Below are positions 1 to 64,000 of a DNA stretch of 64,000 nt, in pieces. The position numbers and the translations under genes were made by a program. The DNA is from Rhodococcus sp. RD6.2. Lineage in GTDB: Bacteria; Actinomycetota; Actinomycetes; Mycobacteriales; Mycobacteriaceae. The notes under the pieces are model-generated. The model was not told where the DNA came from. It did no database searches and saw nothing but the letters and a program-made list of their open reading frames with translations. The stretch covers positions 488,324 through 552,323 of the forward strand of contig NZ_CVQP01000001.1 in assembly GCF_001040705.1 (NCBI RefSeq), in the 5' to 3' direction. Within the stretch, counting starts at the first letter, position 1. Every line of letters starts with the position of its first letter.

Positions 1-20
1 TCGTGGTGAGGGGCAGGCCT

Positions 21-1337
21 CTAGGGGTTCCCCGCGGACTCTCTGCTTCCGCCGAACAGGGTCGAGCCCCAGTAGGTTCCGTCCTCGACGCCCGGCGGCA
101 CGGCGAACACCGCCGACCCGACGTGCTTGATGTACTCGTTCATCGCGTCGTTCCGCGCCAGGTTCTGCTGCATCGGCACGAACTGCTTCTGCGGGTCGCG
201 GCAGTACGCGATGAAGAACAGTCCGGCGTCGAGGTGCCCGAACCCGTCCGATCCGTCCGTGAAGTTGTATCCGCGCCGCAGGATCTCGATGCCGCCGAGT
301 TCCTCCCTCGACGCCAGACGCACGTGTGCGTCGACGTCGACGAGGTGGCCGTCGGGGCCTTTGGAATCGAGATCGAGTTCGTCGAACTCCTCGTCCTGTC
401 CCAGCGGCGCTCCGGTGCCCTTGCTGCGTCCGATGACCCGCTCCTGCTCGTGCAGAACCGTGCGGTCCCACGACTCGATCAGCATGCGGATGCGGCGGGC
501 GACGAGATAGGAGCCGCCGCCCATCCACACCTGATCGTCGGCGGGGTCCACCCAGACGAACCGGTTGACGGCGTCGTCCTCCTCGGCCTTGATGTTGCGG
601 GTTCCATCCCTGAACCCGAAGAGGTTTCGCGGCGTCGTCTGGCTCGTCGACGTCGACGACGTCCGCCCGAAGCCGAGCTGCGACCAGCGGACCGCGACCA
701 CCCCGAACCCGACCCGCGCGAGGTTGCGGACCGCGTGCACCGCCACCTGGGGGTCGTTCGCGCACGCCTGGATGCAGATGTCGCCGCCGCTGCGGGCGGG
801 TTCGAGCGCATCACCGGTGAACTTGGGCAGTTCGACGAGCGCGGCCGGTCGCTTGTCGGCGATGCCGAAGCGGTCGACCCCGTCCTTCTCGAACAGCGAG
901 GGGCCGAAGCCGATGGTGAGCGTCAGCTGGCCGGCCTCCAGATCCAGGGCTTCGCCGGTGTCGCTCGGCGGCGTGTAGGTGCCCGCCCCGAGCGCGCCGT
1001 CGGGCGCTGCTTCCTCGCCCACGGTCATCCGCTCGGCCATCGTCGTCCACGTCTTGAGCAGTTCGACCAGTTCGTCCCGGGAGTCGGTGATCACGTCGAA
1101 GGCGACGAAGTGCATCCGGTCCTGAGCGGGGGTGACGATGCCTGCCTGGTGGACGCCCCGGAACTCGACGACGTCTCCGTGCGCGGAGGTGTCCTCGGGA
1201 GAGGTGAGGCGCCCGACGGCGACACCCGCTCCCGCGGCGACGACCCCGACACCGACAGTGCCGAAAAGCGCTCGGCGGGAGATCTTCCCGGACGGCGGTG
1301 TGGGGGGCACCTGCGGATCAGTCTCCTGCGACGACAC
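21..1337 (-). CDS. efeB: EfeB deferrochelatase/DyP-type heme peroxidase, Tat-exported
   Basis: A 438-aa DyP-type peroxidase. The N-terminus carries a twin-arginine motif (SRRALFG, residues 20-26) and a hydrophobic Ala/Gly/Val segment, so it should be exported folded with heme. The family hallmark GFRDG is at 241-245 (catalytic Asp244), and the probable proximal heme His338 lies in DAHVR. In EfeUOB systems EfeB oxidises Fe(II) for delivery to the permease or removes iron from heme. The GTG start at 1337 has an AGGTG-like Shine-Dalgarno and overlaps the end of efeO by 20 bp, so the two are translationally coupled. It is the last gene of an efeU-efeO-efeB operon. The length fits the family. The recognition is firm; whether it acts mainly on ferrous iron or on heme cannot be told from sequence. 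Confidence 0.95.
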   Translation of the reverse strand: MSSQETDPQVPPTPPSGKISRRALFGTVGVGVVAAGAGVAVGRLTSPEDTSAHGDVVEFRGVHQAGIVTPAQDRMHFVAFDVITDSRDELVELLKTWTTMAERMTVGEEAAPDGALGAGTYTPPSDTGEALDLEAGQLTLTIGFGPSLFEKDGVDRFGIADKRPAALVELPKFTGDALEPARSGGDICIQACANDPQVAVHAVRNLARVGFGVVAVRWSQLGFGRTSSTSTSQTTPRNLFGFRDGTRNIKAEEDDAVNRFVWVDPADDQVWMGGGSYLVARRIRMLIESWDRTVLHEQERVIGRSKGTGAPLGQDEEFDELDLDSKGPDGHLVDVDAHVRLASREELGGIEILRRGYNFTDGSDGFGHLDAGLFFIAYCRDPQKQFVPMQQNLARNDAMNEYIKHVGSAVFAVPPGVEDGTYWGSTLFGGSRESAGNP

Positions 1338-2451
1338 CTTGCACCTGGCTCACTTCGGCGGACAATGCGTCGATCTTGTGCGACAGTTCCTGCCGCTGCG
1401 GCTCGGTGACCGTGTCGTAGGAGACGAAGCCGTCGCCGGCACGGAACTGCGCGAGAGCCGCATCGAGATCGGCGAACCGCTGGTCGATGCGCTGCCCCAG
1501 CTCGGGGTTCCGCTCGTCGATGATCGGGCGGAGCGAGGCAATCGCGGCCTGCGACCCGTCCACGTTGGCCTGGAAGTCGTACAGGTCGGTGTGGCTGAAG
1601 ATGTCCTCTTCGCCGGTGATCTTCGTCCGGGAGACCTCGTCGAGAAGGGTCTGTGCACCGCCCGCGACCTGGATCGGATCGACGACGAAGTCCTCGGCGG
1701 CGATGCCGTCGGCCAGTTCCTGCAGGTCCGCGATCAGCTGATCGGCCATCGCATTGGTGTCCGGCTGGAGCCCGGAGACCCAGAGGTCCTTCTCGAGGCG
1801 GTGGAAGCCGGTCCAGTTCCAGCCGGGCTCGACGTCGACCTCGCGCAGGTCGAGTCGAGGATCGAGGTCGTCGGGGAACGACTCGGCGATCGGCTCGATG
1901 CGCTCGTAGTAGGTGCGGGTGGTCGGGAACTGGGCCTTCGCAGCCTCGACGTCGCCGGCCTTGATCGCCGCGACGAAGTTTCCGGCCGTCTCCTGCAGCG
2001 CGGTCACCTGGCTGTTCACGTACCGCTTGTAGCCCGCGGCAGCCTCGGCGAGCTGGCCCGACTCGTCGGTCGCGGCCTTGGCCTCGCCCGTGACGGTGAA
2101 CTCCGTTCGGATGCCCTCGCCGACCATGCCCGGCTTGCAGGCGGTGTGGTACGTCCCCGGCTCGGTCAGGTTGACGATGAGCTGGCGGGTCAGGCCGGGG
2201 CCGACGTTCTCGACCTCACCCATGACGCGATCACCCGCGCCGAAGACGTAGAACTCGGTGACCTTCGACCCGTTGTTGGTGATCGAGAAGGTGGTGTTGC
2301 CCGTTTCCGCGGTGCTCGAGGCGACGTCGCAGGTGGTGTCGGTGGCGGTGACAGCGATGGCGTCCGCGCTGGAATCCGACTTCGACGTGCACGCGGCGAG
2401 CGCGAGTGGCGTCAGAGCCAGGAGGGCGAGAGCGGGAGTGGATCGACGCAC
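1318..2451 (-). CDS. efeO: EfeO iron-uptake lipoprotein (cupredoxin plus M75 domain)
   Basis: A 377-aa exported protein. The signal peptide ends in a lipobox-like LALAAC (Cys21), so a lipoprotein is likely. Residues about 35-125 form an EfeO-type cupredoxin domain. The rest is the alpha-helical M75/imelysin domain with the HxxE metal motif (H217-R-L-E220, in GFHRLEKD). EfeO is thought to bind periplasmic or extracytoplasmic iron and pass it to EfeU. The GTG start at 2451 lies 18 bp after efeU and has an AAAGG Shine-Dalgarno. It overlaps efeB downstream. Operon position and both domains make the call secure. Confidence 0.94.
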   Translation of the reverse strand: MRRSTPALALLALTPLALAACTSKSDSSADAIAVTATDTTCDVASSTAETGNTTFSITNNGSKVTEFYVFGAGDRVMGEVENVGPGLTRQLIVNLTEPGTYHTACKPGMVGEGIRTEFTVTGEAKAATDESGQLAEAAAGYKRYVNSQVTALQETAGNFVAAIKAGDVEAAKAQFPTTRTYYERIEPIAESFPDDLDPRLDLREVDVEPGWNWTGFHRLEKDLWVSGLQPDTNAMADQLIADLQELADGIAAEDFVVDPIQVAGGAQTLLDEVSRTKITGEEDIFSHTDLYDFQANVDGSQAAIASLRPIIDERNPELGQRIDQRFADLDAALAQFRAGDGFVSYDTVTEPQRQELSHKIDALSAEVSQVQGVVAGD

Positions 2452-2469
2452 AGGAGGGTGCCTTTCGGG

Positions 2470-3366
2470 TTATGCGGGAAGGTCGGAGGTTTCGGTGGCC
2501 GCCGTCGGCGCCGCCGTCGGCTTCCTGACCGGACGCAGGAACAGCGGGAGCACGATGGCGATGTAGGCAACCCACGCGACGACCTGAAGGACCGTCGGGT
2601 CGGGGCGGAAGTTGAAGATCCCCTGCAGCACCGTTCCGTACCAGCTGGACGTGTCGAACCAGGAGGATGCGTCGAAGGCGAAGTTGGTTCCGCCGGGCAG
2701 CCACCCGGCGATCTGCAGAGCCCGGACGCCGTAGGCCAGGATTCCCGCGGCAACGACCACGAGGAACGCTCCGGTGTACTTGAAGAACTTCGCGAAGTTG
2801 ATCCGGACCGCGCCGAAGTACAGCAGCACCGTCAGGACCGCCGCGACCGCGATGCCGAGCAGGAGTCCGATCAGCGGCCAGACGCTGTTTCCCGCGTTCT
2901 CGGCGTAGCCGACGAGGAGCAGAGCGGTTTCGACGCCCTCGCGGCCGACCGCGAAGAACGCCATCGCCGCGACCGCCAGCGGGCCGATCGCGAGTGCCTT
3001 GCCGAGACTGTCCTTCAGATCGCTCGAGATGGTGGCCGCGGCGGTACGCATCCACAGCACCATCGCGGTGACGATCGCGACCGCCACGAGGGAAGCGATG
3101 CCGCTGATCAGCTCTGCTGCGGTTCCGGTGACGGTCGAGGTACCGAAGTGGATGGCACCGAAGATCACGGCCACCATCGCGATCGCGGTACCGACGCCGA
3201 GCCACACCCACTTCAGGGCGTCGCGGCGCTCGGACTTGACCAGGAACGCCACGAGGATCATCACGACGATCCCGGTTTCGAGGCCTTCTCGAAGGCCGAT
3301 CAGGCCGCTGCCGAACAGTTGGGTCGCGATCCCCGGCGCCGTGGCGTCGGCGGCGAGTACAAGCAC
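2470..3366 (-). CDS. efeU: EfeU/FTR1-family iron permease
   Basis: A 298-aa polytopic membrane protein with about seven hydrophobic helices and both FTR1-family REGxE iron-binding motifs: REGLE at 26-30 and REGVE at 142-146. It carries oxidised iron across the inner membrane. It is the first gene of efeUOB. The GTG start at 3366 gives a normal family length and puts the first REGLE motif in the first helix. An IdeR-like box lies 42-60 bp upstream, which suggests repression by iron-loaded IdeR. Both Glu motifs are intact, unlike the inactivated efeU of some E. coli K-12 strains, so the system should be functional. Confidence 0.95.
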   Translation of the reverse strand: MLVLAADATAPGIATQLFGSGLIGLREGLETGIVVMILVAFLVKSERRDALKWVWLGVGTAIAMVAVIFGAIHFGTSTVTGTAAELISGIASLVAVAIVTAMVLWMRTAAATISSDLKDSLGKALAIGPLAVAAMAFFAVGREGVETALLLVGYAENAGNSVWPLIGLLLGIAVAAVLTVLLYFGAVRINFAKFFKYTGAFLVVVAAGILAYGVRALQIAGWLPGGTNFAFDASSWFDTSSWYGTVLQGIFNFRPDPTVLQVVAWVAYIAIVLPLFLRPVRKPTAAPTAATETSDLPA

Positions 3367-3407
3367 AGCAACCCTCGATTCCGAGATCGGAGTCGCCCGG
3401 ACCCGAG

Positions 3408-3426
3408 TCAGGCTAGGCGAACCTTT
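3408..3426. promoter_or_regulatory. IdeR/DtxR-like iron box upstream of efeU
   Basis: The 19-mer TCAGGCTAGGCGAACCTTT matches 14 of 19 positions of the IdeR/DtxR consensus TTAGGTTAGSCTAACCTAA, counted by eye. It lies 42-60 bp before the efeU start, a plausible operator position. The rest of the 3367-3585 gap shows nothing else I can name. Confidence 0.65.
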
Positions 3427-3585
3427 GTTACTGGGAACCTAGCACTTGCGGCGCACGTAACCCGAGCCGATATCGAGGTCGACTGAAATGTCCGAATCGT
3501 CCTGCTACCAGCACTGATGCGACCAAGAGTGGCGTCGATTCCTGTTTCTCCCACCTCGAGAAGGTGCATCAGGTCCCGGGTGCGC

Positions 3586-4893
3586 TCAGCCGGTGACGGC
3601 AGGCTCGCGCGTGTCGGCCTCCGGTGTGCCCGCGTCCGTGCGCGGCGCAGTCAGGTCCGCGATCGCGCGGCGCAGCGGATACGCCAGCACCATGAGCGCA
3701 ACCATCTGCGCGGTGAGCGCTCCGAGGCCGACACCGATCAGGCCGACCCGGGGGACGAGGAGAAGCGCCACCGTGAGGGTGGTGGCGACGATGACCACCT
3801 GGATCGCCAACATCAGCCGGAGCCGGCGCAGGATCTGGGCGAGGAGGAAGTACAGGATGACGACGGTGCCGACGAGCGACTCCACCGCCATCACCACCAC
3901 CAATCCGGCCGCGGCGTGGAAGTAGTCCGGGCTCACCACGTACAGGACCAGCGGCCCGCCGATCGCCAACCCGGCAGCGGAGACTACGGCCACCGCGCCG
4001 AGCATCTTCACCAGGCGGCGGAGCAGGGCGGCCCGGTCGGCGTCCGGTGCCGACGCCTCGACGATGAATGCCGAACCGACGGAGCTGCGGAGCAGGCCGA
4101 CCGCCGAGCACATCGTCCACGCCAGGTTGAAGTACGCGTTCTGCTCGGTGCCGAGCTGCGCGACCACGATCAGCGGAAGCACCAGCGGCGTCACGGTGAC
4201 GACGAGCGTCATCGTGAAGTACACACCCTGGAACGCCCACAGTTCCCGCGTCGGCGGCAGCTGCGGCTCGGTGTTCTCGCGGCCACGGACCCCGGTGCGC
4301 AGCATGTGGACGACCGCCGCCGCGGTGACGACGAACGCCAGCACCGCCCACGAACCCGTCAGCGCCAGCGCCGAACCCGTCCCCGCCAGCACGACGATGG
4401 GCACGATCTTCAGCACCGACAGCGCAATGTTCTTGACTGCCACGGCTTTCGCGAGCCGTAGGCCGGTCAGGATCGGATCGGACAGGGCGTACACGGCGAA
4501 GGCCACCACGATCAGCGGGAACAGCACGAGCTCGGTCGTGGACGTGAACAGTCGTGAGTTCGACGGATTCACCGCCAGGAACAGGGTGCCGAGCAGCAGC
4601 GCAACAGTGGAGGTCAGGGTCAGGCCGCCCACGATCAGCCGGGTGGAGGAACGCCCCGCCAGCGGCAGGAACCGCTGGTACGCACCGCCGAGGGACAGGC
4701 ACGACACCGACGCCAGCATGGTCGCCGTGCTGATCACCGCGGACGCTCGGCCCACCTCCGACGTGTCGAAGAAGCGTTCCGCGACAGCCCAGTACACCAA
4801 TCCGAGGGCACCCGTCGCGACCGATGACACCATCAGTGCCGCGGCATTGGATTCGAGGCTCGCCGTGGCGAGACGCTTCGGCACGCGGATCAC
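3586..4893 (-). CDS. Flippase-like polysaccharide/oligosaccharide export membrane protein
   Basis: A 435-aa integral membrane protein with about twelve hydrophobic segments, of the MATE/Wzx (polysaccharide biosynthesis, MOP superfamily) type. It is a clear paralogue of the protein at 13889-15196: both begin SLExN, then share GLxYWA, EVGxASAVI and ATML stretches and the FLPLAG segment. Wzx-type proteins flip lipid-linked sugars across the membrane. The GTG start at 4893 overlaps the stop of the upstream GT14-like gene (GTGA), so the two are translationally coupled; longer in-frame starts would run back through that gene. It is the last gene of a six-gene operon that also holds the NRPS-like and aryl-precursor genes. 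The substrate is unknown, and export of a glycan, glycolipid or glycosylated small molecule are all possible. Confidence 0.8.
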   Translation of the reverse strand: MIRVPKRLATASLESNAAALMVSSVATGALGLVYWAVAERFFDTSEVGRASAVISTATMLASVSCLSLGGAYQRFLPLAGRSSTRLIVGGLTLTSTVALLLGTLFLAVNPSNSRLFTSTTELVLFPLIVVAFAVYALSDPILTGLRLAKAVAVKNIALSVLKIVPIVVLAGTGSALALTGSWAVLAFVVTAAAVVHMLRTGVRGRENTEPQLPPTRELWAFQGVYFTMTLVVTVTPLVLPLIVVAQLGTEQNAYFNLAWTMCSAVGLLRSSVGSAFIVEASAPDADRAALLRRLVKMLGAVAVVSAAGLAIGGPLVLYVVSPDYFHAAAGLVVVMAVESLVGTVVILYFLLAQILRRLRLMLAIQVVIVATTLTVALLLVPRVGLIGVGLGALTAQMVALMVLAYPLRRAIADLTAPRTDAGTPEADTREPAVTG

Positions 4894-5780
4894 GGCGTCA
4901 CCGGTTCGGTTGAACGGAATGCGTCGATGAGTGCCTGCCCCGTGTCGTCGACCTTGCGGGCGAACAGCGCGGGGGAGCGACGCAACTCGGCCTCGTCGGT
5001 GGCGGTGAACGTGCGGGGGTTGACGGCCTGACGGTCCGACCAGTCGATGTGGTGCATTCCGTGCACTGGATGCGCGAGGTAGGCGGCGATGTCGGGCTCG
5101 CGGTCGACATGCTGGGCGATGCGGTCGGCGAGCGGCGAGGCCGCGACGATCGACTGGAAGACGACTTCGTCGGGGCACAGGGTGTGCCGGTGGAATCGCA
5201 GCCACTGTGGGTGCGCGGCGAGGAATCCGGTGACCTCCGCGATCGCGGCCGGAGTGAGCGACCACCACATCGAGCCCTGCACCAGTGGGATCGTGTCGTC
5301 GACCCGTCGGGGCAGCCGCCCGGACAGGTGGGCCCACACGGGGCCGGAACGGTCCGCGAAGTGCCGGCGCGCGACGACGTGGCCGCGCTGCGAACCCGGC
5401 CCCGTGAGCCGATGGTCGACGCGCAGGAACTCGGTGTCCGTCGACCAGGCAGCGAGCACGTCGTCGAGCGGGGCGATCAGCAGGTCGGCGCCCGAAAGCA
5501 GGGAGAAACGTGCGTAGTTGTGCCCCGAACCCTGTGCTGCGGCAATGAGATCCAGTGTCGACTCGACAATGCTGAATCCGCCCCAGGACACGGTGCGTCG
5601 TTGGTGGAGGTACGTCAGTCCGTCCCGTTCCGGGGCCGCTGCGAGGAAGGGCGTCAGGTCCGACTTCGCGTCCACGTGGACGTACACGTCGATCGCCGGG
5701 TGGCGCAGCGACTCGAGCAGTGACGCCAGCACGTGTGGCTGGTGATGTGCGAGGACCAGCACCGCGTGCCGGTCCGTCAT
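4890..5780 (-). CDS. Core-2/I-branching (GT14-like) glycosyltransferase
   Basis: A 296-aa protein resembling the core-2/I-branching beta-1,6-N-acetylglucosaminyltransferase family (GT14): N-terminal AVLVLAHHQP, then VYVHVDAKSD, SWGGFSIV, FSLLSGADL and GSMWWSLT, all typical of that fold. No signal peptide or membrane helix is seen, so it acts in the cytoplasm. The ATG at 5780 overlaps the stop of the NRPS-like gene (ATGA), and its own stop overlaps the flippase start (GTGA). This ties an aryl-activating synthetase, a sugar transferase and an exporter into one translational unit. Donor and acceptor are unknown. I infer that it adds a sugar to the product of this cluster. Confidence 0.8.
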   Translation of the reverse strand: MTDRHAVLVLAHHQPHVLASLLESLRHPAIDVYVHVDAKSDLTPFLAAAPERDGLTYLHQRRTVSWGGFSIVESTLDLIAAAQGSGHNYARFSLLSGADLLIAPLDDVLAAWSTDTEFLRVDHRLTGPGSQRGHVVARRHFADRSGPVWAHLSGRLPRRVDDTIPLVQGSMWWSLTPAAIAEVTGFLAAHPQWLRFHRHTLCPDEVVFQSIVAASPLADRIAQHVDREPDIAAYLAHPVHGMHHIDWSDRQAVNPRTFTATDEAELRRSPALFARKVDDTGQALIDAFRSTEPVTP

Positions 5781-8311
5781 GTTTTGTCCCCCAGGGCGGT
5801 ACGGACCAGTGCTGCGGTCCGCGCGACATGGGGTGCGCGCAGCATCCCGACGTGATCGCCCGACACCCGGTCCACCGACACGACGTTCGGCGCGATGATC
5901 GACCACCACGACGGCTCGTCGGGGTTGTCCTCGGCCATCACGACCGCGACCCGTCCGTGCCACGGCTGGAGCTTGTGCAGTAGCGCCACCCGCCTGCCCA
6001 GCTCGTGGAAGAGGTCCCACTGCTTCTGGGCGGGACGGGGCACGATGCCCGCCGTCAGGAGCCGGAAACGGGTGCGCCACAGGGCGCCGCGGCTGGGCGC
6101 CGGTCCGTCGACCGCGGGCCGGGTGCCCGCGGTGCGAGGCAGGTCCGGTCCGCCCTCCGACAGTGGCCCGCCGAGGATCGTGTCGAGGCAGATCACGATC
6201 TGGACGTGGTGCCCGTCCGCTTCGAGCAGTCGGGCGACCTCCATGGCGATGACGCCGCCGAGCGAATGGCCGACGAAGGCGTACGGCCCGTGCGGCTGGA
6301 CTCGGCGGATCTCCCGGAGGAATCGGCGCGCGGCCGCCGCAACCGTCCAGTCCGGAAGTCCCCGGCTCTCGAGGCCGTGGGCCTGCAGTCCGTGGACGGG
6401 CCTGCTCAGCTCGCGGGCCAGAGGCAGGAGCGCCAACGCGGTCGATCCCGCACCGGCGAACGCGAACACGGGTCTGCCGATGCCGTCCGGGTGAAGCGGA
6501 ACGAGCACCGAGGTGGCGGCGACTGCGCCCGAGTTCGTGCCGTCGAGATGCGCCGAGAACTGCCGAAGGGTCGGGAACCCGGCCAGCGTCGCCGACGAGA
6601 ACTGGACGGCGAAACGTTCCTCGACCTGGGTGAGCATCTGCTGGGTCTGCAGCGAATCCCCGCCGAGCGAGACGAAGTCGTCGTCCCTGCCGATCGGGTC
6701 GACTCCGAGGATCTGGGACCACAACGCGGCGACGGTCGTCTCGGTGTCGCTGCGCGGCAGGACCACCGGAGGCCGGGGCGTGGGATCCGGCAGTGCCGTG
6801 CGGTCCACCTTGCCCCGCTCGTTTCGGGGCAGGGTCGGCATCAGGACGATGTTCGTGGGAACCATCCAGTCCGGCAACAGGCTCCGCAGCTCACATCGGA
6901 GATCGGCCACCGACGGCGCCCGATCGCCCTGGGCGAGAGCCGCGTACCCGACGAGCGTCGTGGAACCGTTGTCCAACTTCCTGGCGACGACGACGGCGTC
7001 CTCGACGGCAGGAATCTTGCGCAATGCCGACTCGACCTCCGACGGCTCGACGAGATACCCGCGGATCTTGACGGCGTCGTCGCCGCGTCCCACCAGGTGC
7101 AGGAATCCGTCGTCGTCGAAGCGGCCCAGATCGCCCATGCGGAAGGAACGAGCGCCACGGTCCGTGGTACCGAAGCGGTCGTCGAGGGGACCGGGCCCGA
7201 ACCCGTCCACGAAATACCCCTCCGCGAGGTAGTCGGACTCGACGACGATCTGGCCGACCTCGCCCGGGCCGACCGGTGCGTCGTCCGGCCCGAGCAGGCG
7301 GACGGTCTTGTTCGCGGCGACCACCCCCACGGGCAACACACCGTCCGGAACGGGGCGACCGGGCGGGAACGCGTTGAACGCGAGGTTGCCGGTCTCCGAC
7401 GACCCGGACAGGTTGCAGTACGAGGCATCCGGGCCGAGCAGTGCCCGCAACCGGGTCACGTCGGCGCCGTGCACGGCCTCCCCACAGGTGGTGACGAGGC
7501 GGAGGCCCGACAGGGACGGCGTGTCCGCGCACGCCGTCATCACGGCTCGCAGCAGCGACGGGGTGGCGTGCAGGGTGGTCAGCTGCTCACTCGAAATCCA
7601 ATGCGGCACGGCATCGATGCCCACCTCGCGCGGATCGAGAAAGTGCAGTGTGGCGCCGTTGAGCAGCGAGGTCATCACGACGTCGAGTCCGCCGCCGAAG
7701 CTGATGGGCAGCGCCATCCCCACTCGATCCGATGCGCCCGTTCCGAGCGTCGTGTGGAAATCGGCGGCCTGGTTCAGCCAGAGACGCTGTCCCTGCCGCA
7801 CCGCTTTCGGCTTCCCGGTCGATCCCGACGTGAAGAGCAGCACGGCAGTGTCGGTCGGGGCTCCCGAGTGCAGTGGCGTGTCGGGCGAGGGCGGCAGCGC
7901 GGCCAGTTCGGACGGTCGGACGCGCGCCGCGTGGCTGCGGGTGAGGATGTCGGTACGGCGCTGCTCGGGCAGTTGCGAGTCGAGCAGTACGAGTGGGTAC
8001 CCGGACACCAGCACCGTCACGATCGCGACGACGCAGTCGAGTGTGCACTCGGTGTCGATCGCGATCGGGCGGCGGACACCCTTGCGTGACTTGACGAGTG
8101 CCCGCGCCCCGCCGATCGCACGCTCCCGCAACTCGGAGTACGTGATGTGCTCGCCCTGGCACACGACCGCGGTCTGTTCGGGCAGCCAGTCCGCGACCAC
8201 GTCGAATCGGTCGCGGATCGACATCCACGGAACGGGAAACGGCTCGTGGCCGCGCGGCGGTGCGAGCTGGGGCGTCGCCGGGTGCTGGGGCGTCACTGCG
8301 GAATCGGGCAC
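5777..8311 (-). CDS. NRPS-like synthetase, adenylation-carrier-thioesterase (A-PCP-TE), no condensation domain
   Basis: An 844-aa protein with three domains. The adenylation domain spans about 25-520, with TSGSTGKPK at 161-169, an SFRMGDLG motif near 391 and the NERGKVD lysine at 501. The carrier domain has LGGDSL with phosphopantetheine Ser553. The thioesterase has GHSLGG with nucleophile Ser684. There is no condensation domain. In core A4 the usual FDxS aspartate that holds an alpha-amino group is Gly (SFGGGLDV), so an aryl acid or other non-alpha-amino acid is the likelier substrate (inference). The GTG at 8311 is preferred because GAGG sits 5 bp before it; another GTG at 8344 lacks a Shine-Dalgarno and overlaps the monooxygenase gene. 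It overlaps the downstream GT14-like gene (ATGA). It may activate aminohydroxybenzoate made by its neighbours and release or oligomerise it as an ester. Confidence 0.88.
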   Translation of the reverse strand: MPDSAVTPQHPATPQLAPPRGHEPFPVPWMSIRDRFDVVADWLPEQTAVVCQGEHITYSELRERAIGGARALVKSRKGVRRPIAIDTECTLDCVVAIVTVLVSGYPLVLLDSQLPEQRRTDILTRSHAARVRPSELAALPPSPDTPLHSGAPTDTAVLLFTSGSTGKPKAVRQGQRLWLNQAADFHTTLGTGASDRVGMALPISFGGGLDVVMTSLLNGATLHFLDPREVGIDAVPHWISSEQLTTLHATPSLLRAVMTACADTPSLSGLRLVTTCGEAVHGADVTRLRALLGPDASYCNLSGSSETGNLAFNAFPPGRPVPDGVLPVGVVAANKTVRLLGPDDAPVGPGEVGQIVVESDYLAEGYFVDGFGPGPLDDRFGTTDRGARSFRMGDLGRFDDDGFLHLVGRGDDAVKIRGYLVEPSEVESALRKIPAVEDAVVVARKLDNGSTTLVGYAALAQGDRAPSVADLRCELRSLLPDWMVPTNIVLMPTLPRNERGKVDRTALPDPTPRPPVVLPRSDTETTVAALWSQILGVDPIGRDDDFVSLGGDSLQTQQMLTQVEERFAVQFSSATLAGFPTLRQFSAHLDGTNSGAVAATSVLVPLHPDGIGRPVFAFAGAGSTALALLPLARELSRPVHGLQAHGLESRGLPDWTVAAAARRFLREIRRVQPHGPYAFVGHSLGGVIAMEVARLLEADGHHVQIVICLDTILGGPLSEGGPDLPRTAGTRPAVDGPAPSRGALWRTRFRLLTAGIVPRPAQKQWDLFHELGRRVALLHKLQPWHGRVAVVMAEDNPDEPSWWSIIAPNVVSVDRVSGDHVGMLRAPHVARTAALVRTALGDKT

Positions 8312-8318
8312 GGCAACC

Positions 8319-9452
8319 TCACACGTCGGGTGTCGCGGTGACACCGAGACGCGGGAACAGCAGGTCCGCGACGTACTTCGCCTCGTCGATCAGTGGCCAC
8401 CCCGACAGGATCCAGATGTCGATGCCCAGATTCTCGCTCATGCGGAGGATGCGGTCCGCAACCTGGTCCGCACTGCCGACCAGATAGTTGCCCGTGCCCT
8501 TGCCTGCCACGTCGAACGGCGGCTCCGCGCCGGTCCACGTGGTCAGCCCGGCGGCCATGTTGGGCGCGTACTCGAGTTCGGCACGGGTGGGCAGTCGGCC
8601 GGCGCGCAGCGCGTCGATCCGGGCCTGCACCTGACGATCCTCCGACATCAGATCTGTGAGTGGTGGGAAGCCGAAGCTGGTGAGATTGCGGTCGGCCGTC
8701 GCGAGCACCGACTCCGGTGACGTCTGGGACAGCTGCCATTCGAAGCGTTCCCACGCCGCGTCCTCGGTCTCGCGGACGACGACGCTGGCGAGCACGCCGA
8801 ACCTCATCTCGCGGCCGGCATCGGCAGATGCCTTGCGGACCTTGGTGAACAGTGCGTCCATCGCCGATTCGGGGCTCATGAACATCAGGTACGCGTCGAG
8901 CACCTGCGCGGCGTGCGCGATGCCCTCGGGGGACGCGCCCGTGCCCCAGACCGGGACGCCACCGGGCTGGCGCGGGCCGGCGATCGCGGGCTTGTAGCGC
9001 GGTCCGTAGCCGAAATACGTGCCCTCGTAGCCGTCGGTCTCGTCGAGGTAGAGCCGCCTGACCAGCTTCCAGTACTCCTCCGACACCGCGTATCGCTCGG
9101 CCTTGGAGTGGAAGCTGCCGTAGCGGGCGAGCACCGGGTCGGCGCCGTTCACCTGGTTGTAGATCAGTCGGCCACCGGAGTACTGGTCGAAGACCTGTGC
9201 CTCCTCGGCCAGCAGCACCGGCGGCTTCACGCCCGGGTACTCGGGGACCACGAACCGGAGCCGTTCGGTGTCGGCCACCAGCGAGATCGCCTCCCGCGCC
9301 GTGGTCAGGGCGCCGTGGAAGCCGAGGCGGTCCAACGTACGGGCCTGCTCGCGCAGCGCGGCGAAGGACGGCTCGAAGCGGTGCCGCGGATCCCACGGCA
9401 CCTCACCGTCGTTCGCCCCGATGTACCACAGGATGTCGGGCGTGCTGGGCAT
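8319..9452 (-). CDS. SsuD/luciferase-like FMN-dependent monooxygenase
   Basis: A 377-aa bacterial-luciferase-like (TIM-barrel) flavin monooxygenase of the alkanesulfonate monooxygenase SsuD type. Visible family features are the TERLRFVV strand, the SGGRLIYNQVNG segment (near 95), the PVWGTGASPEG phosphate-binding stretch and a C-terminal NYLVGSADQVADRI. Such enzymes use FMNH2 from a separate reductase and oxygen; none of that reductase type is seen nearby. It lies 6 bp after the dehydroquinate-synthase-II-like gene and 7 bp before the NRPS-like start, inside the aryl-precursor operon. A tailoring step on the aryl unit (C- or N-oxidation) is therefore more likely than sulfonate catabolism, but that is inference. 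Confidence 0.82.
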   Translation of the reverse strand: MPSTPDILWYIGANDGEVPWDPRHRFEPSFAALREQARTLDRLGFHGALTTAREAISLVADTERLRFVVPEYPGVKPPVLLAEEAQVFDQYSGGRLIYNQVNGADPVLARYGSFHSKAERYAVSEEYWKLVRRLYLDETDGYEGTYFGYGPRYKPAIAGPRQPGGVPVWGTGASPEGIAHAAQVLDAYLMFMSPESAMDALFTKVRKASADAGREMRFGVLASVVVRETEDAAWERFEWQLSQTSPESVLATADRNLTSFGFPPLTDLMSEDRQVQARIDALRAGRLPTRAELEYAPNMAAGLTTWTGAEPPFDVAGKGTGNYLVGSADQVADRILRMSENLGIDIWILSGWPLIDEAKYVADLLFPRLGVTATPDV

Positions 9453-9458
9453 GGTTGG

Positions 9459-10664
9459 TCAGCGCTCGTCGCAGAACTCGGTGATCGGCAGTCCGACGTG
9501 GCGGGCCTCGGTGGGGACGTAGCCGAGCAGGACGTCGCCGGGGGTGAGTTCGGTGACGTTGTTGACCGAGCCGCCGGGGCCGAGGAGGCGCACGTGCCAG
9601 TCGTCCTGCGCGATGACATTCACGTTCTTGCCATTGGGGGCGACGGCGGTGATCGAGATCAGCGGGCGCTTCTCGATCTTGACGCGCCCGATGCGGACCT
9701 CCCGGACGCTGCCGTCGGTGCGGACCGCGAGGATCGGGAAGCCCGCCTGCAGTTCACTGACGTAGCGGGTCCGGTTGTCGGGACCGAGCACGTAGGAGTG
9801 CACGGCGCCTGCGTTCCACCGGAACGGACGGGTCGGCATGTACGGCAACGGATGGGTCTCGCTGCAGGACAGGAACATTCCTGTGGAGAAGGAACCGATC
9901 AGGCAGCCCTCGTCCAGCTCGAGCAGCGAGCAGGTGTCGATGCAGGCGCGATCGCCCATGCCGATGTGCTCGACCTTCGTGACGACGAGCTCGGAGAGCT
10001 CCATGCCCTCGAGCTTGTGGTCGACGATCCGGGCCAGCTTGACGACGTCGTCCGCGGTACGCGGTGCGAGCAGCAGTCCGTCGGAGCCGTGCTCGAGCAC
10101 CAGCTTGACGATTTCGGCGTCCTCGACGTCGTTGACGGTGGTGATCGTCCGGCCGCCCGAGTTCTCGGCGGCCGCGATGACGATCTCCAGCGGAATCTTG
10201 GTGGGATCGGTGAAGGTCAGCAAGGTCCAGGGAACCTCACGGACCACCTCGCAGGCCTCCTGAAGGGTGGGGGCATCCGAGACCACCACGTGCACCCCGC
10301 GATCCGGGGTGTGGCCGATGTGCTTCGAGTGCACGTCGCCGCGATTCGACAGGATCACGAGGTCGACGGCGTCGTAGGGGAAGTCCTCCGCGACGGGTGC
10401 GTCGACGGCGAGGATGCGGCGCACCGTCGGCGGCAGGCCCTCGAACGTGGCGACATCGTCGGACAGGATGCCGTCGATGCGGTGATGCAGTGCCGCCTGC
10501 ACGACGGCGGGCAGCAGATCCTCGTCCACCGCACGCACGTCGAGCCATGCGAAGTGACCCTCGCGGCTGACGGGGGTGCGACGGGAATCGGCGCCCGCGC
10601 CTGCGGTGGGGACGATCTGGTCGGTGACGATGGTGCTGTCCATGTTCGGACGGGTTCCCTTCAT
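9459..10664 (-). CDS. 3-dehydroquinate synthase II family protein (GriH-like)
   Basis: A 401-aa member of the archaeal-type 3-dehydroquinate synthase II family (MJ1249/AroB-prime), unrelated to normal AroB. Recognisable blocks are AFTDPTKIP-type LLTFTDPTKIPLEI, GSDGLLL, VEHIGMGDRACIDTCSLL, the GSFSTGMFL and PFRWNAGAVHSY segments and a C-terminal NVIAQDDWHVRLL. In archaea it makes dehydroquinate; in Streptomyces griseus the homologue GriH turns the GriI product into 3-amino-4-hydroxybenzoate. The aldolase partner is 27 bp upstream, which matches the griI-griH arrangement. The ATG at 10664 has no clear Shine-Dalgarno; ATG 10643 is an alternative. Because it sits with an aryl hydroxylase and an acid-activating synthetase, aminohydroxybenzoate synthesis fits better than shikimate supply. 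Confidence 0.88.
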   Translation of the reverse strand: MKGTRPNMDSTIVTDQIVPTAGAGADSRRTPVSREGHFAWLDVRAVDEDLLPAVVQAALHHRIDGILSDDVATFEGLPPTVRRILAVDAPVAEDFPYDAVDLVILSNRGDVHSKHIGHTPDRGVHVVVSDAPTLQEACEVVREVPWTLLTFTDPTKIPLEIVIAAAENSGGRTITTVNDVEDAEIVKLVLEHGSDGLLLAPRTADDVVKLARIVDHKLEGMELSELVVTKVEHIGMGDRACIDTCSLLELDEGCLIGSFSTGMFLSCSETHPLPYMPTRPFRWNAGAVHSYVLGPDNRTRYVSELQAGFPILAVRTDGSVREVRIGRVKIEKRPLISITAVAPNGKNVNVIAQDDWHVRLLGPGGSVNNVTELTPGDVLLGYVPTEARHVGLPITEFCDER

Positions 10665-10691
10665 GTATGACGCGAGGTGAATCGGGCGCCG

Positions 10692-11519
10692 TCAGGCGCT
10701 TTCGAGCTCGATGGCGGGGGCAGGGGAATGGACGAGCCGCGCCAGAGCGGATGCGACTGCGAACGGGTCTCGTGCCTCGAACACGTTGCGGCCGAAACTC
10801 AATCCGGCCACACCGGACGTGAGGATCTCCGCGCCGAGCGCGATCGCGTGGTCGTCGCCATCGCGTGTGCTCGGTCCGCCTGCGACGCAGATCGGGATCG
10901 GGCAGGACTCGACGACTCGCCGCATCTCGTCCGGGTCTCCGCAGTAGTCGAGCTTGACGATGTCGGCGCCGAGGTCGGTCGCGATGGCGGCGAGGTGGGC
11001 GAGTTCGCCGGAGTCCGACGGCAGGTCGGCGCGCAGTGGTCCTCGGGCGTACATCATCGCGAGCAGTGGCATGCCGAGCAGTTCGCACTCCCGGGACACA
11101 GCGCCGAAGTCCGCGAGCTGTTCGCGTTCGGTGGGTGATCCGACGTTGACGTGGATGCTGACGGCGTCCGCGCCGATCCGCAGGGCGTCTTCGACGCTCG
11201 TGACCAGGATCTTCGCGTTGAGGTCCATGCTGCGGTTGGTGCCTGCGGAGAGGTGGACGATCAGTCCGGTGCGCGCGAAGACTGTGGGATCGACGTGGCG
11301 GACGCGGCCTCGGTGCAGGATCACGGCGTTGGCGCCCGCGTCCGCGAGCGTCCGGACGGTGGCGTCGGCGTGGTCGGCGGCGCCGAGGGGGCCGGTGGTG
11401 ACGGAGTGGTCCATCGGCACGATGAAGGTCCGGCCGGTGCCGTGATCCGAGATGCGGGAGAGTCGAAGTCCCTTGCCGCTCATGGCTCGAGCGCGTGTGG
11501 TCGTGGGGAAACTCAACAT
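10692..11519 (-). CDS. DhnA-type class I aldolase (GriI / ADH synthase-like)
   Basis: A 275-aa TIM-barrel aldolase of the DhnA/DeoC-like class I family that includes archaeal 2-amino-3,7-dideoxy-heptulosonate synthase (MJ0400) and GriI. Diagnostic parts are the IVPMDHSVTTGP segment near the start, DADAVSIHVNVGS-type IGADAVSIHVNVGS, the strand DIVKLDYCGD with the probable Schiff-base Lys, and the phosphate-binding CVAGGPS followed by GVAGLSFGRNVF. GriI joins aspartate semialdehyde to dihydroxyacetone phosphate. I chose ATG 11519 because GGAG lies 8 bp upstream; ATG 11549 and 11483 are alternatives. It is the first gene of a six-gene operon ending at 3586, with an IdeR-like box 62-80 bp upstream, so its expression should rise when iron is scarce. 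Confidence 0.88.
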   Translation of the reverse strand: MLSFPTTTRARAMSGKGLRLSRISDHGTGRTFIVPMDHSVTTGPLGAADHADATVRTLADAGANAVILHRGRVRHVDPTVFARTGLIVHLSAGTNRSMDLNAKILVTSVEDALRIGADAVSIHVNVGSPTEREQLADFGAVSRECELLGMPLLAMMYARGPLRADLPSDSGELAHLAAIATDLGADIVKLDYCGDPDEMRRVVESCPIPICVAGGPSTRDGDDHAIALGAEILTSGVAGLSFGRNVFEARDPFAVASALARLVHSPAPAIELESA

Positions 11520-11580
11520 CGGCCGGACTCCAATCGGAACGTCGCGCATGCGGGGTCGAACGCGCTGGCGTCCCGCAGTA

Positions 11581-11599
11581 TTAGGGTAGGCTACACAAA
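11581..11599. promoter_or_regulatory. IdeR/DtxR-like iron box upstream of the aldolase operon
   Basis: TTAGGGTAGGCTACACAAA matches 15 of 19 positions of TTAGGTTAGSCTAACCTAA, the best of the five sites seen. It lies in the 149-bp gap between the aldolase start and the end of the PobA-type gene, 62-80 bp before the aldolase ATG. Confidence 0.7.
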
Positions 11600-11668
11600 G
11601 CTACGTGCTGGATCATAGGGGGGGTGACTGCATCTGCGCCACACCGTCGGGGCGGGCCGTCGAGTGCC

Positions 11669-12856
11669 TCACCCGGTGAAGTTCCATCGAGTCGGGAACG
11701 GCAGGCCCAGGTACACCTCGCCGAGGGCGGCCTGTTCGGCCTCGGACTCCACCCATCGGCCGAGGCGGGCGCGGCGCAGTTGCCAGTCCATGGGGTCGTC
11801 GCTCAGTGCATGCAGGGTCGTGGTGAGGGTCCACGAGAACTGTTGTGCCTTCCAGATTCTCGGCAGGCACGTCTCGGAGTAGGCGTCGAGGAACGAGCGA
11901 TCGCCCGCGGCGAAGTACGCGCCGAGTGCATGCGAGAGGGTGCTTGCATCCGAGACCGCCAGGTTGAGGCCCTTCGCTCCGGTCGGCGGCACGATGTGTG
12001 CGGCATCGCCGAGCAGGAAGAGCCGTCCGTCCTGCATCGTCTCGCACACATACGAACGCAACGGTGCCACCGACCGGTCGAAGATCTCGCCGCGTTCGAG
12101 TTCGGGGTGGTCGTCGCTCGCACTGCGCAGTGCCAGCTCGTCCCAGATGCGCTCGTCCGACCAGTCGTCGAGGTCGGTGTCCGCGGGAACCTGCAGGTAC
12201 TGGCGAGTGATGCGCGGTCCGCGCATGCTGTGGACCGAGAGTCCGTTCTCGTGGGCGCAGTACATGCCCTCGGGGGTCGTCGGCGCGGTCCGGGCCAGGA
12301 TGCCGAGCCACGCCACCGGGTAGGTGCGACTGTGCTCGCGCAGTCGACCGGCCGGGATGTGCGCACGACTGACACCGTGGAAGCCGTCGCAGCCCGCGAC
12401 GAAGTCGGCGGTGATCTCGAGGGGTGTGCCCGCGTGGTCGACGAGGATGCGCGCACCGTCGGCGGTTGTCTCGATCGCGGTCACCTCGGCGTCGAAGAGG
12501 AGTGATCCGCCCGTGGACAGGCGATTTGCGACCAGATCCTTGACCAGTTCCTGTTGGGCGTACACCGTGGCGTGGCCGCCGCCCAGGCGATGGAAGTCGA
12601 GGTGATGGGTGGCGCGGTCGAATCGGAGGTAGAAGCCGTTGTGCGACATGCCTTCCGTGCTGAGGCGGTCGCCTACGCCGAGTTCGTGCATCAGTGCGAC
12701 GGTGGGCTGCTCGAGGACGCCGGCCCGGGTTCGGGTCTCGATGTACTCCCGATCGCGGTTCTCCAGCACGATCGAGGAAACACCCTGGAGATGAAGCATT
12801 CGGGAGAGCGTCAGGCCCGCGGGTCCGGCTCCGATGATCGCTACCTGGGTGTGCAC
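11669..12856 (-). CDS. pobA: PobA-type 4-hydroxybenzoate 3-monooxygenase (FAD)
   Basis: A 395-aa class A flavoprotein hydroxylase, the same length as classical PobA. It has the FAD Rossmann motif GAGPAG (9-14), the AGCDGFHGVSR DG-motif near 157 and the PobA signature GDAAHIVPPTGAKGLN near 285. PobA uses NADPH and oxygen to hydroxylate 4-hydroxybenzoate to protocatechuate. The GTG at 12856 is chosen over a longer start because AAGGGA lies 6 bp upstream and the protein then begins HTQVAIIGAG as family members do. No protocatechuate ring-cleavage gene is near. Beside GriI/GriH-like genes it may instead hydroxylate 3-amino-4-hydroxybenzoate at C5 to an aminocatechol, or supply protocatechuate as an iron-binding unit (inference). 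It is transcribed alone toward the aldolase, from a promoter region holding an IdeR-like box. Confidence 0.87.
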   Translation of the reverse strand: MHTQVAIIGAGPAGLTLSRMLHLQGVSSIVLENRDREYIETRTRAGVLEQPTVALMHELGVGDRLSTEGMSHNGFYLRFDRATHHLDFHRLGGGHATVYAQQELVKDLVANRLSTGGSLLFDAEVTAIETTADGARILVDHAGTPLEITADFVAGCDGFHGVSRAHIPAGRLREHSRTYPVAWLGILARTAPTTPEGMYCAHENGLSVHSMRGPRITRQYLQVPADTDLDDWSDERIWDELALRSASDDHPELERGEIFDRSVAPLRSYVCETMQDGRLFLLGDAAHIVPPTGAKGLNLAVSDASTLSHALGAYFAAGDRSFLDAYSETCLPRIWKAQQFSWTLTTTLHALSDDPMDWQLRRARLGRWVESEAEQAALGEVYLGLPFPTRWNFTG

Positions 12857-12911
12857 GAGGGTTCCCTTCGTCGGTGTGACAGTCCTCACAGGGGGCGCCC
12901 ACGCGCTTTGC

Positions 12912-12930
12912 TTAGGCTTGCCTACCTTCT
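12912..12930. promoter_or_regulatory. IdeR/DtxR-like iron box in the divergent pobA / glycosyltransferase promoter region
   Basis: TTAGGCTTGCCTACCTTCT matches 13 of 19 positions of the IdeR consensus, with an intact left half and centre. It lies in the 187-bp gap between the divergent pobA-like gene (56-74 bp from its start) and the GT2 gene at 13044, so it could control both directions. A TATAAC hexamer follows at 12934-12939 as a possible -10 element for the rightward gene. Confidence 0.55.
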
Positions 12931-13043
12931 ACTGTATAACTCGCGGTTCGACGAACTGCGGGACCCCCGATCGACCAACGAGTAACGGCGCAGCCGGTTT
13001 TCGTGCGATTCGGCCCTGATGTGAACAAATTGGAGCCATCGAC

Positions 13044-13892
13044 GTGAGCATCCCAACACCGACGGACGGCCCGGGAACCCCCGCAGTCCCGACCGTCGTA
13101 CCCCCCGCCGACGGCAATGCCGGTCGTGGCGGCAGGCCCACAGTTTCGGTCATCATCCCCGCCATGAACGAGGCGAAGAACCTCCCCTTCGTCGCCTCTC
13201 GGATGCCGGACGGCATCGACGAAATCGTGTTCGTGGACGGCAATTCCGTGGACGACACCGTCGCGGTGGCGCGCTCGCTGTGGCCTGCCGCCACCTTCGT
13301 CACCCAGACCCGAGGCGGCAAGGGCAACGCCCTCGCCTGCGGCTTCGCCGCCGCGACCTGCGACATCATCGTGATGATCGACGCCGACGGATCGACCGAT
13401 CCCGCCGAGATCCCGCTGTTCGTGGAGGCGCTCGTCGGCGGCGCCGACCTCGCCAAGGGAAGTCGCTTCGTAGGCCGCGGTGGCAGTTCCGACATCACCG
13501 CGCTGCGCAACGTCGGGAACAAGGGACTCAACGGCCTGGTGAACCTGGTCTTCCGGACCCAGTTCTCCGACCTGTGCTACGGCTACAACGCGTTCTGGCG
13601 CAAGCACGTTCCGCTGATCGAGCTGCCGCCGATCGAGTACCAGCGTGCGCAGTGGGGCGACGGCTTCGAGATCGAGACCGTCATCAACGTTCGACTCGCG
13701 ACCAGTGGGCTCAACATCGTCGAGGTCGGCAGCTTCGAGGGGCCGCGACTGCACGGGCGTAGCAACCTCAACGCCTACAGCGACGGCATGCGCGTGCTGC
13801 GCACCATCGGGCAGGAATGGAACCACTGGCGTGCCACGAAGGACATCCGCAAGGCATCGGCCCGCGCCGATGTGCGTGAACTGACGACGTGA
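13044..13892 (+). CDS. GT2 family glycosyltransferase (dolichol-phosphate-mannose-synthase-like)
   Basis: A 282-aa GT-A fold glycosyltransferase. Residues about 33-45 hold VSVIIPAMNEAKNL, then VDGNSVDDT near 72, TRGGKGNALACG near 96 and the metal-binding DADGSTDPAE near 112. The later YGYNAFWR and GFEIETVIN stretches are typical of dolichol-phosphate-mannose and polyprenyl-phosphate-sugar synthases. It has no C-terminal membrane helices. It probably moves a sugar from an NDP donor to a lipid carrier in the cytoplasm. The GTG start has GGAG 8 bp upstream. Its stop overlaps the start of the flippase-like gene (GTGA), the same coupling seen for the other flippase. An IdeR-like box lies in its promoter region. 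Confidence 0.85.
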   Translation: MSIPTPTDGPGTPAVPTVVPPADGNAGRGGRPTVSVIIPAMNEAKNLPFVASRMPDGIDEIVFVDGNSVDDTVAVARSLWPAATFVTQTRGGKGNALACGFAAATCDIIVMIDADGSTDPAEIPLFVEALVGGADLAKGSRFVGRGGSSDITALRNVGNKGLNGLVNLVFRTQFSDLCYGYNAFWRKHVPLIELPPIEYQRAQWGDGFEIETVINVRLATSGLNIVEVGSFEGPRLHGRSNLNAYSDGMRVLRTIGQEWNHWRATKDIRKASARADVRELTT

Positions 13893-15196
13893 CCACAGGG
13901 GCCGCGCCGAGCACGCGCACGGCCGGTTCGGGAATCCAGGCCAAGAGTCTCGAGCGAAACAGTCTCGCGCTCACGGTGTCCGCCGCGCTGACCGGCGTTC
14001 TCGGTCTCGGATACTGGGCGCTTCTCGGGCGTCACTACCCCGCACGAGAAGTGGGGGCCGCATCGGCGGTGATCACCACCGCCACGATGCTCTCGGCGTT
14101 CGGGAACATCAGCCTCGGCGCGCTGTTCGAGCGGTTCCTGCCACTCGCGGGAGGCCGTGCCTCGGCGCTGGTGCGTTCCGGCTTCCTGGTGGGTGGTTGC
14201 GGCGGGCTCTTCCTCGGCGCGCTGTTCCTGCTGTGGGGGCCGACGGACGAGATGTTCGACGGTCCACTCGAAGCGGCGTCCTTCCCGCTGATCGTGCTGG
14301 TGTTCTCGGCGTTCGCGCTCCTCGACCACACCTCGGTCGGCCTGCGCGAAGCGGGTTGGGCCGCTACGAAGAACGTCACGCATGCCGTCGTCAAACTGGT
14401 TGCCGCGATCGCCCTCGCATTCACCGCGTCCCGGCTCGCCGTCATCTGGAGCTGGACGATTCCCGCGCTGATCGGAGCAGCCGTTCTCGGAGTCGCGGTC
14501 GCGCAGCGGCTGCGTCGTCCCGAGATCGCAGGAGCGCCCTCGCACTTGCCGGATCGGCGTGAGATGGGGTCCTTCCTCGCCGGCTCCTACGGGATCTATG
14601 TTGTGGGATCGCTCGCGCCCCTGATGCTTCCGCTGATCGTGGTCGCCGAGATGGGCGCCGACCACAACGCCTACTTCGCCATCGCATGGTCGCTCGTGTC
14701 GGCCGTCCTCGTGCTGATGACCGTCCTGATGGGGCCGTACGTTGCGGGCGTCGCAGCCGACCCCGACCAGGTCCAGGCGCTGACCCGACGATTCCTGATC
14801 GTTCTCGCGGTGGTCACGGCAGGGGGCGTGGTCCTGTTCGCTGTCGTGGCGCCGGTACTGCTCCGCATCGTCGGAGACGACTACGCGGACACCGGAACTC
14901 CGCTCCTCAGGCTCGCCGCGATCGCGCTGATCCCCGCGATAGTGGGATTCGCCTACAACGCCGTCGCCCGCGTGCGTCGGCGGCTACGGCTGGCGATCGT
15001 GGTCCAGGTCGTCAACGCGGCGCTGGTCCTCGGCTTGAGCATCGCCCTCATCGACGATCATGGTCTGGCTGCGATGGGCTGGGCCTACATCGTCGCGGAG
15101 GCGGTGTCGGCAGTGGTGCTCATCGTTCCGCTGACCAGGGCAGTACGTGCACTCGGAAGTGAACCGCGGGGCGTTCAGCCGGCCTCTGTCATCTGA
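13889..15196 (+). CDS. Flippase-like polysaccharide export membrane protein (paralogue of 3586-4893)
   Basis: A 435-aa membrane protein with about twelve hydrophobic helices, MOP/Wzx-like, and the same length as its paralogue at 3586-4893. Shared segments are near-collinear from SLERNSLAL onward (EVGAASAVITTATML, RFLPLAGG, LMLPLIVVAEMG, NAYFxxAW). It should move a lipid-linked or amphipathic saccharide outward. The GTG start overlaps the stop of the GT2 gene (GTGA). Its 3-prime end overlaps the convergent GH16 gene by 22 bp. Two related exporters in one cluster, each coupled to a different glycosyltransferase, suggest two related substrates or a heteromeric pair. Confidence 0.82.
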   Translation: MTTGAAPSTRTAGSGIQAKSLERNSLALTVSAALTGVLGLGYWALLGRHYPAREVGAASAVITTATMLSAFGNISLGALFERFLPLAGGRASALVRSGFLVGGCGGLFLGALFLLWGPTDEMFDGPLEAASFPLIVLVFSAFALLDHTSVGLREAGWAATKNVTHAVVKLVAAIALAFTASRLAVIWSWTIPALIGAAVLGVAVAQRLRRPEIAGAPSHLPDRREMGSFLAGSYGIYVVGSLAPLMLPLIVVAEMGADHNAYFAIAWSLVSAVLVLMTVLMGPYVAGVAADPDQVQALTRRFLIVLAVVTAGGVVLFAVVAPVLLRIVGDDYADTGTPLLRLAAIALIPAIVGFAYNAVARVRRRLRLAIVVQVVNAALVLGLSIALIDDHGLAAMGWAYIVAEAVSAVVLIVPLTRAVRALGSEPRGVQPASVI

Positions 15197-16116
15197 ACGG
15201 CATTCGGCGCCGGCGCGATCGTGCGGTTGCTCATCGCGTCCAGCTGTGACTTCTCCGGCGCGTACACCGCCACCCAGTCGATCTCCACGTCCACACTGTC
15301 CGGACGCAACGGGCTCGTCTCGGAGCACGGTGTGATACCCCAGTCCGCACGACGCTCGCAGGCGCCGGCCTCGGCCTGCAGCCCTAGCCACATCGGCTGG
15401 TCCGGAACCATGACGTCCGAACGGACCTCGGCCCACACCGCACCGTCGAGCAGATAGCGGATGATTCCCGGCCCCCACTCGACCCCGACGGTGTGCCAGT
15501 CCGAGAAGTCGCCGGTGACGAAACCATGGGATTTCCTGTTCTCCCCACTCGCGTCGACCCAGTGCACGAACGCGTCCATCTGCGTGCGCTCCCCGCTCGC
15601 GGACTCTGCGAAGTCGATCTCCGGTGGCCACTTCTCGCGCTGCGGCCACAGGAGCATGTGATACGAGATGTCGTCGCTGCGGTCGGCGCGCATCCGGATC
15701 TCCCACCGCCCGTACTCCTGCGTCACGGGATAGTTGGAGACCCCACCGGTGACCCACCCGTCGGCCGTGCGTTCGGACTTCAGCGTGAGTGCGCCGCCTG
15801 CCACCTCGACCATCGACCCGTCCCACCAGCTGTTCGGGTTTCCACCGGGCTGCCCGCTGTAGGAACTCCACTTGCTGCCGAGTTCGCACCGGTCGAAGTC
15901 GTCGGTGAAGATCTGCGTCCACCCCGGCAGATCACCGACGGGAACGGGGATCTCGCCGGGAATCTCACTCTCACCGCAGACGTCCGATGCGGGAGCGGCG
16001 CCCAGTCGGCCGGTCGGGTTGTTCGTCGGGATCGTGCAGGACGTGCAGGCGGCCGCGGCGAGCGCCGCGGCCAGGGCGCGCGCAGTCCGGCGTGCGCGCA
16101 GGGGGCGACGCGTCAT
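15175..16116 (-). CDS. Secreted GH16 glycoside hydrolase, putative lipoprotein
   Basis: A 313-aa protein with an Arg-rich n-region, an Ala-rich helix and a lipobox-like AAAC (Cys24), so probably anchored outside the membrane. The rest is a GH16 concanavalin-like lectin/glucanase fold (GWTQIFTDDFD near 65, WEIRMRA near 139) with the catalytic ExDxxE motif intact as EIDFAE (166-171), and a C-terminal DVEIDWVAVYAP strand. GH16 enzymes cut or transglycosylate beta-1,3/1,4-glucans, galactans and related polymers. The ATG at 16116 overlaps the stop of the small membrane protein gene (ATGA). As the last gene of a glycan operon it may trim or release the polymer. A second GH16 lies at 23105-24418. 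Confidence 0.87.
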   Translation of the reverse strand: MTRRPLRARRTARALAAALAAAACTSCTIPTNNPTGRLGAAPASDVCGESEIPGEIPVPVGDLPGWTQIFTDDFDRCELGSKWSSYSGQPGGNPNSWWDGSMVEVAGGALTLKSERTADGWVTGGVSNYPVTQEYGRWEIRMRADRSDDISYHMLLWPQREKWPPEIDFAESASGERTQMDAFVHWVDASGENRKSHGFVTGDFSDWHTVGVEWGPGIIRYLLDGAVWAEVRSDVMVPDQPMWLGLQAEAGACERRADWGITPCSETSPLRPDSVDVEIDWVAVYAPEKSQLDAMSNRTIAPAPNAVQMTEAG

Positions 16117-16313
16117 CCGGCGAGGGCGATCAGTCGAACGAAGGTCATGGCTGCCGCGGTCGCCACGCACACCGCGAGGGCGACGGAGACGATGTGCGCG
16201 GACGGCTTCCTGCCGATGGCGCCGGTGTCCGGCACATCGCGTTCGCGCAGGGCGACACTGACGAGCAGCAGGACGGCGGACAGGACGAAGAACAGGACGG
16301 TCAGGTTACTCAT
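16113..16313 (-). CDS. Small two-helix membrane protein, unknown function
   Basis: A 66-aa protein not recognised as a known family. It consists of two hydrophobic helices (about 4-21, LTVLFFVLSAVLLLVSVAL type, and 40-62) joined by a short basic loop (RERDVPDTGAIGRKPS), so both termini should face the same side. Its ATG overlaps the stop of the 747-aa membrane protein gene (ATGA), and its stop overlaps the GH16 start (ATGA). This double coupling, and the absence of any better frame here, make it a real gene. It is probably an accessory subunit of the large membrane protein. Confidence 0.72.
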   Translation of the reverse strand: MSNLTVLFFVLSAVLLLVSVALRERDVPDTGAIGRKPSAHIVSVALAVCVATAAAMTFVRLIALAG

Positions 16314-18553
16314 GATGTCTCGAATTCGATGGCGGCGGAATCGAAGCGGCGGAGGATGGTGATGCTGTCGCCGTCGACCATCGGCACGTACCGTCCGGAC
16401 GCGACGAGCTCGCTCACCTGGGCATCGAGATACTCCGGGGACAGGCCGTACTGCAGTCGCAGCATGCCGGTGCCCTGACTGGTCGTGTAGAGGTAGGACG
16501 GGCTGCGTTCGAGTGCACAGGTCGAGAGATCCCGCATGCACTCGTCGCTGTCGATGAACGAGAACTTGGGCCCACGGGAGTCGAGGGTGCGGCGGACACC
16601 GTTGGTGTGCGGCGCGTATGACCACGCCATGACGGTCGATCCGGCCGGGACTGCGGCGACGAACTCGTCGGACACGACGACCTGTTCGCGCGTCGACGCC
16701 TCGAACGAGGTGTTCAGGCCACGGTTCGTGGTCAGCAGCGCGCCCAGCGCCACCAGCGCAAGCGCTCCCGCGACGACCGGCACCCAGCCCCCGGCCGGAG
16801 TGGCGGCCCGGGAGCCGGCGCGCTTCCGTACCGCCCGAACCGCGTGAGCGACCGCAACGGCCGCGAACGGAGCGAGTACCGGGGACGCGAGAACGAAGCA
16901 ACGAATGATCATCTCGCCGCCGTAGCTCTGCAGCAGGACCAGGGCGAACGGTGCCCCGCACATGGCGCCCGCCACGAGCCAGGTTCGGCGTCCACGAGCG
17001 AAGAGCCAGCCGACGAAGGCGACGGCCACGAACAGACCCGACGCGCCCATCCGCAGATACTGCATCTGCTGATAGGTCGGGTCGCCGGAGAGTCGTTGGC
17101 CGACGCCACGGTTCACGGACGAGCCCACCTGCCCGATCTCGGCGAAGATCGACTGCAGGTGACCGAACCAGAAGTCGGTGGCGCCGTAGCTGAACCAGGC
17201 CGCGAAAACGAGTCCCGCGGCGAGCCACAGCGTTCGGTACCTGGTGACGCCGAAGAGTGAGAAGAAGGCAAGGGCGATGACGACCAGGATCGGTGTGATC
17301 TGGTGGGACACCACGTTCGCGACGATCAACAGCAGGAGCACGGCGCCGATCGCGAGCGTGCGTGAGGTGCCGAATCCGGGGACCAGGCCGGGGGTCCGAC
17401 GCGGCGCATCGAGAACGAACCGGAGGAAGCCGGGCTCGATCCGGGGGAGCGGTGCGCGTCGCAGCTGCCACAGCAGCGTTGCGACGATCGTCGTGTAGAA
17501 GACCAGCGCGACGGCCTGCGGAGCGAAATAGTCCTGCTGATACCAGTTGAACAGTTGGTACAGCACGACCGACAGCCACGCGAGTCGGGCCCGGCCGGTG
17601 ACGGAGATGGCGATCGCGTACAGCGGGAACGCGAGGAGCGCGCCCATGAACAGCGTCGACCACGCGAGGAGAACGGTGACGTCCTGCACGTCGGCCACCG
17701 TCACCAGATGCGCGCCCGCCGAGAAGAATCCGGCCCAGCTGAAGCGCGCGTCGATCCCGTTCGGGAGGTGTCCGGATTCGGCGATGCTCGTGATGAACCC
17801 GCGGTGCACGAAGGCAGTGGGAACCGAGGTCTCGCCGCTGGCGACCGGTACCAGCATCGTCGTGTACGCGAGCAGGACCACAGTCGACGCCGCCATCACC
17901 ACATGGTCGACATGGCTGCGTGTCAGCGTGTGGACGATCGTGGCGGACAGGACTGCGAATCCGAGCCAGAACGCCACTCCGACCTGCGTGATGATCCCGT
18001 AGTGCCCGGAACCGAGAAAGTCGAGTTGCCTTGCGGCAAAAACGAACAGCGCCACGCTGACCAGGAGCGCCCCGAGTGCGAGTGCGCGGGCCCGACTGAC
18101 GGTGCGCAGATACTGCAGCGCGCCGCGAGGGACGGTGTAGTGCCGCGGCAGCGTCCGCTCGGCAACCACGCAGCCGACGAGTGATCCGATGGCGACCAGG
18201 GTCTGGACCGTCAGCGGGCTCCACCACTCCGCGACGATCGTGAACTGCGCCGCAAGGATGACGGTGGCCAGCGAGACGGAGACGATCAGTGACGCGGACA
18301 GCGCGCGACCGGGGATCCGCAACGCGACGACCACGGGCAGGCCCGGCACGAGGACGGCACCCGCGAGTGTGACGAGGAGCCGTAGCGGCTCCGGAATCAG
18401 GTCCGATGCGCCGATCGCGACGAGCAGGTTCAGTGCCAGCATTGCCGCCGACACGGCGCCGCCGAGAAGCAGCGCGGATCGCGGATTCCACCCGAATGCC
18501 GTGGTGGGCGACGAGGTTCCCGTCACCTGTGGGGCGGCGGTGTCGGCGGTCAT
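16310..18553 (-). CDS. Large polytopic membrane protein, possible GT-C-like glycosyltransferase
   Basis: A 747-aa protein with about 13-14 hydrophobic helices from residue 25 to 590 and a hydrophilic C-terminal region of about 150 residues (FVAAVPAGSTVMAW... to the end). The long extracytoplasmic loops, and the tail beginning after a TTNRGLNTSFEAST segment, resemble GT-C-type transferases and other actinobacterial surface-glycan membrane proteins, but no motif lets me name a family. The ATG at 18553 overlaps the stop of the tandem GT2 gene (ATGA) and is preferred over longer starts that would run into that gene. Its end overlaps the small membrane protein. A role in polymerising or transferring lipid-linked sugars outside the membrane is inferred from context. 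Confidence 0.7.
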   Translation of the reverse strand: MTADTAAPQVTGTSSPTTAFGWNPRSALLLGGAVSAAMLALNLLVAIGASDLIPEPLRLLVTLAGAVLVPGLPVVVALRIPGRALSASLIVSVSLATVILAAQFTIVAEWWSPLTVQTLVAIGSLVGCVVAERTLPRHYTVPRGALQYLRTVSRARALALGALLVSVALFVFAARQLDFLGSGHYGIITQVGVAFWLGFAVLSATIVHTLTRSHVDHVVMAASTVVLLAYTTMLVPVASGETSVPTAFVHRGFITSIAESGHLPNGIDARFSWAGFFSAGAHLVTVADVQDVTVLLAWSTLFMGALLAFPLYAIAISVTGRARLAWLSVVLYQLFNWYQQDYFAPQAVALVFYTTIVATLLWQLRRAPLPRIEPGFLRFVLDAPRRTPGLVPGFGTSRTLAIGAVLLLLIVANVVSHQITPILVVIALAFFSLFGVTRYRTLWLAAGLVFAAWFSYGATDFWFGHLQSIFAEIGQVGSSVNRGVGQRLSGDPTYQQMQYLRMGASGLFVAVAFVGWLFARGRRTWLVAGAMCGAPFALVLLQSYGGEMIIRCFVLASPVLAPFAAVAVAHAVRAVRKRAGSRAATPAGGWVPVVAGALALVALGALLTTNRGLNTSFEASTREQVVVSDEFVAAVPAGSTVMAWSYAPHTNGVRRTLDSRGPKFSFIDSDECMRDLSTCALERSPSYLYTTSQGTGMLRLQYGLSPEYLDAQVSELVASGRYVPMVDGDSITILRRFDSAAIEFETS

Positions 18554-20547
18554 CGGCGCGCCCCCGATCGGCGTGTGACGAGGTGACTGCGGACGAACAG
18601 CGCGGGGCCCGTCACATATCCCCACGCCTCGAGTGCGCGAAGCCGAAGGGGCCAGTCGCTGGGGAAGTCCGCGTTCTTCGTCGAGTTCGGGGACAGCAGC
18701 ATGTGGATGCCGCGGGGCAGTCGCGTCAGGATCGGCGCCGGGTTACCCGAGACGACGAATTTGGTCAGGCCTGCCGCCATGCCGGTGCCGTAGCCGTAGC
18801 TCTGCGCCCGAAGCTCGGCCATGTTGTCGCGGTGGTAATGGCGGACAACGGCATTCGGGTTGTACGCAATCGACCAGCCGCGCAGGATGGCGGACCGGAA
18901 GGCGTCGAGGTCCTCGCCGCCCCGCGTCGGGGTACCGGTGCCGAGCCGTTCGTCGAACCCGCCGATGGAGGCGAGTGCGGACGACCGGAACACCATGTTG
19001 TTGCCCGAACCGCATTCTCCCGCGGTGTAGGGGAAGAACGGACCGCGGGGACCGAACTCTCCGAGTTCCGGCTCGATCGCGTGTGGGTGCAGCGTCCACA
19101 CGGTCGGAATCTCACCCTTGTCGAAGACCTTCGCCTCCTCGAACCACTCCTGGACCCGGTTCGTGGTTTCGGTTCCCAGGACCCGGCCCGTCACCACGCC
19201 GACCATGCCGACCGGATCCGCGCGGAAGCTGGCGACCGCCCTGGAGAGCCAGGTGGGGTCGGCGAGCGCATCGTCGTCGGTGAACGCCACGATGCGCCCG
19301 GCGGCGGCGCGGTGCCCGAGATTGCGGGCCGCGGACACTCCGGGAACCGGCTGGTCGAGCACCCGGATGCGGGGGTCGTCGATGCCTGCGACGATGCGCG
19401 CGGCGTCACCGCGATGCGGACGGTTGTCGACCACGAGCAGTTCGATGTTGCCGTGGTCCTGCGCGAGGATCGAGTGGACGGTGTCGACGAGAGACGCGCG
19501 TCCGACGGTGGGGATCACCACCGTCACGAGTTCGTCCTCGCTGATCGCGGTATCGGATGCAGCCAGCTCCGGTGCCTGCGTGGGGGATTCAGGTCGTCGT
19601 GCGCGCAAGCGGACGGCACCGACCGCGGTCGCGCCCGCCGTCACCAGGAGCCCGAGCACGAGTACCGCCAACCGGCTCAGCGCGGCCAGGCCTTGCCCGG
19701 TGACCGTCTGTCCGAGATTGCGCAACGCACCGGTTGTCAGGGTGCGCACCACGAAACTGCGTTCGGCGGCCAGTCCCGCGTCGGCGCCGACCATGCCCGA
19801 CAGCACGGCCTTGGATCGACCCTCGTGTCGGCAGCGGCTCGTGAAGTACCGCAGTGTTGCTCGGGTGTCCGGCACGACGTGGTCGACGGCGAACCCGGTG
19901 ACCCGCACGATTCGGGACCCGGGAAAGTGTTGCCGCAGTTCGATACCCATCAGGGTCTCCTCGCACCCGGCGGGAACGGTACCCACCCGGCCGAGGCGGT
20001 CGGAGAAGCCGCCGACTTTCTGGAGTTCGGCCCGGCGTACGGCCATGGCCGCACCGATGGGGTTGCGAATCTCGGCGCCGTCGGCGGGTAGTCCGCGGTA
20101 GTCGCAGCCGACGACCCACCCGAATTCCTCGGGGAACCACGCGGGCGGCCGACCGGATGCCCAGTTCGCGACGACCGCACCGCCGACCGCAACGACGGAG
20201 CTGTCGGCGAATGACGCCCGCGCCGCGTCGAGTGCGCCCGGCCGCAGTGCGGCGTCGTCGTCGAGGAAGACCACGATCTCCGCGGTCGCGGCGGCGACGC
20301 CGGTGTTGCGGGCGCCGGACAGTCCACGGTCGTGCGCGTTGGCGACGAGGGTGACTGAGTCGCGGAACCGGGTCCGGAGTTCGCGCTCGAGTTCCGCATT
20401 GTGGTCGACGACGACGATCAGCTCGTCGCCGTCACGGAGCTGGTCGCGGGCCGCGTCGATGCCCGTGATCAGCATGCCGAGACGGTCGAGCGCGTAGCAG
20501 CAGATGATGATGGCGACCCCGGGGTCGGGGCGGGTCGTCGAGGCCAA
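18550..20547 (-). CDS. Tandem double-domain GT2 glycosyltransferase with central membrane segment
   Basis: A 665-aa protein with two GT-A domains. The first (about 9-270) has VAIIICCYALDR, ANAHDRGLSGARNTG and the metal motif FLDDDA. The second (about 345-600) has VTVVIPTVGRASLV, GVSAARNLGHRAA and FTDDDA. Both DDD motifs are intact, so both domains may be active. A single hydrophobic helix (about 290-315) and a basic stretch separate them. Two linked GT2 domains are typical of enzymes that add two different sugars or polymerise a repeat. The start is TTG at 20547 with GGAG 7 bp upstream; no better start is seen. It leads a four-gene overlapped operon, with an IdeR-like box 46-64 bp upstream. 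Confidence 0.84.
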   Translation of the reverse strand: MASTTRPDPGVAIIICCYALDRLGMLITGIDAARDQLRDGDELIVVVDHNAELERELRTRFRDSVTLVANAHDRGLSGARNTGVAAATAEIVVFLDDDAALRPGALDAARASFADSSVVAVGGAVVANWASGRPPAWFPEEFGWVVGCDYRGLPADGAEIRNPIGAAMAVRRAELQKVGGFSDRLGRVGTVPAGCEETLMGIELRQHFPGSRIVRVTGFAVDHVVPDTRATLRYFTSRCRHEGRSKAVLSGMVGADAGLAAERSFVVRTLTTGALRNLGQTVTGQGLAALSRLAVLVLGLLVTAGATAVGAVRLRARRPESPTQAPELAASDTAISEDELVTVVIPTVGRASLVDTVHSILAQDHGNIELLVVDNRPHRGDAARIVAGIDDPRIRVLDQPVPGVSAARNLGHRAAAGRIVAFTDDDALADPTWLSRAVASFRADPVGMVGVVTGRVLGTETTNRVQEWFEEAKVFDKGEIPTVWTLHPHAIEPELGEFGPRGPFFPYTAGECGSGNNMVFRSSALASIGGFDERLGTGTPTRGGEDLDAFRSAILRGWSIAYNPNAVVRHYHRDNMAELRAQSYGYGTGMAAGLTKFVVSGNPAPILTRLPRGIHMLLSPNSTKNADFPSDWPLRLRALEAWGYVTGPALFVRSHLVTRRSGARR

Positions 20548-20592
20548 GGCGAAACTCCGGGATCGTCAAGGTGCAGCCAGGCCCAGGATAGG

Positions 20593-20611
20593 GAAGGCTT
20601 GCCTATCCTAC
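20593..20611. promoter_or_regulatory. IdeR/DtxR-like iron box upstream of the tandem-GT2 operon
   Basis: GAAGGCTTGCCTATCCTAC matches 13 of 19 positions of the IdeR consensus and has a strong GCCTA-CCTA right half. It lies in the 93-bp gap between the tandem GT2 gene start and the end of the condensation-like gene. Confidence 0.55.
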
Positions 20612-20640
20612 GGTGCCGGGCGGGTGTTCGGGGAACCGGG

Positions 20641-21897
20641 TCACCGCAATAGCTGGAGGGGGTCCGAGGTCGCCGAATCGAGCCCGCGCTGCACCTGTGC
20701 GCGGTCGAACACGTTTCCGTGAAACGAGGCAGCGGTGAACATGCTGCCGTCGATCATTCCCCAGGACACCGTGATTCCCTCCGGACCGGTCGGGTCGTTG
20801 TGAACGATGTAGAACGGATCCGCCGTCCCACGCCAGGGGATCGCGCCCTGCCGCGGGACCTTCCCGAGGCTCGAGAACAGCAGTCGAGCGCGAGGCACGC
20901 GCGGTCGGGTCGCCGGAGCAGTCGGCCTGCCGGTGAGCAGGCCGACCCGGGTACGCGCGGAATTGAGTGCCACATTTGCCACCGGTCGCCCCGCCGCCGT
21001 CGCGGCGGCGACCATTCCGTGGATCCTCCGCGGAGTCGGATGCGGGCCCAGGTCGAACTCCAGTCCGGACACGAAGTTGGCGAGTGGGACATGTCCGGCC
21101 GCCAGGTACCTGCGGACGTCGAGCGTCACCGTCGCCACATCGTCGACGTCCAGTCCGGCGGACCGGAGTCCGCGATGCAGCGCCGCGGCGACCACAGCGA
21201 ACATCGACGTCCCCGGAGCGTCGTTGTCGCGCCAGGCACGCAGCCGCGCCACCGTCTCCGGCGGCATCGGTGAGAAGACAGCGGTGCGATCGGGTGTCCA
21301 CGGTTGCTGCGCCGCAACGGGATCGGGCACATCGGGCGGTCTGCGAGTGACGGCTGCGTCCGCGCGTGACAGAGAACTCCGCAGCGCCCAGAGTCGCCGC
21401 GGGTCCGACCCGAAGGTGCGCAGCGCCGCGGTCGTGATCCCAGTGCCTCGGCGCCGAGCAGGACGCCACACGTTCGGATCCGACGGGTCGATCGTGCCCA
21501 GCACCACGCCGTGCAACAGCAGGGTGAACGCGACCTCCCCGAGGCCGTGATTGTGGTCGGTGCGCAGGTAGTCGCCTGCCAGCACGACACTCGTCGGCCG
21601 CGTCTCCGCCGCGCCGGTCGAGTCGACGTCGATGTCGAGGAGATCCATCGGCGACGCCGGCGCGTCCATCGTCGTGACGGCCGGCCGGTTCGCCACCGGG
21701 TCGAACGCCCAGCGGTTCGTTCGCGTCGACGGTCGCAGCCCCAGGCGGGCTTCGGGCCCGGCAGCCGTCATCGCAGCGAGGCGGTCCGCGACGACGTCGG
21801 CGGGCGGCAGGTCGACTGGGCCGACGATCGTGGTGGCGCGGGCGTGGCTGTGCATCACGTCCAGATGTGCGACGCGGACGGTGGAGCGGTCGGTCAC
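20641..21897 (-). CDS. Condensation-domain/PapA-like acyltransferase
   Basis: A 418-aa protein that resembles the chloramphenicol-acetyltransferase-like superfamily of NRPS condensation domains, Pap proteins and wax-ester synthases. The pattern DHNHGLGE near residue 137 takes the place of the HHxxxDG active-site motif: the second His and the Gly align, the Asp does not. A C-terminal SWGMIDGSMFTAAS segment follows a FSSLGKVP strand, as in that fold. No membrane helix is seen. The GTG at 21897 lies 7 bp after the epimerase stop, with GAGG 5 bp before it. Such enzymes join a thioester-bound acyl group to an amine or hydroxyl. I infer it could move the carrier-bound aryl acid of the A-PCP-TE protein to a sugar. 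Family membership is moderately sure; the reaction is not known. Confidence 0.62.
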   Translation of the reverse strand: MTDRSTVRVAHLDVMHSHARATTIVGPVDLPPADVVADRLAAMTAAGPEARLGLRPSTRTNRWAFDPVANRPAVTTMDAPASPMDLLDIDVDSTGAAETRPTSVVLAGDYLRTDHNHGLGEVAFTLLLHGVVLGTIDPSDPNVWRPARRRGTGITTAALRTFGSDPRRLWALRSSLSRADAAVTRRPPDVPDPVAAQQPWTPDRTAVFSPMPPETVARLRAWRDNDAPGTSMFAVVAAALHRGLRSAGLDVDDVATVTLDVRRYLAAGHVPLANFVSGLEFDLGPHPTPRRIHGMVAAATAAGRPVANVALNSARTRVGLLTGRPTAPATRPRVPRARLLFSSLGKVPRQGAIPWRGTADPFYIVHNDPTGPEGITVSWGMIDGSMFTAASFHGNVFDRAQVQRGLDSATSDPLQLLR

Positions 21898-21904
21898 GCG
21901 AACC

Positions 21905-22903
<999 letters not shown>

Positions 22904-23104
22904 CTAAGCGCTGGCCGCCGTTCGCGGTGTGGGCAGGTCGTACTCGGGGTGACTCGGGTTCGACCTGCGGTTGGCGGATTTCCGTTCCTGGGCACGTGTT
23001 TCGCCGCGAATACCGGAAAACCGCGTGCTAGCTTCATTTTCGAATTCGTTTTTCGGTTGTCGCATGCGAACCCTCTTCCCTCATTGTCGAGAACGAGGTA
23101 CCAA

Positions 23105-24418
23105 ATGGTTCGTTTTCGTGTGCGCAGAAAACCCCTACAGCGAGACGTCATTCGAGAAGTCGGTGCGGTATTCGTCGTCGCGGCAGTCGCATTGGCTGTC
23201 GTGGCGGCGCCCCGGGACGTCGTCCCCCACGCGTCGGCAGCCACCGTCGGTCCGGTGAGGACGCAGGGTGGGCTGTGTCTGGACAACAAGTGGGGCGTCA
23301 CCTTCGAGGGCAATCCCGTGCAGGTGTACCAGTGCAACGGCATGCCCAGTCAGAGTTGGAGCGCCGAGGCCGACGGCACCATTCGGGTGCAGGGCAGATG
23401 CCTGACCGCGAGATCGAACAGGGCCGGCACCGTCCTCACCACCGGCGGCTGCGCGGGAACGGTTGCACAGCGGTGGACGGCACGGGCGGACGGAACGGTG
23501 ATATCCCAGGCCAGCGGCCTGTGTATCGAGAACAAGGGCGGGCGCGAGGCGAACGAGAACCCCGTCGTAGTCCAGAGGTGCAGCGGCAGCGCCGCCCAGC
23601 GGTGGGCGTACGCGGCAGTACCCCCGACGACCACGGTCGCCCCCACGACCACGGCCCCTGCGCCCGCGTCGCCGTCCGGGGTCGCGGCCCCGCGCGGAAA
23701 CCTGCCGGGCTGGCGTCAGATCTTCGTCGACGACTTCACGGCCACCGCGCCGGTCGGGTCCTGGGCCAACGCCTGCGAGCCGGATCGGATCGTCTACACC
23801 GGCGCGGAAGGCCAGAAATGGCGCACCTATCCGAGCTGCTATCTCGACACATATCAGAAAAGACCCTATCGGCCGGATCGTGTTCTCAGTGTCGACAACG
23901 GCGTTCTCAATTTCCATTTGCACCAGGTCGACGGGCAGCCGGCCGGCGCCAATCCGTCGCCATTGATCGACGGACAGAGTCAGTACCAGACGTACGGGCG
24001 CTATTCGGCGCGGTTCAAGGTGGACAAACCGAATCTGAATGAGTACTACGTCGCCTGGCTGCTGTGGCCGCAGTCCGAGCGCTGGCCGGTGGACGGCGAG
24101 TTCGACTTCCCCGAAGGGGGCCTCGCGGGGACGGCGGGCGGCTTCCACCACTACTCGGGTGCGGGTTCGTGTGTGGGCGGATGCCAGGACGTCGCGACGG
24201 ACATCGGCGCCCGGTTCACCGAGTGGCACACCTACACCGTCGAGTGGTCACCCGGCCGGATTCGCTACCTGCTCGACGATCGCGTGGTCCTGGACAGCAC
24301 GGCATGGGTGCCGTCCACCCCGATGCGGTGGCAATTGCAGACGGAGACGAACGGCAACGGAAGCAGCGACGGAAACCTGCTGGTCGACTGGGTCTCCGTC
24401 TGGGCCTACAGCCCGTAG
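23105..24418 (+). CDS. Secreted GH16 hydrolase with N-terminal ricin-type lectin domain
   Basis: A 437-aa exported protein. A basic n-region and a hydrophobic stretch (about 19-36) form a signal peptide ending near ASAA. Residues about 50-168 are a ricin B-type beta-trefoil lectin with repeated QxW-like motifs (QSWSAEADG, QRWTARADG, QRWAYA). A Pro/Thr linker (PPTTTVAPTTTAP) follows, then a GH16 domain (about 198-437) with the catalytic EFDFPE at 332-337. The GH16 half is similar to the lipoprotein at 15175-16116 (GW-QIF-DDF, LLWPQ-E-WP). The ATG has GAGG 7 bp upstream. It should bind and cleave an extracellular polysaccharide. A very strong hairpin follows the stop. It faces away from the epimerase operon and ends the cluster. 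Confidence 0.9.
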   Translation: MVRFRVRRKPLQRDVIREVGAVFVVAAVALAVVAAPRDVVPHASAATVGPVRTQGGLCLDNKWGVTFEGNPVQVYQCNGMPSQSWSAEADGTIRVQGRCLTARSNRAGTVLTTGGCAGTVAQRWTARADGTVISQASGLCIENKGGREANENPVVVQRCSGSAAQRWAYAAVPPTTTVAPTTTAPAPASPSGVAAPRGNLPGWRQIFVDDFTATAPVGSWANACEPDRIVYTGAEGQKWRTYPSCYLDTYQKRPYRPDRVLSVDNGVLNFHLHQVDGQPAGANPSPLIDGQSQYQTYGRYSARFKVDKPNLNEYYVAWLLWPQSERWPVDGEFDFPEGGLAGTAGGFHHYSGAGSCVGGCQDVATDIGARFTEWHTYTVEWSPGRIRYLLDDRVVLDSTAWVPSTPMRWQLQTETNGNGSSDGNLLVDWVSVWAYSP

Positions 24419-24430
24419 GCGCTTCGCGAC

Positions 24431-24472
24431 TGTGCGCGAGTTCGGTGGCGCCGGCCACCGAACTCGCGCACA
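24431..24472 (+). terminator. Perfect 18-bp stem terminator after the ricin-GH16 gene
   Basis: The arms TGTGCGCGAGTTCGGTGG and CCACCGAACTCGCGCACA are exact inverted repeats around a CGCCGG loop, 13 bp after the stop codon. No T-run follows, as is common in GC-rich actinobacteria. The remainder of 24419-24665 shows nothing else. Confidence 0.75.
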
Positions 24473-24665
24473 GGCCTGGTTCGTTCGCGCTCGCCTGGTG
24501 ATGGGGCGCGAACATCCACCCACGCACGAGATCACGGCGCCCAACTCGCCGTTCGCGAATGGCAGTGCCTCCGAGTCGGGGTCATCCCCGGGTATGACCC
24601 GGCCCCGCGCGGATTTCGTCCGGCGAGTGGATGTCTCGCGACCCGTGCGCTGATGGAGTGGAGGC

Positions 24666-25790
24666 ATGCGTGAGCAAGTGGTGTATTCGGTGCTCGTCGG
24701 GCTGGCCGCTGCCGCGGTGCTGGCGCTGCCGCTGATGGTCTGGCAGTACCGCAAGTACGGTCGGGTGTCGGCGGCCCGGCTGACGGTGGTGGTCGCGGCC
24801 CTGATCTACGCCGCGGCGGTCGTCGCCTTCACCATGTTCCCGCTGCCGTCGCTGACCCCGCGGTGGTGCGACCTGTACGCGGTCACCGAGCCGGTGCTGC
24901 GCGCGTTCGCCTTCGTCTCCGACATACGCCGCGACACCGCCGGGATGAGCGCGGTCGGGGTGCTGACGAGTCCCGCGGTCATGCAGGTGGTGCTCAATGT
25001 GGCGCTGTTCGTGCCGTTCGGGGTGTTCGGGCTGGTGCTGTTCGAGCGCTCCCGCGCCGCGACGATCGCCGCAGCCGTCGCCGTCTCGGGGCTGATCGAG
25101 CTGACCCAGTACACCGGCGTGTGGGGCGTGTTCCCCTGCGCTTACCGGGTGGCGGACGTGAACGACCTGCTCCTCAACTCGGCGGGCGCGGTGGTCGGGG
25201 TGGTGCTGGCCGGGCTCGCCCCGCAGCTCGTGCCGAGCCGCGGCCTGCTCGCGGCGGGCCGGCCGGTGCCGCGCCCGGTCACGGTCTGGCGCCGCTGGGT
25301 CGGCATGGCCGTCGACGTGACCGCCTTCGTGGGCGTCTTCGTCACGGCGGCCGTCGTGGTCCAGGCGGGAGCGCAGGTCGTGGGTATTTCCGTCGATGCC
25401 GGCGCGGCCCGGGCGATCGCGGCTGTCGGCGATCGCGGCGGTCGTCGGGCCCGGCCTGATCGGGTCCGGTGCCTCGCTGGGGCAGCGGGTGGTGTGGTTG
25501 CGGCCGCAGTGGCCGACCGAGCCGACGGTCGGGGCCAGGACCGCGCGGGCGCTGACCGTCACCGGGATGGGAGCGGTGCTGGTGCTCGTGGACCCGCTCG
25601 CGGCAGTGCTGTGGCTGTGGGTCGTGGTGGCATCGGTGCCGTTCACCAGGGGAAACCGCGGCCTGTCCGGCGTGCTCAGCGGTGCCGACATGGTCGACGC
25701 CCGAGTGCGGCAGGAGGCGGCGGAGCCGACGCCGCCCCCAGCCGTTCGGGTTCCCGTGGACGCCTGCCACGACTAGGGCACGTCCCCTGA
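24666..25790 (+). CDS. VanZ-like membrane protein with C-terminal frameshift
   Basis: The reading frame codes 374 aa. Residues 1-180 are a VanZ-like domain with four to five helices (LIYAAAVVAFTMFPLPSL, NVALFVPFGVFGLVLF, SGLIELTQYTGVWG, VNDLLLNSAGAVVG). A further helix region (about 210-240) looks RDD-like. After residue about 254 the sequence turns into low-complexity Arg/Gly-rich translation, while the frame shifted by one continues a sensible membrane protein (ALTVTGMGAVLVLVDPLAA and VDACHD) to a stop at 25776. A 16-bp tandem duplication at 25412-25443 explains the shift: removing one copy restores a continuous frame ending at 25776. The VanZ domain itself is intact. It is either a recent mutation or an assembly error. 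Its function is unknown; VanZ proteins have been linked to glycopeptide and lipopeptide susceptibility. Confidence 0.72.
   Translation: MREQVVYSVLVGLAAAAVLALPLMVWQYRKYGRVSAARLTVVVAALIYAAAVVAFTMFPLPSLTPRWCDLYAVTEPVLRAFAFVSDIRRDTAGMSAVGVLTSPAVMQVVLNVALFVPFGVFGLVLFERSRAATIAAAVAVSGLIELTQYTGVWGVFPCAYRVADVNDLLLNSAGAVVGVVLAGLAPQLVPSRGLLAAGRPVPRPVTVWRRWVGMAVDVTAFVGVFVTAAVVVQAGAQVVGISVDAGAARAIAAVGDRGGRRARPDRVRCLAGAAGGVVAAAVADRADGRGQDRAGADRHRDGSGAGARGPARGSAVAVGRGGIGAVHQGKPRPVRRAQRCRHGRRPSAAGGGGADAAPSRSGSRGRLPRLGHVP
25412..25443. repeat. 16-bp tandem duplication inside the VanZ-like gene
   Basis: GGCGATCGCGGCTGTC (25412-25427) is followed directly by GGCGATCGCGGCGGTC (25428-25443), 15 of 16 bases identical. 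The unit length is not a multiple of three, so it shifts the frame by one. Confidence 0.85.
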
Positions 25791-25858
25791 GTGGCAAGGA
25801 GCCTGAGCCACGTGCAGACCGCTGAGAGCAGCACGCACGGTCCAGTCGACCAGGCGCC

Positions 25859-27262
<1,404 letters not shown>

Positions 27263-27294
27263 GCACTCAGCTTGCCACCGCAGAAGCCACAACG

Positions 27295-27340
27295 CCCGTG
27301 CGTCCTTTCGGCCCGGTGGCGGGGCGAAAGGACGCACGGG
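27295..27340 (-). terminator. Hairpin between glpX and fumC
   Basis: CCCGTGCGTCCTTTCG and CGAAAGGACGCACGGG pair exactly (16 bp) around a 14-nt GC-rich loop, 17 bp after the glpX stop and 33 bp before the fumC start. It probably ends or attenuates the glpX transcript. Confidence 0.7.
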
Positions 27341-27356
27341 CGGTGAGCCGCATGTC

Positions 27357-28391
27357 TCAGGGCAGCGGGCGCTGGGCTCCGTCGACACCGTCGAAGTTGA
27401 TGGACGAGAACTCGTGCAGCTTCTCCAGGCGGTGGTACGCCTCGATCATGCGGACGGTCCCGGACTTGCTGCGCATGACGATCGACTGCGTCGTCGCGCC
27501 GCCGCCGTAGTAGCGCACACCCTGGAGCAGGTCGCCGTCGGTGACGCCGGTCGCGCAGAAGAAGATGTTGTCGCCCGTGACCAGTTCCTCGGTGGTCAGG
27601 ATGCGGTCCAGGTCGTGTCCGGCGTCGATGGCCTTCTGGCGCTCTTCGTCGTCCTTGGGGGCGAGCTTGCCGTGCAGCGCGCCGCCCATGCAGCGCAGCG
27701 CCGCCGCGGCGATGATGCCCTCGGGCGTGCCGCCGATGCCGAGCAGCATGTCGACACCTGACTCGGGGCGGGCCGTCGCGATCGCGCCCGCGACGTCGCC
27801 GTCCGAGATCAGCCGGATACGGGCACCCGTCTCGCGGATCTCACGGATGATGTCCGCGTGCCGCGGCCGGTCGAGGATCGTGACGGTGGTGTCGGACACC
27901 GCGCGGTTCTTCGCCTTCGCGACGCGGCGGATGTTCTCGGCGACACCGGCGCCGAGGTCGATGACGTCCGCGGCCTCGGGGCCGACGGCGATCTTGTCCA
28001 TGTAGAACACGGCCGACGGATCGAACATGGCGCCGCGCTCGGCGACCGCGAGCACCGCGATCGAGCCGGGAGCGCCCTTGCTCATCAGCGTGGTGCCGTC
28101 GATCGGATCGACCGCGACGTCGCAGAGGGGACCGTCGCCGTTGCCGACCTCCTCGCCGTTGTACAGCATCGGGGCTTCGTCCTTCTCGCCCTCGCCGATG
28201 ACCACGACGCCCTGCATCGAGACCGAGCTGACCATGTGGCGCATCGCGTCGACCGCAGCCCCGTCGCCGCCCTCCTTGTCGCCGCGGCCGACCCAGCGGC
28301 CTGCGGCCATGGCGGCCGCCTCGGTGACACGCACCAATTCGAGGGCGAGGTTGCGATCCGGTGCTTCGCGGTGACTCGTGCTGGCCGTCAT
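27357..28391 (-). CDS. glpX: Class II fructose-1,6-bisphosphatase
   Basis: A 344-aa GlpX phosphatase, the gluconeogenic fructose-1,6-bisphosphatase of actinobacteria. It has the metal and phosphate motifs [21 protein letters not shown] near 68, the DPIDGTT core near 100, [19 protein letters not shown] near 205 and [17 protein letters not shown] near 270. The ATG at 28391 is preceded by GAGGAGG 8 bp upstream and gives the normal family N-terminus; longer in-frame starts are not supported. Divergent from the DUF4245 gene. Confidence 0.96.
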
Positions 28392-28621
28392 GGGCGGTGC
28401 CTCCTCGCTGGCGACCCGCAGTCGCCGTGGGATGTGTCGATGGGGAGAGACGAATCTCGCCGGGGTGATTGTCGCATCCTCACCTGCGAGGATATGCAAC
28501 CGGTCCGCGTGGTGAAGCCGCTCACGCCTGCGGTCCCGTCGTCGATGTTTTCGGGTGTGACGGCGCACTCACCTCGGGTCCGGGCGTCGGCGCTGTCGAC
28601 GGCACTGGGATACTGGGAATC

Positions 28622-29188
28622 GTGGCCGGCGACAAACCCCGTTATCTTCAGGACCATCGCGACATCATCTGGTCGTTGATTCCCCTCGTGCTTTTCATCG
28701 TGATCATCGCGGGAATCGCCAGGTCGTGTTCGTTCAGTCCGGACGGCCCGACCGCGGGTCCGGTTCCCCAGTTCGACATCGAGGCGGCACTGACCTTCGA
28801 TGCGGCAGAGTTGGACTTCCCGATCCGCAATCCGGCGGTGCCCGAGAACTGGCAGCCGAACTCCGGCAGTCGTGGGACCGCGCCCGGCGACGACGGCGGC
28901 GACGTCAGCACCGTCGGCTACATCACCGACGCCGGCCGCTACCTGCAGCTCAGCCAGTCGTCGGCGACCGAGGAAACGTTGGTCCCGTGGGTTGCCGGCG
29001 GTCCGCGCGCGTCGACGGGGGCCGATCTCTACGAGGGCAATTCCTGGGTTCAGTACGACGAGGAGGGCAGCGAGCCGATCTGGGTCACCGACCTGGGAGA
29101 CGTGCGGGTCCTCGTCACCGGCAGTGGTTCCACCGAGGAGTTCACCACCCTCGCGACCGCGATCGGGCAGGCCGAGCCGATCGAGTGA
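28622..29188 (+). CDS. DUF4245 family membrane-anchored protein
   Basis: A 188-aa protein with an N-terminal cytoplasmic stretch (VAGDKPRYLQDHRDIIWSL) and one membrane helix (about 19-35, IPLVLFIVIIAGIARS), then an extracytoplasmic domain of about 150 residues. It matches the DUF4245 proteins found beside glpX and xseAB in Mycobacteriales; the function is not known. The GTG at 28622 is chosen because it gives the conserved start. Upstream in-frame codons translate to unlikely sequence. Confidence 0.85.
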   Translation: MAGDKPRYLQDHRDIIWSLIPLVLFIVIIAGIARSCSFSPDGPTAGPVPQFDIEAALTFDAAELDFPIRNPAVPENWQPNSGSRGTAPGDDGGDVSTVGYITDAGRYLQLSQSSATEETLVPWVAGGPRASTGADLYEGNSWVQYDEEGSEPIWVTDLGDVRVLVTGSGSTEEFTTLATAIGQAEPIE

Positions 29189-29194
29189 GTTCGC

Positions 29195-29407
29195 TCAGTC
29201 CTCGTCGTCGGCGTGGGCGAGTGCCTTCTCGACCCGGGCCCGCGCACCCGCGAGGTGCTCTTCGCAGCGCTTGGCAAGGGCCTCGCCCCGTTCCCACAAC
29301 GACAGCGAGTGGTCGAGGTCGAGCCCGCCCTGTTCGAGGAGCTTGACCACCTCGGCCAGCTGGTCGCGCGCCGCTTCGTATCCGAGTTCGGATACCGGTT
29401 CGTTCAC
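29195..29407 (-). CDS. xseB: Exodeoxyribonuclease VII small subunit
   Basis: A 70-aa helical protein ([22 protein letters not shown], then [19 protein letters not shown]), the standard XseB sequence, acidic at the C-terminus. It binds several per XseA to form exonuclease VII, which degrades single-stranded DNA from both ends. The GTG start at 29407 has GGAG 8 bp upstream and overlaps the xseA stop (GTGA). It converges on the DUF4245 gene with a 6-bp gap. Confidence 0.94.
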
Positions 29408-30687
29408 TTCTGCTCTCCTGACTTGTCCTTGCCCATGACCGCCGCGACGAGTGCGCCGTCCGCGACCCGCACCCGCACCTGCGTTCCCGGCGGGGCGTCG
29501 TCCACCGACCGCAACACCTCCGGGTCGGAACCCGGGACCATCCGCTGCACGACGGCGTAGCCGCGGGCGAGGGTGGCGGCCGGTCCCAGTGTGGTCAACC
29601 GCGCCGACAGGTGTTCCAGGGTGGTTCGCTGGACGTCGACGACGCGGTGGATGTCGCGTCGTGCCGCATCCCGCAGTCTCGTGACGTCCTCGGCCCGCCG
29701 GTCCACAGTGGCCAACGGGTCGGCCAGAACGGGTCGGCTCCGCAGGTCCGCCAGGGACCGTGCCTCCCGCGCCACCCAGTTCCGCAGTGCGGCCGCTCCG
29801 CGGGCCCGGAACTCGGCGACCAGTGCCTGCTCGGCGACAGCGTCGGGCACGACCCTTTTCGCGGCGTCGGTGGGAGTCGCGGCCCGGACATCGGCGACGA
29901 GATCGCAGAGCGGGCTGTCCGGTTCGTGACCGATGGCGCTGACGACCGGGGTCGTGCAGGCCGCGATCGCCCGGCACAGTGTCTCGTCGGAGAACGGAAG
30001 GAGGTCTTCGACGCTGCCGCCGCCGCGGGCCAGGACGATGACCTCGACGTGGGGGTCGGCGTCCAATTCCGCGAGCGCCGCAACGATCTGCGCGGTCGCG
30101 GTCGAACCCTGGACCGCAGTGTTTCGGATCTCGAATTGCACTGCGGGCCAACGCTTCCCGGCGACGCTGAGCACGTCGCGCTCCGCGGCGCTCGCCCTGC
30201 CGGTGACCAGCCCGACGGTACGCGGCAGGAACGGCAGCGGACGCTTGAGCCGCGGATCGAACAGTCCTTCGGCGGCGAGAAGTCCGCGAAGACGTTCGAT
30301 TCGCGCGAGCAGTTCGCCGATCCCCACCGGGCGGATCTCGGTGACTCGTAGCGAGACGGATCCGCGGCCGGTGTAGAACGACAGCTTGCCGAACATCACG
30401 ACCCGGCTGCCCTCGGTCAGCGGAACCGGGCTGTCACGGATCAGGTTCGGCGAACAGGTCACCGACAACGACATGTCGGCCGACGGGTCACGCAGGACGA
30501 GGAACGCGGTTCGGGTACCGGGACGGACGTTGATCTGGGTGATCTGGCCCTCGACCCAGATGCTGCCGAGCCGGTCGATCCACGCCGCCACCTTTGTCGA
30601 GACCGACCGGACCGGCCAGGGGTTCTCGGCGGAGTTCGACGTCTGCGCCGACGGCCGGGCAGCCGCCTGGGAATCGGGCGTGGTCAC
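29404..30687 (-). CDS. xseA: Exodeoxyribonuclease VII large subunit
   Basis: A 427-aa XseA. The N-terminal OB-fold ([26 protein letters not shown]) binds single-stranded DNA. The catalytic domain has [16 protein letters not shown] near 160, [20 protein letters not shown] near 215 and [17 protein letters not shown] near 250, then a coiled-coil region and a C-terminal GYAVVQR beta segment. The GTG start at 30687 overlaps the stop of the lipid-droplet protein gene (GTGA). It acts in recombination and mismatch repair. Confidence 0.96.
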
Positions 30688-31274
30688 TTGGCGGTGGCGG
30701 CGGTGATCCGGTTGCCGAGCATCGTCAGGAACGGTGCCCGCTCGCGGGTGCCGTTCTCGTAGTCGAGCAACGCCGTCAACTCGTCGACCGACAGGCTCCG
30801 CAGTCGCGCGCGCAGCTGCGCGAGGGTGAGGTTGTCGTAGTCGAGGTAGTCGGCGATCTCGGGACGCTCACCGGTTGCGGTGGCGACCGGTTCCTCCGGC
30901 TCGGCAGCCGATTCCGGGCCCTGTCCGTCGGCCGCCGGGGACATCGAGTACAGCTCGAAGCGCCCGTTGTTCGAGGTGTTCGAGGGGGACTCGGGGACGT
31001 CTCGACCGTTGGTGGCGACGGGTGCGGGGGCGTCCTCGTCGAAGGTCGCCCACGAGGGTTGATCGTCGGTCGGCGGGAACAGGACCGCCAGTGCTTCGTC
31101 GCCCTTGATGGCCAGGGCGGTGACGGTCTGCTGAACGTGCATGCCCGTCTGCAGCACCTGGCTGACGGCGGTCATCGGCAGCGTGATCGCCGTCGTGGGG
31201 AGCTTCTGCACCTCTTCGACGAGCGTCACTGCGATTCCGGCTGCCACGCGGGCGGCGAAAGGAGGTCGGAACAT
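30684..31274 (-). CDS. Lipid droplet-associated protein (Rv1109c/MLDS-like)
   Basis: A 196-aa protein. The first 60 residues are an amphipathic helical region ([21 protein letters not shown], then [29 protein letters not shown]) with no true membrane span, the kind of segment that coats lipid droplets. A Pro/Glu-rich linker follows, then a short helical domain ([21 protein letters not shown]). It matches the droplet proteins encoded next to xseA and ispH in Mycobacteriales, including the Rhodococcus MLDS protein that controls triacylglycerol droplet size. This fits a TAG-storing actinobacterium. ATG start, and the stop overlaps xseA. Confidence 0.85.
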
Positions 31275-31360
31275 GGTGTCCAGCGTGCACTACGGCGCGG
31301 GTATTTGGTAGCTGGGACGCGGTACGGACCCCGACGCGTCGGCCCCCGTACCCTGGTGTC

Positions 31361-32371
31361 ATGACTTCCGCTGTGCCCCTCAATCTGGGAATCACCGGCT
31401 CCGGCGTGTCCGATGCGGCCACCGGCAAGCGGGTACTGCTCGCCGAGCCCCGCGGCTACTGCGCCGGGGTCGATCGTGCCGTCGAGACGGTCGAACGTGC
31501 TCTCGAGAAGCACGGTGCGCCGATCTACGTGCGTAAGGAGATCGTCCACAACCGCCATGTCGTCGACACCCTGTCCGAGCGTGGCGTCGTGTTCGTCGAC
31601 GAGACGGACGAGGTGCCGGAGGGGTCGGTGCTGGTGTTCTCGGCGCACGGTGTCTCGCCCGCGGTGCACGAGGCGGCGGCCGAGCGAAGCCTGCACACGA
31701 TCGACGCGACCTGCCCGCTGGTGACCAAGGTGCACCAGGAGGCGAAGCGGTTCGCGCGCGACGACTTCGACATCCTGCTGATCGGGCACGAGGGTCACGA
31801 GGAGGTCGAGGGGACGGCAGGCGAAGCCCCCGACCACGTGCAGCTCGTCGACGGACCCGAATCGGTCGACGCCGTGACCGTCCGTGACGAGAACAAGGTG
31901 ATCTGGCTGTCGCAGACGACGCTGAGCGTCGACGAAACCATGGCCACGGTCGCGCGCCTGCGGGAGAAGTTCCCGAAGCTGCAGGATCCGCCGAGCGACG
32001 ACATCTGCTACGCCACGCAGAACCGGCAGGTCGCCGTCAAGGCGATGGCACCCGAGTGCGACCTGGTGATCGTGGTGGGTTCACGTAACTCGTCGAACTC
32101 GGTGCGGCTGGTGGAGGTGGCGCTCGGCGCTGGTGCGAAGGCGTCCCATCTAGTGGACTACGCCCGCGAGATCGATCCCACGTGGCTCGACGGTGTCCGG
32201 ACGGTCGGCGTCACGTCGGGTGCGTCTGTTCCCGAGATTCTGGTCCGCGGTGTCATCGACCTGCTCGCCGAGCACGACTTCGCCAACGTGCAGACGGTGA
32301 CCACCGCGAACGAGACGCTGGTGTTCTCCCTGCCTCGCGAACTGCGCAAACCTGCCGCCACTCAGCGGTAG
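31361..32371 (+). CDS. ispH: 4-hydroxy-3-methylbut-2-enyl diphosphate reductase
   Basis: A 336-aa IspH (LytB), last enzyme of the MEP isoprenoid pathway, making IPP and DMAPP with a [4Fe-4S] cluster. The three cluster cysteines are visible: GYCAGV (Cys34), [11 protein letters not shown] (near 123) and [11 protein letters not shown] (near 216). Substrate-binding residues occur in [11 protein letters not shown] and in [10 protein letters not shown]. Divergent from the droplet protein gene; the 3-prime end overlaps the convergent DUF6542 gene by 10 bp. Confidence 0.97.
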
Positions 32372-33363
32372 CGGTAGGGCGGGTCCTGCTCGTCGCGGTC
32401 CCGGTATCGGACCTGCGGGATCGGGTGCAGGGGCGTCTCGGGATCGCGGTGCCGGTCCGAGGGCCCTGCCGGCCGCCGGTCCTGCAGGGATTCGTAGCGA
32501 GGGAGATCGCGCCGGGGCGCGTCCTGGCGGGGCGGTTCGTGGCGGGGCGGTTCGTGTCGCGGCGGCTCGCGGCGGGGCGGTTCGGCTCGGCGCGGCTCGC
32601 GCTGCTGCGGTCGTTCGGCCCGTACGTCGGCGTCCGGTCGGGGTGACCGCCCGTACTGCCGCGGCCGATCGAATGTCTCGGTCTCGTCCTCCGGAGGTCC
32701 GCTGTGCCGGGAGCGGCTCGGGTACCGGCCGGTGGGAAAGCTGCCCGGGGCGTGCGCGGGTCTGCCTGCGGGGGTCTCGGCGCGGCGGGTCGGCTGCTCC
32801 GTGACGCGGGCGTCCTGACCTGGCGTCGGGTCCACGTTCGAGGTGGCGTCGGCCGAGTCGGTGCCGGTCCGTGTGGCAGCCGCCGTTCGCCGCGCCGCGG
32901 TCGACTTCCGGGCAGGTCGGGCTGCGGCTGCGGCCTGCCTGCGGATGTACATCCGTCCCGCGCCGACGAGAATCACGGCCGCGGTGGTCAGTGCCATCAG
33001 CGGAAACCGGTTCACCAGGGGGATCGCGACGTTGAACGCGAGATCCTTCAGGCCACCGCCGCCCGGGGTGAAGAACTGATAGGCCAGCGGGACGGCCACC
33101 ACGAGCAGGAGCGGTGGCTGCACCATCGCGGTGAACAGGCCCCGGTTTCGAACGGCGAGAACCGCGGCGAGGCATCCGAGGAAGTAGAAGACCGAGAACG
33201 CGGATGTCAGTTCGGTGCCGCGGATGGCATCGATGAGGAAGCCGAGGAATGTGGCCCCCACCGCGATTGCGACAGCGCCCAAGGCCGGTACACCGGGGAT
33301 CGTGGGCAGCGCGGACCTTCGTGCGAGCGGCACCCCGGATCGAGCGCGTTGGGTTGCAGACAC
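32362..33363 (-). CDS. DUF6542-type membrane protein with Arg/Pro-rich tail
   Basis: A 333-aa protein. The first 140 residues hold about four membrane helices ([60 protein letters not shown]), of the DUF6542 type. The remaining 190 residues form a long, low-complexity cytoplasmic tail rich in Arg, Pro and Glu, including tandem [10 protein letters not shown]-like repeats. The neighbour of ispH in many Mycobacteriales. Function unknown. GTG start at 33363. Confidence 0.8.
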
Positions 33364-33525
33364 GCCTAGACATTAGCGGCTCGGGTCACGATTCCCGCGC
33401 TGGCGTGACCGTTTGTGGGAACGATCTCGCGGAATTCCGATCGGATCGACGCTCCCGCGCTGCGGGCCGGAGTGTTGCGGTCGGGGCCGGGGGAGAGTGT
33501 CGGTGCCCTCGTCTACGGTCGGCTC

Positions 33526-34716
33526 ATGCGAATCCTGCACACCTCCGACTGGCACGTGGGACGCACCTTCCACGGTGTCGACCTGCTGGCCGATCAGGCC
33601 GCGGCTCTGGAGGCGGTGGCCAGGCTGGTGGCGGACGAGGGCGTGGACGTCGTGGTGGTTCCCGGCGATGTGTACGACCGCGCGGTTCCCGCCGCCGATG
33701 CGGTGACGGTGTGCAATCGTGCGTTCGAGGCGATCCGTGACGCAGGTGCCGTGATCGTGGCCACGTCGGGCAACCACGACTCGCCCGCACGGCTCGGCGC
33801 GGGAGCTGCGTTCGCGTCAGCGGGCGGCCTGCACCTGATGACCCGGGTCGCCGAGGTCGCGATGCCCGTGGTGGTGTCCGACGAGCACGGTCCGGTCGCG
33901 TTCTACGGCATTCCATATCTGGAGCCGGAGACCACACGTGTCGAACTGGGGGTTCCCACGGCGCGCTCGCACGCGGACATCCTGGACGCGGCGATGGGCC
34001 GGATCCGGGGCGATCTGACGGCGCGCACGGACGAGGGCACGCCGGTGCGCTCGGTGGTCCTCGCTCACGCGTTCGTGGTCGGTGCCGAGGCGACGGGATC
34101 GGAGCGTTCGATCTCGGTCGGCGGTGTGGAGACGGTGTCTGCGTCGGCGTTCGACGGCGTCGACTACGTGGCACTCGGGCACCTCCACTCACCGCAGACA
34201 TTGACGGACCGGGTCCGGTACTCGGGTTCGCCGCTGCCGTACTCGTTCGGTGAACGCACGCATCGCAAGGCGGTGTGGATCGTCGATCTCGACGCCGACG
34301 GACTCGCCGAGGTCACGCGACGCGATCTTCCCGTGGTGCGCGGCCTGAGCCAGTTGACCGGGACCGTCGACGAGTTGCTGGGCGACGACGCATTCGAATC
34401 CGCCGTCGGCGACTACGTGTCCGCGGTGCTCACCGATCCGGTGCGGCCGGTGGACGCCATGCGTGTGCTGCAACAGCGGTTTCCTCACCTGGTTCACGTG
34501 GAATGGGTTCGTCCACAAGGAGACACGGACCTGAAGTACCGGGACAAGGTGCGGGGTCGCACGGACCGCCAGATCGTCACCAGCTTCCTGACGGATGTGC
34601 GAGCCGAGCCGACGGCGAGCGAACTGCAGTGGATCGAGCGGGCGCTCGGCGTCGCGGCGAGGGAATCGGACGGCGCCGTCGCCGAGAAGGACCGTGTGGG
34701 GGAGTCCGTCGCGTGA
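33526..34716 (+). CDS. sbcD: Exonuclease subunit SbcD
   Basis: A 396-aa Mre11-type metallophosphoesterase. All motifs are present: DWHVGRTFHG (residues 8-17), VPGDVYDRAVP near 44, TSGNHDSPAR near 83 and YVALGHLHSPQ near 215. With SbcC it forms the nuclease that cuts hairpins and blocked ends during repair. The ATG at 33526 begins exactly at the conserved MRILHTSDWH; the longer upstream frame has no family match. The stop overlaps the sbcC start (GTGA). Confidence 0.96.
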   Translation: MRILHTSDWHVGRTFHGVDLLADQAAALEAVARLVADEGVDVVVVPGDVYDRAVPAADAVTVCNRAFEAIRDAGAVIVATSGNHDSPARLGAGAAFASAGGLHLMTRVAEVAMPVVVSDEHGPVAFYGIPYLEPETTRVELGVPTARSHADILDAAMGRIRGDLTARTDEGTPVRSVVLAHAFVVGAEATGSERSISVGGVETVSASAFDGVDYVALGHLHSPQTLTDRVRYSGSPLPYSFGERTHRKAVWIVDLDADGLAEVTRRDLPVVRGLSQLTGTVDELLGDDAFESAVGDYVSAVLTDPVRPVDAMRVLQQRFPHLVHVEWVRPQGDTDLKYRDKVRGRTDRQIVTSFLTDVRAEPTASELQWIERALGVAARESDGAVAEKDRVGESVA

Positions 34717-37694
34717 GGCTGCATCATCTCGAGGTCACGGCGTTCGGGCCCTTCGGCGACACCGTGCGGGTCGACTTCGACGAGTTGGGTGCCGATGGGC
34801 TGTTCCTTCTGCACGGGCAGACGGGCGCGGGCAAGACGACCATCCTCGACGCCGTCGCGTTCGCGCTCTACGGCCGGGTGCCCGGGGCGCGGCAGGAGGG
34901 CAAGCGGCTGCTGTCGGACCACGCGGCCCCGGGTACGCCCCCGAAGGTGGTGCTGGAGGCGACGATCGGCGGCAGGCGCCTGCGTCTGACGCGCAGTCCG
35001 GAGTACCAGCGCCCGAAACTTCGCGGCACCGGCACGACGAAGGAGAACGCCAAGGGGACGCTCGAGTGGCTCGACGGCCAGGGGCAGAACCTGACCCGGC
35101 TGGACGAGATCGGTGAGGTGGTGGGACGCCTGCTCGGGATGAGCGCGGACCAGTTCTTCCAGGTCGTCCTCCTTCCGCAGGGCGACTTCGCGAGGTTCCT
35201 TCGTGCCGACACCGAGGAGCGCGGTGTGCTCCTCGAGCGGCTGTTCGACACCGGCCGGTTCGCCACGGTCGAGGAGTGGTTCGCGGCGCAGCGCCGCTCG
35301 GAGGAGTCGGCGATCTCCTCGAAGAAGCACGCGGTGGATCGTGTTGCCGCGCAGGTGTCCGCGGCGGCGGGGATCGAGGCGGGCGCGGACGCGGACCCGG
35401 TCGGGTGGTCGCGCAGGCTCGTCGACGAGGCACGGGATGCCGCCGACGCCGCGGGCACGGTGTTGACCGCGGCGACGCATGCGGCGTCCCGATCCGAGAC
35501 CATGCTGCAGAAGGCGCGCGAGGTACGGCAGCTGCAGGACCGCGCCGCTCAGGCCCGCACCCGTCTCGCGGAGATCGACGAGGGACGCGAGCACAGGGAC
35601 GTTCTCGAGGTCGAGCACACCCGCGCGGTGCGTGCCGTCGCCGTCGCCGCCGCGGACGCTCGCGCGGCGCAGGCCCGGACGGTTCTCGAGGCCGAACTCG
35701 GCCTGGTCGATTCGCTGTCCCGAACCGTCGCCCGCGAGCCCGAGGGCGCCGCGCTGGTGGGTCGTCTGTCCTGGCCCGACGGTGCAGATGACGCGACGAC
35801 GCTCGCCGAGGCGGTGCGCAGCTGGGGCGCCGACGTGACGCGGCTCGACGAGCTGATCGCACGGGACGCGACCCGGCGCCAGGCGCACACCGACCTCGAC
35901 GCCGCACGCGCACGGCGGGTCGAACTGTCCACCGTCGCACGCGAGGTGGACGAGCGGCGCGCTCGGCTGCCCGGTGAGGTCGCACAGTGCGAAACCCGGT
36001 TGGCCGATCTGCGTGAGCTCGCGGCCACGGTGCCGCACCGAGTCGACCTCCTCGCATCGGCACGCGAGAAGATCACGGCGTCAACGGAACTCGGACGAGT
36101 TCGTGTCGAGTGTGCGGCCGCGGCAGACCGGCACGAGAAGGCGCGCCGCGCCCACCTCGATGCCAGGGAGGTGCTGGCCGACCTGCGTGAGCGGCGGATC
36201 GCCGGAATGGCTGCGGAGCTGGCATCCGGGCTCGCCGCCGGTGACCAGTGCCCGGTGTGCGGTTCGGCCGAGCATCCCGCACTCGCGTTGCCCGCCGACG
36301 GCGCCGTCACCAAGGCAGACGAGGATGCGGCGCGGGCGATCGAACAGCGACGCGGGCGTGACGCCGAGACCAAGGCCGCGGCGGTCGTCGAACTGGATCG
36401 GCAGGTTCAGGTGCTCGCGGCCCGGGTCGGCGATGCGGACCACGACAGCCTCGTCGCCGCACTCGACGTTGCGGAGAAGGCGCATGCCGAGGCGCGCGCC
36501 GCGGAGAAGGCGGAACCGGCTGCGGCGCAGTCGTTGTCACGTCTGCGCGCCGAAGGTGACGATCTCGCTTCCCGTGCCCAGGGACTGTCCGCCGAACTCG
36601 CAGGCCTCGAACAGCGCATCGCGGACGACACCCGGCGCCTCGCCGACCTGGACCGGGAGATCGAACTCGCCATCGGGGCCGAGACCGATCTGCGCTCGCG
36701 GCGCGACCGGCTCGAGGGGCTCGCGTCGACGGCGAACGCCCTCCGCGACCAGCGGGCGTCGGCGACACGCGCGGCAACGGCCGCCGCCGCTGCTGCCACG
36801 GACGCGGCCGACGTCGCGGCCGACGCCGGCTTCGCGGACCTCGCCGACGCACGCTCCGCGGTCCGGGCGCAGCACAGGATCGACGAGATCGGTGCCTTTC
36901 TCGCCGCTGCCCGCGAGGACAGGCGGGGGGCCGAGGCAATCCTCGCGGACCCGGCCGTGGTCGCCGCGATCGCCAAGGAACCCGCGGACCTGCCTGCCAT
37001 CGAGGCCGCTCACGTCGCGGCGGCGCAAGCCCGCGACGCGGCGATGCGGACCGCCACCGCCGCCGACGACCGCGCCGCGAAGGTCGAGCACTACGCAGGT
37101 GCACTGCGCGCCGAGGTCGAGCAGTTGGGTCCCGCGCTGCAGCGGTACGAAGAACTCGCGGCGCTGGCCGAGGTCGTCGCGGGACGCGGACAGAACGGGC
37201 GCAAGATGTCGCTGCGGTCGTACGTCCTCGCCGCGAGGCTGGAGGAGGTCGCGCTGTCCGCGTCCGTGCGGCTCCGCAGGATGTCCGGTGGCCGTTACGA
37301 ATTCGTCCACGAGGACGGTGCCGGGCCCCGCGGCAAGCGCGGCGGCCTCGGACTCGACATCCGCGACGACTACACCGGTGTGGTGCGGTCCGCGAAGACC
37401 CTCTCTGGTGGCGAGTCGTTCCTCGCGTCGCTGGCCCTCGCACTCGGGCTCGCCGACGTCGTCGCCGCGGAATCGGGCGGGCTGGTGCTCGACACCATGT
37501 TCATCGACGAGGGGTTCGGCACCCTCGATGCCGACACCCTCGAAGCCGTGATGGGCGTGCTCGACGAACTCCGGGAGGGCGGACGGGTCGTCGGAATCGT
37601 CAGCCACGTCGACGAGATGCGCCAGCGCATCCCGAGCCGCTTGCACGTGCTGCGCGGCAGGAACGGGTCCACGCTGGAGTCGATCGCAGGCTGA
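34713..37694 (+). CDS. sbcC: Exonuclease subunit SbcC (Rad50-like SMC ATPase)
   Basis: A 993-aa SMC-family ATPase. It has Walker A GQTGAGKTTILDAVAFALYG near 30-49, long Ala/Arg/Glu-rich coiled coils (about 190-480 and 560-860), a zinc hook CPVCGSAEHP near 512, the ABC signature LSGGESFLASLALALGLA near 897 and Walker B LVLDTMFIDEGFGTLD near 925. It powers and positions SbcD. The GTG start overlaps the sbcD stop, and the RLHHLEVTAFGPF N-terminus is that of the family. Length is normal. Confidence 0.96.
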   Translation: MRLHHLEVTAFGPFGDTVRVDFDELGADGLFLLHGQTGAGKTTILDAVAFALYGRVPGARQEGKRLLSDHAAPGTPPKVVLEATIGGRRLRLTRSPEYQRPKLRGTGTTKENAKGTLEWLDGQGQNLTRLDEIGEVVGRLLGMSADQFFQVVLLPQGDFARFLRADTEERGVLLERLFDTGRFATVEEWFAAQRRSEESAISSKKHAVDRVAAQVSAAAGIEAGADADPVGWSRRLVDEARDAADAAGTVLTAATHAASRSETMLQKAREVRQLQDRAAQARTRLAEIDEGREHRDVLEVEHTRAVRAVAVAAADARAAQARTVLEAELGLVDSLSRTVAREPEGAALVGRLSWPDGADDATTLAEAVRSWGADVTRLDELIARDATRRQAHTDLDAARARRVELSTVAREVDERRARLPGEVAQCETRLADLRELAATVPHRVDLLASAREKITASTELGRVRVECAAAADRHEKARRAHLDAREVLADLRERRIAGMAAELASGLAAGDQCPVCGSAEHPALALPADGAVTKADEDAARAIEQRRGRDAETKAAAVVELDRQVQVLAARVGDADHDSLVAALDVAEKAHAEARAAEKAEPAAAQSLSRLRAEGDDLASRAQGLSAELAGLEQRIADDTRRLADLDREIELAIGAETDLRSRRDRLEGLASTANALRDQRASATRAATAAAAAATDAADVAADAGFADLADARSAVRAQHRIDEIGAFLAAAREDRRGAEAILADPAVVAAIAKEPADLPAIEAAHVAAAQARDAAMRTATAADDRAAKVEHYAGALRAEVEQLGPALQRYEELAALAEVVAGRGQNGRKMSLRSYVLAARLEEVALSASVRLRRMSGGRYEFVHEDGAGPRGKRGGLGLDIRDDYTGVVRSAKTLSGGESFLASLALALGLADVVAAESGGLVLDTMFIDEGFGTLDADTLEAVMGVLDELREGGRVVGIVSHVDEMRQRIPSRLHVLRGRNGSTLESIAG

Positions 37695-37717
37695 CCACCA
37701 CACGACAGGAACCATCG

Positions 37718-38569
37718 ATGACACTCGTATCCGCGCCCGAACTCGTCGAGCTGCTCGCGTCCGACGCGTCTGTCTCGGTGCTCGACGTCCGTTGGACGCT
37801 CGCCGAACCCGACGGGCACGCGGCTTACCTGGCCGGGCACGTTCCGGGCGCCGTCTACGTCGACCTCGAATCCGACCTGAGTGACCATGCCGTTTCCGGA
37901 CGCGGACGGCACCCACTGCCGGCCGGGATCGATCTCCAGGCAGCGTTGCGGCGCTGGGGAGTCGATGACGGCGACACGGTTGTCGTGTACGACGACTGGA
38001 ACCGAGCGGGATCGTCGCGGGCCTGGTGGGTGCTGCGGGCCGCAGGGCTCGCGAATGTGCGGATTCTCGACGGCGGATGGGCTGCGTGGCGCGCCGCCGG
38101 TGGGCCGGTGCAGACCGGCGTGTCGGAGGTGGCCGAGGGCGCCGTCACGGTGCGGCACGCAGACCTGTACTCGGGTGCACTACCGACGCTCAGCGCCGGG
38201 GATGCCGCGGAACTCGGCAGCACCGGGGTGTTGCTGGATGCCCGTGCCCCCGAACGATTCCGCGGTGAGGTGGAGCCGGTGGATCCGGTGGCCGGTCACA
38301 TCCCTGGTGCCGTGAACCTGCCGTCCACGTCGATTCTCCGCGAGGACGGCACATTCGCTGACCGCGAGCAGCTGGCGGCGCTGTTCCGTGCACGCGGAAC
38401 GGACGGGACGGTGACCGCAGGCGCCTACTGCGGATCCGGCGTCACCGCAGCGGTTCTCGCGGCTGCGGCAGCAGTCGCGGATGTTCCGCTGGCACTGTTT
38501 CCGGGGTCGTGGTCGCAGTGGTCATCGGATTCGGCGAACCCGGTGGAGACGGGTGCCGGAGCGTCCTGA
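37718..38569 (+). CDS. sseA: Thiosulfate/3-mercaptopyruvate sulfurtransferase (two rhodanese domains)
   Basis: A 283-aa protein with an inactive N-terminal rhodanese domain (about 1-135) and an active C-terminal one (about 150-283). The catalytic Cys is in YCGSGVTA near 234, where the six-residue loop CGSGVT is of the thiosulfate/mercaptopyruvate sulfurtransferase type. It moves sulfane sulfur to thiols or cyanide. Starts 23 bp after sbcC and probably reads through from it; convergent with the AI-2E permease gene 9 bp away. Confidence 0.9.
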   Translation: MTLVSAPELVELLASDASVSVLDVRWTLAEPDGHAAYLAGHVPGAVYVDLESDLSDHAVSGRGRHPLPAGIDLQAALRRWGVDDGDTVVVYDDWNRAGSSRAWWVLRAAGLANVRILDGGWAAWRAAGGPVQTGVSEVAEGAVTVRHADLYSGALPTLSAGDAAELGSTGVLLDARAPERFRGEVEPVDPVAGHIPGAVNLPSTSILREDGTFADREQLAALFRARGTDGTVTAGAYCGSGVTAAVLAAAAAVADVPLALFPGSWSQWSSDSANPVETGAGAS

Positions 38570-38578
38570 CCTCCGAGG

Positions 38579-39829
38579 TCAGCGTTCCTCTACCGGGTCG
38601 GGTTCCGGATCGTCGGACGGCACCGGATCGTCGGACGGCACCGGATCGTCGGAGGGCGAGCGATCGTCGTCCGCGGCGGCCGACTCGCCGTCGGGGTCGG
38701 AACCCGGCTGCTCGGCCTGCGCATCGAGTTGCAGGTCGATTTGTTCGCCGATGTAGCGGATCACCACCGCGACGCACGCGGCGACGGGGACCGCGAGGAA
38801 GGCGCCGACGATGCCGAACAGGGAGCTGCCGCCGGTGACGGCTAGCAGAACGATCGCGGCGTGCAACTTCATGCTCCGGGACTGCAGGACTGGCTGCAGC
38901 ACATTGCCTTCGAGTTGTTGCACGGCGAGCACGATGATCAGGATGATCAGTGCGGTCGTCCAGCCCTTCGTGACCAGTGCGACCAGCACGGCGAGGGCGC
39001 CCGCGACGAAGGCGCCGACGATGGGGATGAAGCCGCCGAGGAAGGTCAGCACGGCCAGCACCGGGGCCAACGGAACTCCGAGGATCACCAGGCCGAGTCC
39101 GATGAAGAATGCGTCCACGAAGCTGACGAGTGCCTGGGTGCGGATGAATCCGCCGAGGGTGTCCCATACGCGGATCGAGACGGCCTCGAAGTGGCGGCCC
39201 GCGCGCCCACCGCTCACCGAGTGCAGCCACGGAATGAACCGGGGGCCGTCCTTGATGAAGAAGAACGCGAGGACCAGAACGAGGAAGATCGCGACGAGCA
39301 TCGATCCCGCGGCGCTGACACCGGAGAACACGCCGGTGGCGATCGACTGTGCGCTCGATTGCAGTTTCGAGGTGATCGCGTCGATCGCGGAGTCGATCTG
39401 ATCCTCGCGCAGGTTCACGGGTGGGCCCTGCAGCCAGTCCTGCACCTTGTACAGGCCCTCGGTGGCCCGGTCGGCGATCTGCGGCGCCTGGTCCACGACG
39501 GACGGGACGATGAGCGCGATGATCCCGGAGAGGACCGCGAAGAACGCGGCGATGGTGATTCCCGCCGCCGCTGCCGGTGGGACGCCCCGCTTGATCATGG
39601 CGCCCGTGGGCGGCCACAGCACCGTCGCGACGACGAGCGCGAGCAGGACGGGGAGCACCACGACCCACAGTTCGCCGAGAATCTCCCACACCACCCAGGC
39701 GCCGGCGGCGATGACGACGAGGCACAGCGACCATTTGGCCAACCACAGGCCGCCGACTCCGATCACCTCACCGCGGTCGGCGAATCGGCGGCGTCGTGGC
39801 TTGACGGCGGTCTGCTGTGTTTCGGTCAC
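38579..39829 (-). CDS. AI-2E family (PerM/TqsA-like) transporter
   Basis: A 416-aa membrane protein with about eight helices, of the AI-2 exporter/PerM family. Family stretches are the VLPVLLALVVATVLWPP pair of helices near 55, the FFFIKDGPRFIPWL segment near 210, FIPIVGAFVAGALAVLVAL near 275 and the NVLQPVLQSRSMKLH block near 320. The substrate is unknown; some members export signalling molecules, others act in sodium/proton exchange. The GTG at 39829 has AAGGGA 6 bp upstream. The C-terminal tail is acidic with a repeated DDPVPS hexapeptide encoded by 18-bp tandem repeats (38606-38659). Confidence 0.87.
   Translation of the reverse strand: MTETQQTAVKPRRRRFADRGEVIGVGGLWLAKWSLCLVVIAAGAWVVWEILGELWVVVLPVLLALVVATVLWPPTGAMIKRGVPPAAAAGITIAAFFAVLSGIIALIVPSVVDQAPQIADRATEGLYKVQDWLQGPPVNLREDQIDSAIDAITSKLQSSAQSIATGVFSGVSAAGSMLVAIFLVLVLAFFFIKDGPRFIPWLHSVSGGRAGRHFEAVSIRVWDTLGGFIRTQALVSFVDAFFIGLGLVILGVPLAPVLAVLTFLGGFIPIVGAFVAGALAVLVALVTKGWTTALIILIIVLAVQQLEGNVLQPVLQSRSMKLHAAIVLLAVTGGSSLFGIVGAFLAVPVAACVAVVIRYIGEQIDLQLDAQAEQPGSDPDGESAAADDDRSPSDDPVPSDDPVPSDDPEPDPVEER
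38606..38659. repeat. 18-bp tandem repeat in the AI-2E permease tail
   Basis: The unit CGGATCGTCGGACGGCAC occurs at 38606-38623 and 38624-38641 exactly, with a degenerate third copy at 38642-38659. It encodes the repeated acidic DDPVPS tail and keeps the frame. Confidence 0.8.
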
Positions 39830-39864
39830 CGGCGGTCCCTTCTGACGTGGCACTCGGGGCGAAT

Positions 39865-40368
39865 CTACCCGGCGGAACCCTCGTGGGAGAGGAGCCAGCG
39901 TTTGACCGGCAAACCCCAACGGAATCCGCCGAGCGATCCGCCGACCCGAACGACACGGTGGCACGGCACGAAGAGGGCGGCGGCGTTGCGGGCGCAGGCG
40001 GACGCCGCGCCGCGGATCGCGGCGGGTCGCCCAGACAGGGCCGCGAACTCGGTGTAGGTGACGGGTTCGCCCGCGGGCACCTTCCGTAGGACGTCCCATG
40101 CGGTTTCGAGGAACGGGCCCGAGTGTTGTTTCACGGGAATCGAATCGATGGATCGCAGGTCACCGGCGTGATAGTCGGTCACTGCGCGCGTGACGGCGCC
40201 CAGATCGGTGCGCGTGGCGAGTGTGCCCGGGCGCAGCGAAGGGTGGATCACCGGCAGCAGTGCATCGGTGTCGGGCGTCCATCCGGACGCCAGGACGGCG
40301 CCGTCGGCATCGACGACGGCGGTGAACGGACCGATCGGGGTGTCGACGGTGCAGTGGTACGAGGTCAT
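39865..40368 (-). CDS. ogt: Methylated-DNA-protein cysteine methyltransferase
   Basis: A 167-aa O6-alkylguanine-DNA alkyltransferase with the acceptor Cys in VPCHRVV (near 139), the helix-turn-helix region YTEFAALSGRPAAIRGAASA and the SLGGFRWGLPVKRWLL end. It repairs O6-methylguanine in a suicide reaction. The ATG overlaps the stop of the ada-alkA fusion gene (ATGA), so both alkylation-repair proteins are made together. Confidence 0.95.
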   Translation of the reverse strand: MTSYHCTVDTPIGPFTAVVDADGAVLASGWTPDTDALLPVIHPSLRPGTLATRTDLGAVTRAVTDYHAGDLRSIDSIPVKQHSGPFLETAWDVLRKVPAGEPVTYTEFAALSGRPAAIRGAASACARNAAALFVPCHRVVRVGGSLGGFRWGLPVKRWLLSHEGSAG

Positions 40369-41843
40369 CGGTGATTCTCCTCATCGGGTGTGGTGGACAG
40401 GGCTCCGCGGGCGGTCAGTGCGACACGCCACAGATGCATGGAGACGTAGGAACGCCACGGCGCCCAGGAGCTCGAGTTGGCCAGGTCGACGCCGAGAAGG
40501 TCGCCGCCGCGAACGGCGACGAGATCGGTGTCGAGCAGGATGTCGGGGTCGGGGAGCACTCGCATCGCGACGTAGTCGGCGGTCCACGGTCCGATTCCCC
40601 GGTGGGACACCAGATCCGACCTCAGATCGTCCCGGGTGCGGCCGGCGTGCATCGACAGCGAGCCATCGGCGAGCGCGCCCGCGACGGCGATCACGGCGTC
40701 GACTCGTCGGGCCGGACCGGTGAGGACCTCTCGCCCCCGCTCGGCGACGGTCGTCGGGTCAGGGAACGTGTGCGTCAGGTGCGGGTGCGCTGGGATCGGC
40801 TCGCCGAGCGCGGCGACCAGCCTCGCGGTGTGCGTCGCCGCGGCGCCCACCGAGATCTGCTGCCCGATCATGGTGCGCAGCAGCAACTCCTGGGGGTCGA
40901 CGCAGCCGGGAACCCGGATTCCCGGCGCGGCGTCGACTGCGGCCGCGAGGTGCGGATCTCTGCGCAGCGCGTCGTCGACGGCTACGGGGTCTGCGTCGAG
41001 GTCGAGGAGGTGCCGCAGCCGGGACACGGCGGTGGCCAGGTCGCGCATGTCGCCGAGGGACAGCTCGGCGAGGACATGGGTGTCGTCGAACCGGACGGCA
41101 ACGACACCGCTGCCGTGCGGCAGTCCCAGTGTCCGCCGATAGACGCCCTCCGACCAGTGTTCGAGTCCCGGAACCGCGTGGGCGGACAGGAACCAGGTCA
41201 GCCAGGTGCGGTCCAGGGGTGGGCGATAGGGCAGTCGCAGCGACACCGTGCCCGCGCCCGGCGTCGGGACGGCGGCGCGGCGCTGTGCTCCCGCGCGTAG
41301 TTGGGTCGGCGTCGCGGCGAACACCTCGCGCAGGGTGTCGTTGAACTGCCGAATGCTCGCAAATCCCGCGGCGAAGGCGATGTCGCCCATCGACATGGTG
41401 GTGGTCTCGATCAGTGTCCGCGCGGTGTGGGCGCGGTGTGCGCGGGCCAGCGCCAGTGGTCCTGCGCCGAGTTCGGTGGTGAGGGTCCGGGTGAGCTGAC
41501 GCGTCGAGTACCCGAGCGTCGCGGACAGGCCTGCGACACCGTCACGCTCGACGGCGCCGTCACGGATCAGCCTCATCGCCCGCGCCGCCAGGTCGGAGCG
41601 GACGTTCCACTCGGGTGAGCCGGGCGATGCGTCCGGCAGGCAGCGACGGCATGCCCGGTATCCGGCCTGCTGCGCCGCTGCCGCGGTGGGAAGGAATGTC
41701 ACGTTGCCCGGCTTCGGTGTGATCGCGGGGCACGACGGTCGGCAGTAGATGCCGGTGGTGCGGACGGCGGTGTAGAACTGCCCGTCGAAGCGCACGTCCC
41801 GCGACGAGACGGCGCGGTAGCAGCGGTCGAAGTCGAGGTCCAT
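40365..41843 (-). CDS. Ada-type regulator fused to AlkA 3-methyladenine DNA glycosylase
   Basis: A 492-aa fusion. Residues about 1-80 are the Ada zinc methyl-phosphotriester domain, with Cys ligands in YCRPSCP and YRACRRC. Residues 85-190 are an AraC-type helix-turn-helix (GVAGLSATLGYSTRQLTRTLTTE, MSMGDIAFAAGFASIRQFNDTLR). Residues 205-485 are an AlkA glycosylase with the helix-hairpin-helix SHRGIGPWTADYVAMRVL and catalytic Asp in LDTDLVA. It senses methylated phosphates, activates transcription and removes 3-methyladenine. Coupled to ogt by an ATGA overlap. Confidence 0.95.
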   Translation of the reverse strand: MDLDFDRCYRAVSSRDVRFDGQFYTAVRTTGIYCRPSCPAITPKPGNVTFLPTAAAAQQAGYRACRRCLPDASPGSPEWNVRSDLAARAMRLIRDGAVERDGVAGLSATLGYSTRQLTRTLTTELGAGPLALARAHRAHTARTLIETTTMSMGDIAFAAGFASIRQFNDTLREVFAATPTQLRAGAQRRAAVPTPGAGTVSLRLPYRPPLDRTWLTWFLSAHAVPGLEHWSEGVYRRTLGLPHGSGVVAVRFDDTHVLAELSLGDMRDLATAVSRLRHLLDLDADPVAVDDALRRDPHLAAAVDAAPGIRVPGCVDPQELLLRTMIGQQISVGAAATHTARLVAALGEPIPAHPHLTHTFPDPTTVAERGREVLTGPARRVDAVIAVAGALADGSLSMHAGRTRDDLRSDLVSHRGIGPWTADYVAMRVLPDPDILLDTDLVAVRGGDLLGVDLANSSSWAPWRSYVSMHLWRVALTARGALSTTPDEENHR

Positions 41844-41909
41844 GCCGTCCAGCGTGGCAGCCGTCCGCGCCGCGCGCTAGCGGAAATCAGACATCGCCGT
41901 CGCTCGGTA

Positions 41910-42080
41910 TCAGCAGCAGCGGGCGCCTGGGTTGCGGTCGGCGTCGGCGTACCGCGCGCGCCAGTACTCGCGCTCGGTCGGTACCGGCTCGCCCGGGTGG
42001 ACGCGCGCTCGGTGCGCGACGAACCGCTCGTAGTCGTGATCGCCCATCAGGGTCCGCACCCACCACAGCAGGCCGCTCAT
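41910..42080 (-). CDS. YbdD/YjiX family (DUF466) small protein
   Basis: A 56-aa YbdD/YjiX-type protein: VRTLMGDHDYERFVAHR near 8, then HPGEPVPTEREYWRARYADAD. These small cytoplasmic proteins are encoded directly after CstA-family pyruvate transporters and are thought to help them. The ATG overlaps the cstA stop by one base (TGATG). Ends in GARCC. Confidence 0.9.
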   Translation of the reverse strand: MSGLLWWVRTLMGDHDYERFVAHRARVHPGEPVPTEREYWRARYADADRNPGARCC

Positions 42081-44377
42081 CAGTGGTGCTCCACGGTGTG
42101 CGCGGCGCCGGGTGCGCGGACCTTGCCCTCGGCGATCAACACGTCCCACTGCTCCTGAATCTGTTTCTCGGCCTTCGTCGGAACGAAACCGGCCGGGCCG
42201 AAGATCTTCGACGGGACCGTCGGTGCTTCCGTATCCGGCAAGCCGCCCGCCCGCCAGGCCTTGACGCAGACCCACAGGCCGACGACGGCGACGACGAGAA
42301 CCAGCACCGCGAACACGATCGACAGGGTGCCCTGGATGAAGGTGTTGCGGATGACGGCGTCCATCGCCTCGGGTGTCTTCGCCGTACCGAACGACGTCTG
42401 TCCGGCATCCTTCGCGTTCTGGAATGCGTTGTGCTGGGCCCAGTATCCGATCGCCGGGACGTCGGAGAAGATCTTCTCCCAGGAAGCGGTCATCGTGACG
42501 ACGAGATCCCACACCAGTGGGACCGCCGGAATCCACACCCACCTGAACAGGCCGCGCTTCGTCACCACGACCGTCACGACGGTGAGCGCGATCGCGGCGA
42601 GCAGCTGGTTGGCGATGCCGAACAGCGGGAACAGGGTGTTGATGCCGCCGAGCGGATCGGTGACGCCCATCAGCAGGACGCCGCCCCACAGTCCGACGAC
42701 GATGATCGAGCACAGCCACGCACCGGGACGCCACGACGGATCCTTGAAGCGCTTCGCGGCGCCGCCGAAGTTGCCCAGCGAATCGGAGAGCATGAACCGG
42801 GCCACGCGGGTACCCGCGTCGACGGTCGTGAGGATGAACAATGCCTCGAACATGATCGCGAAGTGGTACCAGAACGACTTGAGCGACTCGCCGCCGATGA
42901 ACTGGTGCATCACCTCGGACATGCCGAACGCCAGCGTCGGTGCGCCGCCCGTTCGCGAGACAATCGACTCCTCTCCGACAGCCTCGGCGGCCTCGTTGAG
43001 TCGTTCGGCAGTGATGTCGGCGCCGGGCAGTCCCAGGTTGTTGAGGTAGTCGGGTGCGGACGCCGCGGTGCCGCCGGTCAGCGGGGCGGGCGCGTTGAGG
43101 GCGAAGTACAGGTGCTGGTCGAGGATGCAGGCCGTGACCAGTGCCATGATCGCGACGAACGACTCGGTGAGCATGCCGCCGTACCCGATCATCCGGGTCT
43201 GACGTTCCTTCTCCAGCAACTTCGGGGTGGTGCCGGACGCGATCAGTGAATGGAATCCGGACAGGGCGCCGCAGGCGATGGTGATGAACAGGAACGGGAA
43301 CAGTGAACCCGCGAAAGCGGGACCTTCGCCGTTCTTCGCGAACTCCGTCATGGCGGGCATCTGGATCGCGGGCTGCGCGATCAGGATTCCGGCCGCGAGC
43401 AGCGCGATGGTGCCGATCTTCATGAACGTCGACAGGTAGTCGCGCGGCGCGAGCAACAGCCACACCGGCAGCACCGACGCGGCGAACCCGTACGCGATCA
43501 TCAGCCACGCGAGCGTGACCTTGGACAGGGTGAACCAGTCTGCACCCCAGGCGGTTTCGGCGACCCAGCCGCCCGAGATGATCGCGAGCAGAAGAAGGAC
43601 CACGCCGATGAGCGAGACCTCGGACACCTGGCCGGGGCGGAGGAACCGCAGGTAGACGCCCATGAACAGGGCGATGGGGATCGTCATCGCGATGGAGAAG
43701 ACGCCCCACGGGCTTTCCGCGAGAGCGTTCACCACGACGAGCGCCAACACCGCGATGAGAATGATCATGATGACGAAGACGCCGACCATCGCCGCGATGC
43801 CGCCCACCAGGCCGAGTTCCTCCCGTGCCATCTGGCCGAGGCTGCGGCCGCGCCGTTTCGACGAGATCCACAGCACCAGGAAGTCCTGGACACCGCCGGC
43901 GAACACGACGCCGATGATGATCCACATCGTCCCGGGCAGATAGCCCATCTGAGCGGCGAGGACGGGGCCGACCAGGGGGCCTGCGCCCGCGATTGCGGCG
44001 AAGTGGTGGCCGAACAGGACCCGCCGGTCCGTCGGCATGTAGTCCTTGCCGTTTTCCATGATCTCCGCGGTCGTGGCGCGGTCGTCGCGGGGTTTGACGA
44101 TCTTGTTCTCGACGAACCGCGCGTAGAAGCGGTACGCGATCACGTACGTGCACACGGCGGCGATGACGAACCAGACCGAGTTGATCTGCTCGCCGCGGAC
44201 GATCGCGATCATCGACCACGCCACCGCGCCCAGGACGCCGATCGCCGCGAAGATCAGCTTCTTCGCCGGCGTGATCGGACTGCGATCGACCACCCCGACC
44301 GGAGGGAGGTCCGGGTCGGTGTAGAGGTACTCGACGTTCGGATCGGAGCTGGGTGTCGGACTCGTGGCCGTCGTCAT
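42080..44377 (-). CDS. cstA: CstA-family carbon starvation protein / pyruvate transporter
   Basis: A 765-aa integral membrane protein with about 16-18 helices. Typical parts are the region DRRVLFGHHFAAIAGAGPLVGP (near 118), the WISSKRRGRSLGQMAREELG loop, GALSGFHSLIASGTTPK near 380 and GESLKSFWYHFAIMFEALFILTTVDAGTR near 500. CstA and BtsT take up pyruvate and possibly peptides under starvation. ATG start; followed by its ybdD partner. Confidence 0.94.
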   Translation of the reverse strand: MTTATSPTPSSDPNVEYLYTDPDLPPVGVVDRSPITPAKKLIFAAIGVLGAVAWSMIAIVRGEQINSVWFVIAAVCTYVIAYRFYARFVENKIVKPRDDRATTAEIMENGKDYMPTDRRVLFGHHFAAIAGAGPLVGPVLAAQMGYLPGTMWIIIGVVFAGGVQDFLVLWISSKRRGRSLGQMAREELGLVGGIAAMVGVFVIMIILIAVLALVVVNALAESPWGVFSIAMTIPIALFMGVYLRFLRPGQVSEVSLIGVVLLLLAIISGGWVAETAWGADWFTLSKVTLAWLMIAYGFAASVLPVWLLLAPRDYLSTFMKIGTIALLAAGILIAQPAIQMPAMTEFAKNGEGPAFAGSLFPFLFITIACGALSGFHSLIASGTTPKLLEKERQTRMIGYGGMLTESFVAIMALVTACILDQHLYFALNAPAPLTGGTAASAPDYLNNLGLPGADITAERLNEAAEAVGEESIVSRTGGAPTLAFGMSEVMHQFIGGESLKSFWYHFAIMFEALFILTTVDAGTRVARFMLSDSLGNFGGAAKRFKDPSWRPGAWLCSIIVVGLWGGVLLMGVTDPLGGINTLFPLFGIANQLLAAIALTVVTVVVTKRGLFRWVWIPAVPLVWDLVVTMTASWEKIFSDVPAIGYWAQHNAFQNAKDAGQTSFGTAKTPEAMDAVIRNTFIQGTLSIVFAVLVLVVAVVGLWVCVKAWRAGGLPDTEAPTVPSKIFGPAGFVPTKAEKQIQEQWDVLIAEGKVRAPGAAHTVEHH

Positions 44378-44467
44378 GTGCTGGCATCCCTCCGTGCGTG
44401 GATGTGGCTCACCTCACACTAGGACGCCGGGAGGGTCAACGCCCGGCAGAGTGGCCCGGGCCCGTGC

Positions 44468-46042
44468 TCAGAATCGATCGGCGTCCGCGTCGATCCAGTC
44501 GCTGCGCCACGACGTGGGCGGATCCTCGAGCAGTTCCCCGTCCTGCAGCCACTCGTACAGTTCCGCGTACGTCTTTGTGGTGTGGGCGTCGACCCGGCGG
44601 TTGAGCATCGAGGGCCGCAGGTCGGAGAAGGAGTCGACGCCCATCGACGCGACCATCTGCGCGGCACTCGCGACCGTCGACTTCTGGAAGCGGTACACCC
44701 GCGCCGACTTGTCGGGGACGTCGAGGGCCCTGGTGCGCGCCGGGTCCTGCGTGGTGACGCCGACCGGGCAGTGGTTCGTGTGGCAGGCCTGCGCCTGGAT
44801 GCAGCCGACGGCGAACATCATCGCGCGCGCGGCGAGCGTGAAGTCGGCGCCCTGGATGATCCGTTTGACGATGTCGCTGCCGCTGGCGACCTTGCCGGAC
44901 GCGCCGATCCGGATGCGGTCGCGCAGACCCGACCCGACGAGCGCGTTGTGCACCATCATCAGGCCCTCCGTCAACGGGGTGCCCATGTGGTCCTCGAATT
45001 CGACGGGTGCGGCACCCGTTCCGCCTTCGGCACCGTCGACGATCACGAAGTCCGGGGTGATGTCCCGCTCGATCATCGCCTTGCAGATGCCGAGGAACTC
45101 GATCCGCGACCCGACGCACAGCTTGAAGCCGACGGGCTTGCCGCCGGACAGGGTTCGGAGTGTGACGATGAAGTCGATCAGTTCGTTGGGTGTCCCGAAG
45201 GCGCCGTGGGCGGGAGGTGAGATGACGGTCTTCCCGACGGGGACCCCGCGCGTCGCGGCGATCTCCTCGGAGACCTTCGCGCCCGGAAGGACGCCGCCGA
45301 GGCCGGGCTTCGCGCCCTGCGACAACTTGATCGAGATGGCCTTGACTTGGGGGTCGACTGCCTTCGTGGCGAACTGGTCCGGATCGAACCGGCCGTCGTC
45401 GGTGCGGCAGCCGAAGTAGCCGGAGCCGATCTCCCAGATCAGGTCACCGCCGTGGCGGCGGTGGTACGGGCTGATCCCGCCCTCCCCGGTGTCGTGGGCG
45501 AATCCGCCTCGGGCGGCGCCCGCATTCATCGCCTCGACGGCGTTGCCGGACAGCGATCCGAAGCTCATCGCCGAAACATTCAGCAGCGCAATGTCGTACG
45601 GCTGGGTGCAGTGCGGCCCCCCGAGTCGGACGCGAGGGGTGAGATCGGTGGCGTGGCGGGCGCGCAGCGAGTGCGTCATGAACTCGTAGCCGGGGGCGTG
45701 CACGTCGCGTTCGGTACCGAACGGCTCCGCGTCCTTCGTCCCCTTCGCCCGCTCGTAGACGAGGTCGCGGGTCTCGCGGTCGAACGGTGTTCCATCCGTG
45801 GACGATTCGATGAAGTACTGCTGGATCTCGGGTCGGATCCGTTCCAACTGGAAGCGGGCGTGCCCGAGGATCGGATAGTTGCGCAGGATGCTGTGCCTGC
45901 GCTGGATCAGGTCGTAGGTTCCGGTGCCCGCGAGTACCAGCACGAGCGCCGCGAGGATCCAGAAACCCCATCCGGCGATCGGTGCGAGCGCGCCCAACGC
46001 CAGGCCGACCAGCCACACCCCGGCCACGATCAACCACCTCAC
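44468..46042 (-). CDS. FMN-binding glutamate synthase-like protein
   Basis: A 524-aa protein. Two N-terminal membrane helices (about 3-45) precede a GltB-like FMN barrel: NVSAMSFGSLSGNAVEAMN near 160, GEGGISPYHRRHGGDLIWEIGSGYFGCR near 188, KLSQGAKPGLGGVLPG near 245, VDGAEGGTGAAP near 335 and a 3Fe-4S-like cysteine cluster CIQAQACHTNHCPVG near 430. The amidotransferase domain of true glutamate synthase is missing, so it is not a complete GOGAT; the in vivo substrate is unknown. GTG start with GGAAGGGG upstream. Divergent from the methyltransferase gene, 40 bp away. Confidence 0.9.
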   Translation of the reverse strand: MRWLIVAGVWLVGLALGALAPIAGWGFWILAALVLVLAGTGTYDLIQRRHSILRNYPILGHARFQLERIRPEIQQYFIESSTDGTPFDRETRDLVYERAKGTKDAEPFGTERDVHAPGYEFMTHSLRARHATDLTPRVRLGGPHCTQPYDIALLNVSAMSFGSLSGNAVEAMNAGAARGGFAHDTGEGGISPYHRRHGGDLIWEIGSGYFGCRTDDGRFDPDQFATKAVDPQVKAISIKLSQGAKPGLGGVLPGAKVSEEIAATRGVPVGKTVISPPAHGAFGTPNELIDFIVTLRTLSGGKPVGFKLCVGSRIEFLGICKAMIERDITPDFVIVDGAEGGTGAAPVEFEDHMGTPLTEGLMMVHNALVGSGLRDRIRIGASGKVASGSDIVKRIIQGADFTLAARAMMFAVGCIQAQACHTNHCPVGVTTQDPARTRALDVPDKSARVYRFQKSTVASAAQMVASMGVDSFSDLRPSMLNRRVDAHTTKTYAELYEWLQDGELLEDPPTSWRSDWIDADADRF

Positions 46043-46082
46043 CCGACACCCCTTCCTCGGTCCTGGCCCTAGTCTGGACCAC

Positions 46083-46664
46083 GTGACGCGATGGAAACGG
46101 GAACGCGACGAGGACGCTTCGCGCGCCTACGTCACGCGGTTCGAGGAACTGGCAGAACAGGGAGCCGATCTGCACGGCGAGTCCCGGATGGTCGACGCGC
46201 TGCTGGCACGGGGGTCGCGGGTGCTTGACGCCGGCTGCGGTACGGGCCGGGTGGGTGCGGAGCTCGCCAGGCGCGGACACCGCGTCACCGCCGTCGACCT
46301 CGATCCGGTGCTGCTCGACGCCGCACGAGCCACGGGTCTGCTCGACGTCGTCCAGGCGGATCTCGCAGAGCTGGATCTGCCGGAGGAAACGTTCGACGCC
46401 GTGGTCGCGGCGGGCAACGTGATGGTTTTCGTGGAACCGGGCACCGAGCGCCTGGTCTGCGAGCGGCTCGCCGCCCACCTGAGGCCCGGGGGAGTGCTGG
46501 TCACGGGGTTCGCCACCGACCGCCCGTACACGGTCGACGATTTCGACCGGGACCTGGTCGCGGCGGGATTCCGTGTCGAGCAACGGTTCGCGACGTGGGA
46601 TCTTCGGCCCTGGCGGGACGACGCAGACTGGGCGGTGACCGTCGCGCGAATGCCGGCGGCCTGA
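46083..46664 (+). CDS. Class I SAM-dependent methyltransferase
   Basis: A 193-aa methyltransferase with the SAM-binding motif VLDAGCGTGRVG near 47, VTAVDLDPVLLDAAR near 70 and the FDAVVAAGNVMVFV motif II/post-II segment near 103. The substrate cannot be told. The GTG at 46083 gives the usual TRWKRERDEDASRAYVTRFEEL start; a longer in-frame start would run into the divergent gene. Lies 55 bp before ychF. Confidence 0.88.
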   Translation: MTRWKRERDEDASRAYVTRFEELAEQGADLHGESRMVDALLARGSRVLDAGCGTGRVGAELARRGHRVTAVDLDPVLLDAARATGLLDVVQADLAELDLPEETFDAVVAAGNVMVFVEPGTERLVCERLAAHLRPGGVLVTGFATDRPYTVDDFDRDLVAAGFRVEQRFATWDLRPWRDDADWAVTVARMPAA

Positions 46665-46719
46665 CCGTAGACCGCCCGGCGCGACCTGGGATGACGCCCA
46701 TTCCGTAGTATCGCAGACC

Positions 46720-47799
46720 GTGAGCCTTACCCTCGGAATCGTCGGACTGCCCAACGTCGGCAAGTCCACCCTGTTCAACGCGCTGACCAACAACGACGTG
46801 CTGGCTGCGAACTACCCGTTCGCGACGATCGAGCCCAACGTCGGCCTGGTCGAGCTGCCCGATCCGCGGCTCGCCAAGCTGGCCGAGATCTTCGGTTCCG
46901 AGCGCCTGCTGCCCGCGACGGTGTCCTTCGTCGACATCGCCGGCATCGTCAAGGGCGCCTCCGAGGGCGCAGGCCTCGGCAACAAGTTCCTCGCCAACAT
47001 CCGTGAGGCCGACGCCATCTGCCAGGTGGTCCGCGTGTTCGCCGACGACGACGTCGTGCACGTCGACGGCCGGGTCGACCCGGCGTCCGACATCGAGGTG
47101 ATCGAGACCGAGCTCGTCATCGCCGACATGCAGACCCTGGAAAAGGCCCTTCCGCGCCTGGAGAAGGAAGCGAAGAAGAACAAGGAACTCAAGCCCCTGC
47201 ACGACGAGGCGCTCAAGGCTCAGGCGTTCCTCGACGAGGGCAAGACGCTGTTCAGCGTGAAGGACAAGCTCGACTTCGGGCTCCTGCGTGAACTGAGCCT
47301 GCTCACCACCAAGCCGTTCCTGTACGTCTTCAACGCCGACGAGGCCGTCCTCACCGACGAGGCCAAGGTCGCCGAGCTCCGGGCCTCTGTCGCCCCCGCC
47401 GACGCCGTCTTCCTCGACGCGAAGGTCGAGCAGGAACTCCTCGAGCTAGACGAGGAGGACCGGCAGGAGATGCTCGACTCCATCGGTCAGTCCGAGCCCG
47501 GCCTCCATGCGCTCGCGCGTACCGGTTTCCACACCCTCGGCCTGCAGACCTACCTCACGGCAGGGCCGAAGGAATCGCGCGCCTGGACGATCCACAAGGG
47601 TGACACCGCCCCGCAGGCCGCGGGCGTCATCCACACCGACTTCGAACGCGGCTTCATCAAGGCCGAGATCGTCTCCTTCGCCGACCTCGTCGAGGCCGGC
47701 TCCATGAGCGCAGCCAAGGCCGCAGGCAAGGTGCGTATGGAGGGCAAGGACTACGTCATGCAGGACGGCGATGTCGTGGAGTTCCGCTTCAACGTCTGA
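46720..47799 (+). CDS. ychF: Redox-regulated ATPase YchF (Obg-like)
   Basis: A 359-aa YchF, a universally conserved P-loop NTPase that prefers ATP and binds ribosomes, with roles in stress response. It has GLPNVGKSTLFNAL (residues 8-21), NYPFATIEPN near 30, DIAGIVKGASEGAGLGNKFL near 70, FNADE for nucleotide specificity near 203 and a C-terminal TGS domain ending GDVVEFRFNV. GTG start. In Mycobacteriales it lies near ispH, as here. Confidence 0.97.
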   Translation: MSLTLGIVGLPNVGKSTLFNALTNNDVLAANYPFATIEPNVGLVELPDPRLAKLAEIFGSERLLPATVSFVDIAGIVKGASEGAGLGNKFLANIREADAICQVVRVFADDDVVHVDGRVDPASDIEVIETELVIADMQTLEKALPRLEKEAKKNKELKPLHDEALKAQAFLDEGKTLFSVKDKLDFGLLRELSLLTTKPFLYVFNADEAVLTDEAKVAELRASVAPADAVFLDAKVEQELLELDEEDRQEMLDSIGQSEPGLHALARTGFHTLGLQTYLTAGPKESRAWTIHKGDTAPQAAGVIHTDFERGFIKAEIVSFADLVEAGSMSAAKAAGKVRMEGKDYVMQDGDVVEFRFNV

Positions 47800-47980
47800 C
47801 CCACACCGCGAACGGGCAGCTACCGGAACGAAGGCCGAGTACGTTTCCCCGTAATCGCCCGTTCGTCGTTTGCTGCGTGTAGCCGGGACGTCTTGGACGC
47901 TTGTTCGGCAAACAGACCCGCGTGGCCGTCGTACCCCGTACTGTTCTGTACGCAACACGAAATACAGCTAAGGAGCAGAC

Positions 47981-48064
47981 ATGGGTGGCAGCGCGGAAAC
48001 GATCCTCATCGGTGTTCTGTCGAAGGTTCTGACGGACCTGGTCAAGGACGCGTTGGGGTCCTGA
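47981..48064 (+). CDS. 27-aa amphipathic small protein, unknown function
   Basis: A short gene coding 27 aa (MGGSAETILIGVLSKVLTDL followed by VKDALGS). Evidence that it is real: AAGGAG with a 6-bp spacer before the ATG, and a strong GC hairpin 14 bp after the stop. The sequence reads as one amphipathic helix with hydrophobic Ile/Leu/Val on one face and Lys/Asp on the other, without a signal peptide. It lies alone between ychF and the VOC gene. I know no family match. It could be a membrane-active peptide, a small porin-like or regulatory protein. Too short for most automated gene callers. Confidence 0.68.
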   Translation: MGGSAETILIGVLSKVLTDLVKDALGS

Positions 48065-48077
48065 GCACACGATTCGT

Positions 48078-48113
48078 CGACGCCCGTCGCCTCACCAGAG
48101 GCGGCGGGCGTCG
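48078..48113 (+). terminator. Terminator hairpin after the 27-aa gene
   Basis: CGACGCCCGTCGCCTC and GAGGCGGCGGGCGTCG pair over 16 positions with a single G-T mismatch around an ACCA loop. It lies 14 bp past the small gene stop and ends its transcript. Confidence 0.75.
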
Positions 48114-48180
48114 ATGCATGTGTGGGCGAGCCGCGGCCGAGATCCGTGTTCGGGTTTCGTCCAGTCGCTAGCGTGGGCGC

Positions 48181-48618
48181 ATGGCCATCAAACTTGAGAA
48201 CGTCGGTATCGCCGTGGGGGACCTCGAAGCGGCGATCGCCTTCTTCGTCGACCTCGGACTCAGCGTCCTCGGACGCGACACGGTCAGTGGCGAGTGGACC
48301 GACACCGCAGTCGGACTCGACGGCAACCATGCCAACATCGCGATGCTCCAGACGCCCGACGGGCATGGCCGCCTCGAACTCTTCGAGTACATCCACCCCG
48401 AGGCGATCGAGACGACACCCACCCTTCCCAACGAGATCGGCATGCACCGTGTCGCATTCTCCGTCGACGACATCGACGACGCCCTCGCGGTGGCCGCGAG
48501 GCACGGCTGCCACCCACTCCGCGGTGTCGCCAACTACCAGGACATCTACAAACTCACCTACGTCCGCGGTCCCAGCGGGATCCTCGTGATGCTCGCCCAA
48601 GAGTTGGCGAAGAGCTGA
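48181..48618 (+). CDS. VOC family (glyoxalase/epimerase-like) protein
   Basis: A 145-aa vicinal-oxygen-chelate fold protein with two beta-alpha-beta-beta-beta modules: KLENVGIAVGDLEAAIAFFVDLGL at the start and GMHRVAFSVDDIDDALAVAARHG near 82. Metal-ligand candidates are His/Glu residues in these strands (LFEYIHPE near 70, and near the C-terminus). Related to methylmalonyl-CoA epimerases and lactoylglutathione lyases; the substrate is unclear. ATG start, single gene. Confidence 0.83.
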   Translation: MAIKLENVGIAVGDLEAAIAFFVDLGLSVLGRDTVSGEWTDTAVGLDGNHANIAMLQTPDGHGRLELFEYIHPEAIETTPTLPNEIGMHRVAFSVDDIDDALAVAARHGCHPLRGVANYQDIYKLTYVRGPSGILVMLAQELAKS

Positions 48619-48643
48619 GGGGTGGGTTCCTCGATTGGGCGCG

Positions 48644-49033
48644 ATGGTCTTTCGCACGGTGTTCGGCGGGCCGGATCCGGACGGGGTGGGGGCGACGGCG
48701 GCCATCAAGCGGAGCTTGCGTGACATCGACTTCGCCTACGAGCTAGACATCCTCCTGCACGTCGGCGGCGAGATCTCGTCGACCACGGACCCGACCGGAC
48801 TGTACGCGCCCCGCGTGTCGGTGGCGCAGCGCCGGATGACGGCGCAGATTCGCGTCAACCGCTCCGACATCCGCGATGCGTCGGAGCTGAGTGGCTTTCT
48901 GCGGCAGGCGATCTTCCTGGCGCTGCAACAGATGATCGAGCGGATCGCCGCCAAGGACAAGACGGTTGACGTGGACGCAGAGATTCGCAAGATCGTGTTC
49001 CTCACGGAACCGGGCTCACTCACCGGGCAATGA
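48644..49033 (+). CDS. Hypothetical protein, unknown function
   Basis: About 129 aa from the ATG at 48644 (a TTG at 48635 would add three residues; GAGGGG upstream fits that start somewhat better). Not recognised. It looks like a small soluble alpha/beta protein (DIDFAYELDILLHVGGEIS, then VSVAQRRMTAQIRVNRSDI and a helix FLRQAIFLALQQMIERIAAKD). Codon use fits the genome. The stop overlaps a possible further short frame at 49030. It lies before the DUF6891 gene; they may form one unit. Confidence 0.6.
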   Translation: MVFRTVFGGPDPDGVGATAAIKRSLRDIDFAYELDILLHVGGEISSTTDPTGLYAPRVSVAQRRMTAQIRVNRSDIRDASELSGFLRQAIFLALQQMIERIAAKDKTVDVDAEIRKIVFLTEPGSLTGQ

Positions 49034-49113
49034 ACATCTCTGACGCATTCATCGACCACCTCGTGACGGCGGGCACCGTGCGGCAGATGCTCGTCGTGCC
49101 TCTGCACGGCTGA
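49030..49113 (+). CDS. Possible 27-aa coupled small protein or gene remnant
   Basis: An ATG overlapping the previous stop (ATGA) opens a 27-aa frame starting MNISDAFIDHLVTAGTVRQM. It has no other support. It may be a coupled peptide or a leftover of a deleted gene. Listed because the overlap pattern matches the way real genes are joined in this window. Confidence 0.25.
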   Translation: MNISDAFIDHLVTAGTVRQMLVVPLHG

Positions 49114-49207
49114 CGACGGCTGAGACGACACTGTGTCGGCGGGGGTGGCTACCATCGTCGCCGCCGGGTGGCTTCGCCCGATTTCGTCCTGATTCGGAGG
49201 TGGCGCT

Positions 49208-49876
49208 GTGAGTCCAGTATCGAACAACCCGAACGTGATTCCGCCCTACGCGACCCTCCCCGACCTCGCCCTCGACGAGGACGCGCGCGCCGAGCTGACC
49301 CAGCAGATCTGGGAGCAGCTGATCACCGGCCGCGACGACGTCGACGACTTCATCGACATCTACGGCGACGAGTACGACCTCACCGACGACCAGCTCGCCG
49401 CGGCGTTCGACGCGCTGCGCACCGCCCGGCTGCGGCAGCAGGCGGAGATCGGTGCGTACGCCTCCCGGACTATCGCCGCGTTCGACGAGCTGAATGCTCA
49501 CGGCGTGGTCGCCCGCGCGGACTTCTCCTGCTGCGGAACCTGTGCATCCGGCGAGATCTGGGGCGAACGCGACGACAGTCGACACTGGAAGGGGTATGTC
49601 TACTTCCACCAGCAGGACACCGAGCGCCTCGTCGTGGACGGCGAAACCTACATCGGTTATGGCGCGTTTCCGCCGGAGGACTTCGACGAGGACGCCTATG
49701 ACACGCTCAGCGAGACTGCGAAGGAAGACCTCTACCGTACCGACGTGACGAGGCTGCTCGAGGACGTGATGTTTCCCGTGTTCCGGCGACACGGCATCGA
49801 GCCGGAATGGAATCGCGACCTGGGCACGCGGGTGCTGCTCACGAACGCGGACTGGTACGACCCGATCGAGGCGTAG
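49208..49876 (+). CDS. DUF6891 family protein
   Basis: A 222-aa acidic soluble protein. The central ADFSCCGTCASGEIWGE motif near 105 (two adjacent Cys and a third three residues later) and the C-terminal ADWYDP segment are characteristic of DUF6891 proteins, whose role is unknown. The N-terminal half is helical and Asp-rich (GRDDVDDFIDIYGDEYDLTDDQL). The GTG start has GGAGG about 8 bp upstream. The Cys group may bind a metal. Confidence 0.75.
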   Translation: MSPVSNNPNVIPPYATLPDLALDEDARAELTQQIWEQLITGRDDVDDFIDIYGDEYDLTDDQLAAAFDALRTARLRQQAEIGAYASRTIAAFDELNAHGVVARADFSCCGTCASGEIWGERDDSRHWKGYVYFHQQDTERLVVDGETYIGYGAFPPEDFDEDAYDTLSETAKEDLYRTDVTRLLEDVMFPVFRRHGIEPEWNRDLGTRVLLTNADWYDPIEA

Positions 49877-49921
49877 GGCACGAGATTCACGTAGATGGCC
49901 TGCGATGAGCAGGATCGTCCG

Positions 49922-50569
49922 TCAGGTGCGGCTCGACGACCGATCGGTGGCGGTGTCGGCGCGGTCCACGGTCACGAGCAGCGTCAACGACTCGGCGGTG
50001 CGGGCGCAGAAGGTGTCGGCGTCTGCGAGCCCGCTGGTGAGACCTCGCATGGTGGTCGCGGCCATCAGAAGGTCGAAGGCGGCGTCGGACACGGCGGTGT
50101 TGGTGTCGTCGGAACGCTCCGGGAAGGCCGCGGCCACCCGGGCGGTGAGCGCGGCGCGCGCGGGCGCCTCGGACCGAGTGACCAGGCGCTCGTAGACACC
50201 GTCGTCGGAGTGGTAGGCGGACAGCAGTCCCGGGATCGCGGCCCGGGTCGCGGGTTCGGCGATCCGCACGAGGAACATCCGGGTCCAGGTGAGCAGGTCC
50301 GCGCGCAGGTCGTCGGTGGCCTCGGGCAGGGCGACGTCCTGCATCCCGAAGATCGCGTCCTCGATGATCGACTCCCGGGTCGCCCAGCGCCGATAGATCG
50401 CGGCGGTGCCCAGCTTCGCACGGCGGGCGATAGCGGTGATGGTGGTCTTCTGATAGCCGCACTCCACCAGTAACTCCCTGGTCGCGGCGAGGATGGCCTC
50501 GTCGACCTGTGGATCGCGAGGCCGTCCCACTCCGGCGGTGCCGGTCCGGCGATCTCTGCGCTCATCCAC
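49922..50569 (-). CDS. TetR family transcriptional regulator
   Basis: A 215-aa TetR regulator. The helix-turn-helix is at about 20-65 (DEAILAATRELLVECGYQKTT, AIARRAKLGTAAIYRRWATRESIIEDAI), followed by a ligand-binding domain with TTMRGLTSGLAD near 175, similar in build to the TetR at 58759. Divergent from the DUF7064-like gene. A near-perfect palindrome in the 101-bp gap is the probable operator, so it likely represses both itself and the rightward genes. Confidence 0.9.
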   Translation of the reverse strand: MDERRDRRTGTAGVGRPRDPQVDEAILAATRELLVECGYQKTTITAIARRAKLGTAAIYRRWATRESIIEDAIFGMQDVALPEATDDLRADLLTWTRMFLVRIAEPATRAAIPGLLSAYHSDDGVYERLVTRSEAPARAALTARVAAAFPERSDDTNTAVSDAAFDLLMAATTMRGLTSGLADADTFCARTAESLTLLVTVDRADTATDRSSSRT

Positions 50570-50611
50570 AATCGCGGACAGTACCGGACGTCTTTCGTCG
50601 AAACCAATACG

Positions 50612-50629
50612 TTGCGGAGCGCTCCGTAA
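50612..50629. promoter_or_regulatory. Palindromic operator candidate for the adjacent TetR
   Basis: TTGCGGAGCGCTCCGTAA has an exact 12-bp palindrome core (CGGAGCGCTCCG, 50615-50626) and nearly symmetric flanks. It lies midway between the divergent TetR gene and the DUF7064-like gene, as TetR operators usually do. Confidence 0.65.
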
Positions 50630-50670
50630 TAGATTTTGGTCAGCCCTCCTCCCCGACGAAAGGTCAGGCC

Positions 50671-51816
50671 ATGATCACTCCGCATGACGAACTGCTGATC
50701 CACCAACTCCCCACCACTCTCGACCACGTCTCGCAGAGCGACCTCCGATGGACCGAGCGCATCGTGATGTACGGCTTCGACAAGTCCGGCGAGATCAGCA
50801 TCATGACCGGCATGGCGAAGTACCCGAACCGCAACGTCCTCGACGCCTACGCCATGGTCACCCGCAAGGGCGAACAGGCCCGCGTCGTCCGCCTGTCCAC
50901 CGAGCTGAACCCCCAGACCGGGGCCCTGAACGCGTTCAGTGTCGGCCCGTACACGTACGAGATCGTCGAGCCGCTGCGCAAGGTGCGCTCCACCGTCGAG
51001 TCCAACGATCACGGCCTGAGCTTGCAGCTCGACTTCACCGGCGACTTCCCGGTCTACGAGCAGACCGCGGCCTTCCACCGCAGCCGCGGCCGGGTCCGCG
51101 AGGATGCGCGCCGGTTCTACCAGAACGGCACCATCACTGGCTGGATCGAGATCGACGGCGAGCGCATCGAGATCGACCCCGAGAACTGGTGGTTCGGCCG
51201 CGACCACTCGTGGGGCGTGCGCCACGGCGGCGGCGGCGGCAGCCTGCCCGAGGGTGGGAACATGCAGCCCTCCGAGGTGCCTGCCGGCGTCCTCTACTAC
51301 ATGGGCATCTTCCAGTTCGACGACGAGGTGGTGCACTTCGCGCAGCGCGAGACCCACACCGGGGAGCGCTGGCAGTTCGAGGGCGAGGTGCTCTTCCCGA
51401 TCGACTCCGGCAAGGAGCCGCTGCCGATCATCGACGTCGAGCACGACCTGGACTTCCGCGACGACCTCCGCGTCGTCAAGTCCGGCACGTTCACCGTGCA
51501 CCGCGCCGACCGCTCGACCGACGTCATCGAGGTCACGCCCGTGTGCGACTTCTGGCCGGGCCTCGCTGGCTACGACGAGTACAACGGCTACGCATCGGGT
51601 ATGTACCGCGGCAAGGACTTCAGCGACAGCTTCGACGTCGACATCACCGACGTGAACGAGATCCGCAAGGTGAGCATGCTCAGCGAGACCCTCTGCGAGG
51701 TCCGGATGGGCGACAAGGTCGGGCACGGGCTCGTGGAGATGGTGTTCATGGGCGTCAACCCGCGCTACGGCTACACCGACTGGAGCGCCAACCGGGAGGG
51801 TAAGAGCAATGGCTGA
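50671..51816 (+). CDS. DUF7064/DUF7065-like protein of unknown function
   Basis: A 381-aa soluble protein with a beta-rich, lipocalin/AttH-like look (FDKSGEISIMTGMAKYPNRN, NWWFGRDHSWGVRHGGGGG, FEGEVLFPIDSG, RKVSMLSETLCEVRMGDKVGHGLVEMVFMG). I recognise it only as the type of protein found beside APH-like phosphotransferases and acyl-CoA dehydrogenases in actinobacterial lipid or steroid catabolism; no reaction is known to me. The ATG at 50671 has AAGG upstream. Its end overlaps the phosphotransferase gene by 8 bp. Controlled by the divergent TetR, most likely. Confidence 0.65.
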   Translation: MITPHDELLIHQLPTTLDHVSQSDLRWTERIVMYGFDKSGEISIMTGMAKYPNRNVLDAYAMVTRKGEQARVVRLSTELNPQTGALNAFSVGPYTYEIVEPLRKVRSTVESNDHGLSLQLDFTGDFPVYEQTAAFHRSRGRVREDARRFYQNGTITGWIEIDGERIEIDPENWWFGRDHSWGVRHGGGGGSLPEGGNMQPSEVPAGVLYYMGIFQFDDEVVHFAQRETHTGERWQFEGEVLFPIDSGKEPLPIIDVEHDLDFRDDLRVVKSGTFTVHRADRSTDVIEVTPVCDFWPGLAGYDEYNGYASGMYRGKDFSDSFDVDITDVNEIRKVSMLSETLCEVRMGDKVGHGLVEMVFMGVNPRYGYTDWSANREGKSNG

Positions 51817-52840
51817 GCGGGTCGCGCCGGAGGACCTGGCGGCTGCCCTCGAACCAATTGTCCAGCAGCGTATTCCGGGCGCACAGAACGCGAAGATCGT
51901 CGACTGGAAGCGCACCGAACGCGGGTTCTCCACCGAGACCTATCTGTTCGACCTCGAGGGTGCCGAGCACGAGTCGGCCGGGTATGTCTTCCGGCGGCCG
52001 CCCGAGGTCTCACTGTTCCCGGACTACGACCTACGGCGCCAGTACCTGGTCGCGGAGCGGCTCGCACCGACCGATCTCCCGGTCCCCGGCGTCCGGTGGA
52101 TCGACGCGGACGACAACCCGCTCGGCAGTCCGTACTACGTGATGGACCGTATCGGAAATGCCGAGGCGCCCAGCGACTTCCCGTCCTACCACACGGCAGG
52201 GAACTACTTCGACGCCGACGAGCAGGGTCGGGCGAAGATGTGGTGGGAGTGCGTGGAGACGATGGCGCAGGTGCACGCCCTCGACCCCGAGGAACTGCGG
52301 CTCGGGTTCCTCGCGATGCCCAAGTTCGGGGACACGCCGGTCGAGCAGATCGTGAACTACCTCGACCGGGCGGTGCGCTGGGCGGCACCGGAACTGCCGC
52401 CGGTGATGGAGCGGGCCCTTACCTGGCTCAAGGACAACGTCTACGAGCCGGAGCACGTGACGCTGGTCTGGGGCGACGCCCGCATGTCGAACATCCTGTA
52501 CACGCCGGACCTGGCCGTGGCGGGTGTACTCGACTGGGAGATGGCGTATCTGGGTGACCACGAGGCCGACCTGGCGTGGGTGCTGTTCCTGGACTGGGCG
52601 TGCAGTGTGTACGAGGGCCACCCGCCGCTGCCGGGTACTCCGACGCGCGAGGAGACCATCGCCCGTTACGAGGAACTGACCGGTTGGAAGGTGCGGAACC
52701 TCTTGTTCAACGAGGTGCTCGGCGCTGTGCTGCTCTCCGTGCCGCTGCTGCGACTGTCGACGCACCTGCAGCTCGGCGACAACGTGAGCATCCACGGCTT
52801 CTGCCTGGCAAGACTCGCACAACTGTTGGGTGACGCCTGA
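51809..52840 (+). CDS. APH-like phosphotransferase (ACAD10/11 kinase-domain type)
   Basis: A 343-aa aminoglycoside-phosphotransferase-fold kinase. The Brenner motif appears as VWGDARMSNILY near 218 (catalytic Asp with His replaced by Asp-Ala context) and the metal motif as LDWEMAYLGD near 238. It resembles the kinase domains linked to acyl-CoA dehydrogenases (ACAD10/11), which phosphorylate 4-hydroxyacyl-CoAs, rather than antibiotic kinases. That fits the fused acyl-CoA dehydrogenase encoded opposite. ATG start, overlapping the upstream gene by 8 bp. Confidence 0.85.
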   Translation: MAERVAPEDLAAALEPIVQQRIPGAQNAKIVDWKRTERGFSTETYLFDLEGAEHESAGYVFRRPPEVSLFPDYDLRRQYLVAERLAPTDLPVPGVRWIDADDNPLGSPYYVMDRIGNAEAPSDFPSYHTAGNYFDADEQGRAKMWWECVETMAQVHALDPEELRLGFLAMPKFGDTPVEQIVNYLDRAVRWAAPELPPVMERALTWLKDNVYEPEHVTLVWGDARMSNILYTPDLAVAGVLDWEMAYLGDHEADLAWVLFLDWACSVYEGHPPLPGTPTREETIARYEELTGWKVRNLLFNEVLGAVLLSVPLLRLSTHLQLGDNVSIHGFCLARLAQLLGDA

Positions 52841-52847
52841 CCGCTGC

Positions 52848-53705
52848 TCACACCCCCGGCGAACAGGGTGGAGTTCGCCGGGGGATGGGCGCCGGTGCCT
52901 TGCCGGTGAGCCGAAGGACGGACCCCGCCCCTGCGGCAGTGACGTAGAACTCTCCCGAACCCGCTGGGCCACAGCAGATGTTGGTGGGCATGCTGCCCGT
53001 ATCGAGGAGGTGTGTCTCCTCGAGAACACCCCCGGAACCAATGACGTCGATGCGGTCGCCGCTGGTGGTGGCGACCCAGAGTCGGCCGGTGTCGTCGATG
53101 GCGAGTCCGTCGGGGTGCCCGTCGACGATCGTGCACACCGGCGCCGCGGTCGCGCGTGGTTCCGGCGTGAGATCGTATGCCGTCACCCGGCCGCTGACGG
53201 TCTCGGTCAGGAACAGCCGGACGCCGTCGAACGCGATCCCGTTGACGAAGACGGGCCCCTCGAGCATCAGCTCCGCCACGCCGCTGTCGACATCGACGGC
53301 CCAGACCCTGCCGGGCAGCGCACTTTCGGGGTGGGCGAAGTCGACTTCCTCCCGCGAGTCGGTGACCCACAACCGTCCGTCCGGCCCGAAGGCCAGGTCG
53401 TTCGGCGCGTCCATCCCCGCCGCAAGGTAGGACACCTCCCCGTTCCGGATGACCTGGATTCCCGGCTCGGCTGATGCCCGCGCCGCCCAGATGCCACCGT
53501 TCTGCGCGACGTAGAGTGCGCCGTCGGGCCCGAGGGCGAGACCGTTGGGGCCGCCTCCCACCTGGTACTCGACCGCGACGGTTCCGTCGCGGTCGAGTAC
53601 GAGCACCGAACCACGACTCATGGACACCACGGCGATCCGATTGTCCGGCAGCAGAATCGGGCCCTCGGTGAAGCCGAGGCCGTCGGCGAGAAGCGTGACG
53701 TCCAT
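52848..53705 (-). CDS. SMP-30/gluconolactonase-like protein
   Basis: A 285-aa six-bladed beta-propeller of the SMP-30/lactonase family (GLGFTEGPILLPDNR with metal-ligand Glu near 15; APNDLAFGPDGRLWVTDS near 98; VNGIAFDG near 150; DGLAIDDTGRLWVA near 200). It probably opens a lactone in the pathway run by this operon. The last gene, 1 bp after the acyl-CoA dehydrogenase. Convergent with the phosphotransferase gene, 7 bp away. Confidence 0.87.
   Translation of the reverse strand: MDVTLLADGLGFTEGPILLPDNRIAVVSMSRGSVLVLDRDGTVAVEYQVGGGPNGLALGPDGALYVAQNGGIWAARASAEPGIQVIRNGEVSYLAAGMDAPNDLAFGPDGRLWVTDSREEVDFAHPESALPGRVWAVDVDSGVAELMLEGPVFVNGIAFDGVRLFLTETVSGRVTAYDLTPEPRATAAPVCTIVDGHPDGLAIDDTGRLWVATTSGDRIDVIGSGGVLEETHLLDTGSMPTNICCGPAGSGEFYVTAAGAGSVLRLTGKAPAPIPRRTPPCSPGV
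52853..52884 (+). terminator. Hairpin at the convergent phosphotransferase / SMP-30 junction
   Basis: CCCCCGGCGAAC and GTTCGCCGGGGG pair exactly (12 bp) around an 8-nt loop. It lies 13 bp after the phosphotransferase stop, inside the last codons of the opposing SMP-30 gene, and likely ends the rightward transcript. Confidence 0.6.
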
Positions 53706-53706
53706 G

Positions 53707-55941
53707 TCAGCGGGGCAGTCCCAGCACCCGCTGGGCGATGACGTTGAGCTGGATCTCGATGGTGCCGCCGCCGATCAGCACGGCCGGGACGCCGAGGTAG
53801 TCCTGGACATACGGCTCGTCCGGACTTCCCACACAGCCGAGCGGGCCGAGCAACGCGACCAGCGCCCGGGACCCGTCGCGCTGCGCGATCGCATGGAACA
53901 CCTTCTGCACACTCGTGGACGCGCCGGTGGTGTCCTCCGACCCGTTCAGCCGATGGAGCACCGACTTCAGGTTCATGGCCGACACAGCGAGTTCACGGCC
54001 GGTGTTTCGGCCGAGCACCCGCACGACCTCGTCGCGGGTGGCGCCGTACTCTCCACTGTCGAGCAGTTGCCGGACGGTGTCCGCGGCGCCGTGCCCGAAG
54101 CCCGCAGTTCCCATCTTGAGGCGTTCGTTCGACAGGGTGGTGACGGCGAGACGCCAACCGTCGCCGGGCCCGGCGACGACGCAGTCGTCCGGAACGAAGA
54201 CCTCGTCGAGGAACACCTCGTTGAACTCCCACACTCCTGTGGCCTGCTGGAGCGGACGGACGTCGACCCCCGACGAGGCCATGTCGATCAGGAAGTAGGT
54301 CAGGCCCTTGTGTTTCGGCGCGTCTGCGTCGGTCCGCGCGAGGCACACACCCCAGTCCGCCTCCCGCGCCTGCGAGTTCCACACCTTCTGTCCCGTGAGT
54401 GCCCAGCCCCCGTCGACCCTGCGGGCCCGGGTCGACAGGCCCGCGAGGTCCGAGCCGGCGCCAGGCTCGGAGAACAGCTGGCACCAGACGAGTTCGCCGC
54501 GCAGGGTTGCGGGCACGAATCGCTTCTGCTGCTCCTCGTTGCCGTGCGAGATCAGGGTGGGCAGCACCCATTCCGCGATTCCCGTGTCCGGCCGCGCCAG
54601 CCCACGCCGGGCGAATTCGTCCGCGATCACCGCCTGCTCCACCGGTCCCGCGTCGAGGCCGTAGGGCTGCGGGTAGTGCGGTGCGGTGAGGCCCTCGGCC
54701 GCCAATCTGGCCCGCCTGGCCCCGCCACGCGAGGGGGCCCACCCTTCCGTCGCGATCTCGTCCTCGGGGAGTGCGAGAACGTCGTCGAGGGCAGCCGAGA
54801 CCCGCGCCCGCAGTGCGGGCAAGGTGTCCTCGTCGATGAACGAGAAGTCCCGCTCGATGTGCAGGGCCGCCTCACCCAGCCGGGTCGACCAGGTGTCGTC
54901 GGCGCCCACTGCCGAGGCGACGGCGACGGCCCGACGCCAGTACAGGTGCGCGTCGTGCTCCCATGTGAATCCGATACCGCCGAGCAGGCTGATGCAGTCG
55001 AGCGCCTGGTCGACTCCTGCCGGAGCTGCGGTCAGGGCGGCCTGTGCCGCTACCAGGCGGCGTTGGTCGGGGGTGTCTTCCGCGGCGCGAGCGGCATCCC
55101 ACGCGGCTGCGCACGCCACTTCGGAACGGACGAGCATCAAGGCCGCCTTGTGCTGGACGGCCTGGAAGCTGCCAACGGGTCGACCGAACTGGTGCCGGGC
55201 CCGCACGTAGTCCACGGCGGTCTCCAGGCACCACGCGGCGATCCCGCTCGCCTCGGCGCCGAAAAGGGCCGCGACGACAAGGTCGACATGGTCCTGGTCC
55301 AGTCCGGACAGTGTCCGAGCGGGGGCGACGTGATGTCCGGTCAGATGTAGCCGGCCGACCGATCGGGTGATGTCGGTCGCCTTCAATGCCGTCACGGCCG
55401 CGGTCATCCTGCCGAGATCCGTATCGTCGAGCCAGAACCACAGGCTCGCACCGGAGCTCTCCCGCGACGCGCGCACCAGCACTCGCGCCGCACCCGGAAG
55501 CCCGAGAGTGGGATCGGACGTCCCCTCGACGATCCATCCTCCGTCGCCTTCCCGTGCCGTGAAGCGACTCCCGGTGACGAGAGCGCCGGTCGCGCCCTCG
55601 CCGAACGCTGCGAGAAGTTCCGAGGCACCGGCAGTGGCGGTCGAGGCGACCGCACCGGCGAGGACCGTGGGGAGGTAGGGCCCGGGGAACAGGGCCATGC
55701 CCAGCTGCTCGACGACGACAGCGAGCATCGGCAGCCCGCACGCAGAACCTCCCGCAACCTCCGGGAGGTGAACGGTGTGCAGTCCCTGACGCAGCACCGC
55801 CTCCCACACCGGGTCCGGTGCGGTACCGGATGACAAGGCATCCAACCGGGCACGGGTGTCCGCAACCGGTGCCGCTCGGCGGGCGAAGGCCGCGACGGAA
55901 TCTGCGAGCGCGCGCTGATCCTCGTCGATGGGTAGAGCCAT
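53707..55941 (-). CDS. Fused two-domain acyl-CoA dehydrogenase (FadE34-like layout)
   Basis: A 744-aa protein made of two acyl-CoA dehydrogenase domains in one chain: about 1-365 (ending LLGGIGFTWEHDAHLYWRRA) and about 375-744 (CQLFSEPGAGSDLAGLSTRA near 490, ending GGGTIEIQLNVIAQRVLGL). This is about twice the usual length. In mycobacterial steroid side-chain degradation the enzymes are alpha2beta2 heterotetramers (ChsE) or, in FadE34, one fused chain like this. The likely reaction is alpha,beta-desaturation of a bulky acyl-CoA (inference). 66 bp after the SDR gene and 1 bp before the SMP-30 gene. Confidence 0.9.
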   Translation of the reverse strand: MALPIDEDQRALADSVAAFARRAAPVADTRARLDALSSGTAPDPVWEAVLRQGLHTVHLPEVAGGSACGLPMLAVVVEQLGMALFPGPYLPTVLAGAVASTATAGASELLAAFGEGATGALVTGSRFTAREGDGGWIVEGTSDPTLGLPGAARVLVRASRESSGASLWFWLDDTDLGRMTAAVTALKATDITRSVGRLHLTGHHVAPARTLSGLDQDHVDLVVAALFGAEASGIAAWCLETAVDYVRARHQFGRPVGSFQAVQHKAALMLVRSEVACAAAWDAARAAEDTPDQRRLVAAQAALTAAPAGVDQALDCISLLGGIGFTWEHDAHLYWRRAVAVASAVGADDTWSTRLGEAALHIERDFSFIDEDTLPALRARVSAALDDVLALPEDEIATEGWAPSRGGARRARLAAEGLTAPHYPQPYGLDAGPVEQAVIADEFARRGLARPDTGIAEWVLPTLISHGNEEQQKRFVPATLRGELVWCQLFSEPGAGSDLAGLSTRARRVDGGWALTGQKVWNSQAREADWGVCLARTDADAPKHKGLTYFLIDMASSGVDVRPLQQATGVWEFNEVFLDEVFVPDDCVVAGPGDGWRLAVTTLSNERLKMGTAGFGHGAADTVRQLLDSGEYGATRDEVVRVLGRNTGRELAVSAMNLKSVLHRLNGSEDTTGASTSVQKVFHAIAQRDGSRALVALLGPLGCVGSPDEPYVQDYLGVPAVLIGGGTIEIQLNVIAQRVLGLPR

Positions 55942-56007
55942 GAGTCCTCCTCGAAGGAACGGCCGGCCGGGGCCGGGAGTGCCGACACCTGATGGGGTCG
56001 GGTGCGG

Positions 56008-56940
56008 CTACAGCCGCTGCGCGTCGACCGTGGTCAACCGGGTGGACAACTCCCACAGGGTCGACGCCGTCGAAGGATCGGTGGCGTGGCCGGCGGCCGT
56101 GCCGACAGCGCAGTCCACGAGGTACGTCCCGCCGGCCGCGTCGAGCTCCGGCGCCGTGGCTCCCCACACCGACGTCGCCGCGGCGGCAGGGACGGATTTC
56201 AGAGTGGTCAGAGCATTCGGCGTGCCCGCCGAGAGGCGTTTCATCTCGGCGAAGTCCTCGCGCGACATGTGCCGGGCGAGTCCGGTGGCGCACACTCCCG
56301 GATGCACCGCGAAGGCATGGACACCAGTGCTGCCGAAACGATGTTCGAGCTCGACGGTCATCAGGACGTTGGCGGACTTCGACTGCCCGTAGGCGACGAA
56401 CTTGTCGTAGCCGCGGCGCTCGAAGTTCGGGTCGGCCAGATCGACGGGGTGCGCGCGGTGCGCATCCGAGGACACCGTGACCACCCGGGCCGGGACTCCG
56501 GACCGGTCGGCCGCGGCGGTCAGCGCGGGCAGCAGTGCCGTCGTGAGTGCGAAGTGGCCGAGGTGATTGACACCGAACTGCGCCTCGAAACCGTCCCTGG
56601 TGCGCTGCAGCGGCGGGTACATCACCCCGGCGTTGTTGATCAGGAAGTCCACCGGCAGGCAACGCTCGGTGAGCCGATCCACGAAGGAGCGCACGCTGTC
56701 GAGGTCGGTGAGGTCGACGCCGTACGTCTCCAGGTTCGCGGCGGGATGTGTCTCACGAATCCGGTCGGCGGCCGCGGCGGCCGCGGTGACCTCCCGCGCG
56801 GCGAGAACGACCTGCGCACCCGCGGCGGCGAGCGCGCGGGCGGTCTCGGCGCCGAGCCCTCCGCTCGCGCCGGTGACCAGCGCGGTACGGCCGGTCAGAT
56901 CGATGCCGGCGAGGACGTGGTCGGTGGTCGGGGCGGTCAT
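56008..56940 (-). CDS. Short-chain dehydrogenase/reductase (retinol-dehydrogenase-like)
   Basis: A 310-aa SDR with TGASGGLGAETARALA (cofactor motif near 21), NNAGVMYPP near 98, catalytic Ser in TVSSDAHR near 150 and YGQSKSANVLM (YxxxK) near 180. The set of motifs resembles NADP-type oxidoreductases related to retinol dehydrogenase and WW-domain oxidoreductase. The ATG at 56940 overlaps the stop of the enoyl-CoA hydratase gene (ATGA). It probably oxidises or reduces a hydroxyl group in the pathway. Confidence 0.9.
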   Translation of the reverse strand: MTAPTTDHVLAGIDLTGRTALVTGASGGLGAETARALAAAGAQVVLAAREVTAAAAAADRIRETHPAANLETYGVDLTDLDSVRSFVDRLTERCLPVDFLINNAGVMYPPLQRTRDGFEAQFGVNHLGHFALTTALLPALTAAADRSGVPARVVTVSSDAHRAHPVDLADPNFERRGYDKFVAYGQSKSANVLMTVELEHRFGSTGVHAFAVHPGVCATGLARHMSREDFAEMKRLSAGTPNALTTLKSVPAAAATSVWGATAPELDAAGGTYLVDCAVGTAAGHATDPSTASTLWELSTRLTTVDAQRL

Positions 56941-57752
56941 CGCGGATCGACCTCCTGCCAGTCGCGCGACAGCTTCGACTGCCATTGGGGTTCACGTCGA
57001 TCCGTGAACGCCCGCACCCCCTCGGTCGCGTCGTGGGTGCCCATGACCCGTAGGTGCAATTCCGTCTCCAGTTCCGCGACGCGCTCCGGCGAGTAGCCGC
57101 GCCCGATGGTCTGCCACAGCAGCCGCTTGGACAGCGCGGCCGACATCGGCGCGACGTTCACGGCGATGTCCCGGGCGATGTCCATCGCGGCAGGCAGAAC
57201 GTCGTCCGCAGGCAGGGAACGGCTCGCCAGGCCCAGCCCGAGCGCCTCGGCGCCGTCGAAGGTGCGGCCCGTCAGTAGGATGTCCGCTGCCGCCGCCATC
57301 CCTGCAATGTGCGGAACGGTCCAGTGCGACATGGCATCCGGGAGCACCCCGCGGCGGACCTGCGGGATCGAGTACTTGGCGTCGGTCGCGAGGATCCGGA
57401 TGTCCGCCTGCATCGCGAGTGTCAGGCCGATGCCGATGGCGTGCCCGTTCACCGCGGCGACGACGGGCTTACGCAGGTCGAATGCCGGCGGGTCGACGGG
57501 TGACGCGGTGAACGTGTCGTGCTCCGGTGCGGCGAAGGTGCCGTCACCGCCCGCCATGTCGGCGCCCGCGCAGAACGCCGGGGGAGCGCCGGTGAGGACG
57601 ATGACCCGGACGGCGTCGTCGTCGTCGAGCATCCGATAGGCCGAGCCCAGTGCCCGGCCCATGGCCTTGGTGAACGCGTTACGTCGCTCGGGCCGGTCGA
57701 GGGTCACCACCGCGACACCGCGCTCGACCTCGACGCGCACCCCGCCCGTCAC
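56937..57752 (-). CDS. Enoyl-CoA hydratase/isomerase (crotonase) family
   Basis: A 271-aa crotonase. It has VVTLDRPERRNAFTKAM near 12, the first oxyanion-hole segment APPAFCAGADMAGGDG near 60 and the second VAAVNGHAIGIGLTLAMQADIRI near 108. The usual catalytic Glu positions are only partly clear, so hydratase versus isomerase is open. The GTG at 57752 overlaps the LLM oxidoreductase stop (GTGA); longer in-frame starts would lie inside that gene. Confidence 0.9.
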   Translation of the reverse strand: MTGGVRVEVERGVAVVTLDRPERRNAFTKAMGRALGSAYRMLDDDDAVRVIVLTGAPPAFCAGADMAGGDGTFAAPEHDTFTASPVDPPAFDLRKPVVAAVNGHAIGIGLTLAMQADIRILATDAKYSIPQVRRGVLPDAMSHWTVPHIAGMAAAADILLTGRTFDGAEALGLGLASRSLPADDVLPAAMDIARDIAVNVAPMSAALSKRLLWQTIGRGYSPERVAELETELHLRVMGTHDATEGVRAFTDRREPQWQSKLSRDWQEVDPR

Positions 57753-58762
57753 GACGCCGCCTTCACGGCCGAGATCAGTTCGGCGACATGGACATCCGAT
57801 ACCGGGTAGCCGGGAAAGTAGCAGCACACCCGGTCCGCGTGGTCGCCGAAGCGGGCGACGATCTGCGCCGCACACTGTTCGGGCGTGCCGTGCACCGCGA
57901 GGGTGGCGAGCATGTCGTCGTCGATCAGCTCTCTCATCGCGGCGAACTCACCGCGCTTGGACAGCGTGTTGAGCTCCGGCTGCATGTCCGCCCAGCCCTC
58001 CACCTCGAGCACCGGCCGGTAGGCCGGGGTGGATCCGTAGAACCCGAGCAGGCCCCGCACACCGCGAGCCGCGGCGTCGAGTTCCGCAGGCGTGCGGCCG
58101 ACACCCACGATGACCTGGGGGTAGATCGCGAGGTCCGAGCGCGAGCGTCCGCCGCGCTCGAGCCCTTCGTCGATCGCGGGCACGGTCCGCTCCCGGAAGT
58201 GTCGGACACTGTTGAACGGCATGACGAGCAGCCCGTCCGCCACCTCGGCCGCGGCCCGGGTCATCAACGGCCCCAGCGCGCCGAGGCAGATCTCCGGCGG
58301 ACCGTAGGGATTGGGACCGGGGTTGAAGGTGGGCGGCATCAGGGTGTGTGTGCTGAACTCGCCCTGAAACTTCAGCGGCGCCCGGCCCTCCCAGGCCGCG
58401 AAGATCGCCTTGATCGCCAGCACCGCTTCGCGCATGCGGGCGGCGGGCCTGGACCACTCTGCGCCGTAACGCTTCTCGATGTGCGGGCGCACCTGCGACC
58501 CGAGACCCAGACGAAACCGCCCACGGCTGAGGGTTTGCAGGTCGTAGGCGGTGTGGGCCAGGTGCAGGGGGCTGCGCGGCAGTGCGACGGCCACGTTCGT
58601 CATCAGGTCCGCCGACGTCACCGCCGATGCCGCGACGAGCGGGACGAACACGTCGTGGGCCCCTTCGAAGGTGAACAGTCCGTCGGCGCCGAGCGCGACG
58701 AGTTCCTGTGCGCGTTCCGCGGCATCTTCCGGTCGGCGGTTCAGTTGAACGTCGACCTTCAT
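57749..58762 (-). CDS. LLM class F420-dependent oxidoreductase (TIGR03617-like)
   Basis: A 337-aa luciferase-like barrel of the F420-dependent actinobacterial type: NRRPEDAAERAQELVALGADGLFTFEG at the start, VAVALPRSPLHLAHTAYDLQTLSRGRFRLGLGSQVRPHIEKRYG near 75 and GALGPLMTRAAAEVADGLLVMPF near 165. It likely reduces or oxidises a C-C or C-O bond of the substrate with F420. The ATG overlaps the TetR stop (ATGA), and the stop overlaps the hydratase start (GTGA). Confidence 0.9.
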   Translation of the reverse strand: MKVDVQLNRRPEDAAERAQELVALGADGLFTFEGAHDVFVPLVAASAVTSADLMTNVAVALPRSPLHLAHTAYDLQTLSRGRFRLGLGSQVRPHIEKRYGAEWSRPAARMREAVLAIKAIFAAWEGRAPLKFQGEFSTHTLMPPTFNPGPNPYGPPEICLGALGPLMTRAAAEVADGLLVMPFNSVRHFRERTVPAIDEGLERGGRSRSDLAIYPQVIVGVGRTPAELDAAARGVRGLLGFYGSTPAYRPVLEVEGWADMQPELNTLSKRGEFAAMRELIDDDMLATLAVHGTPEQCAAQIVARFGDHADRVCCYFPGYPVSDVHVAELISAVKAAS

Positions 58763-59379
58763 CGCTGCACCGGCCCGGTGTCGACCGCCTCGGCGGCGTG
58801 TGCGGCCAGCACGAACAGGGCGCCGGCCAGGGACTCGACGAACTCGTCCTCGTCTTCGGTGCCCCGCGTCAGCCCGCGCATCGTCGTGGCACCCGAGAGC
58901 AGGTCGAACAGGAACATCGCGTCCACACCCGACGCGATCTCGCCGCGGTCGACGGCGCCGTCGAGTAGGCCCTGGAAGGCCTTCCGGACGGGCGCCCCGA
59001 TGGCAAGCAACCGTTGGCGTGCCTCCTCGGTCTGCGAGTCGGCGAGAAGGCCGGGCACACCCGCCCGCGCTGCCGGCCGCGCGGCGCGAATCAGGAAGAT
59101 CCGCACCCACGTCGCCAGGTCGGAGCGCAGGTCACTGGACTCCTCGGGCAGCGGATGGCCGCCCGTCCCGTGCACGGCCTCTTCGATCAGGGCCTCCCGT
59201 GTGGGCCACCGCCGGTAGATCGCCGGGGTGTTCACGCCTGCGGCGCGCGCGATCGAAGCGACGGTCGTCTGCTGATAGCCCACCTCGCCGAGGAGGCGTC
59301 GGGCAGCGACGAGGGTCGCCTCGTCCTTGCTGAGGTCGCGGGGGCGCCCCATTCGAGGTGAGGGCTGGGGTTTCACCAT
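58759..59379 (-). CDS. TetR family regulator leading the acyl-CoA operon
   Basis: A 206-aa TetR protein from the ATG at 59379 (MVKPQPSPRMGRPRDLSKDE); longer in-frame starts lack support. Helix-turn-helix at about 20-62 (TLVAARRLLGEVGYQQTT, SIARAAGVNTPAIYRRWPTREALIEE). Its C-terminal domain (SGATTMRGLTRGTEDED) resembles the TetR at 49922, so the two probably sense related ligands. It is the first gene of the operon running down to 52848, so it should control the operon and itself. Confidence 0.9.
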   Translation of the reverse strand: MVKPQPSPRMGRPRDLSKDEATLVAARRLLGEVGYQQTTVASIARAAGVNTPAIYRRWPTREALIEEAVHGTGGHPLPEESSDLRSDLATWVRIFLIRAARPAARAGVPGLLADSQTEEARQRLLAIGAPVRKAFQGLLDGAVDRGEIASGVDAMFLFDLLSGATTMRGLTRGTEDEDEFVESLAGALFVLAAHAAEAVDTGPVQR

Positions 59380-59389
59380 TACATGGTAA
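59379..59389. promoter_or_regulatory. Small palindrome at the start of the TetR-led operon
   Basis: TTACATGGTAA (arms TTAC and GTAA) overlaps the ATG of the TetR gene, and a further GTTACGTTAG follows at 59393-59402. It is a weak candidate for an autoregulatory site; the gap 59380-59512 otherwise holds only the downstream terminator. Confidence 0.35.
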
Positions 59390-59456
59390 GCCGTTACGTT
59401 AGTCGGGCGAGGGTTTTTGTCCGATCCGGCCGCGGCCCTGCCCCTCTGATGCAAGC

Positions 59457-59491
59457 GGGCCACGGGAGCTGCTGTGCAGCTCCCGTGGCCC
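59457..59491 (-). terminator. Perfect 16-bp hairpin after the alpha/beta hydrolase gene
   Basis: GGGCCACGGGAGCTGC and GCAGCTCCCGTGGCCC are exact inverted repeats around a TGT loop. It lies 21 bp beyond the hydrolase stop on the minus strand. Confidence 0.75.
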
Positions 59492-59512
59492 GTCCCCCCT
59501 GTTCCCCCTGGC

Positions 59513-60517
59513 TCAGTTGGCGATGTTGCTCGCCTGATTGCTCCATGCCTGCCGGCTGAAGAGTTCGCCCGTCCCGGAGACGAATGCGCTGTGTGCGTAC
59601 TCGTCGTCCTGGAGTTTGTCCATGTTCCAGGCGGTGAGGGTGCCGAGGAAGCCCTGCACGCCGCTGACGCAGCCCGGATCGTTCGGGGGGCAGCCGGGCT
59701 GGCCCTGAATGTCGTTGTGGTTAGGGCCGTTCAGCGTCGCCATCGCCTTCTGGACCGAGTCCGGGGTGGCGGCGAAGTAGCCCTGCGCGGACTGGGGGCC
59801 GATCTGCTCGAACGGGAGCGGCTGGGTGGACGGCGAGATGGGGCTGCCGGACCCGTTGACGTAAAGGACGGAGCCGGTGGTGAGCTTCGTGGGATCCGTG
59901 CAGATCGTCATCGCCGCCTCGGGTTTCGGCAGGTTGAGCGTGCACATGTACTGCCCGGGCAGTTCGATGGGGACCGCGGTCTTGACGGTGCCACCGGCGG
60001 CGATCGTGGCGTTGAGGGTGCCGATCGCGCCCTGTGAGTGGCCCATGGCTCCGACGTTGTCGGTGTCGAGTGCCTGGTAGAAGACGCTCGACGGGTCGTC
60101 GTTCTGCCCCTTGAGGAAGTCCACCGCCTGCAGCATCTCCTGGCCGGAGCCTGTGTTGGTGTTGTCGGGGGCGATGACCACGAAACCCCAGGACGCCAGG
60201 TGGGAGAGCAGATAGTCGTACTGGAAGGGGTGCGCGAAGGTGCCGTTGCCCCAGGTGATGATCGGGTGGCGTTCACCGTTTGCGCCCAGGTCGGTGGGGT
60301 ACCAGACGTCGAACTTGTGGCCGGAAGAGTCGCAGCAACCGAAACCCTGCTGCTCGGTCACTTCCCACGGTCCGCGCTCGGAGTACGTGCTCTCGACCGA
60401 AGTTGTCGGCTGACTGCTCGGGGCGGGCGCGCCGGCCGTGGCCGTGGCGCCGGTCCCGAACATGGTCAGGGTTGCTGCGGCGAGGAGGATTGCGCCTCTA
60501 CTCAAGCGACTGCTCAT
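59513..60517 (-). CDS. Secreted alpha/beta hydrolase (PET-hydrolase/acetylxylan-esterase-like fold)
   Basis: A 334-aa exported protein with a signal peptide (basic start, LLAAATLTMFGTGATATAGAPA, cut near Ala30). The mature part is an alpha/beta hydrolase with the nucleophile elbow GAMGHSQGAIG near 157, an oxyanion region WGNGTFAHPFQYDYLL near 90, Asp in LYVNGSGSPISP near 220 and His in GPNHNDIQG near 262. A disulfide-rich GFGCCDSSGHKFDV lies near the N-terminus. It probably cuts an ester outside the cell. Upstream, an 18-bp motif shared with the GH3 gene lies just before the ATG. Confidence 0.85.
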   Translation of the reverse strand: MSSRLSRGAILLAAATLTMFGTGATATAGAPAPSSQPTTSVESTYSERGPWEVTEQQGFGCCDSSGHKFDVWYPTDLGANGERHPIITWGNGTFAHPFQYDYLLSHLASWGFVVIAPDNTNTGSGQEMLQAVDFLKGQNDDPSSVFYQALDTDNVGAMGHSQGAIGTLNATIAAGGTVKTAVPIELPGQYMCTLNLPKPEAAMTICTDPTKLTTGSVLYVNGSGSPISPSTQPLPFEQIGPQSAQGYFAATPDSVQKAMATLNGPNHNDIQGQPGCPPNDPGCVSGVQGFLGTLTAWNMDKLQDDEYAHSAFVSGTGELFSRQAWSNQASNIAN

Positions 60518-60524
60518 GGCGACG

Positions 60525-60542
60525 AGGCTAACTATTCACCTA
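60525..60542. promoter_or_regulatory. Shared 18-bp operator candidate, copy 1 (hydrolase promoter)
   Basis: AGGCTAACTATTCACCTA, 8-25 bp before the hydrolase ATG, matches the element at 61299-61316 (opposite strand) at 15 of 18 positions; all three differences are transitions. The TetR gene at 60637 lies between the two copies. Confidence 0.55.
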
Positions 60543-60636
60543 GTCGTCGTTAGTGGTTGTTACATCATCGTTATAAATTGGTTCCCCGGAACCGGTCGCA
60601 GAATTGGATCGTCGACCCTGTCGTTAGGCTCGCACC

Positions 60637-61254
60637 GTGACCGAGCGACGGCGGGGTGGGCGTGCAGCCAGGGCGGAGGCTCGGCGTGAGGCTATTCTCG
60701 ACGCCGCGATGGCCGAGATCGCGGCGAGTGGATACCGCGCCACCACCCTTGCCGCCGTTGCGGAGCGGGTTGGACTGACCCAGCCGGGTGTCCTGCACTA
60801 TTTCCCCAGTAAGGAACACCTGCTGATAGGTGTTCTCGAAGCTCGGGACCGATGGGACACCGCCGCCCTGCTCGCGGCCTCGGCGGACGTGAGGTTGTCG
60901 CACCTGGAGCAAGTCGTGGAATTCAACGCTGCTCGACCCGGCGTTGTCCAGACCTTCACTGCCTTGGCTGCCGAGAGTACGACCGGTCAGCATCCGGCAC
61001 GCGAGTTCTTCACCGAGCGCTACGCTGCCGCGCGCGCCAGGCTCGCCGAGTTGCTGAGGGCGGAATTCGGCGACCGATTGCCCGGTGATCTCACCCCCGA
61101 ACAGGCGGCGCCTCTGCTGATCGCCGTCATCGACGGTGTGCAGATTCAGTGGCTGCTGGCTCCGGATGAGGTGGACATGTCCGCCGCTTTTCGCAACTTC
61201 GTTGCGCTGCTCACCGCCGTCGACCGGGCCGGGAACGATTCGGGTGAACGGTAG
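60637..61254 (+). CDS. TetR family regulator
   Basis: A 205-aa TetR protein with the helix-turn-helix at about 20-60 (REAILDAAMAEIAASGYRATT, AVAERVGLTQPGVLHYFPSKEHLL). The C-terminal domain has FTALAAESTTGQHPAREFFTERY near 105, of the type seen in regulators of sugar-hydrolase genes. It is divergent from the alpha/beta hydrolase and upstream of the GH3 gene, each with one copy of an 18-bp shared element. GTG start. Confidence 0.9.
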   Translation: MTERRRGGRAARAEARREAILDAAMAEIAASGYRATTLAAVAERVGLTQPGVLHYFPSKEHLLIGVLEARDRWDTAALLAASADVRLSHLEQVVEFNAARPGVVQTFTALAAESTTGQHPAREFFTERYAAARARLAELLRAEFGDRLPGDLTPEQAAPLLIAVIDGVQIQWLLAPDEVDMSAAFRNFVALLTAVDRAGNDSGER

Positions 61255-61298
61255 TCGACCCATCGAGTAACGGTTTGATAACGACACTTAATCACCGT

Positions 61299-61316
61299 TA
61301 GGTGAACGGCTAGCCT
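61299..61316. promoter_or_regulatory. Shared 18-bp operator candidate, copy 2 (GH3 promoter)
   Basis: TAGGTGAACGGCTAGCCT, the reverse complement of a near-copy of 60525-60542. It includes the exact inverted repeat CCGTT-AGGTG-AACGG (61295-61309), as expected for a dimeric regulator. The rest of 61255-61463 shows no gene. Confidence 0.55.
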
Positions 61317-61463
61317 GACCACACCACCGTGTTCGCAACCGGTCGGCTGTCGTGCGTGTGCTGGGTAATCTCGCCATCGGAAAGGCAAGTGCGCCAAGGA
61401 TTGATCGCATCGGTGCCGCTCCGATCGATGCCTGGCGAACCGTCGATGACGAAGGAGTCCACG

Positions 61464-63905
61464 ATGCACGACGAGGCGACGCGCGAGGCCGTCGAATCGG
61501 CACTCGCCAAGCTCGATCTGGACGCGAAGGCGAGACTGCTCCAGGGGCAGGACATCTGGACGCTGCCGCCGCTCCCCGAGATCGGGCTCGGCTCCCTCGT
61601 GATGTCCGACGGTCCGGTCGGTGTGCGCGGAGCCAGCTGGGGGCCGGAGGACCCGTCCGTTCTGCTGCCCTCGCCCACCGCGATGGCAGCCTCCTGGGAT
61701 CCCGAGCTGATCGCCCGTGCTGGAACGCTGCTCGCGCAGGAGGCCCGTCGCAAGGGCGTGCACCTGCTGCTCGCCCCCACCGTGAACATGCACCGGACCC
61801 CCGTCGGCGGCAGGCACTTCGAGGCGTACTCCGAGGACCCGCTGCTCAGCGGCGCCATCGGTACCGGCTTCGTCCGCGGTGTGCAGTCCGGCGGCGTCGG
61901 CGCCACCGTCAAGCACTTCGTGGCCAACGACGCCGAGACCGACCGCATGTTCGTCGACAACATCGTCTCCCCGGAGGCGCTGCGCGAGATCTACCTCGCG
62001 CCGTTCGAGGCGATCGTGCGCGACGCCGGCCCGTGGGCCGTCATGTCCGCCTACAACAGCGTCAACGGAACCACGATGAGCGAGCATGCCGAGCTGCTGC
62101 GCGGTGTGCTCCGCGACGAGTGGGGCTTCGACGGCATCGTGGTCTCCGACTGGATGGGCACCCGCTCGACGGTCGGCGCCATCATGGGCGGCCTCGACGT
62201 CGCCATGCCCGGTCCGGTGTCCGTCTACGGCGAGCTCCTCGTCAAGGCGGTCCGGGACGGCGAGGTCGACGAGTCCGTCGTGGACGGCGCCGTCCGCCAC
62301 GTCCTGCTGCTCGCCGCGCGCGTCGGCCTGCTAGAGGGCGCACCGGCCGCCGTCACCGAGTTCCCCGCGGCGATCGACGGCCGCGAGATCGCGCGGGAGG
62401 TCGCCCGGCGGTCCTTCGTGCTCGTCCGCAACACCGAGGTCGCCGGCAGTGCAGTGCTGCCGATCGCACCCGCCGAGTCCACGGTCGCCCTCATCGGACT
62501 GGCCGCTCGCGACGCCCGCGTGCTCGGCGGCGGCTCCGCCATGGTCTTCCCCGAAACCGTCGTCTCCCCGCTCGACGGGCTGACGGCGGCGCTGCCCGAC
62601 GGTGCGCTGGGCTACAGCGTCGGCACGGTGCTGAGCGAGGACATGGGTGTCGCCGACCGCGGGTTCGACCTGCGCGCCCGTTGCCTCAGCGCCGACGGGA
62701 CGCTGCAGCGCGAGCTGCCGCTGGCGGACGGCAACATCATGTGGATGGGCGACCTCCCCGAGGGCATCGACTACCCGTCGCTGCAGACCGTCGAGATCGT
62801 CGGCAGCTTCACGCCGGAGCTGTCCGGCCCGCATCGCTTCGGCACCAAGGGAATCGGCCGGTTCACCCTGGCCGTCGACGGCGAGACGGTGTTCGAGGGC
62901 GAGCAGGCACTGGAGAGCTTCGATCCGTTCGAGATGTTCTTCGGCTCGCCGAAGGACCGTGCCGTCGTCGAGCTCGAGGCGGGGCGCACCGTCGAGGTCT
63001 CCCTGCGATACGACCCGATGAAGATGGAAGGCGCACCGATCGCCGTCGTCAGCTTCAGCCTGGGGCACCTCGAGCCGCAGCGTGACCCCGAGGAGCTGAT
63101 GGCCGAGGCCGAGGCTGCTGCGGCTCGGGCCGATGTGGCCGTCGTCGTCGTGGCGACCACCGACAAGGTGGAGTCCGAGGGCTTCGACCGCACCACCCTC
63201 GCGCTGCCCGGCCGTCAGGACGAGCTGGTCTCCCGCGTCGTCGCGGCAAACCCGCGGACCGTTGTGGTCGTCAATTCCGGTGCCCCCGTGGAAATGCCGT
63301 GGCGCGACGACGTCGCCGCGGTGCTGCTGAGCTGGTTCCCCGGCCAGGAGGCCGGCGCGGCGCTCGCGGAGGTCCTCACCGGCGCGGCCGAGCCAGGCGG
63401 CCGGCTCCCCACCACCTGGCCCGCGACGCTGGAGGACTGCCCGGTCACCGAGGTGACCCCGACTGACGGCAAGCTCGACTACACCGAGGGCCTGTTCATC
63501 GGCTACCGCGCCTGGGACCGGTCCGACGTCGCGCCCGCGTACTCGTTCGGGCACGGCCTCGGCTACACCAGCTGGGAGTACGAGGACGCCCAGTGGGACG
63601 GCGACACCGTCACGGTCCGCGTCCGCAACACCGGATCCCGCCCGGGACGCGAGGTCGTGCAGGTCTACCTCGCCCCAGTCGACGGTGACACGTCCCGGCC
63701 CGCCCGTGCGCTTGCCGGCTTCGCGAGCATCGAGGCGATGGCAGGCGAAACCGCCACGGCCACAATCGCATTGCCGCAGCGCGCCTTCGAGACGTGGGAC
63801 GAGACTAGCCGGAAGTGGGTCCACCGCCCCGGCGCGTACGACCTCCAGGTCGGCGCCTCGTCCGCGAACTGTCCTCGCACGCTGCGCATCACGGCCGCCG
63901 GCTGA
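61464..63905 (+). CDS. GH3 family beta-glucosidase
   Basis: An 813-aa family 3 glycoside hydrolase without a signal peptide, so cytoplasmic. It has the GH3 barrel (LLLAPTVNMHRTPVGGRHFEAYSEDP near 110, KHFVANDAETDR near 150) with the nucleophile Asp in GIVVSDWMGTRS near 228, then a PA14-like insert (VEIVGSFTPELSGPHRFGTKGIGRFTLAVDG near 445), the second alpha/beta sandwich domain and a C-terminal fibronectin-type region (RNTGSRPGREVVQVYL). The ATG at 61464 is preferred over 61446 because AAGGAG lies 6 bp before it. It releases terminal beta-glucose from glucosides. Co-regulated with the hydrolase by the TetR gene, most likely. Confidence 0.92.
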   Translation: MHDEATREAVESALAKLDLDAKARLLQGQDIWTLPPLPEIGLGSLVMSDGPVGVRGASWGPEDPSVLLPSPTAMAASWDPELIARAGTLLAQEARRKGVHLLLAPTVNMHRTPVGGRHFEAYSEDPLLSGAIGTGFVRGVQSGGVGATVKHFVANDAETDRMFVDNIVSPEALREIYLAPFEAIVRDAGPWAVMSAYNSVNGTTMSEHAELLRGVLRDEWGFDGIVVSDWMGTRSTVGAIMGGLDVAMPGPVSVYGELLVKAVRDGEVDESVVDGAVRHVLLLAARVGLLEGAPAAVTEFPAAIDGREIAREVARRSFVLVRNTEVAGSAVLPIAPAESTVALIGLAARDARVLGGGSAMVFPETVVSPLDGLTAALPDGALGYSVGTVLSEDMGVADRGFDLRARCLSADGTLQRELPLADGNIMWMGDLPEGIDYPSLQTVEIVGSFTPELSGPHRFGTKGIGRFTLAVDGETVFEGEQALESFDPFEMFFGSPKDRAVVELEAGRTVEVSLRYDPMKMEGAPIAVVSFSLGHLEPQRDPEELMAEAEAAAARADVAVVVVATTDKVESEGFDRTTLALPGRQDELVSRVVAANPRTVVVVNSGAPVEMPWRDDVAAVLLSWFPGQEAGAALAEVLTGAAEPGGRLPTTWPATLEDCPVTEVTPTDGKLDYTEGLFIGYRAWDRSDVAPAYSFGHGLGYTSWEYEDAQWDGDTVTVRVRNTGSRPGREVVQVYLAPVDGDTSRPARALAGFASIEAMAGETATATIALPQRAFETWDETSRKWVHRPGAYDLQVGASSANCPRTLRITAAG

Positions 63906-63971
63906 CACCGCGTCCACACTTCGGCACATCTGGCTCGGACAGTGGTGTCCGATTCGAGGGAGATTCAACGT

Positions 63972-64000
63972 ATGAGGTTCTCGACTGCCGTTCGCGGCGT
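63972..64000 (+). CDS. Start of a further gene, cut by the window edge
   Basis: ATG at 63972 preceded by a GGGAG-like Shine-Dalgarno opens a frame MRFSTAVRGV that runs off the window. The basic start looks like a signal peptide, so a secreted protein (for example a sugar-binding protein or hydrolase next to the GH3 gene) is possible. Only nine full codons are visible. Confidence 0.5.

Follow-up and report, generated by a model that had tools for sequence, protein, structure and literature searches.

The 64,000-nt stretch of Rhodococcus sp. RD6.2 DNA analyzed here (the window; contig NZ_CVQP01000001.1, positions 488,324 to 552,323) carries an A-PCP-TE synthetase gene within a block of predicted aromatic-acid and glycan genes. 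In window coordinates, the features are:

3586–4893, minus strand: MOP-type polysaccharide flippase (flippase1), ~11 TM; PF01943 just under the cut-off; 4-nt overlap with the Branch glycosyltransferase
4890–5780, minus strand: Branch-type glycosyltransferase (PF02485), with a 4-nt overlap between its start and the end of A-PCP-TE
5777–8311, minus strand: A-PCP-TE synthetase, 844 aa (Pfam, code alignment, predicted model)
8319–9452, minus strand: LLM-class FMNH2-dependent monooxygenase, SsuD-like (PF00296; PDB matches are alkanesulfonate monooxygenases)
9459–10664, minus strand: predicted GriH-type DHQS-II, 3,4-AHBA synthase (PF01959, E 4e-102)
10692–11549, minus strand: GriI-type aldolase for the initial step toward 3,4-AHBA (PF01791)
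11669–12889, minus strand: PobA-like FAD hydroxylase, 4-hydroxybenzoate 3-monooxygenase-like (NF006091, 505 bits; cut-off 351)
13044–13892, plus strand: family 2 glycosyltransferase (PF00535), conserved in related loci
13889–15196, plus strand: second flippase-like membrane protein (flippase2), ~11 TM; 36–40% identity to flippase1-type proteins, no Pfam family match
15175–16170, minus strand: GH16 glycosidase with a lipoprotein-like N-terminus (PF00722)
16113–16313, minus strand: 66-aa two-TM protein, conserved in related loci
16310–18553, minus strand: ~14-TM protein with a soluble C-terminus; no Pfam family, conserved in the loci of relatives
18550–20547, minus strand: protein in which each half matches family 2 glycosyltransferases (PF00535 and PF13641, each with two matching stretches)
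20641–21897, minus strand: predicted stand-alone condensation-fold acyltransferase; HxxxE motif, invariant H117
21905–22864, minus strand: NAD-dependent epimerase/dehydratase of the nucleotide-sugar type (PF01370)

The genes for GriI, GriH, LLM, A-PCP-TE, the Branch glycosyltransferase, and the flippase run head to tail in this order. Gaps of 27, 6, and 7 nt separate the first four, and successive 4-nt overlaps join A-PCP-TE, the Branch glycosyltransferase, and flippase1. R. triatomae, R. globerulus, and further genomes of the family keep the block in synteny, and the two flippases, several glycosyltransferases, GH16 glycosidase, and epimerase around it are conserved jointly across genera. The ~14-TM protein may be polymerase- or GT-C-like, judging by its position. 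When named genomes were scanned with A-PCP-TE, two clear orthologs (L011 and L012) emerged, the remaining matches being distant ligases. The locus was not found in the open-access literature, and no assigned function was found for the A-PCP-TE family.

Domains and substrate pocket of the A-PCP-TE synthetase

The A-PCP-TE ORF opens with a GTG at 8311 and ends at 5777; the GTG follows a GAGG ribosome-binding sequence by ~5 nt and the stop of the upstream gene by 8 nt. Pfam detects AMP-binding (8e-46), AMP-binding_C, PP-binding (1e-14), and Thioesterase (5e-20) domains and no condensation domain in this ORF, confirming the composition of A, carrier, and thioesterase domains described in the first-pass annotation. 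The carrier motif is GGDSL and that of the thioesterase GHSLGG. The predicted model has a pLDDT of 85.9, and its A domain matches PheA (1amu) with a Z score of 45.

The pocket was aligned with PheA, represented by the GrsA stretch identical to PDB 1amu residues 190–527, and reads G235, G236, D239, H278, T299, C301, L322, N330, L331, and K517 (code GGDHTCLNLK). The alignment is gapless over the A4 motif, SFGGGLDVVM, and the replacement of Asp235 by Gly that the first-pass annotation reported holds. It is also common to the family, as 0 of 60 relatives have Asp235. Because the same alignment run recovers Asp235 in GrsA and in the NRPS A domains of the same genome, its loss in 60/60 relatives is attributable neither to chance nor to misalignment, and a loss peculiar to the window gene is ruled out. 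In A5, GSSE takes the place of GPTE (the motif reads SYCNLSGSSETGNLA); the GPTE Pro is likewise found in 0/60 relatives, and Lys517 is kept in all 60. This Pro is a second hallmark of α-amino-acid activation that has been lost besides Asp235. An acidic residue, Asp239, lies in the pocket one helical turn beyond position 235; it is common to 19 of the 60 family members and might bind an amine.

The earlier proposal of an aryl or hydroxy acid substrate gains from the loss of both hallmarks and from the 3,4-AHBA genes in the operon. Its reliance on Asp235 does not carry over to aryl acids specifically, since the loss is family-wide and includes members in genomes without AHBA genes. Gly at 235 has been described in an α-hydroxy-acid A domain, and Val in an A domain activating Phe (PMC11253843). 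A DhbE-type aryl-acid ligase was considered and set aside for misfit in A5: QQVxFMAEGL, the A5 motif of DhbE/EntE-type aryl-acid A domains (PMC11253843), is missing from the A-PCP-TE alignment. The A-domain codes do not tell loci with AHBA genes from loci without them: two AHBA-linked clades differ (GGDHxCxN vs GANxxTW), and relatives without GriH have codes in common with GriH-bearing ones. Naming the substrate from the code was rejected because the codes do not follow AHBA presence.

Aryl-acid genes and their link to A-PCP-TE

The GriH-type protein scores above the cut-off of NCBIfam PRK02290.1-3 and below that of BagC_FevH, and the GriI-type protein above that of subfamily PRK07226.1 and below that of BagB_FevI. 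Their genes are adjacent, and a classical DHQ synthase is encoded elsewhere in the same genome; GriI and GriH are thus not required for the shikimate pathway, and their assignment as shikimate enzymes was rejected. The pair is proposed from its family matches to yield 3-amino-4-hydroxybenzoate (3,4-AHBA). The PobA-like hydroxylase, whose gene is counted in the same tight operon, aligns end to end with 7on9, with pocket motifs conserved.

The LLM monooxygenase, for which tailoring of the aryl acid is the presumed role, is found in some A-PCP-TE loci and missing in others. The PCP could be a mere platform for LLM oxidation of the aryl acid, with the TE freeing the tailored acid by hydrolysis for use elsewhere. 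The LLM gene does lie just upstream of A-PCP-TE, and within clade I the pocket residues T299/L322 accompany LLM presence. This arrangement is nonetheless very improbable: several AHBA loci keep A-PCP-TE without LLM (L093, L094, L095, L150, L103, and L142), and fusions of A-PCP-TE with a flippase would be left unexplained.

Across 401 family genomes sampled, A-PCP-TE occurs in 91 and GriH in 23, and 23/23 GriH genomes have A-PCP-TE, counts of association that are inflated by shared ancestry. A-PCP-TE lies within ~10 kb of GriH in 19 of the 23; in four GriH genomes the AHBA genes are remote from any A-PCP-TE. GriH is absent from 68 of the 91 A-PCP-TE genomes. It is conceivable, if unlikely, that A-PCP-TE acylates a glycan with another non-amino acid (α-hydroxy, α-keto, or other aryl) and that the AHBA module shares the locus only as an unrelated addition. 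Four genomes without GriH (G293, G351, G363, and G201) keep closely similar codes together with flippase and glycosyltransferase partners, and the precedent for Gly at 235 in an α-hydroxy-acid A domain points the same way. Against this stand the presence of A-PCP-TE in every GriH genome, the proximity of the two genes in most loci, and the Pfam scan of the window genes between 3586 and 25790, in which no second AMP-ligase appears.

The operon lies between glycan genes on one side and iron genes and a siderophore NRPS cluster on the other, which raises the improbable alternative that the aryl acid is a siderophore ligand. EfeUOB-like genes, named by sequence features, occupy 21–3366, the DNA just beyond the window holds an NRPS cluster that includes an EntS-type exporter, and similar siderophore-type genes adjoin the locus in L085, L086, L088, and L099; L093 and L095, however, have no adjoining siderophore genes. 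A siderophore building block was rejected as the product, since the neighboring NRPS cluster encodes an isochorismate synthase, an isochorismatase, and a carrier protein of its own.

Flippase fusions and a possible role in glycan decoration

In six genomes (L103, L136, L142, L155, L156, and L157), A-PCP-TE is fused to a flippase and makes up the C-terminal half of the joint protein, and L160 has a single GT2-A-PCP-TE fusion ORF. Elsewhere in clade II, the flippase gene directly neighbors that of A-PCP-TE, in most cases with a 4-nt overlap, and the Branch glycosyltransferase adjoins A-PCP-TE in 9 of the 11 clade I loci. The flippase fusions in related species suggest an uncharacterized route for aromatic-acid decoration of cell-surface glycans.

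A second candidate for acyl transfer is the protein at 20641–21897, which has no Pfam or NCBIfam assignment. Its predicted model (pLDDT 87.9) resembles PapA5 (Foldseek E 2e-14, Z 22.1) and CDA C1 (Z 22), indicating a predicted condensation/CoA-acyltransferase fold. Relative to HHxxxDG, H117 is invariant within NHGLGEV, and the D is replaced by E in the window and in several relatives. Homologs are encoded close to A-PCP-TE loci in ~24 genomes. The separate condensation-like protein suggested in the first-pass annotation is thus upheld in predicted fold, invariant catalytic-type His, and conservation in the same loci; the transfer role given to it stays conjectural.

The reading we favor, with a confidence slightly short of even, is that A-PCP-TE serves activation and loading in a system for glycan decoration and is not a peptide synthetase, and that an aryl acid is put on a lipid-linked glycan before flipping. 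GriI and GriH would make 3-amino-4-hydroxybenzoate, which the PobA-like and LLM oxygenases probably oxidize further, e.g., to 3-amino-4,5-dihydroxybenzoate. The A domain would adenylate the aryl acid for loading onto the PCP, and either the TE domain or the 20641–21897 acyltransferase would pass it to a hydroxyl on a lipid-linked sugar, the acceptor assembled by the Branch and family 2 enzymes. Once decorated, this unit would cross the membrane by means of the paired flippase and be exported as a glycolipid or a surface polysaccharide, an overall working comparable to that of the Dlt or Alm systems. We infer the substrate, acceptor, transferring domain, and product of this scheme. The TE could simply hydrolyze, a possibility that runs against decoration. 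Also counting against this reading are the mismatch between A-domain codes and AHBA presence, the 68 A-PCP-TE genomes that lack GriH, the four GriH genomes with remote AHBA genes, and Asp239 as a potential amine ligand.

A small, soluble glycoside of the aryl acid or a natural product of the AHBA dimer/benzoxazole type is a rather unlikely outcome, in which the TE would release or join the acid, the Branch enzyme would glycosylate it, and the flippase-like protein would export it. MOP flippases typically transport lipid-linked glycans, and the setting of the block among jointly conserved polysaccharide genes also argues against such a product. In its favor, known 3,4-AHBA clusters yield small molecules, namely ahbamycins and bagremycins/ferroverdins (PMC10179220, PMC6692506), and fungal A-T-TE enzymes condense aromatic acids.

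A broader version of the glycan-decoration reading is possible but distinctly more doubtful. It holds jointly that an NRPS-type machine, A-PCP-TE joined to a flippase, puts a carrier-loaded aminophenol or other non-amino acid on a lipid-linked glycan to give redox-active or metal-binding surface polysaccharides, and that this machine occurs widely among genomes that are Gordonia-, Rhodococcus-, or Mycobacterium-like. If true, nonribosomal activation chemistry would be connected with the assembly of surface glycans in mycolic-acid bacteria, and the envelope would be decorated with an o-aminophenol acid, a group able to chelate metals, be oxidized, and cross-link. Through the flippase fusions, the decoration idea can be tested directly.

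Comparison with known systems

The gri (grixazone), bag/fev (bagremycin/ferroverdin), and ahb (ahbamycin) clusters likewise have the GriI/GriH pair followed by 3,4-AHBA adenylation. They use separate ligases (GriC, FevW, and AhbL2) and yield small-molecule products (PMC10179220, PMC6692506), whereas the window locus combines A-PCP-TE with PobA-like and LLM oxygenases in a glycan setting. DhbE/EntE resemble A-PCP-TE in lacking α-amino anchoring and, if the proposed substrate is right, in transferring an aryl acid to a carrier protein; their A5 motif and N235 are missing from A-PCP-TE. The 20641–21897 protein shares its predicted fold and HxxxD/E motif with PapA5-type/condensation-superfamily acyltransferases, at ~12% identity to PapA5.

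RalA is a bacterial non-reducing NRPS-like A-T-TE enzyme. A-PCP-TE shares two sequence features with this group: A, T, and TE domains with no C domain by Pfam, and a pocket in which Asp235 is replaced and the α-amino-acid code is missing. The likeness to fungal quinone/furanone synthetases drawn in the first-pass annotation extends to domain order, the missing C domain, and a non-amino-acid pocket and goes no further: the fungal quinone synthetases join two aromatic α-keto acids (PMC9047271), while the constant partners here are glycosyltransferases and a flippase, accompanied by AHBA synthesis and flippase fusions. This gene context argues for an acid other than aromatic α-keto acids.

Dlt, which D-alanylates teichoic acids, and AlmEFG, which glycylates lipid A, also pair an adenylating enzyme with a carrier protein that feeds an envelope glycan or lipid (PMC3783018), and at this locus adenylation and carrier functions are genetically tied to envelope glycan machinery through the operon and the fusions. 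The acids in Dlt and AlmEFG are D-Ala or Gly, and the acyltransferases are of the MBOAT/LPLAT type. Among the Pfam matches of window genes 3586–25790, there is no MBOAT (DltB) or LPLAT (AlmG), and the condensation-fold protein is present instead. Unlike Dlt and Alm, the window locus fuses an Asp235-less A domain to a PCP and a TE and has a MOP flippase and this condensation-fold protein as its partners.

Domain architecture and pocket residues

The synthetase gene lies at 5777-8311, where the first-pass annotation had placed it; it is on the minus strand and begins with a GTG codon a few bases past a GAGG sequence and 8 nt past the stop of the upstream gene. Its ORF matches AMP-binding, AMP-binding_C, PP-binding, and Thioesterase in Pfam and has no Condensation match, which bears out an A-PCP-TE enzyme without a condensation domain. 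In the predicted model (mean pLDDT 85.9), the A domain superposes on 1amu with a Z of 45.2 and an rmsd of 2.2 over 468 residues. Alignment with PheA (a GrsA stretch with a 100% match to PDB 1amu 190-527) is gap-free over the A4 motif, SFGGGLDVVM, and places Gly at position 235, as had been claimed. The domain also carries Gly236 and Asp239 and retains Lys517.

Sixty family members, among them the window enzyme, were compared; most were drawn from neighbourhoods of 12-20 kb in genomes of the family and the class. Position 235 is Gly in 38, Ala in 12, Ile in 5, Ser in 3, and His in 2, and never Asp. The Pro of the A5 GPTE motif is likewise missing from all 60, with Ser in 42, Ala in 9, Thr in 6, Cys in 2, and Val in 1, while Lys517 is present in all 60. 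Asp235 is present in GrsA and in the NRPS A domains of the source genome that were aligned, and GPTE is read in GrsA and 4/4 of those domains. Judged from these alignments, loss of both residues is a trait of the whole A-PCP-TE family. Replacement of Asp235 is known from A domains for alpha-hydroxy, alpha-keto, and aryl acids, with Gly in enniatin synthetase; McyG, with Val at 235, yet activates Phe, and alteration of the conserved Pro raised activity on an alpha-keto acid (PMC11253843). These cases and the family-wide losses make a non-amino acid substrate likely, and the residues leave its class unfixed. The observation of an A-PCP-TE lacking Asp235 and a condensation domain is confirmed, and its interpretation is partly supported.

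The family tree contains two clades that are both AHBA-linked and flippase-linked. Clade I, including the window enzyme, has the pocket code GGDHxC[LR]N, and clade II mostly GANxxTW; the codes do not tell AHBA-positive from AHBA-negative members. Asp239, an acidic residue near the pocket in 19 of the 60, could contact the AHBA ring amine or something else. Within clade I, T299/L322 accompanies the presence of LLM, and A/G/C299 with R322 its absence, a pattern that may mirror an LLM-modified substrate and that is confounded by ancestry.

The operon and its 3,4-AHBA genes

Genes flanking the A-PCP-TE gene:
3586-4893, minus: flippase, downstream; 4-nt overlap with the Branch-type glycosyltransferase gene
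4890-5780, minus: Branch-type glycosyltransferase, downstream; 4-nt overlap with the A-PCP-TE gene
8319-9452, minus: SsuD-like LLM monooxygenase, upstream
9459-10664, minus: GriH-type DHQS-II, upstream
10692-11549, minus: GriI-type aldolase, upstream
11669-12889, minus: PobA-like hydroxylase, upstream

Gaps from GriI through GriH and LLM to A-PCP-TE are 27, 6, and 7 nt. In known clusters, GriI and GriH together produce 3,4-AHBA (PMC10179220). A classical DHQ synthase is encoded elsewhere in the source genome, leaving the pair free for this task. The BagB_FevI and BagC_FevH models score under their exception-level cut-offs and broader subfamily models over theirs. The PobA-like protein aligns over its full length with 4-hydroxybenzoate 3-monooxygenase 7on9 and keeps its substrate-side motifs, which makes 3,4-AHBA, or another free acid of the 4-hydroxybenzoate type, a reasonable candidate substrate.

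A siderophore role is disfavoured for this operon, since the siderophore NRPS cluster next to it, outside the window at G000:C1:454000-485000 (loci L148 and L149), has aryl-acid genes of its own: it encodes an isochorismate synthase and an isochorismatase, along with a carrier protein and an exporter of the EntS type. EfeUOB-like iron uptake genes lie at 21-3366 of the window.

Distribution and fusions

A-PCP-TE enzymes of this family occur in 91 of 401 family genomes and GriH in 23. All 23 GriH genomes also have A-PCP-TE (hypergeometric 1.4e-16 assuming independent genomes, which these are not), within about 10 kb of GriH in 19; in the other 4, the AHBA genes lie away from any A-PCP-TE. The remaining 68 A-PCP-TE genomes lack GriH.

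Another clade has as neighbours large NRPS genes, GTs, and genes for DrrABC-type transporters; one member, at locus L141, has all four AHBA-module genes alongside. At that locus, the AHBA genes, A-PCP-TE, and a GT adjoin genes for DrrABC-like transporters and the first part of a probable NRPS gene. The genes of a further clade, and those of more distant relatives in other families, stand alone. At L165, L166, L168, and L169, stand-alone A-PCP-TE relatives have housekeeping genes of pnp/rpsO type, identified by eye, close by. Loci L138-L140 hold a PobA-GriI-GriH-LLM module without A-PCP-TE, adjoining phosphate-transport-like genes.

In six genomes, single ORFs of 1290-1362 aa join an N-terminal MOP-type flippase half to a C-terminal A-PCP-TE half.

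Fusion genes in relatives' loci:
L103:8355-12236: flippase-A-PCP-TE, 1293 aa
L136:5066-9154: flippase-A-PCP-TE
L142:13350-17243: flippase-A-PCP-TE
L155:6789-10661: flippase-A-PCP-TE
L156:6444-10316: flippase-A-PCP-TE
L157:6948-10955: flippase-A-PCP-TE
L160:6442-9891: A-PCP-TE behind a family 2 glycosyltransferase (GT2)
L142:4869-6965: GriH-GT2

At unfused clade II loci, the flippase gene adjoins the A-PCP-TE gene, with a 4-nt overlap in most. Fusions and adjacency give the strongest evidence that A-PCP-TE acts with glycan machinery. The fusion evidence was beyond the reach of the first-pass annotation.

The glycan locus and its nearest analogues

Further locus genes encode a GT2, a second flippase, a GH16 protein, a second GT2-type protein, the condensation-like protein, an epimerase, and a pair kept together in these loci:
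16113-18553: protein of 747 aa and about 14 TM, outside any Pfam family, with a 66-aa partner of two TM

A secreted-looking ricin-B lectin and GH16 protein (23135-24418) lies close by. Synteny of the block extends to R. triatomae BKS 15-14 and R. globerulus NBRC 14531, and other family genomes still carry a recognisable version.

The condensation-like protein (20641-21897), previously suggested as a separate transferase, has no match in Pfam or NCBIfam. Its predicted model (pLDDT 87.9) adopts a condensation/BAHD/PapA5 fold (AzeD Z 28.1, CDA C1 Z 22.7, PapA5 Z 22.1), and alignment with 16 relatives reveals a His, conserved throughout, within a motif of the type HG(L/I/V)G[DE]. Homologs lie near AHBA and/or A-PCP-TE glycan loci in about 24 genomes, some without AHBA genes. 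Fold, His, and co-location make it a reasonable putative provider of the transfer step.

A soluble natural product is a possible product of the locus. Most likely, GriI/GriH would make an aryl acid that PobA-like and LLM enzymes oxidise; the A domain would adenylate it and load it on the PCP, the TE or the condensation-fold protein would move it to a lipid-linked sugar, and the decorated sugar would be flipped, then exported. Its nearest working analogues are Dlt and AlmEFG, in which envelope polymers are decorated by means of an adenylating enzyme and a carrier (PMC3783018). The A-PCP-TE locus would work like them; since Pfam finds no MBOAT or LPLAT enzyme among window genes 3586-25790, it is not a member of either system.
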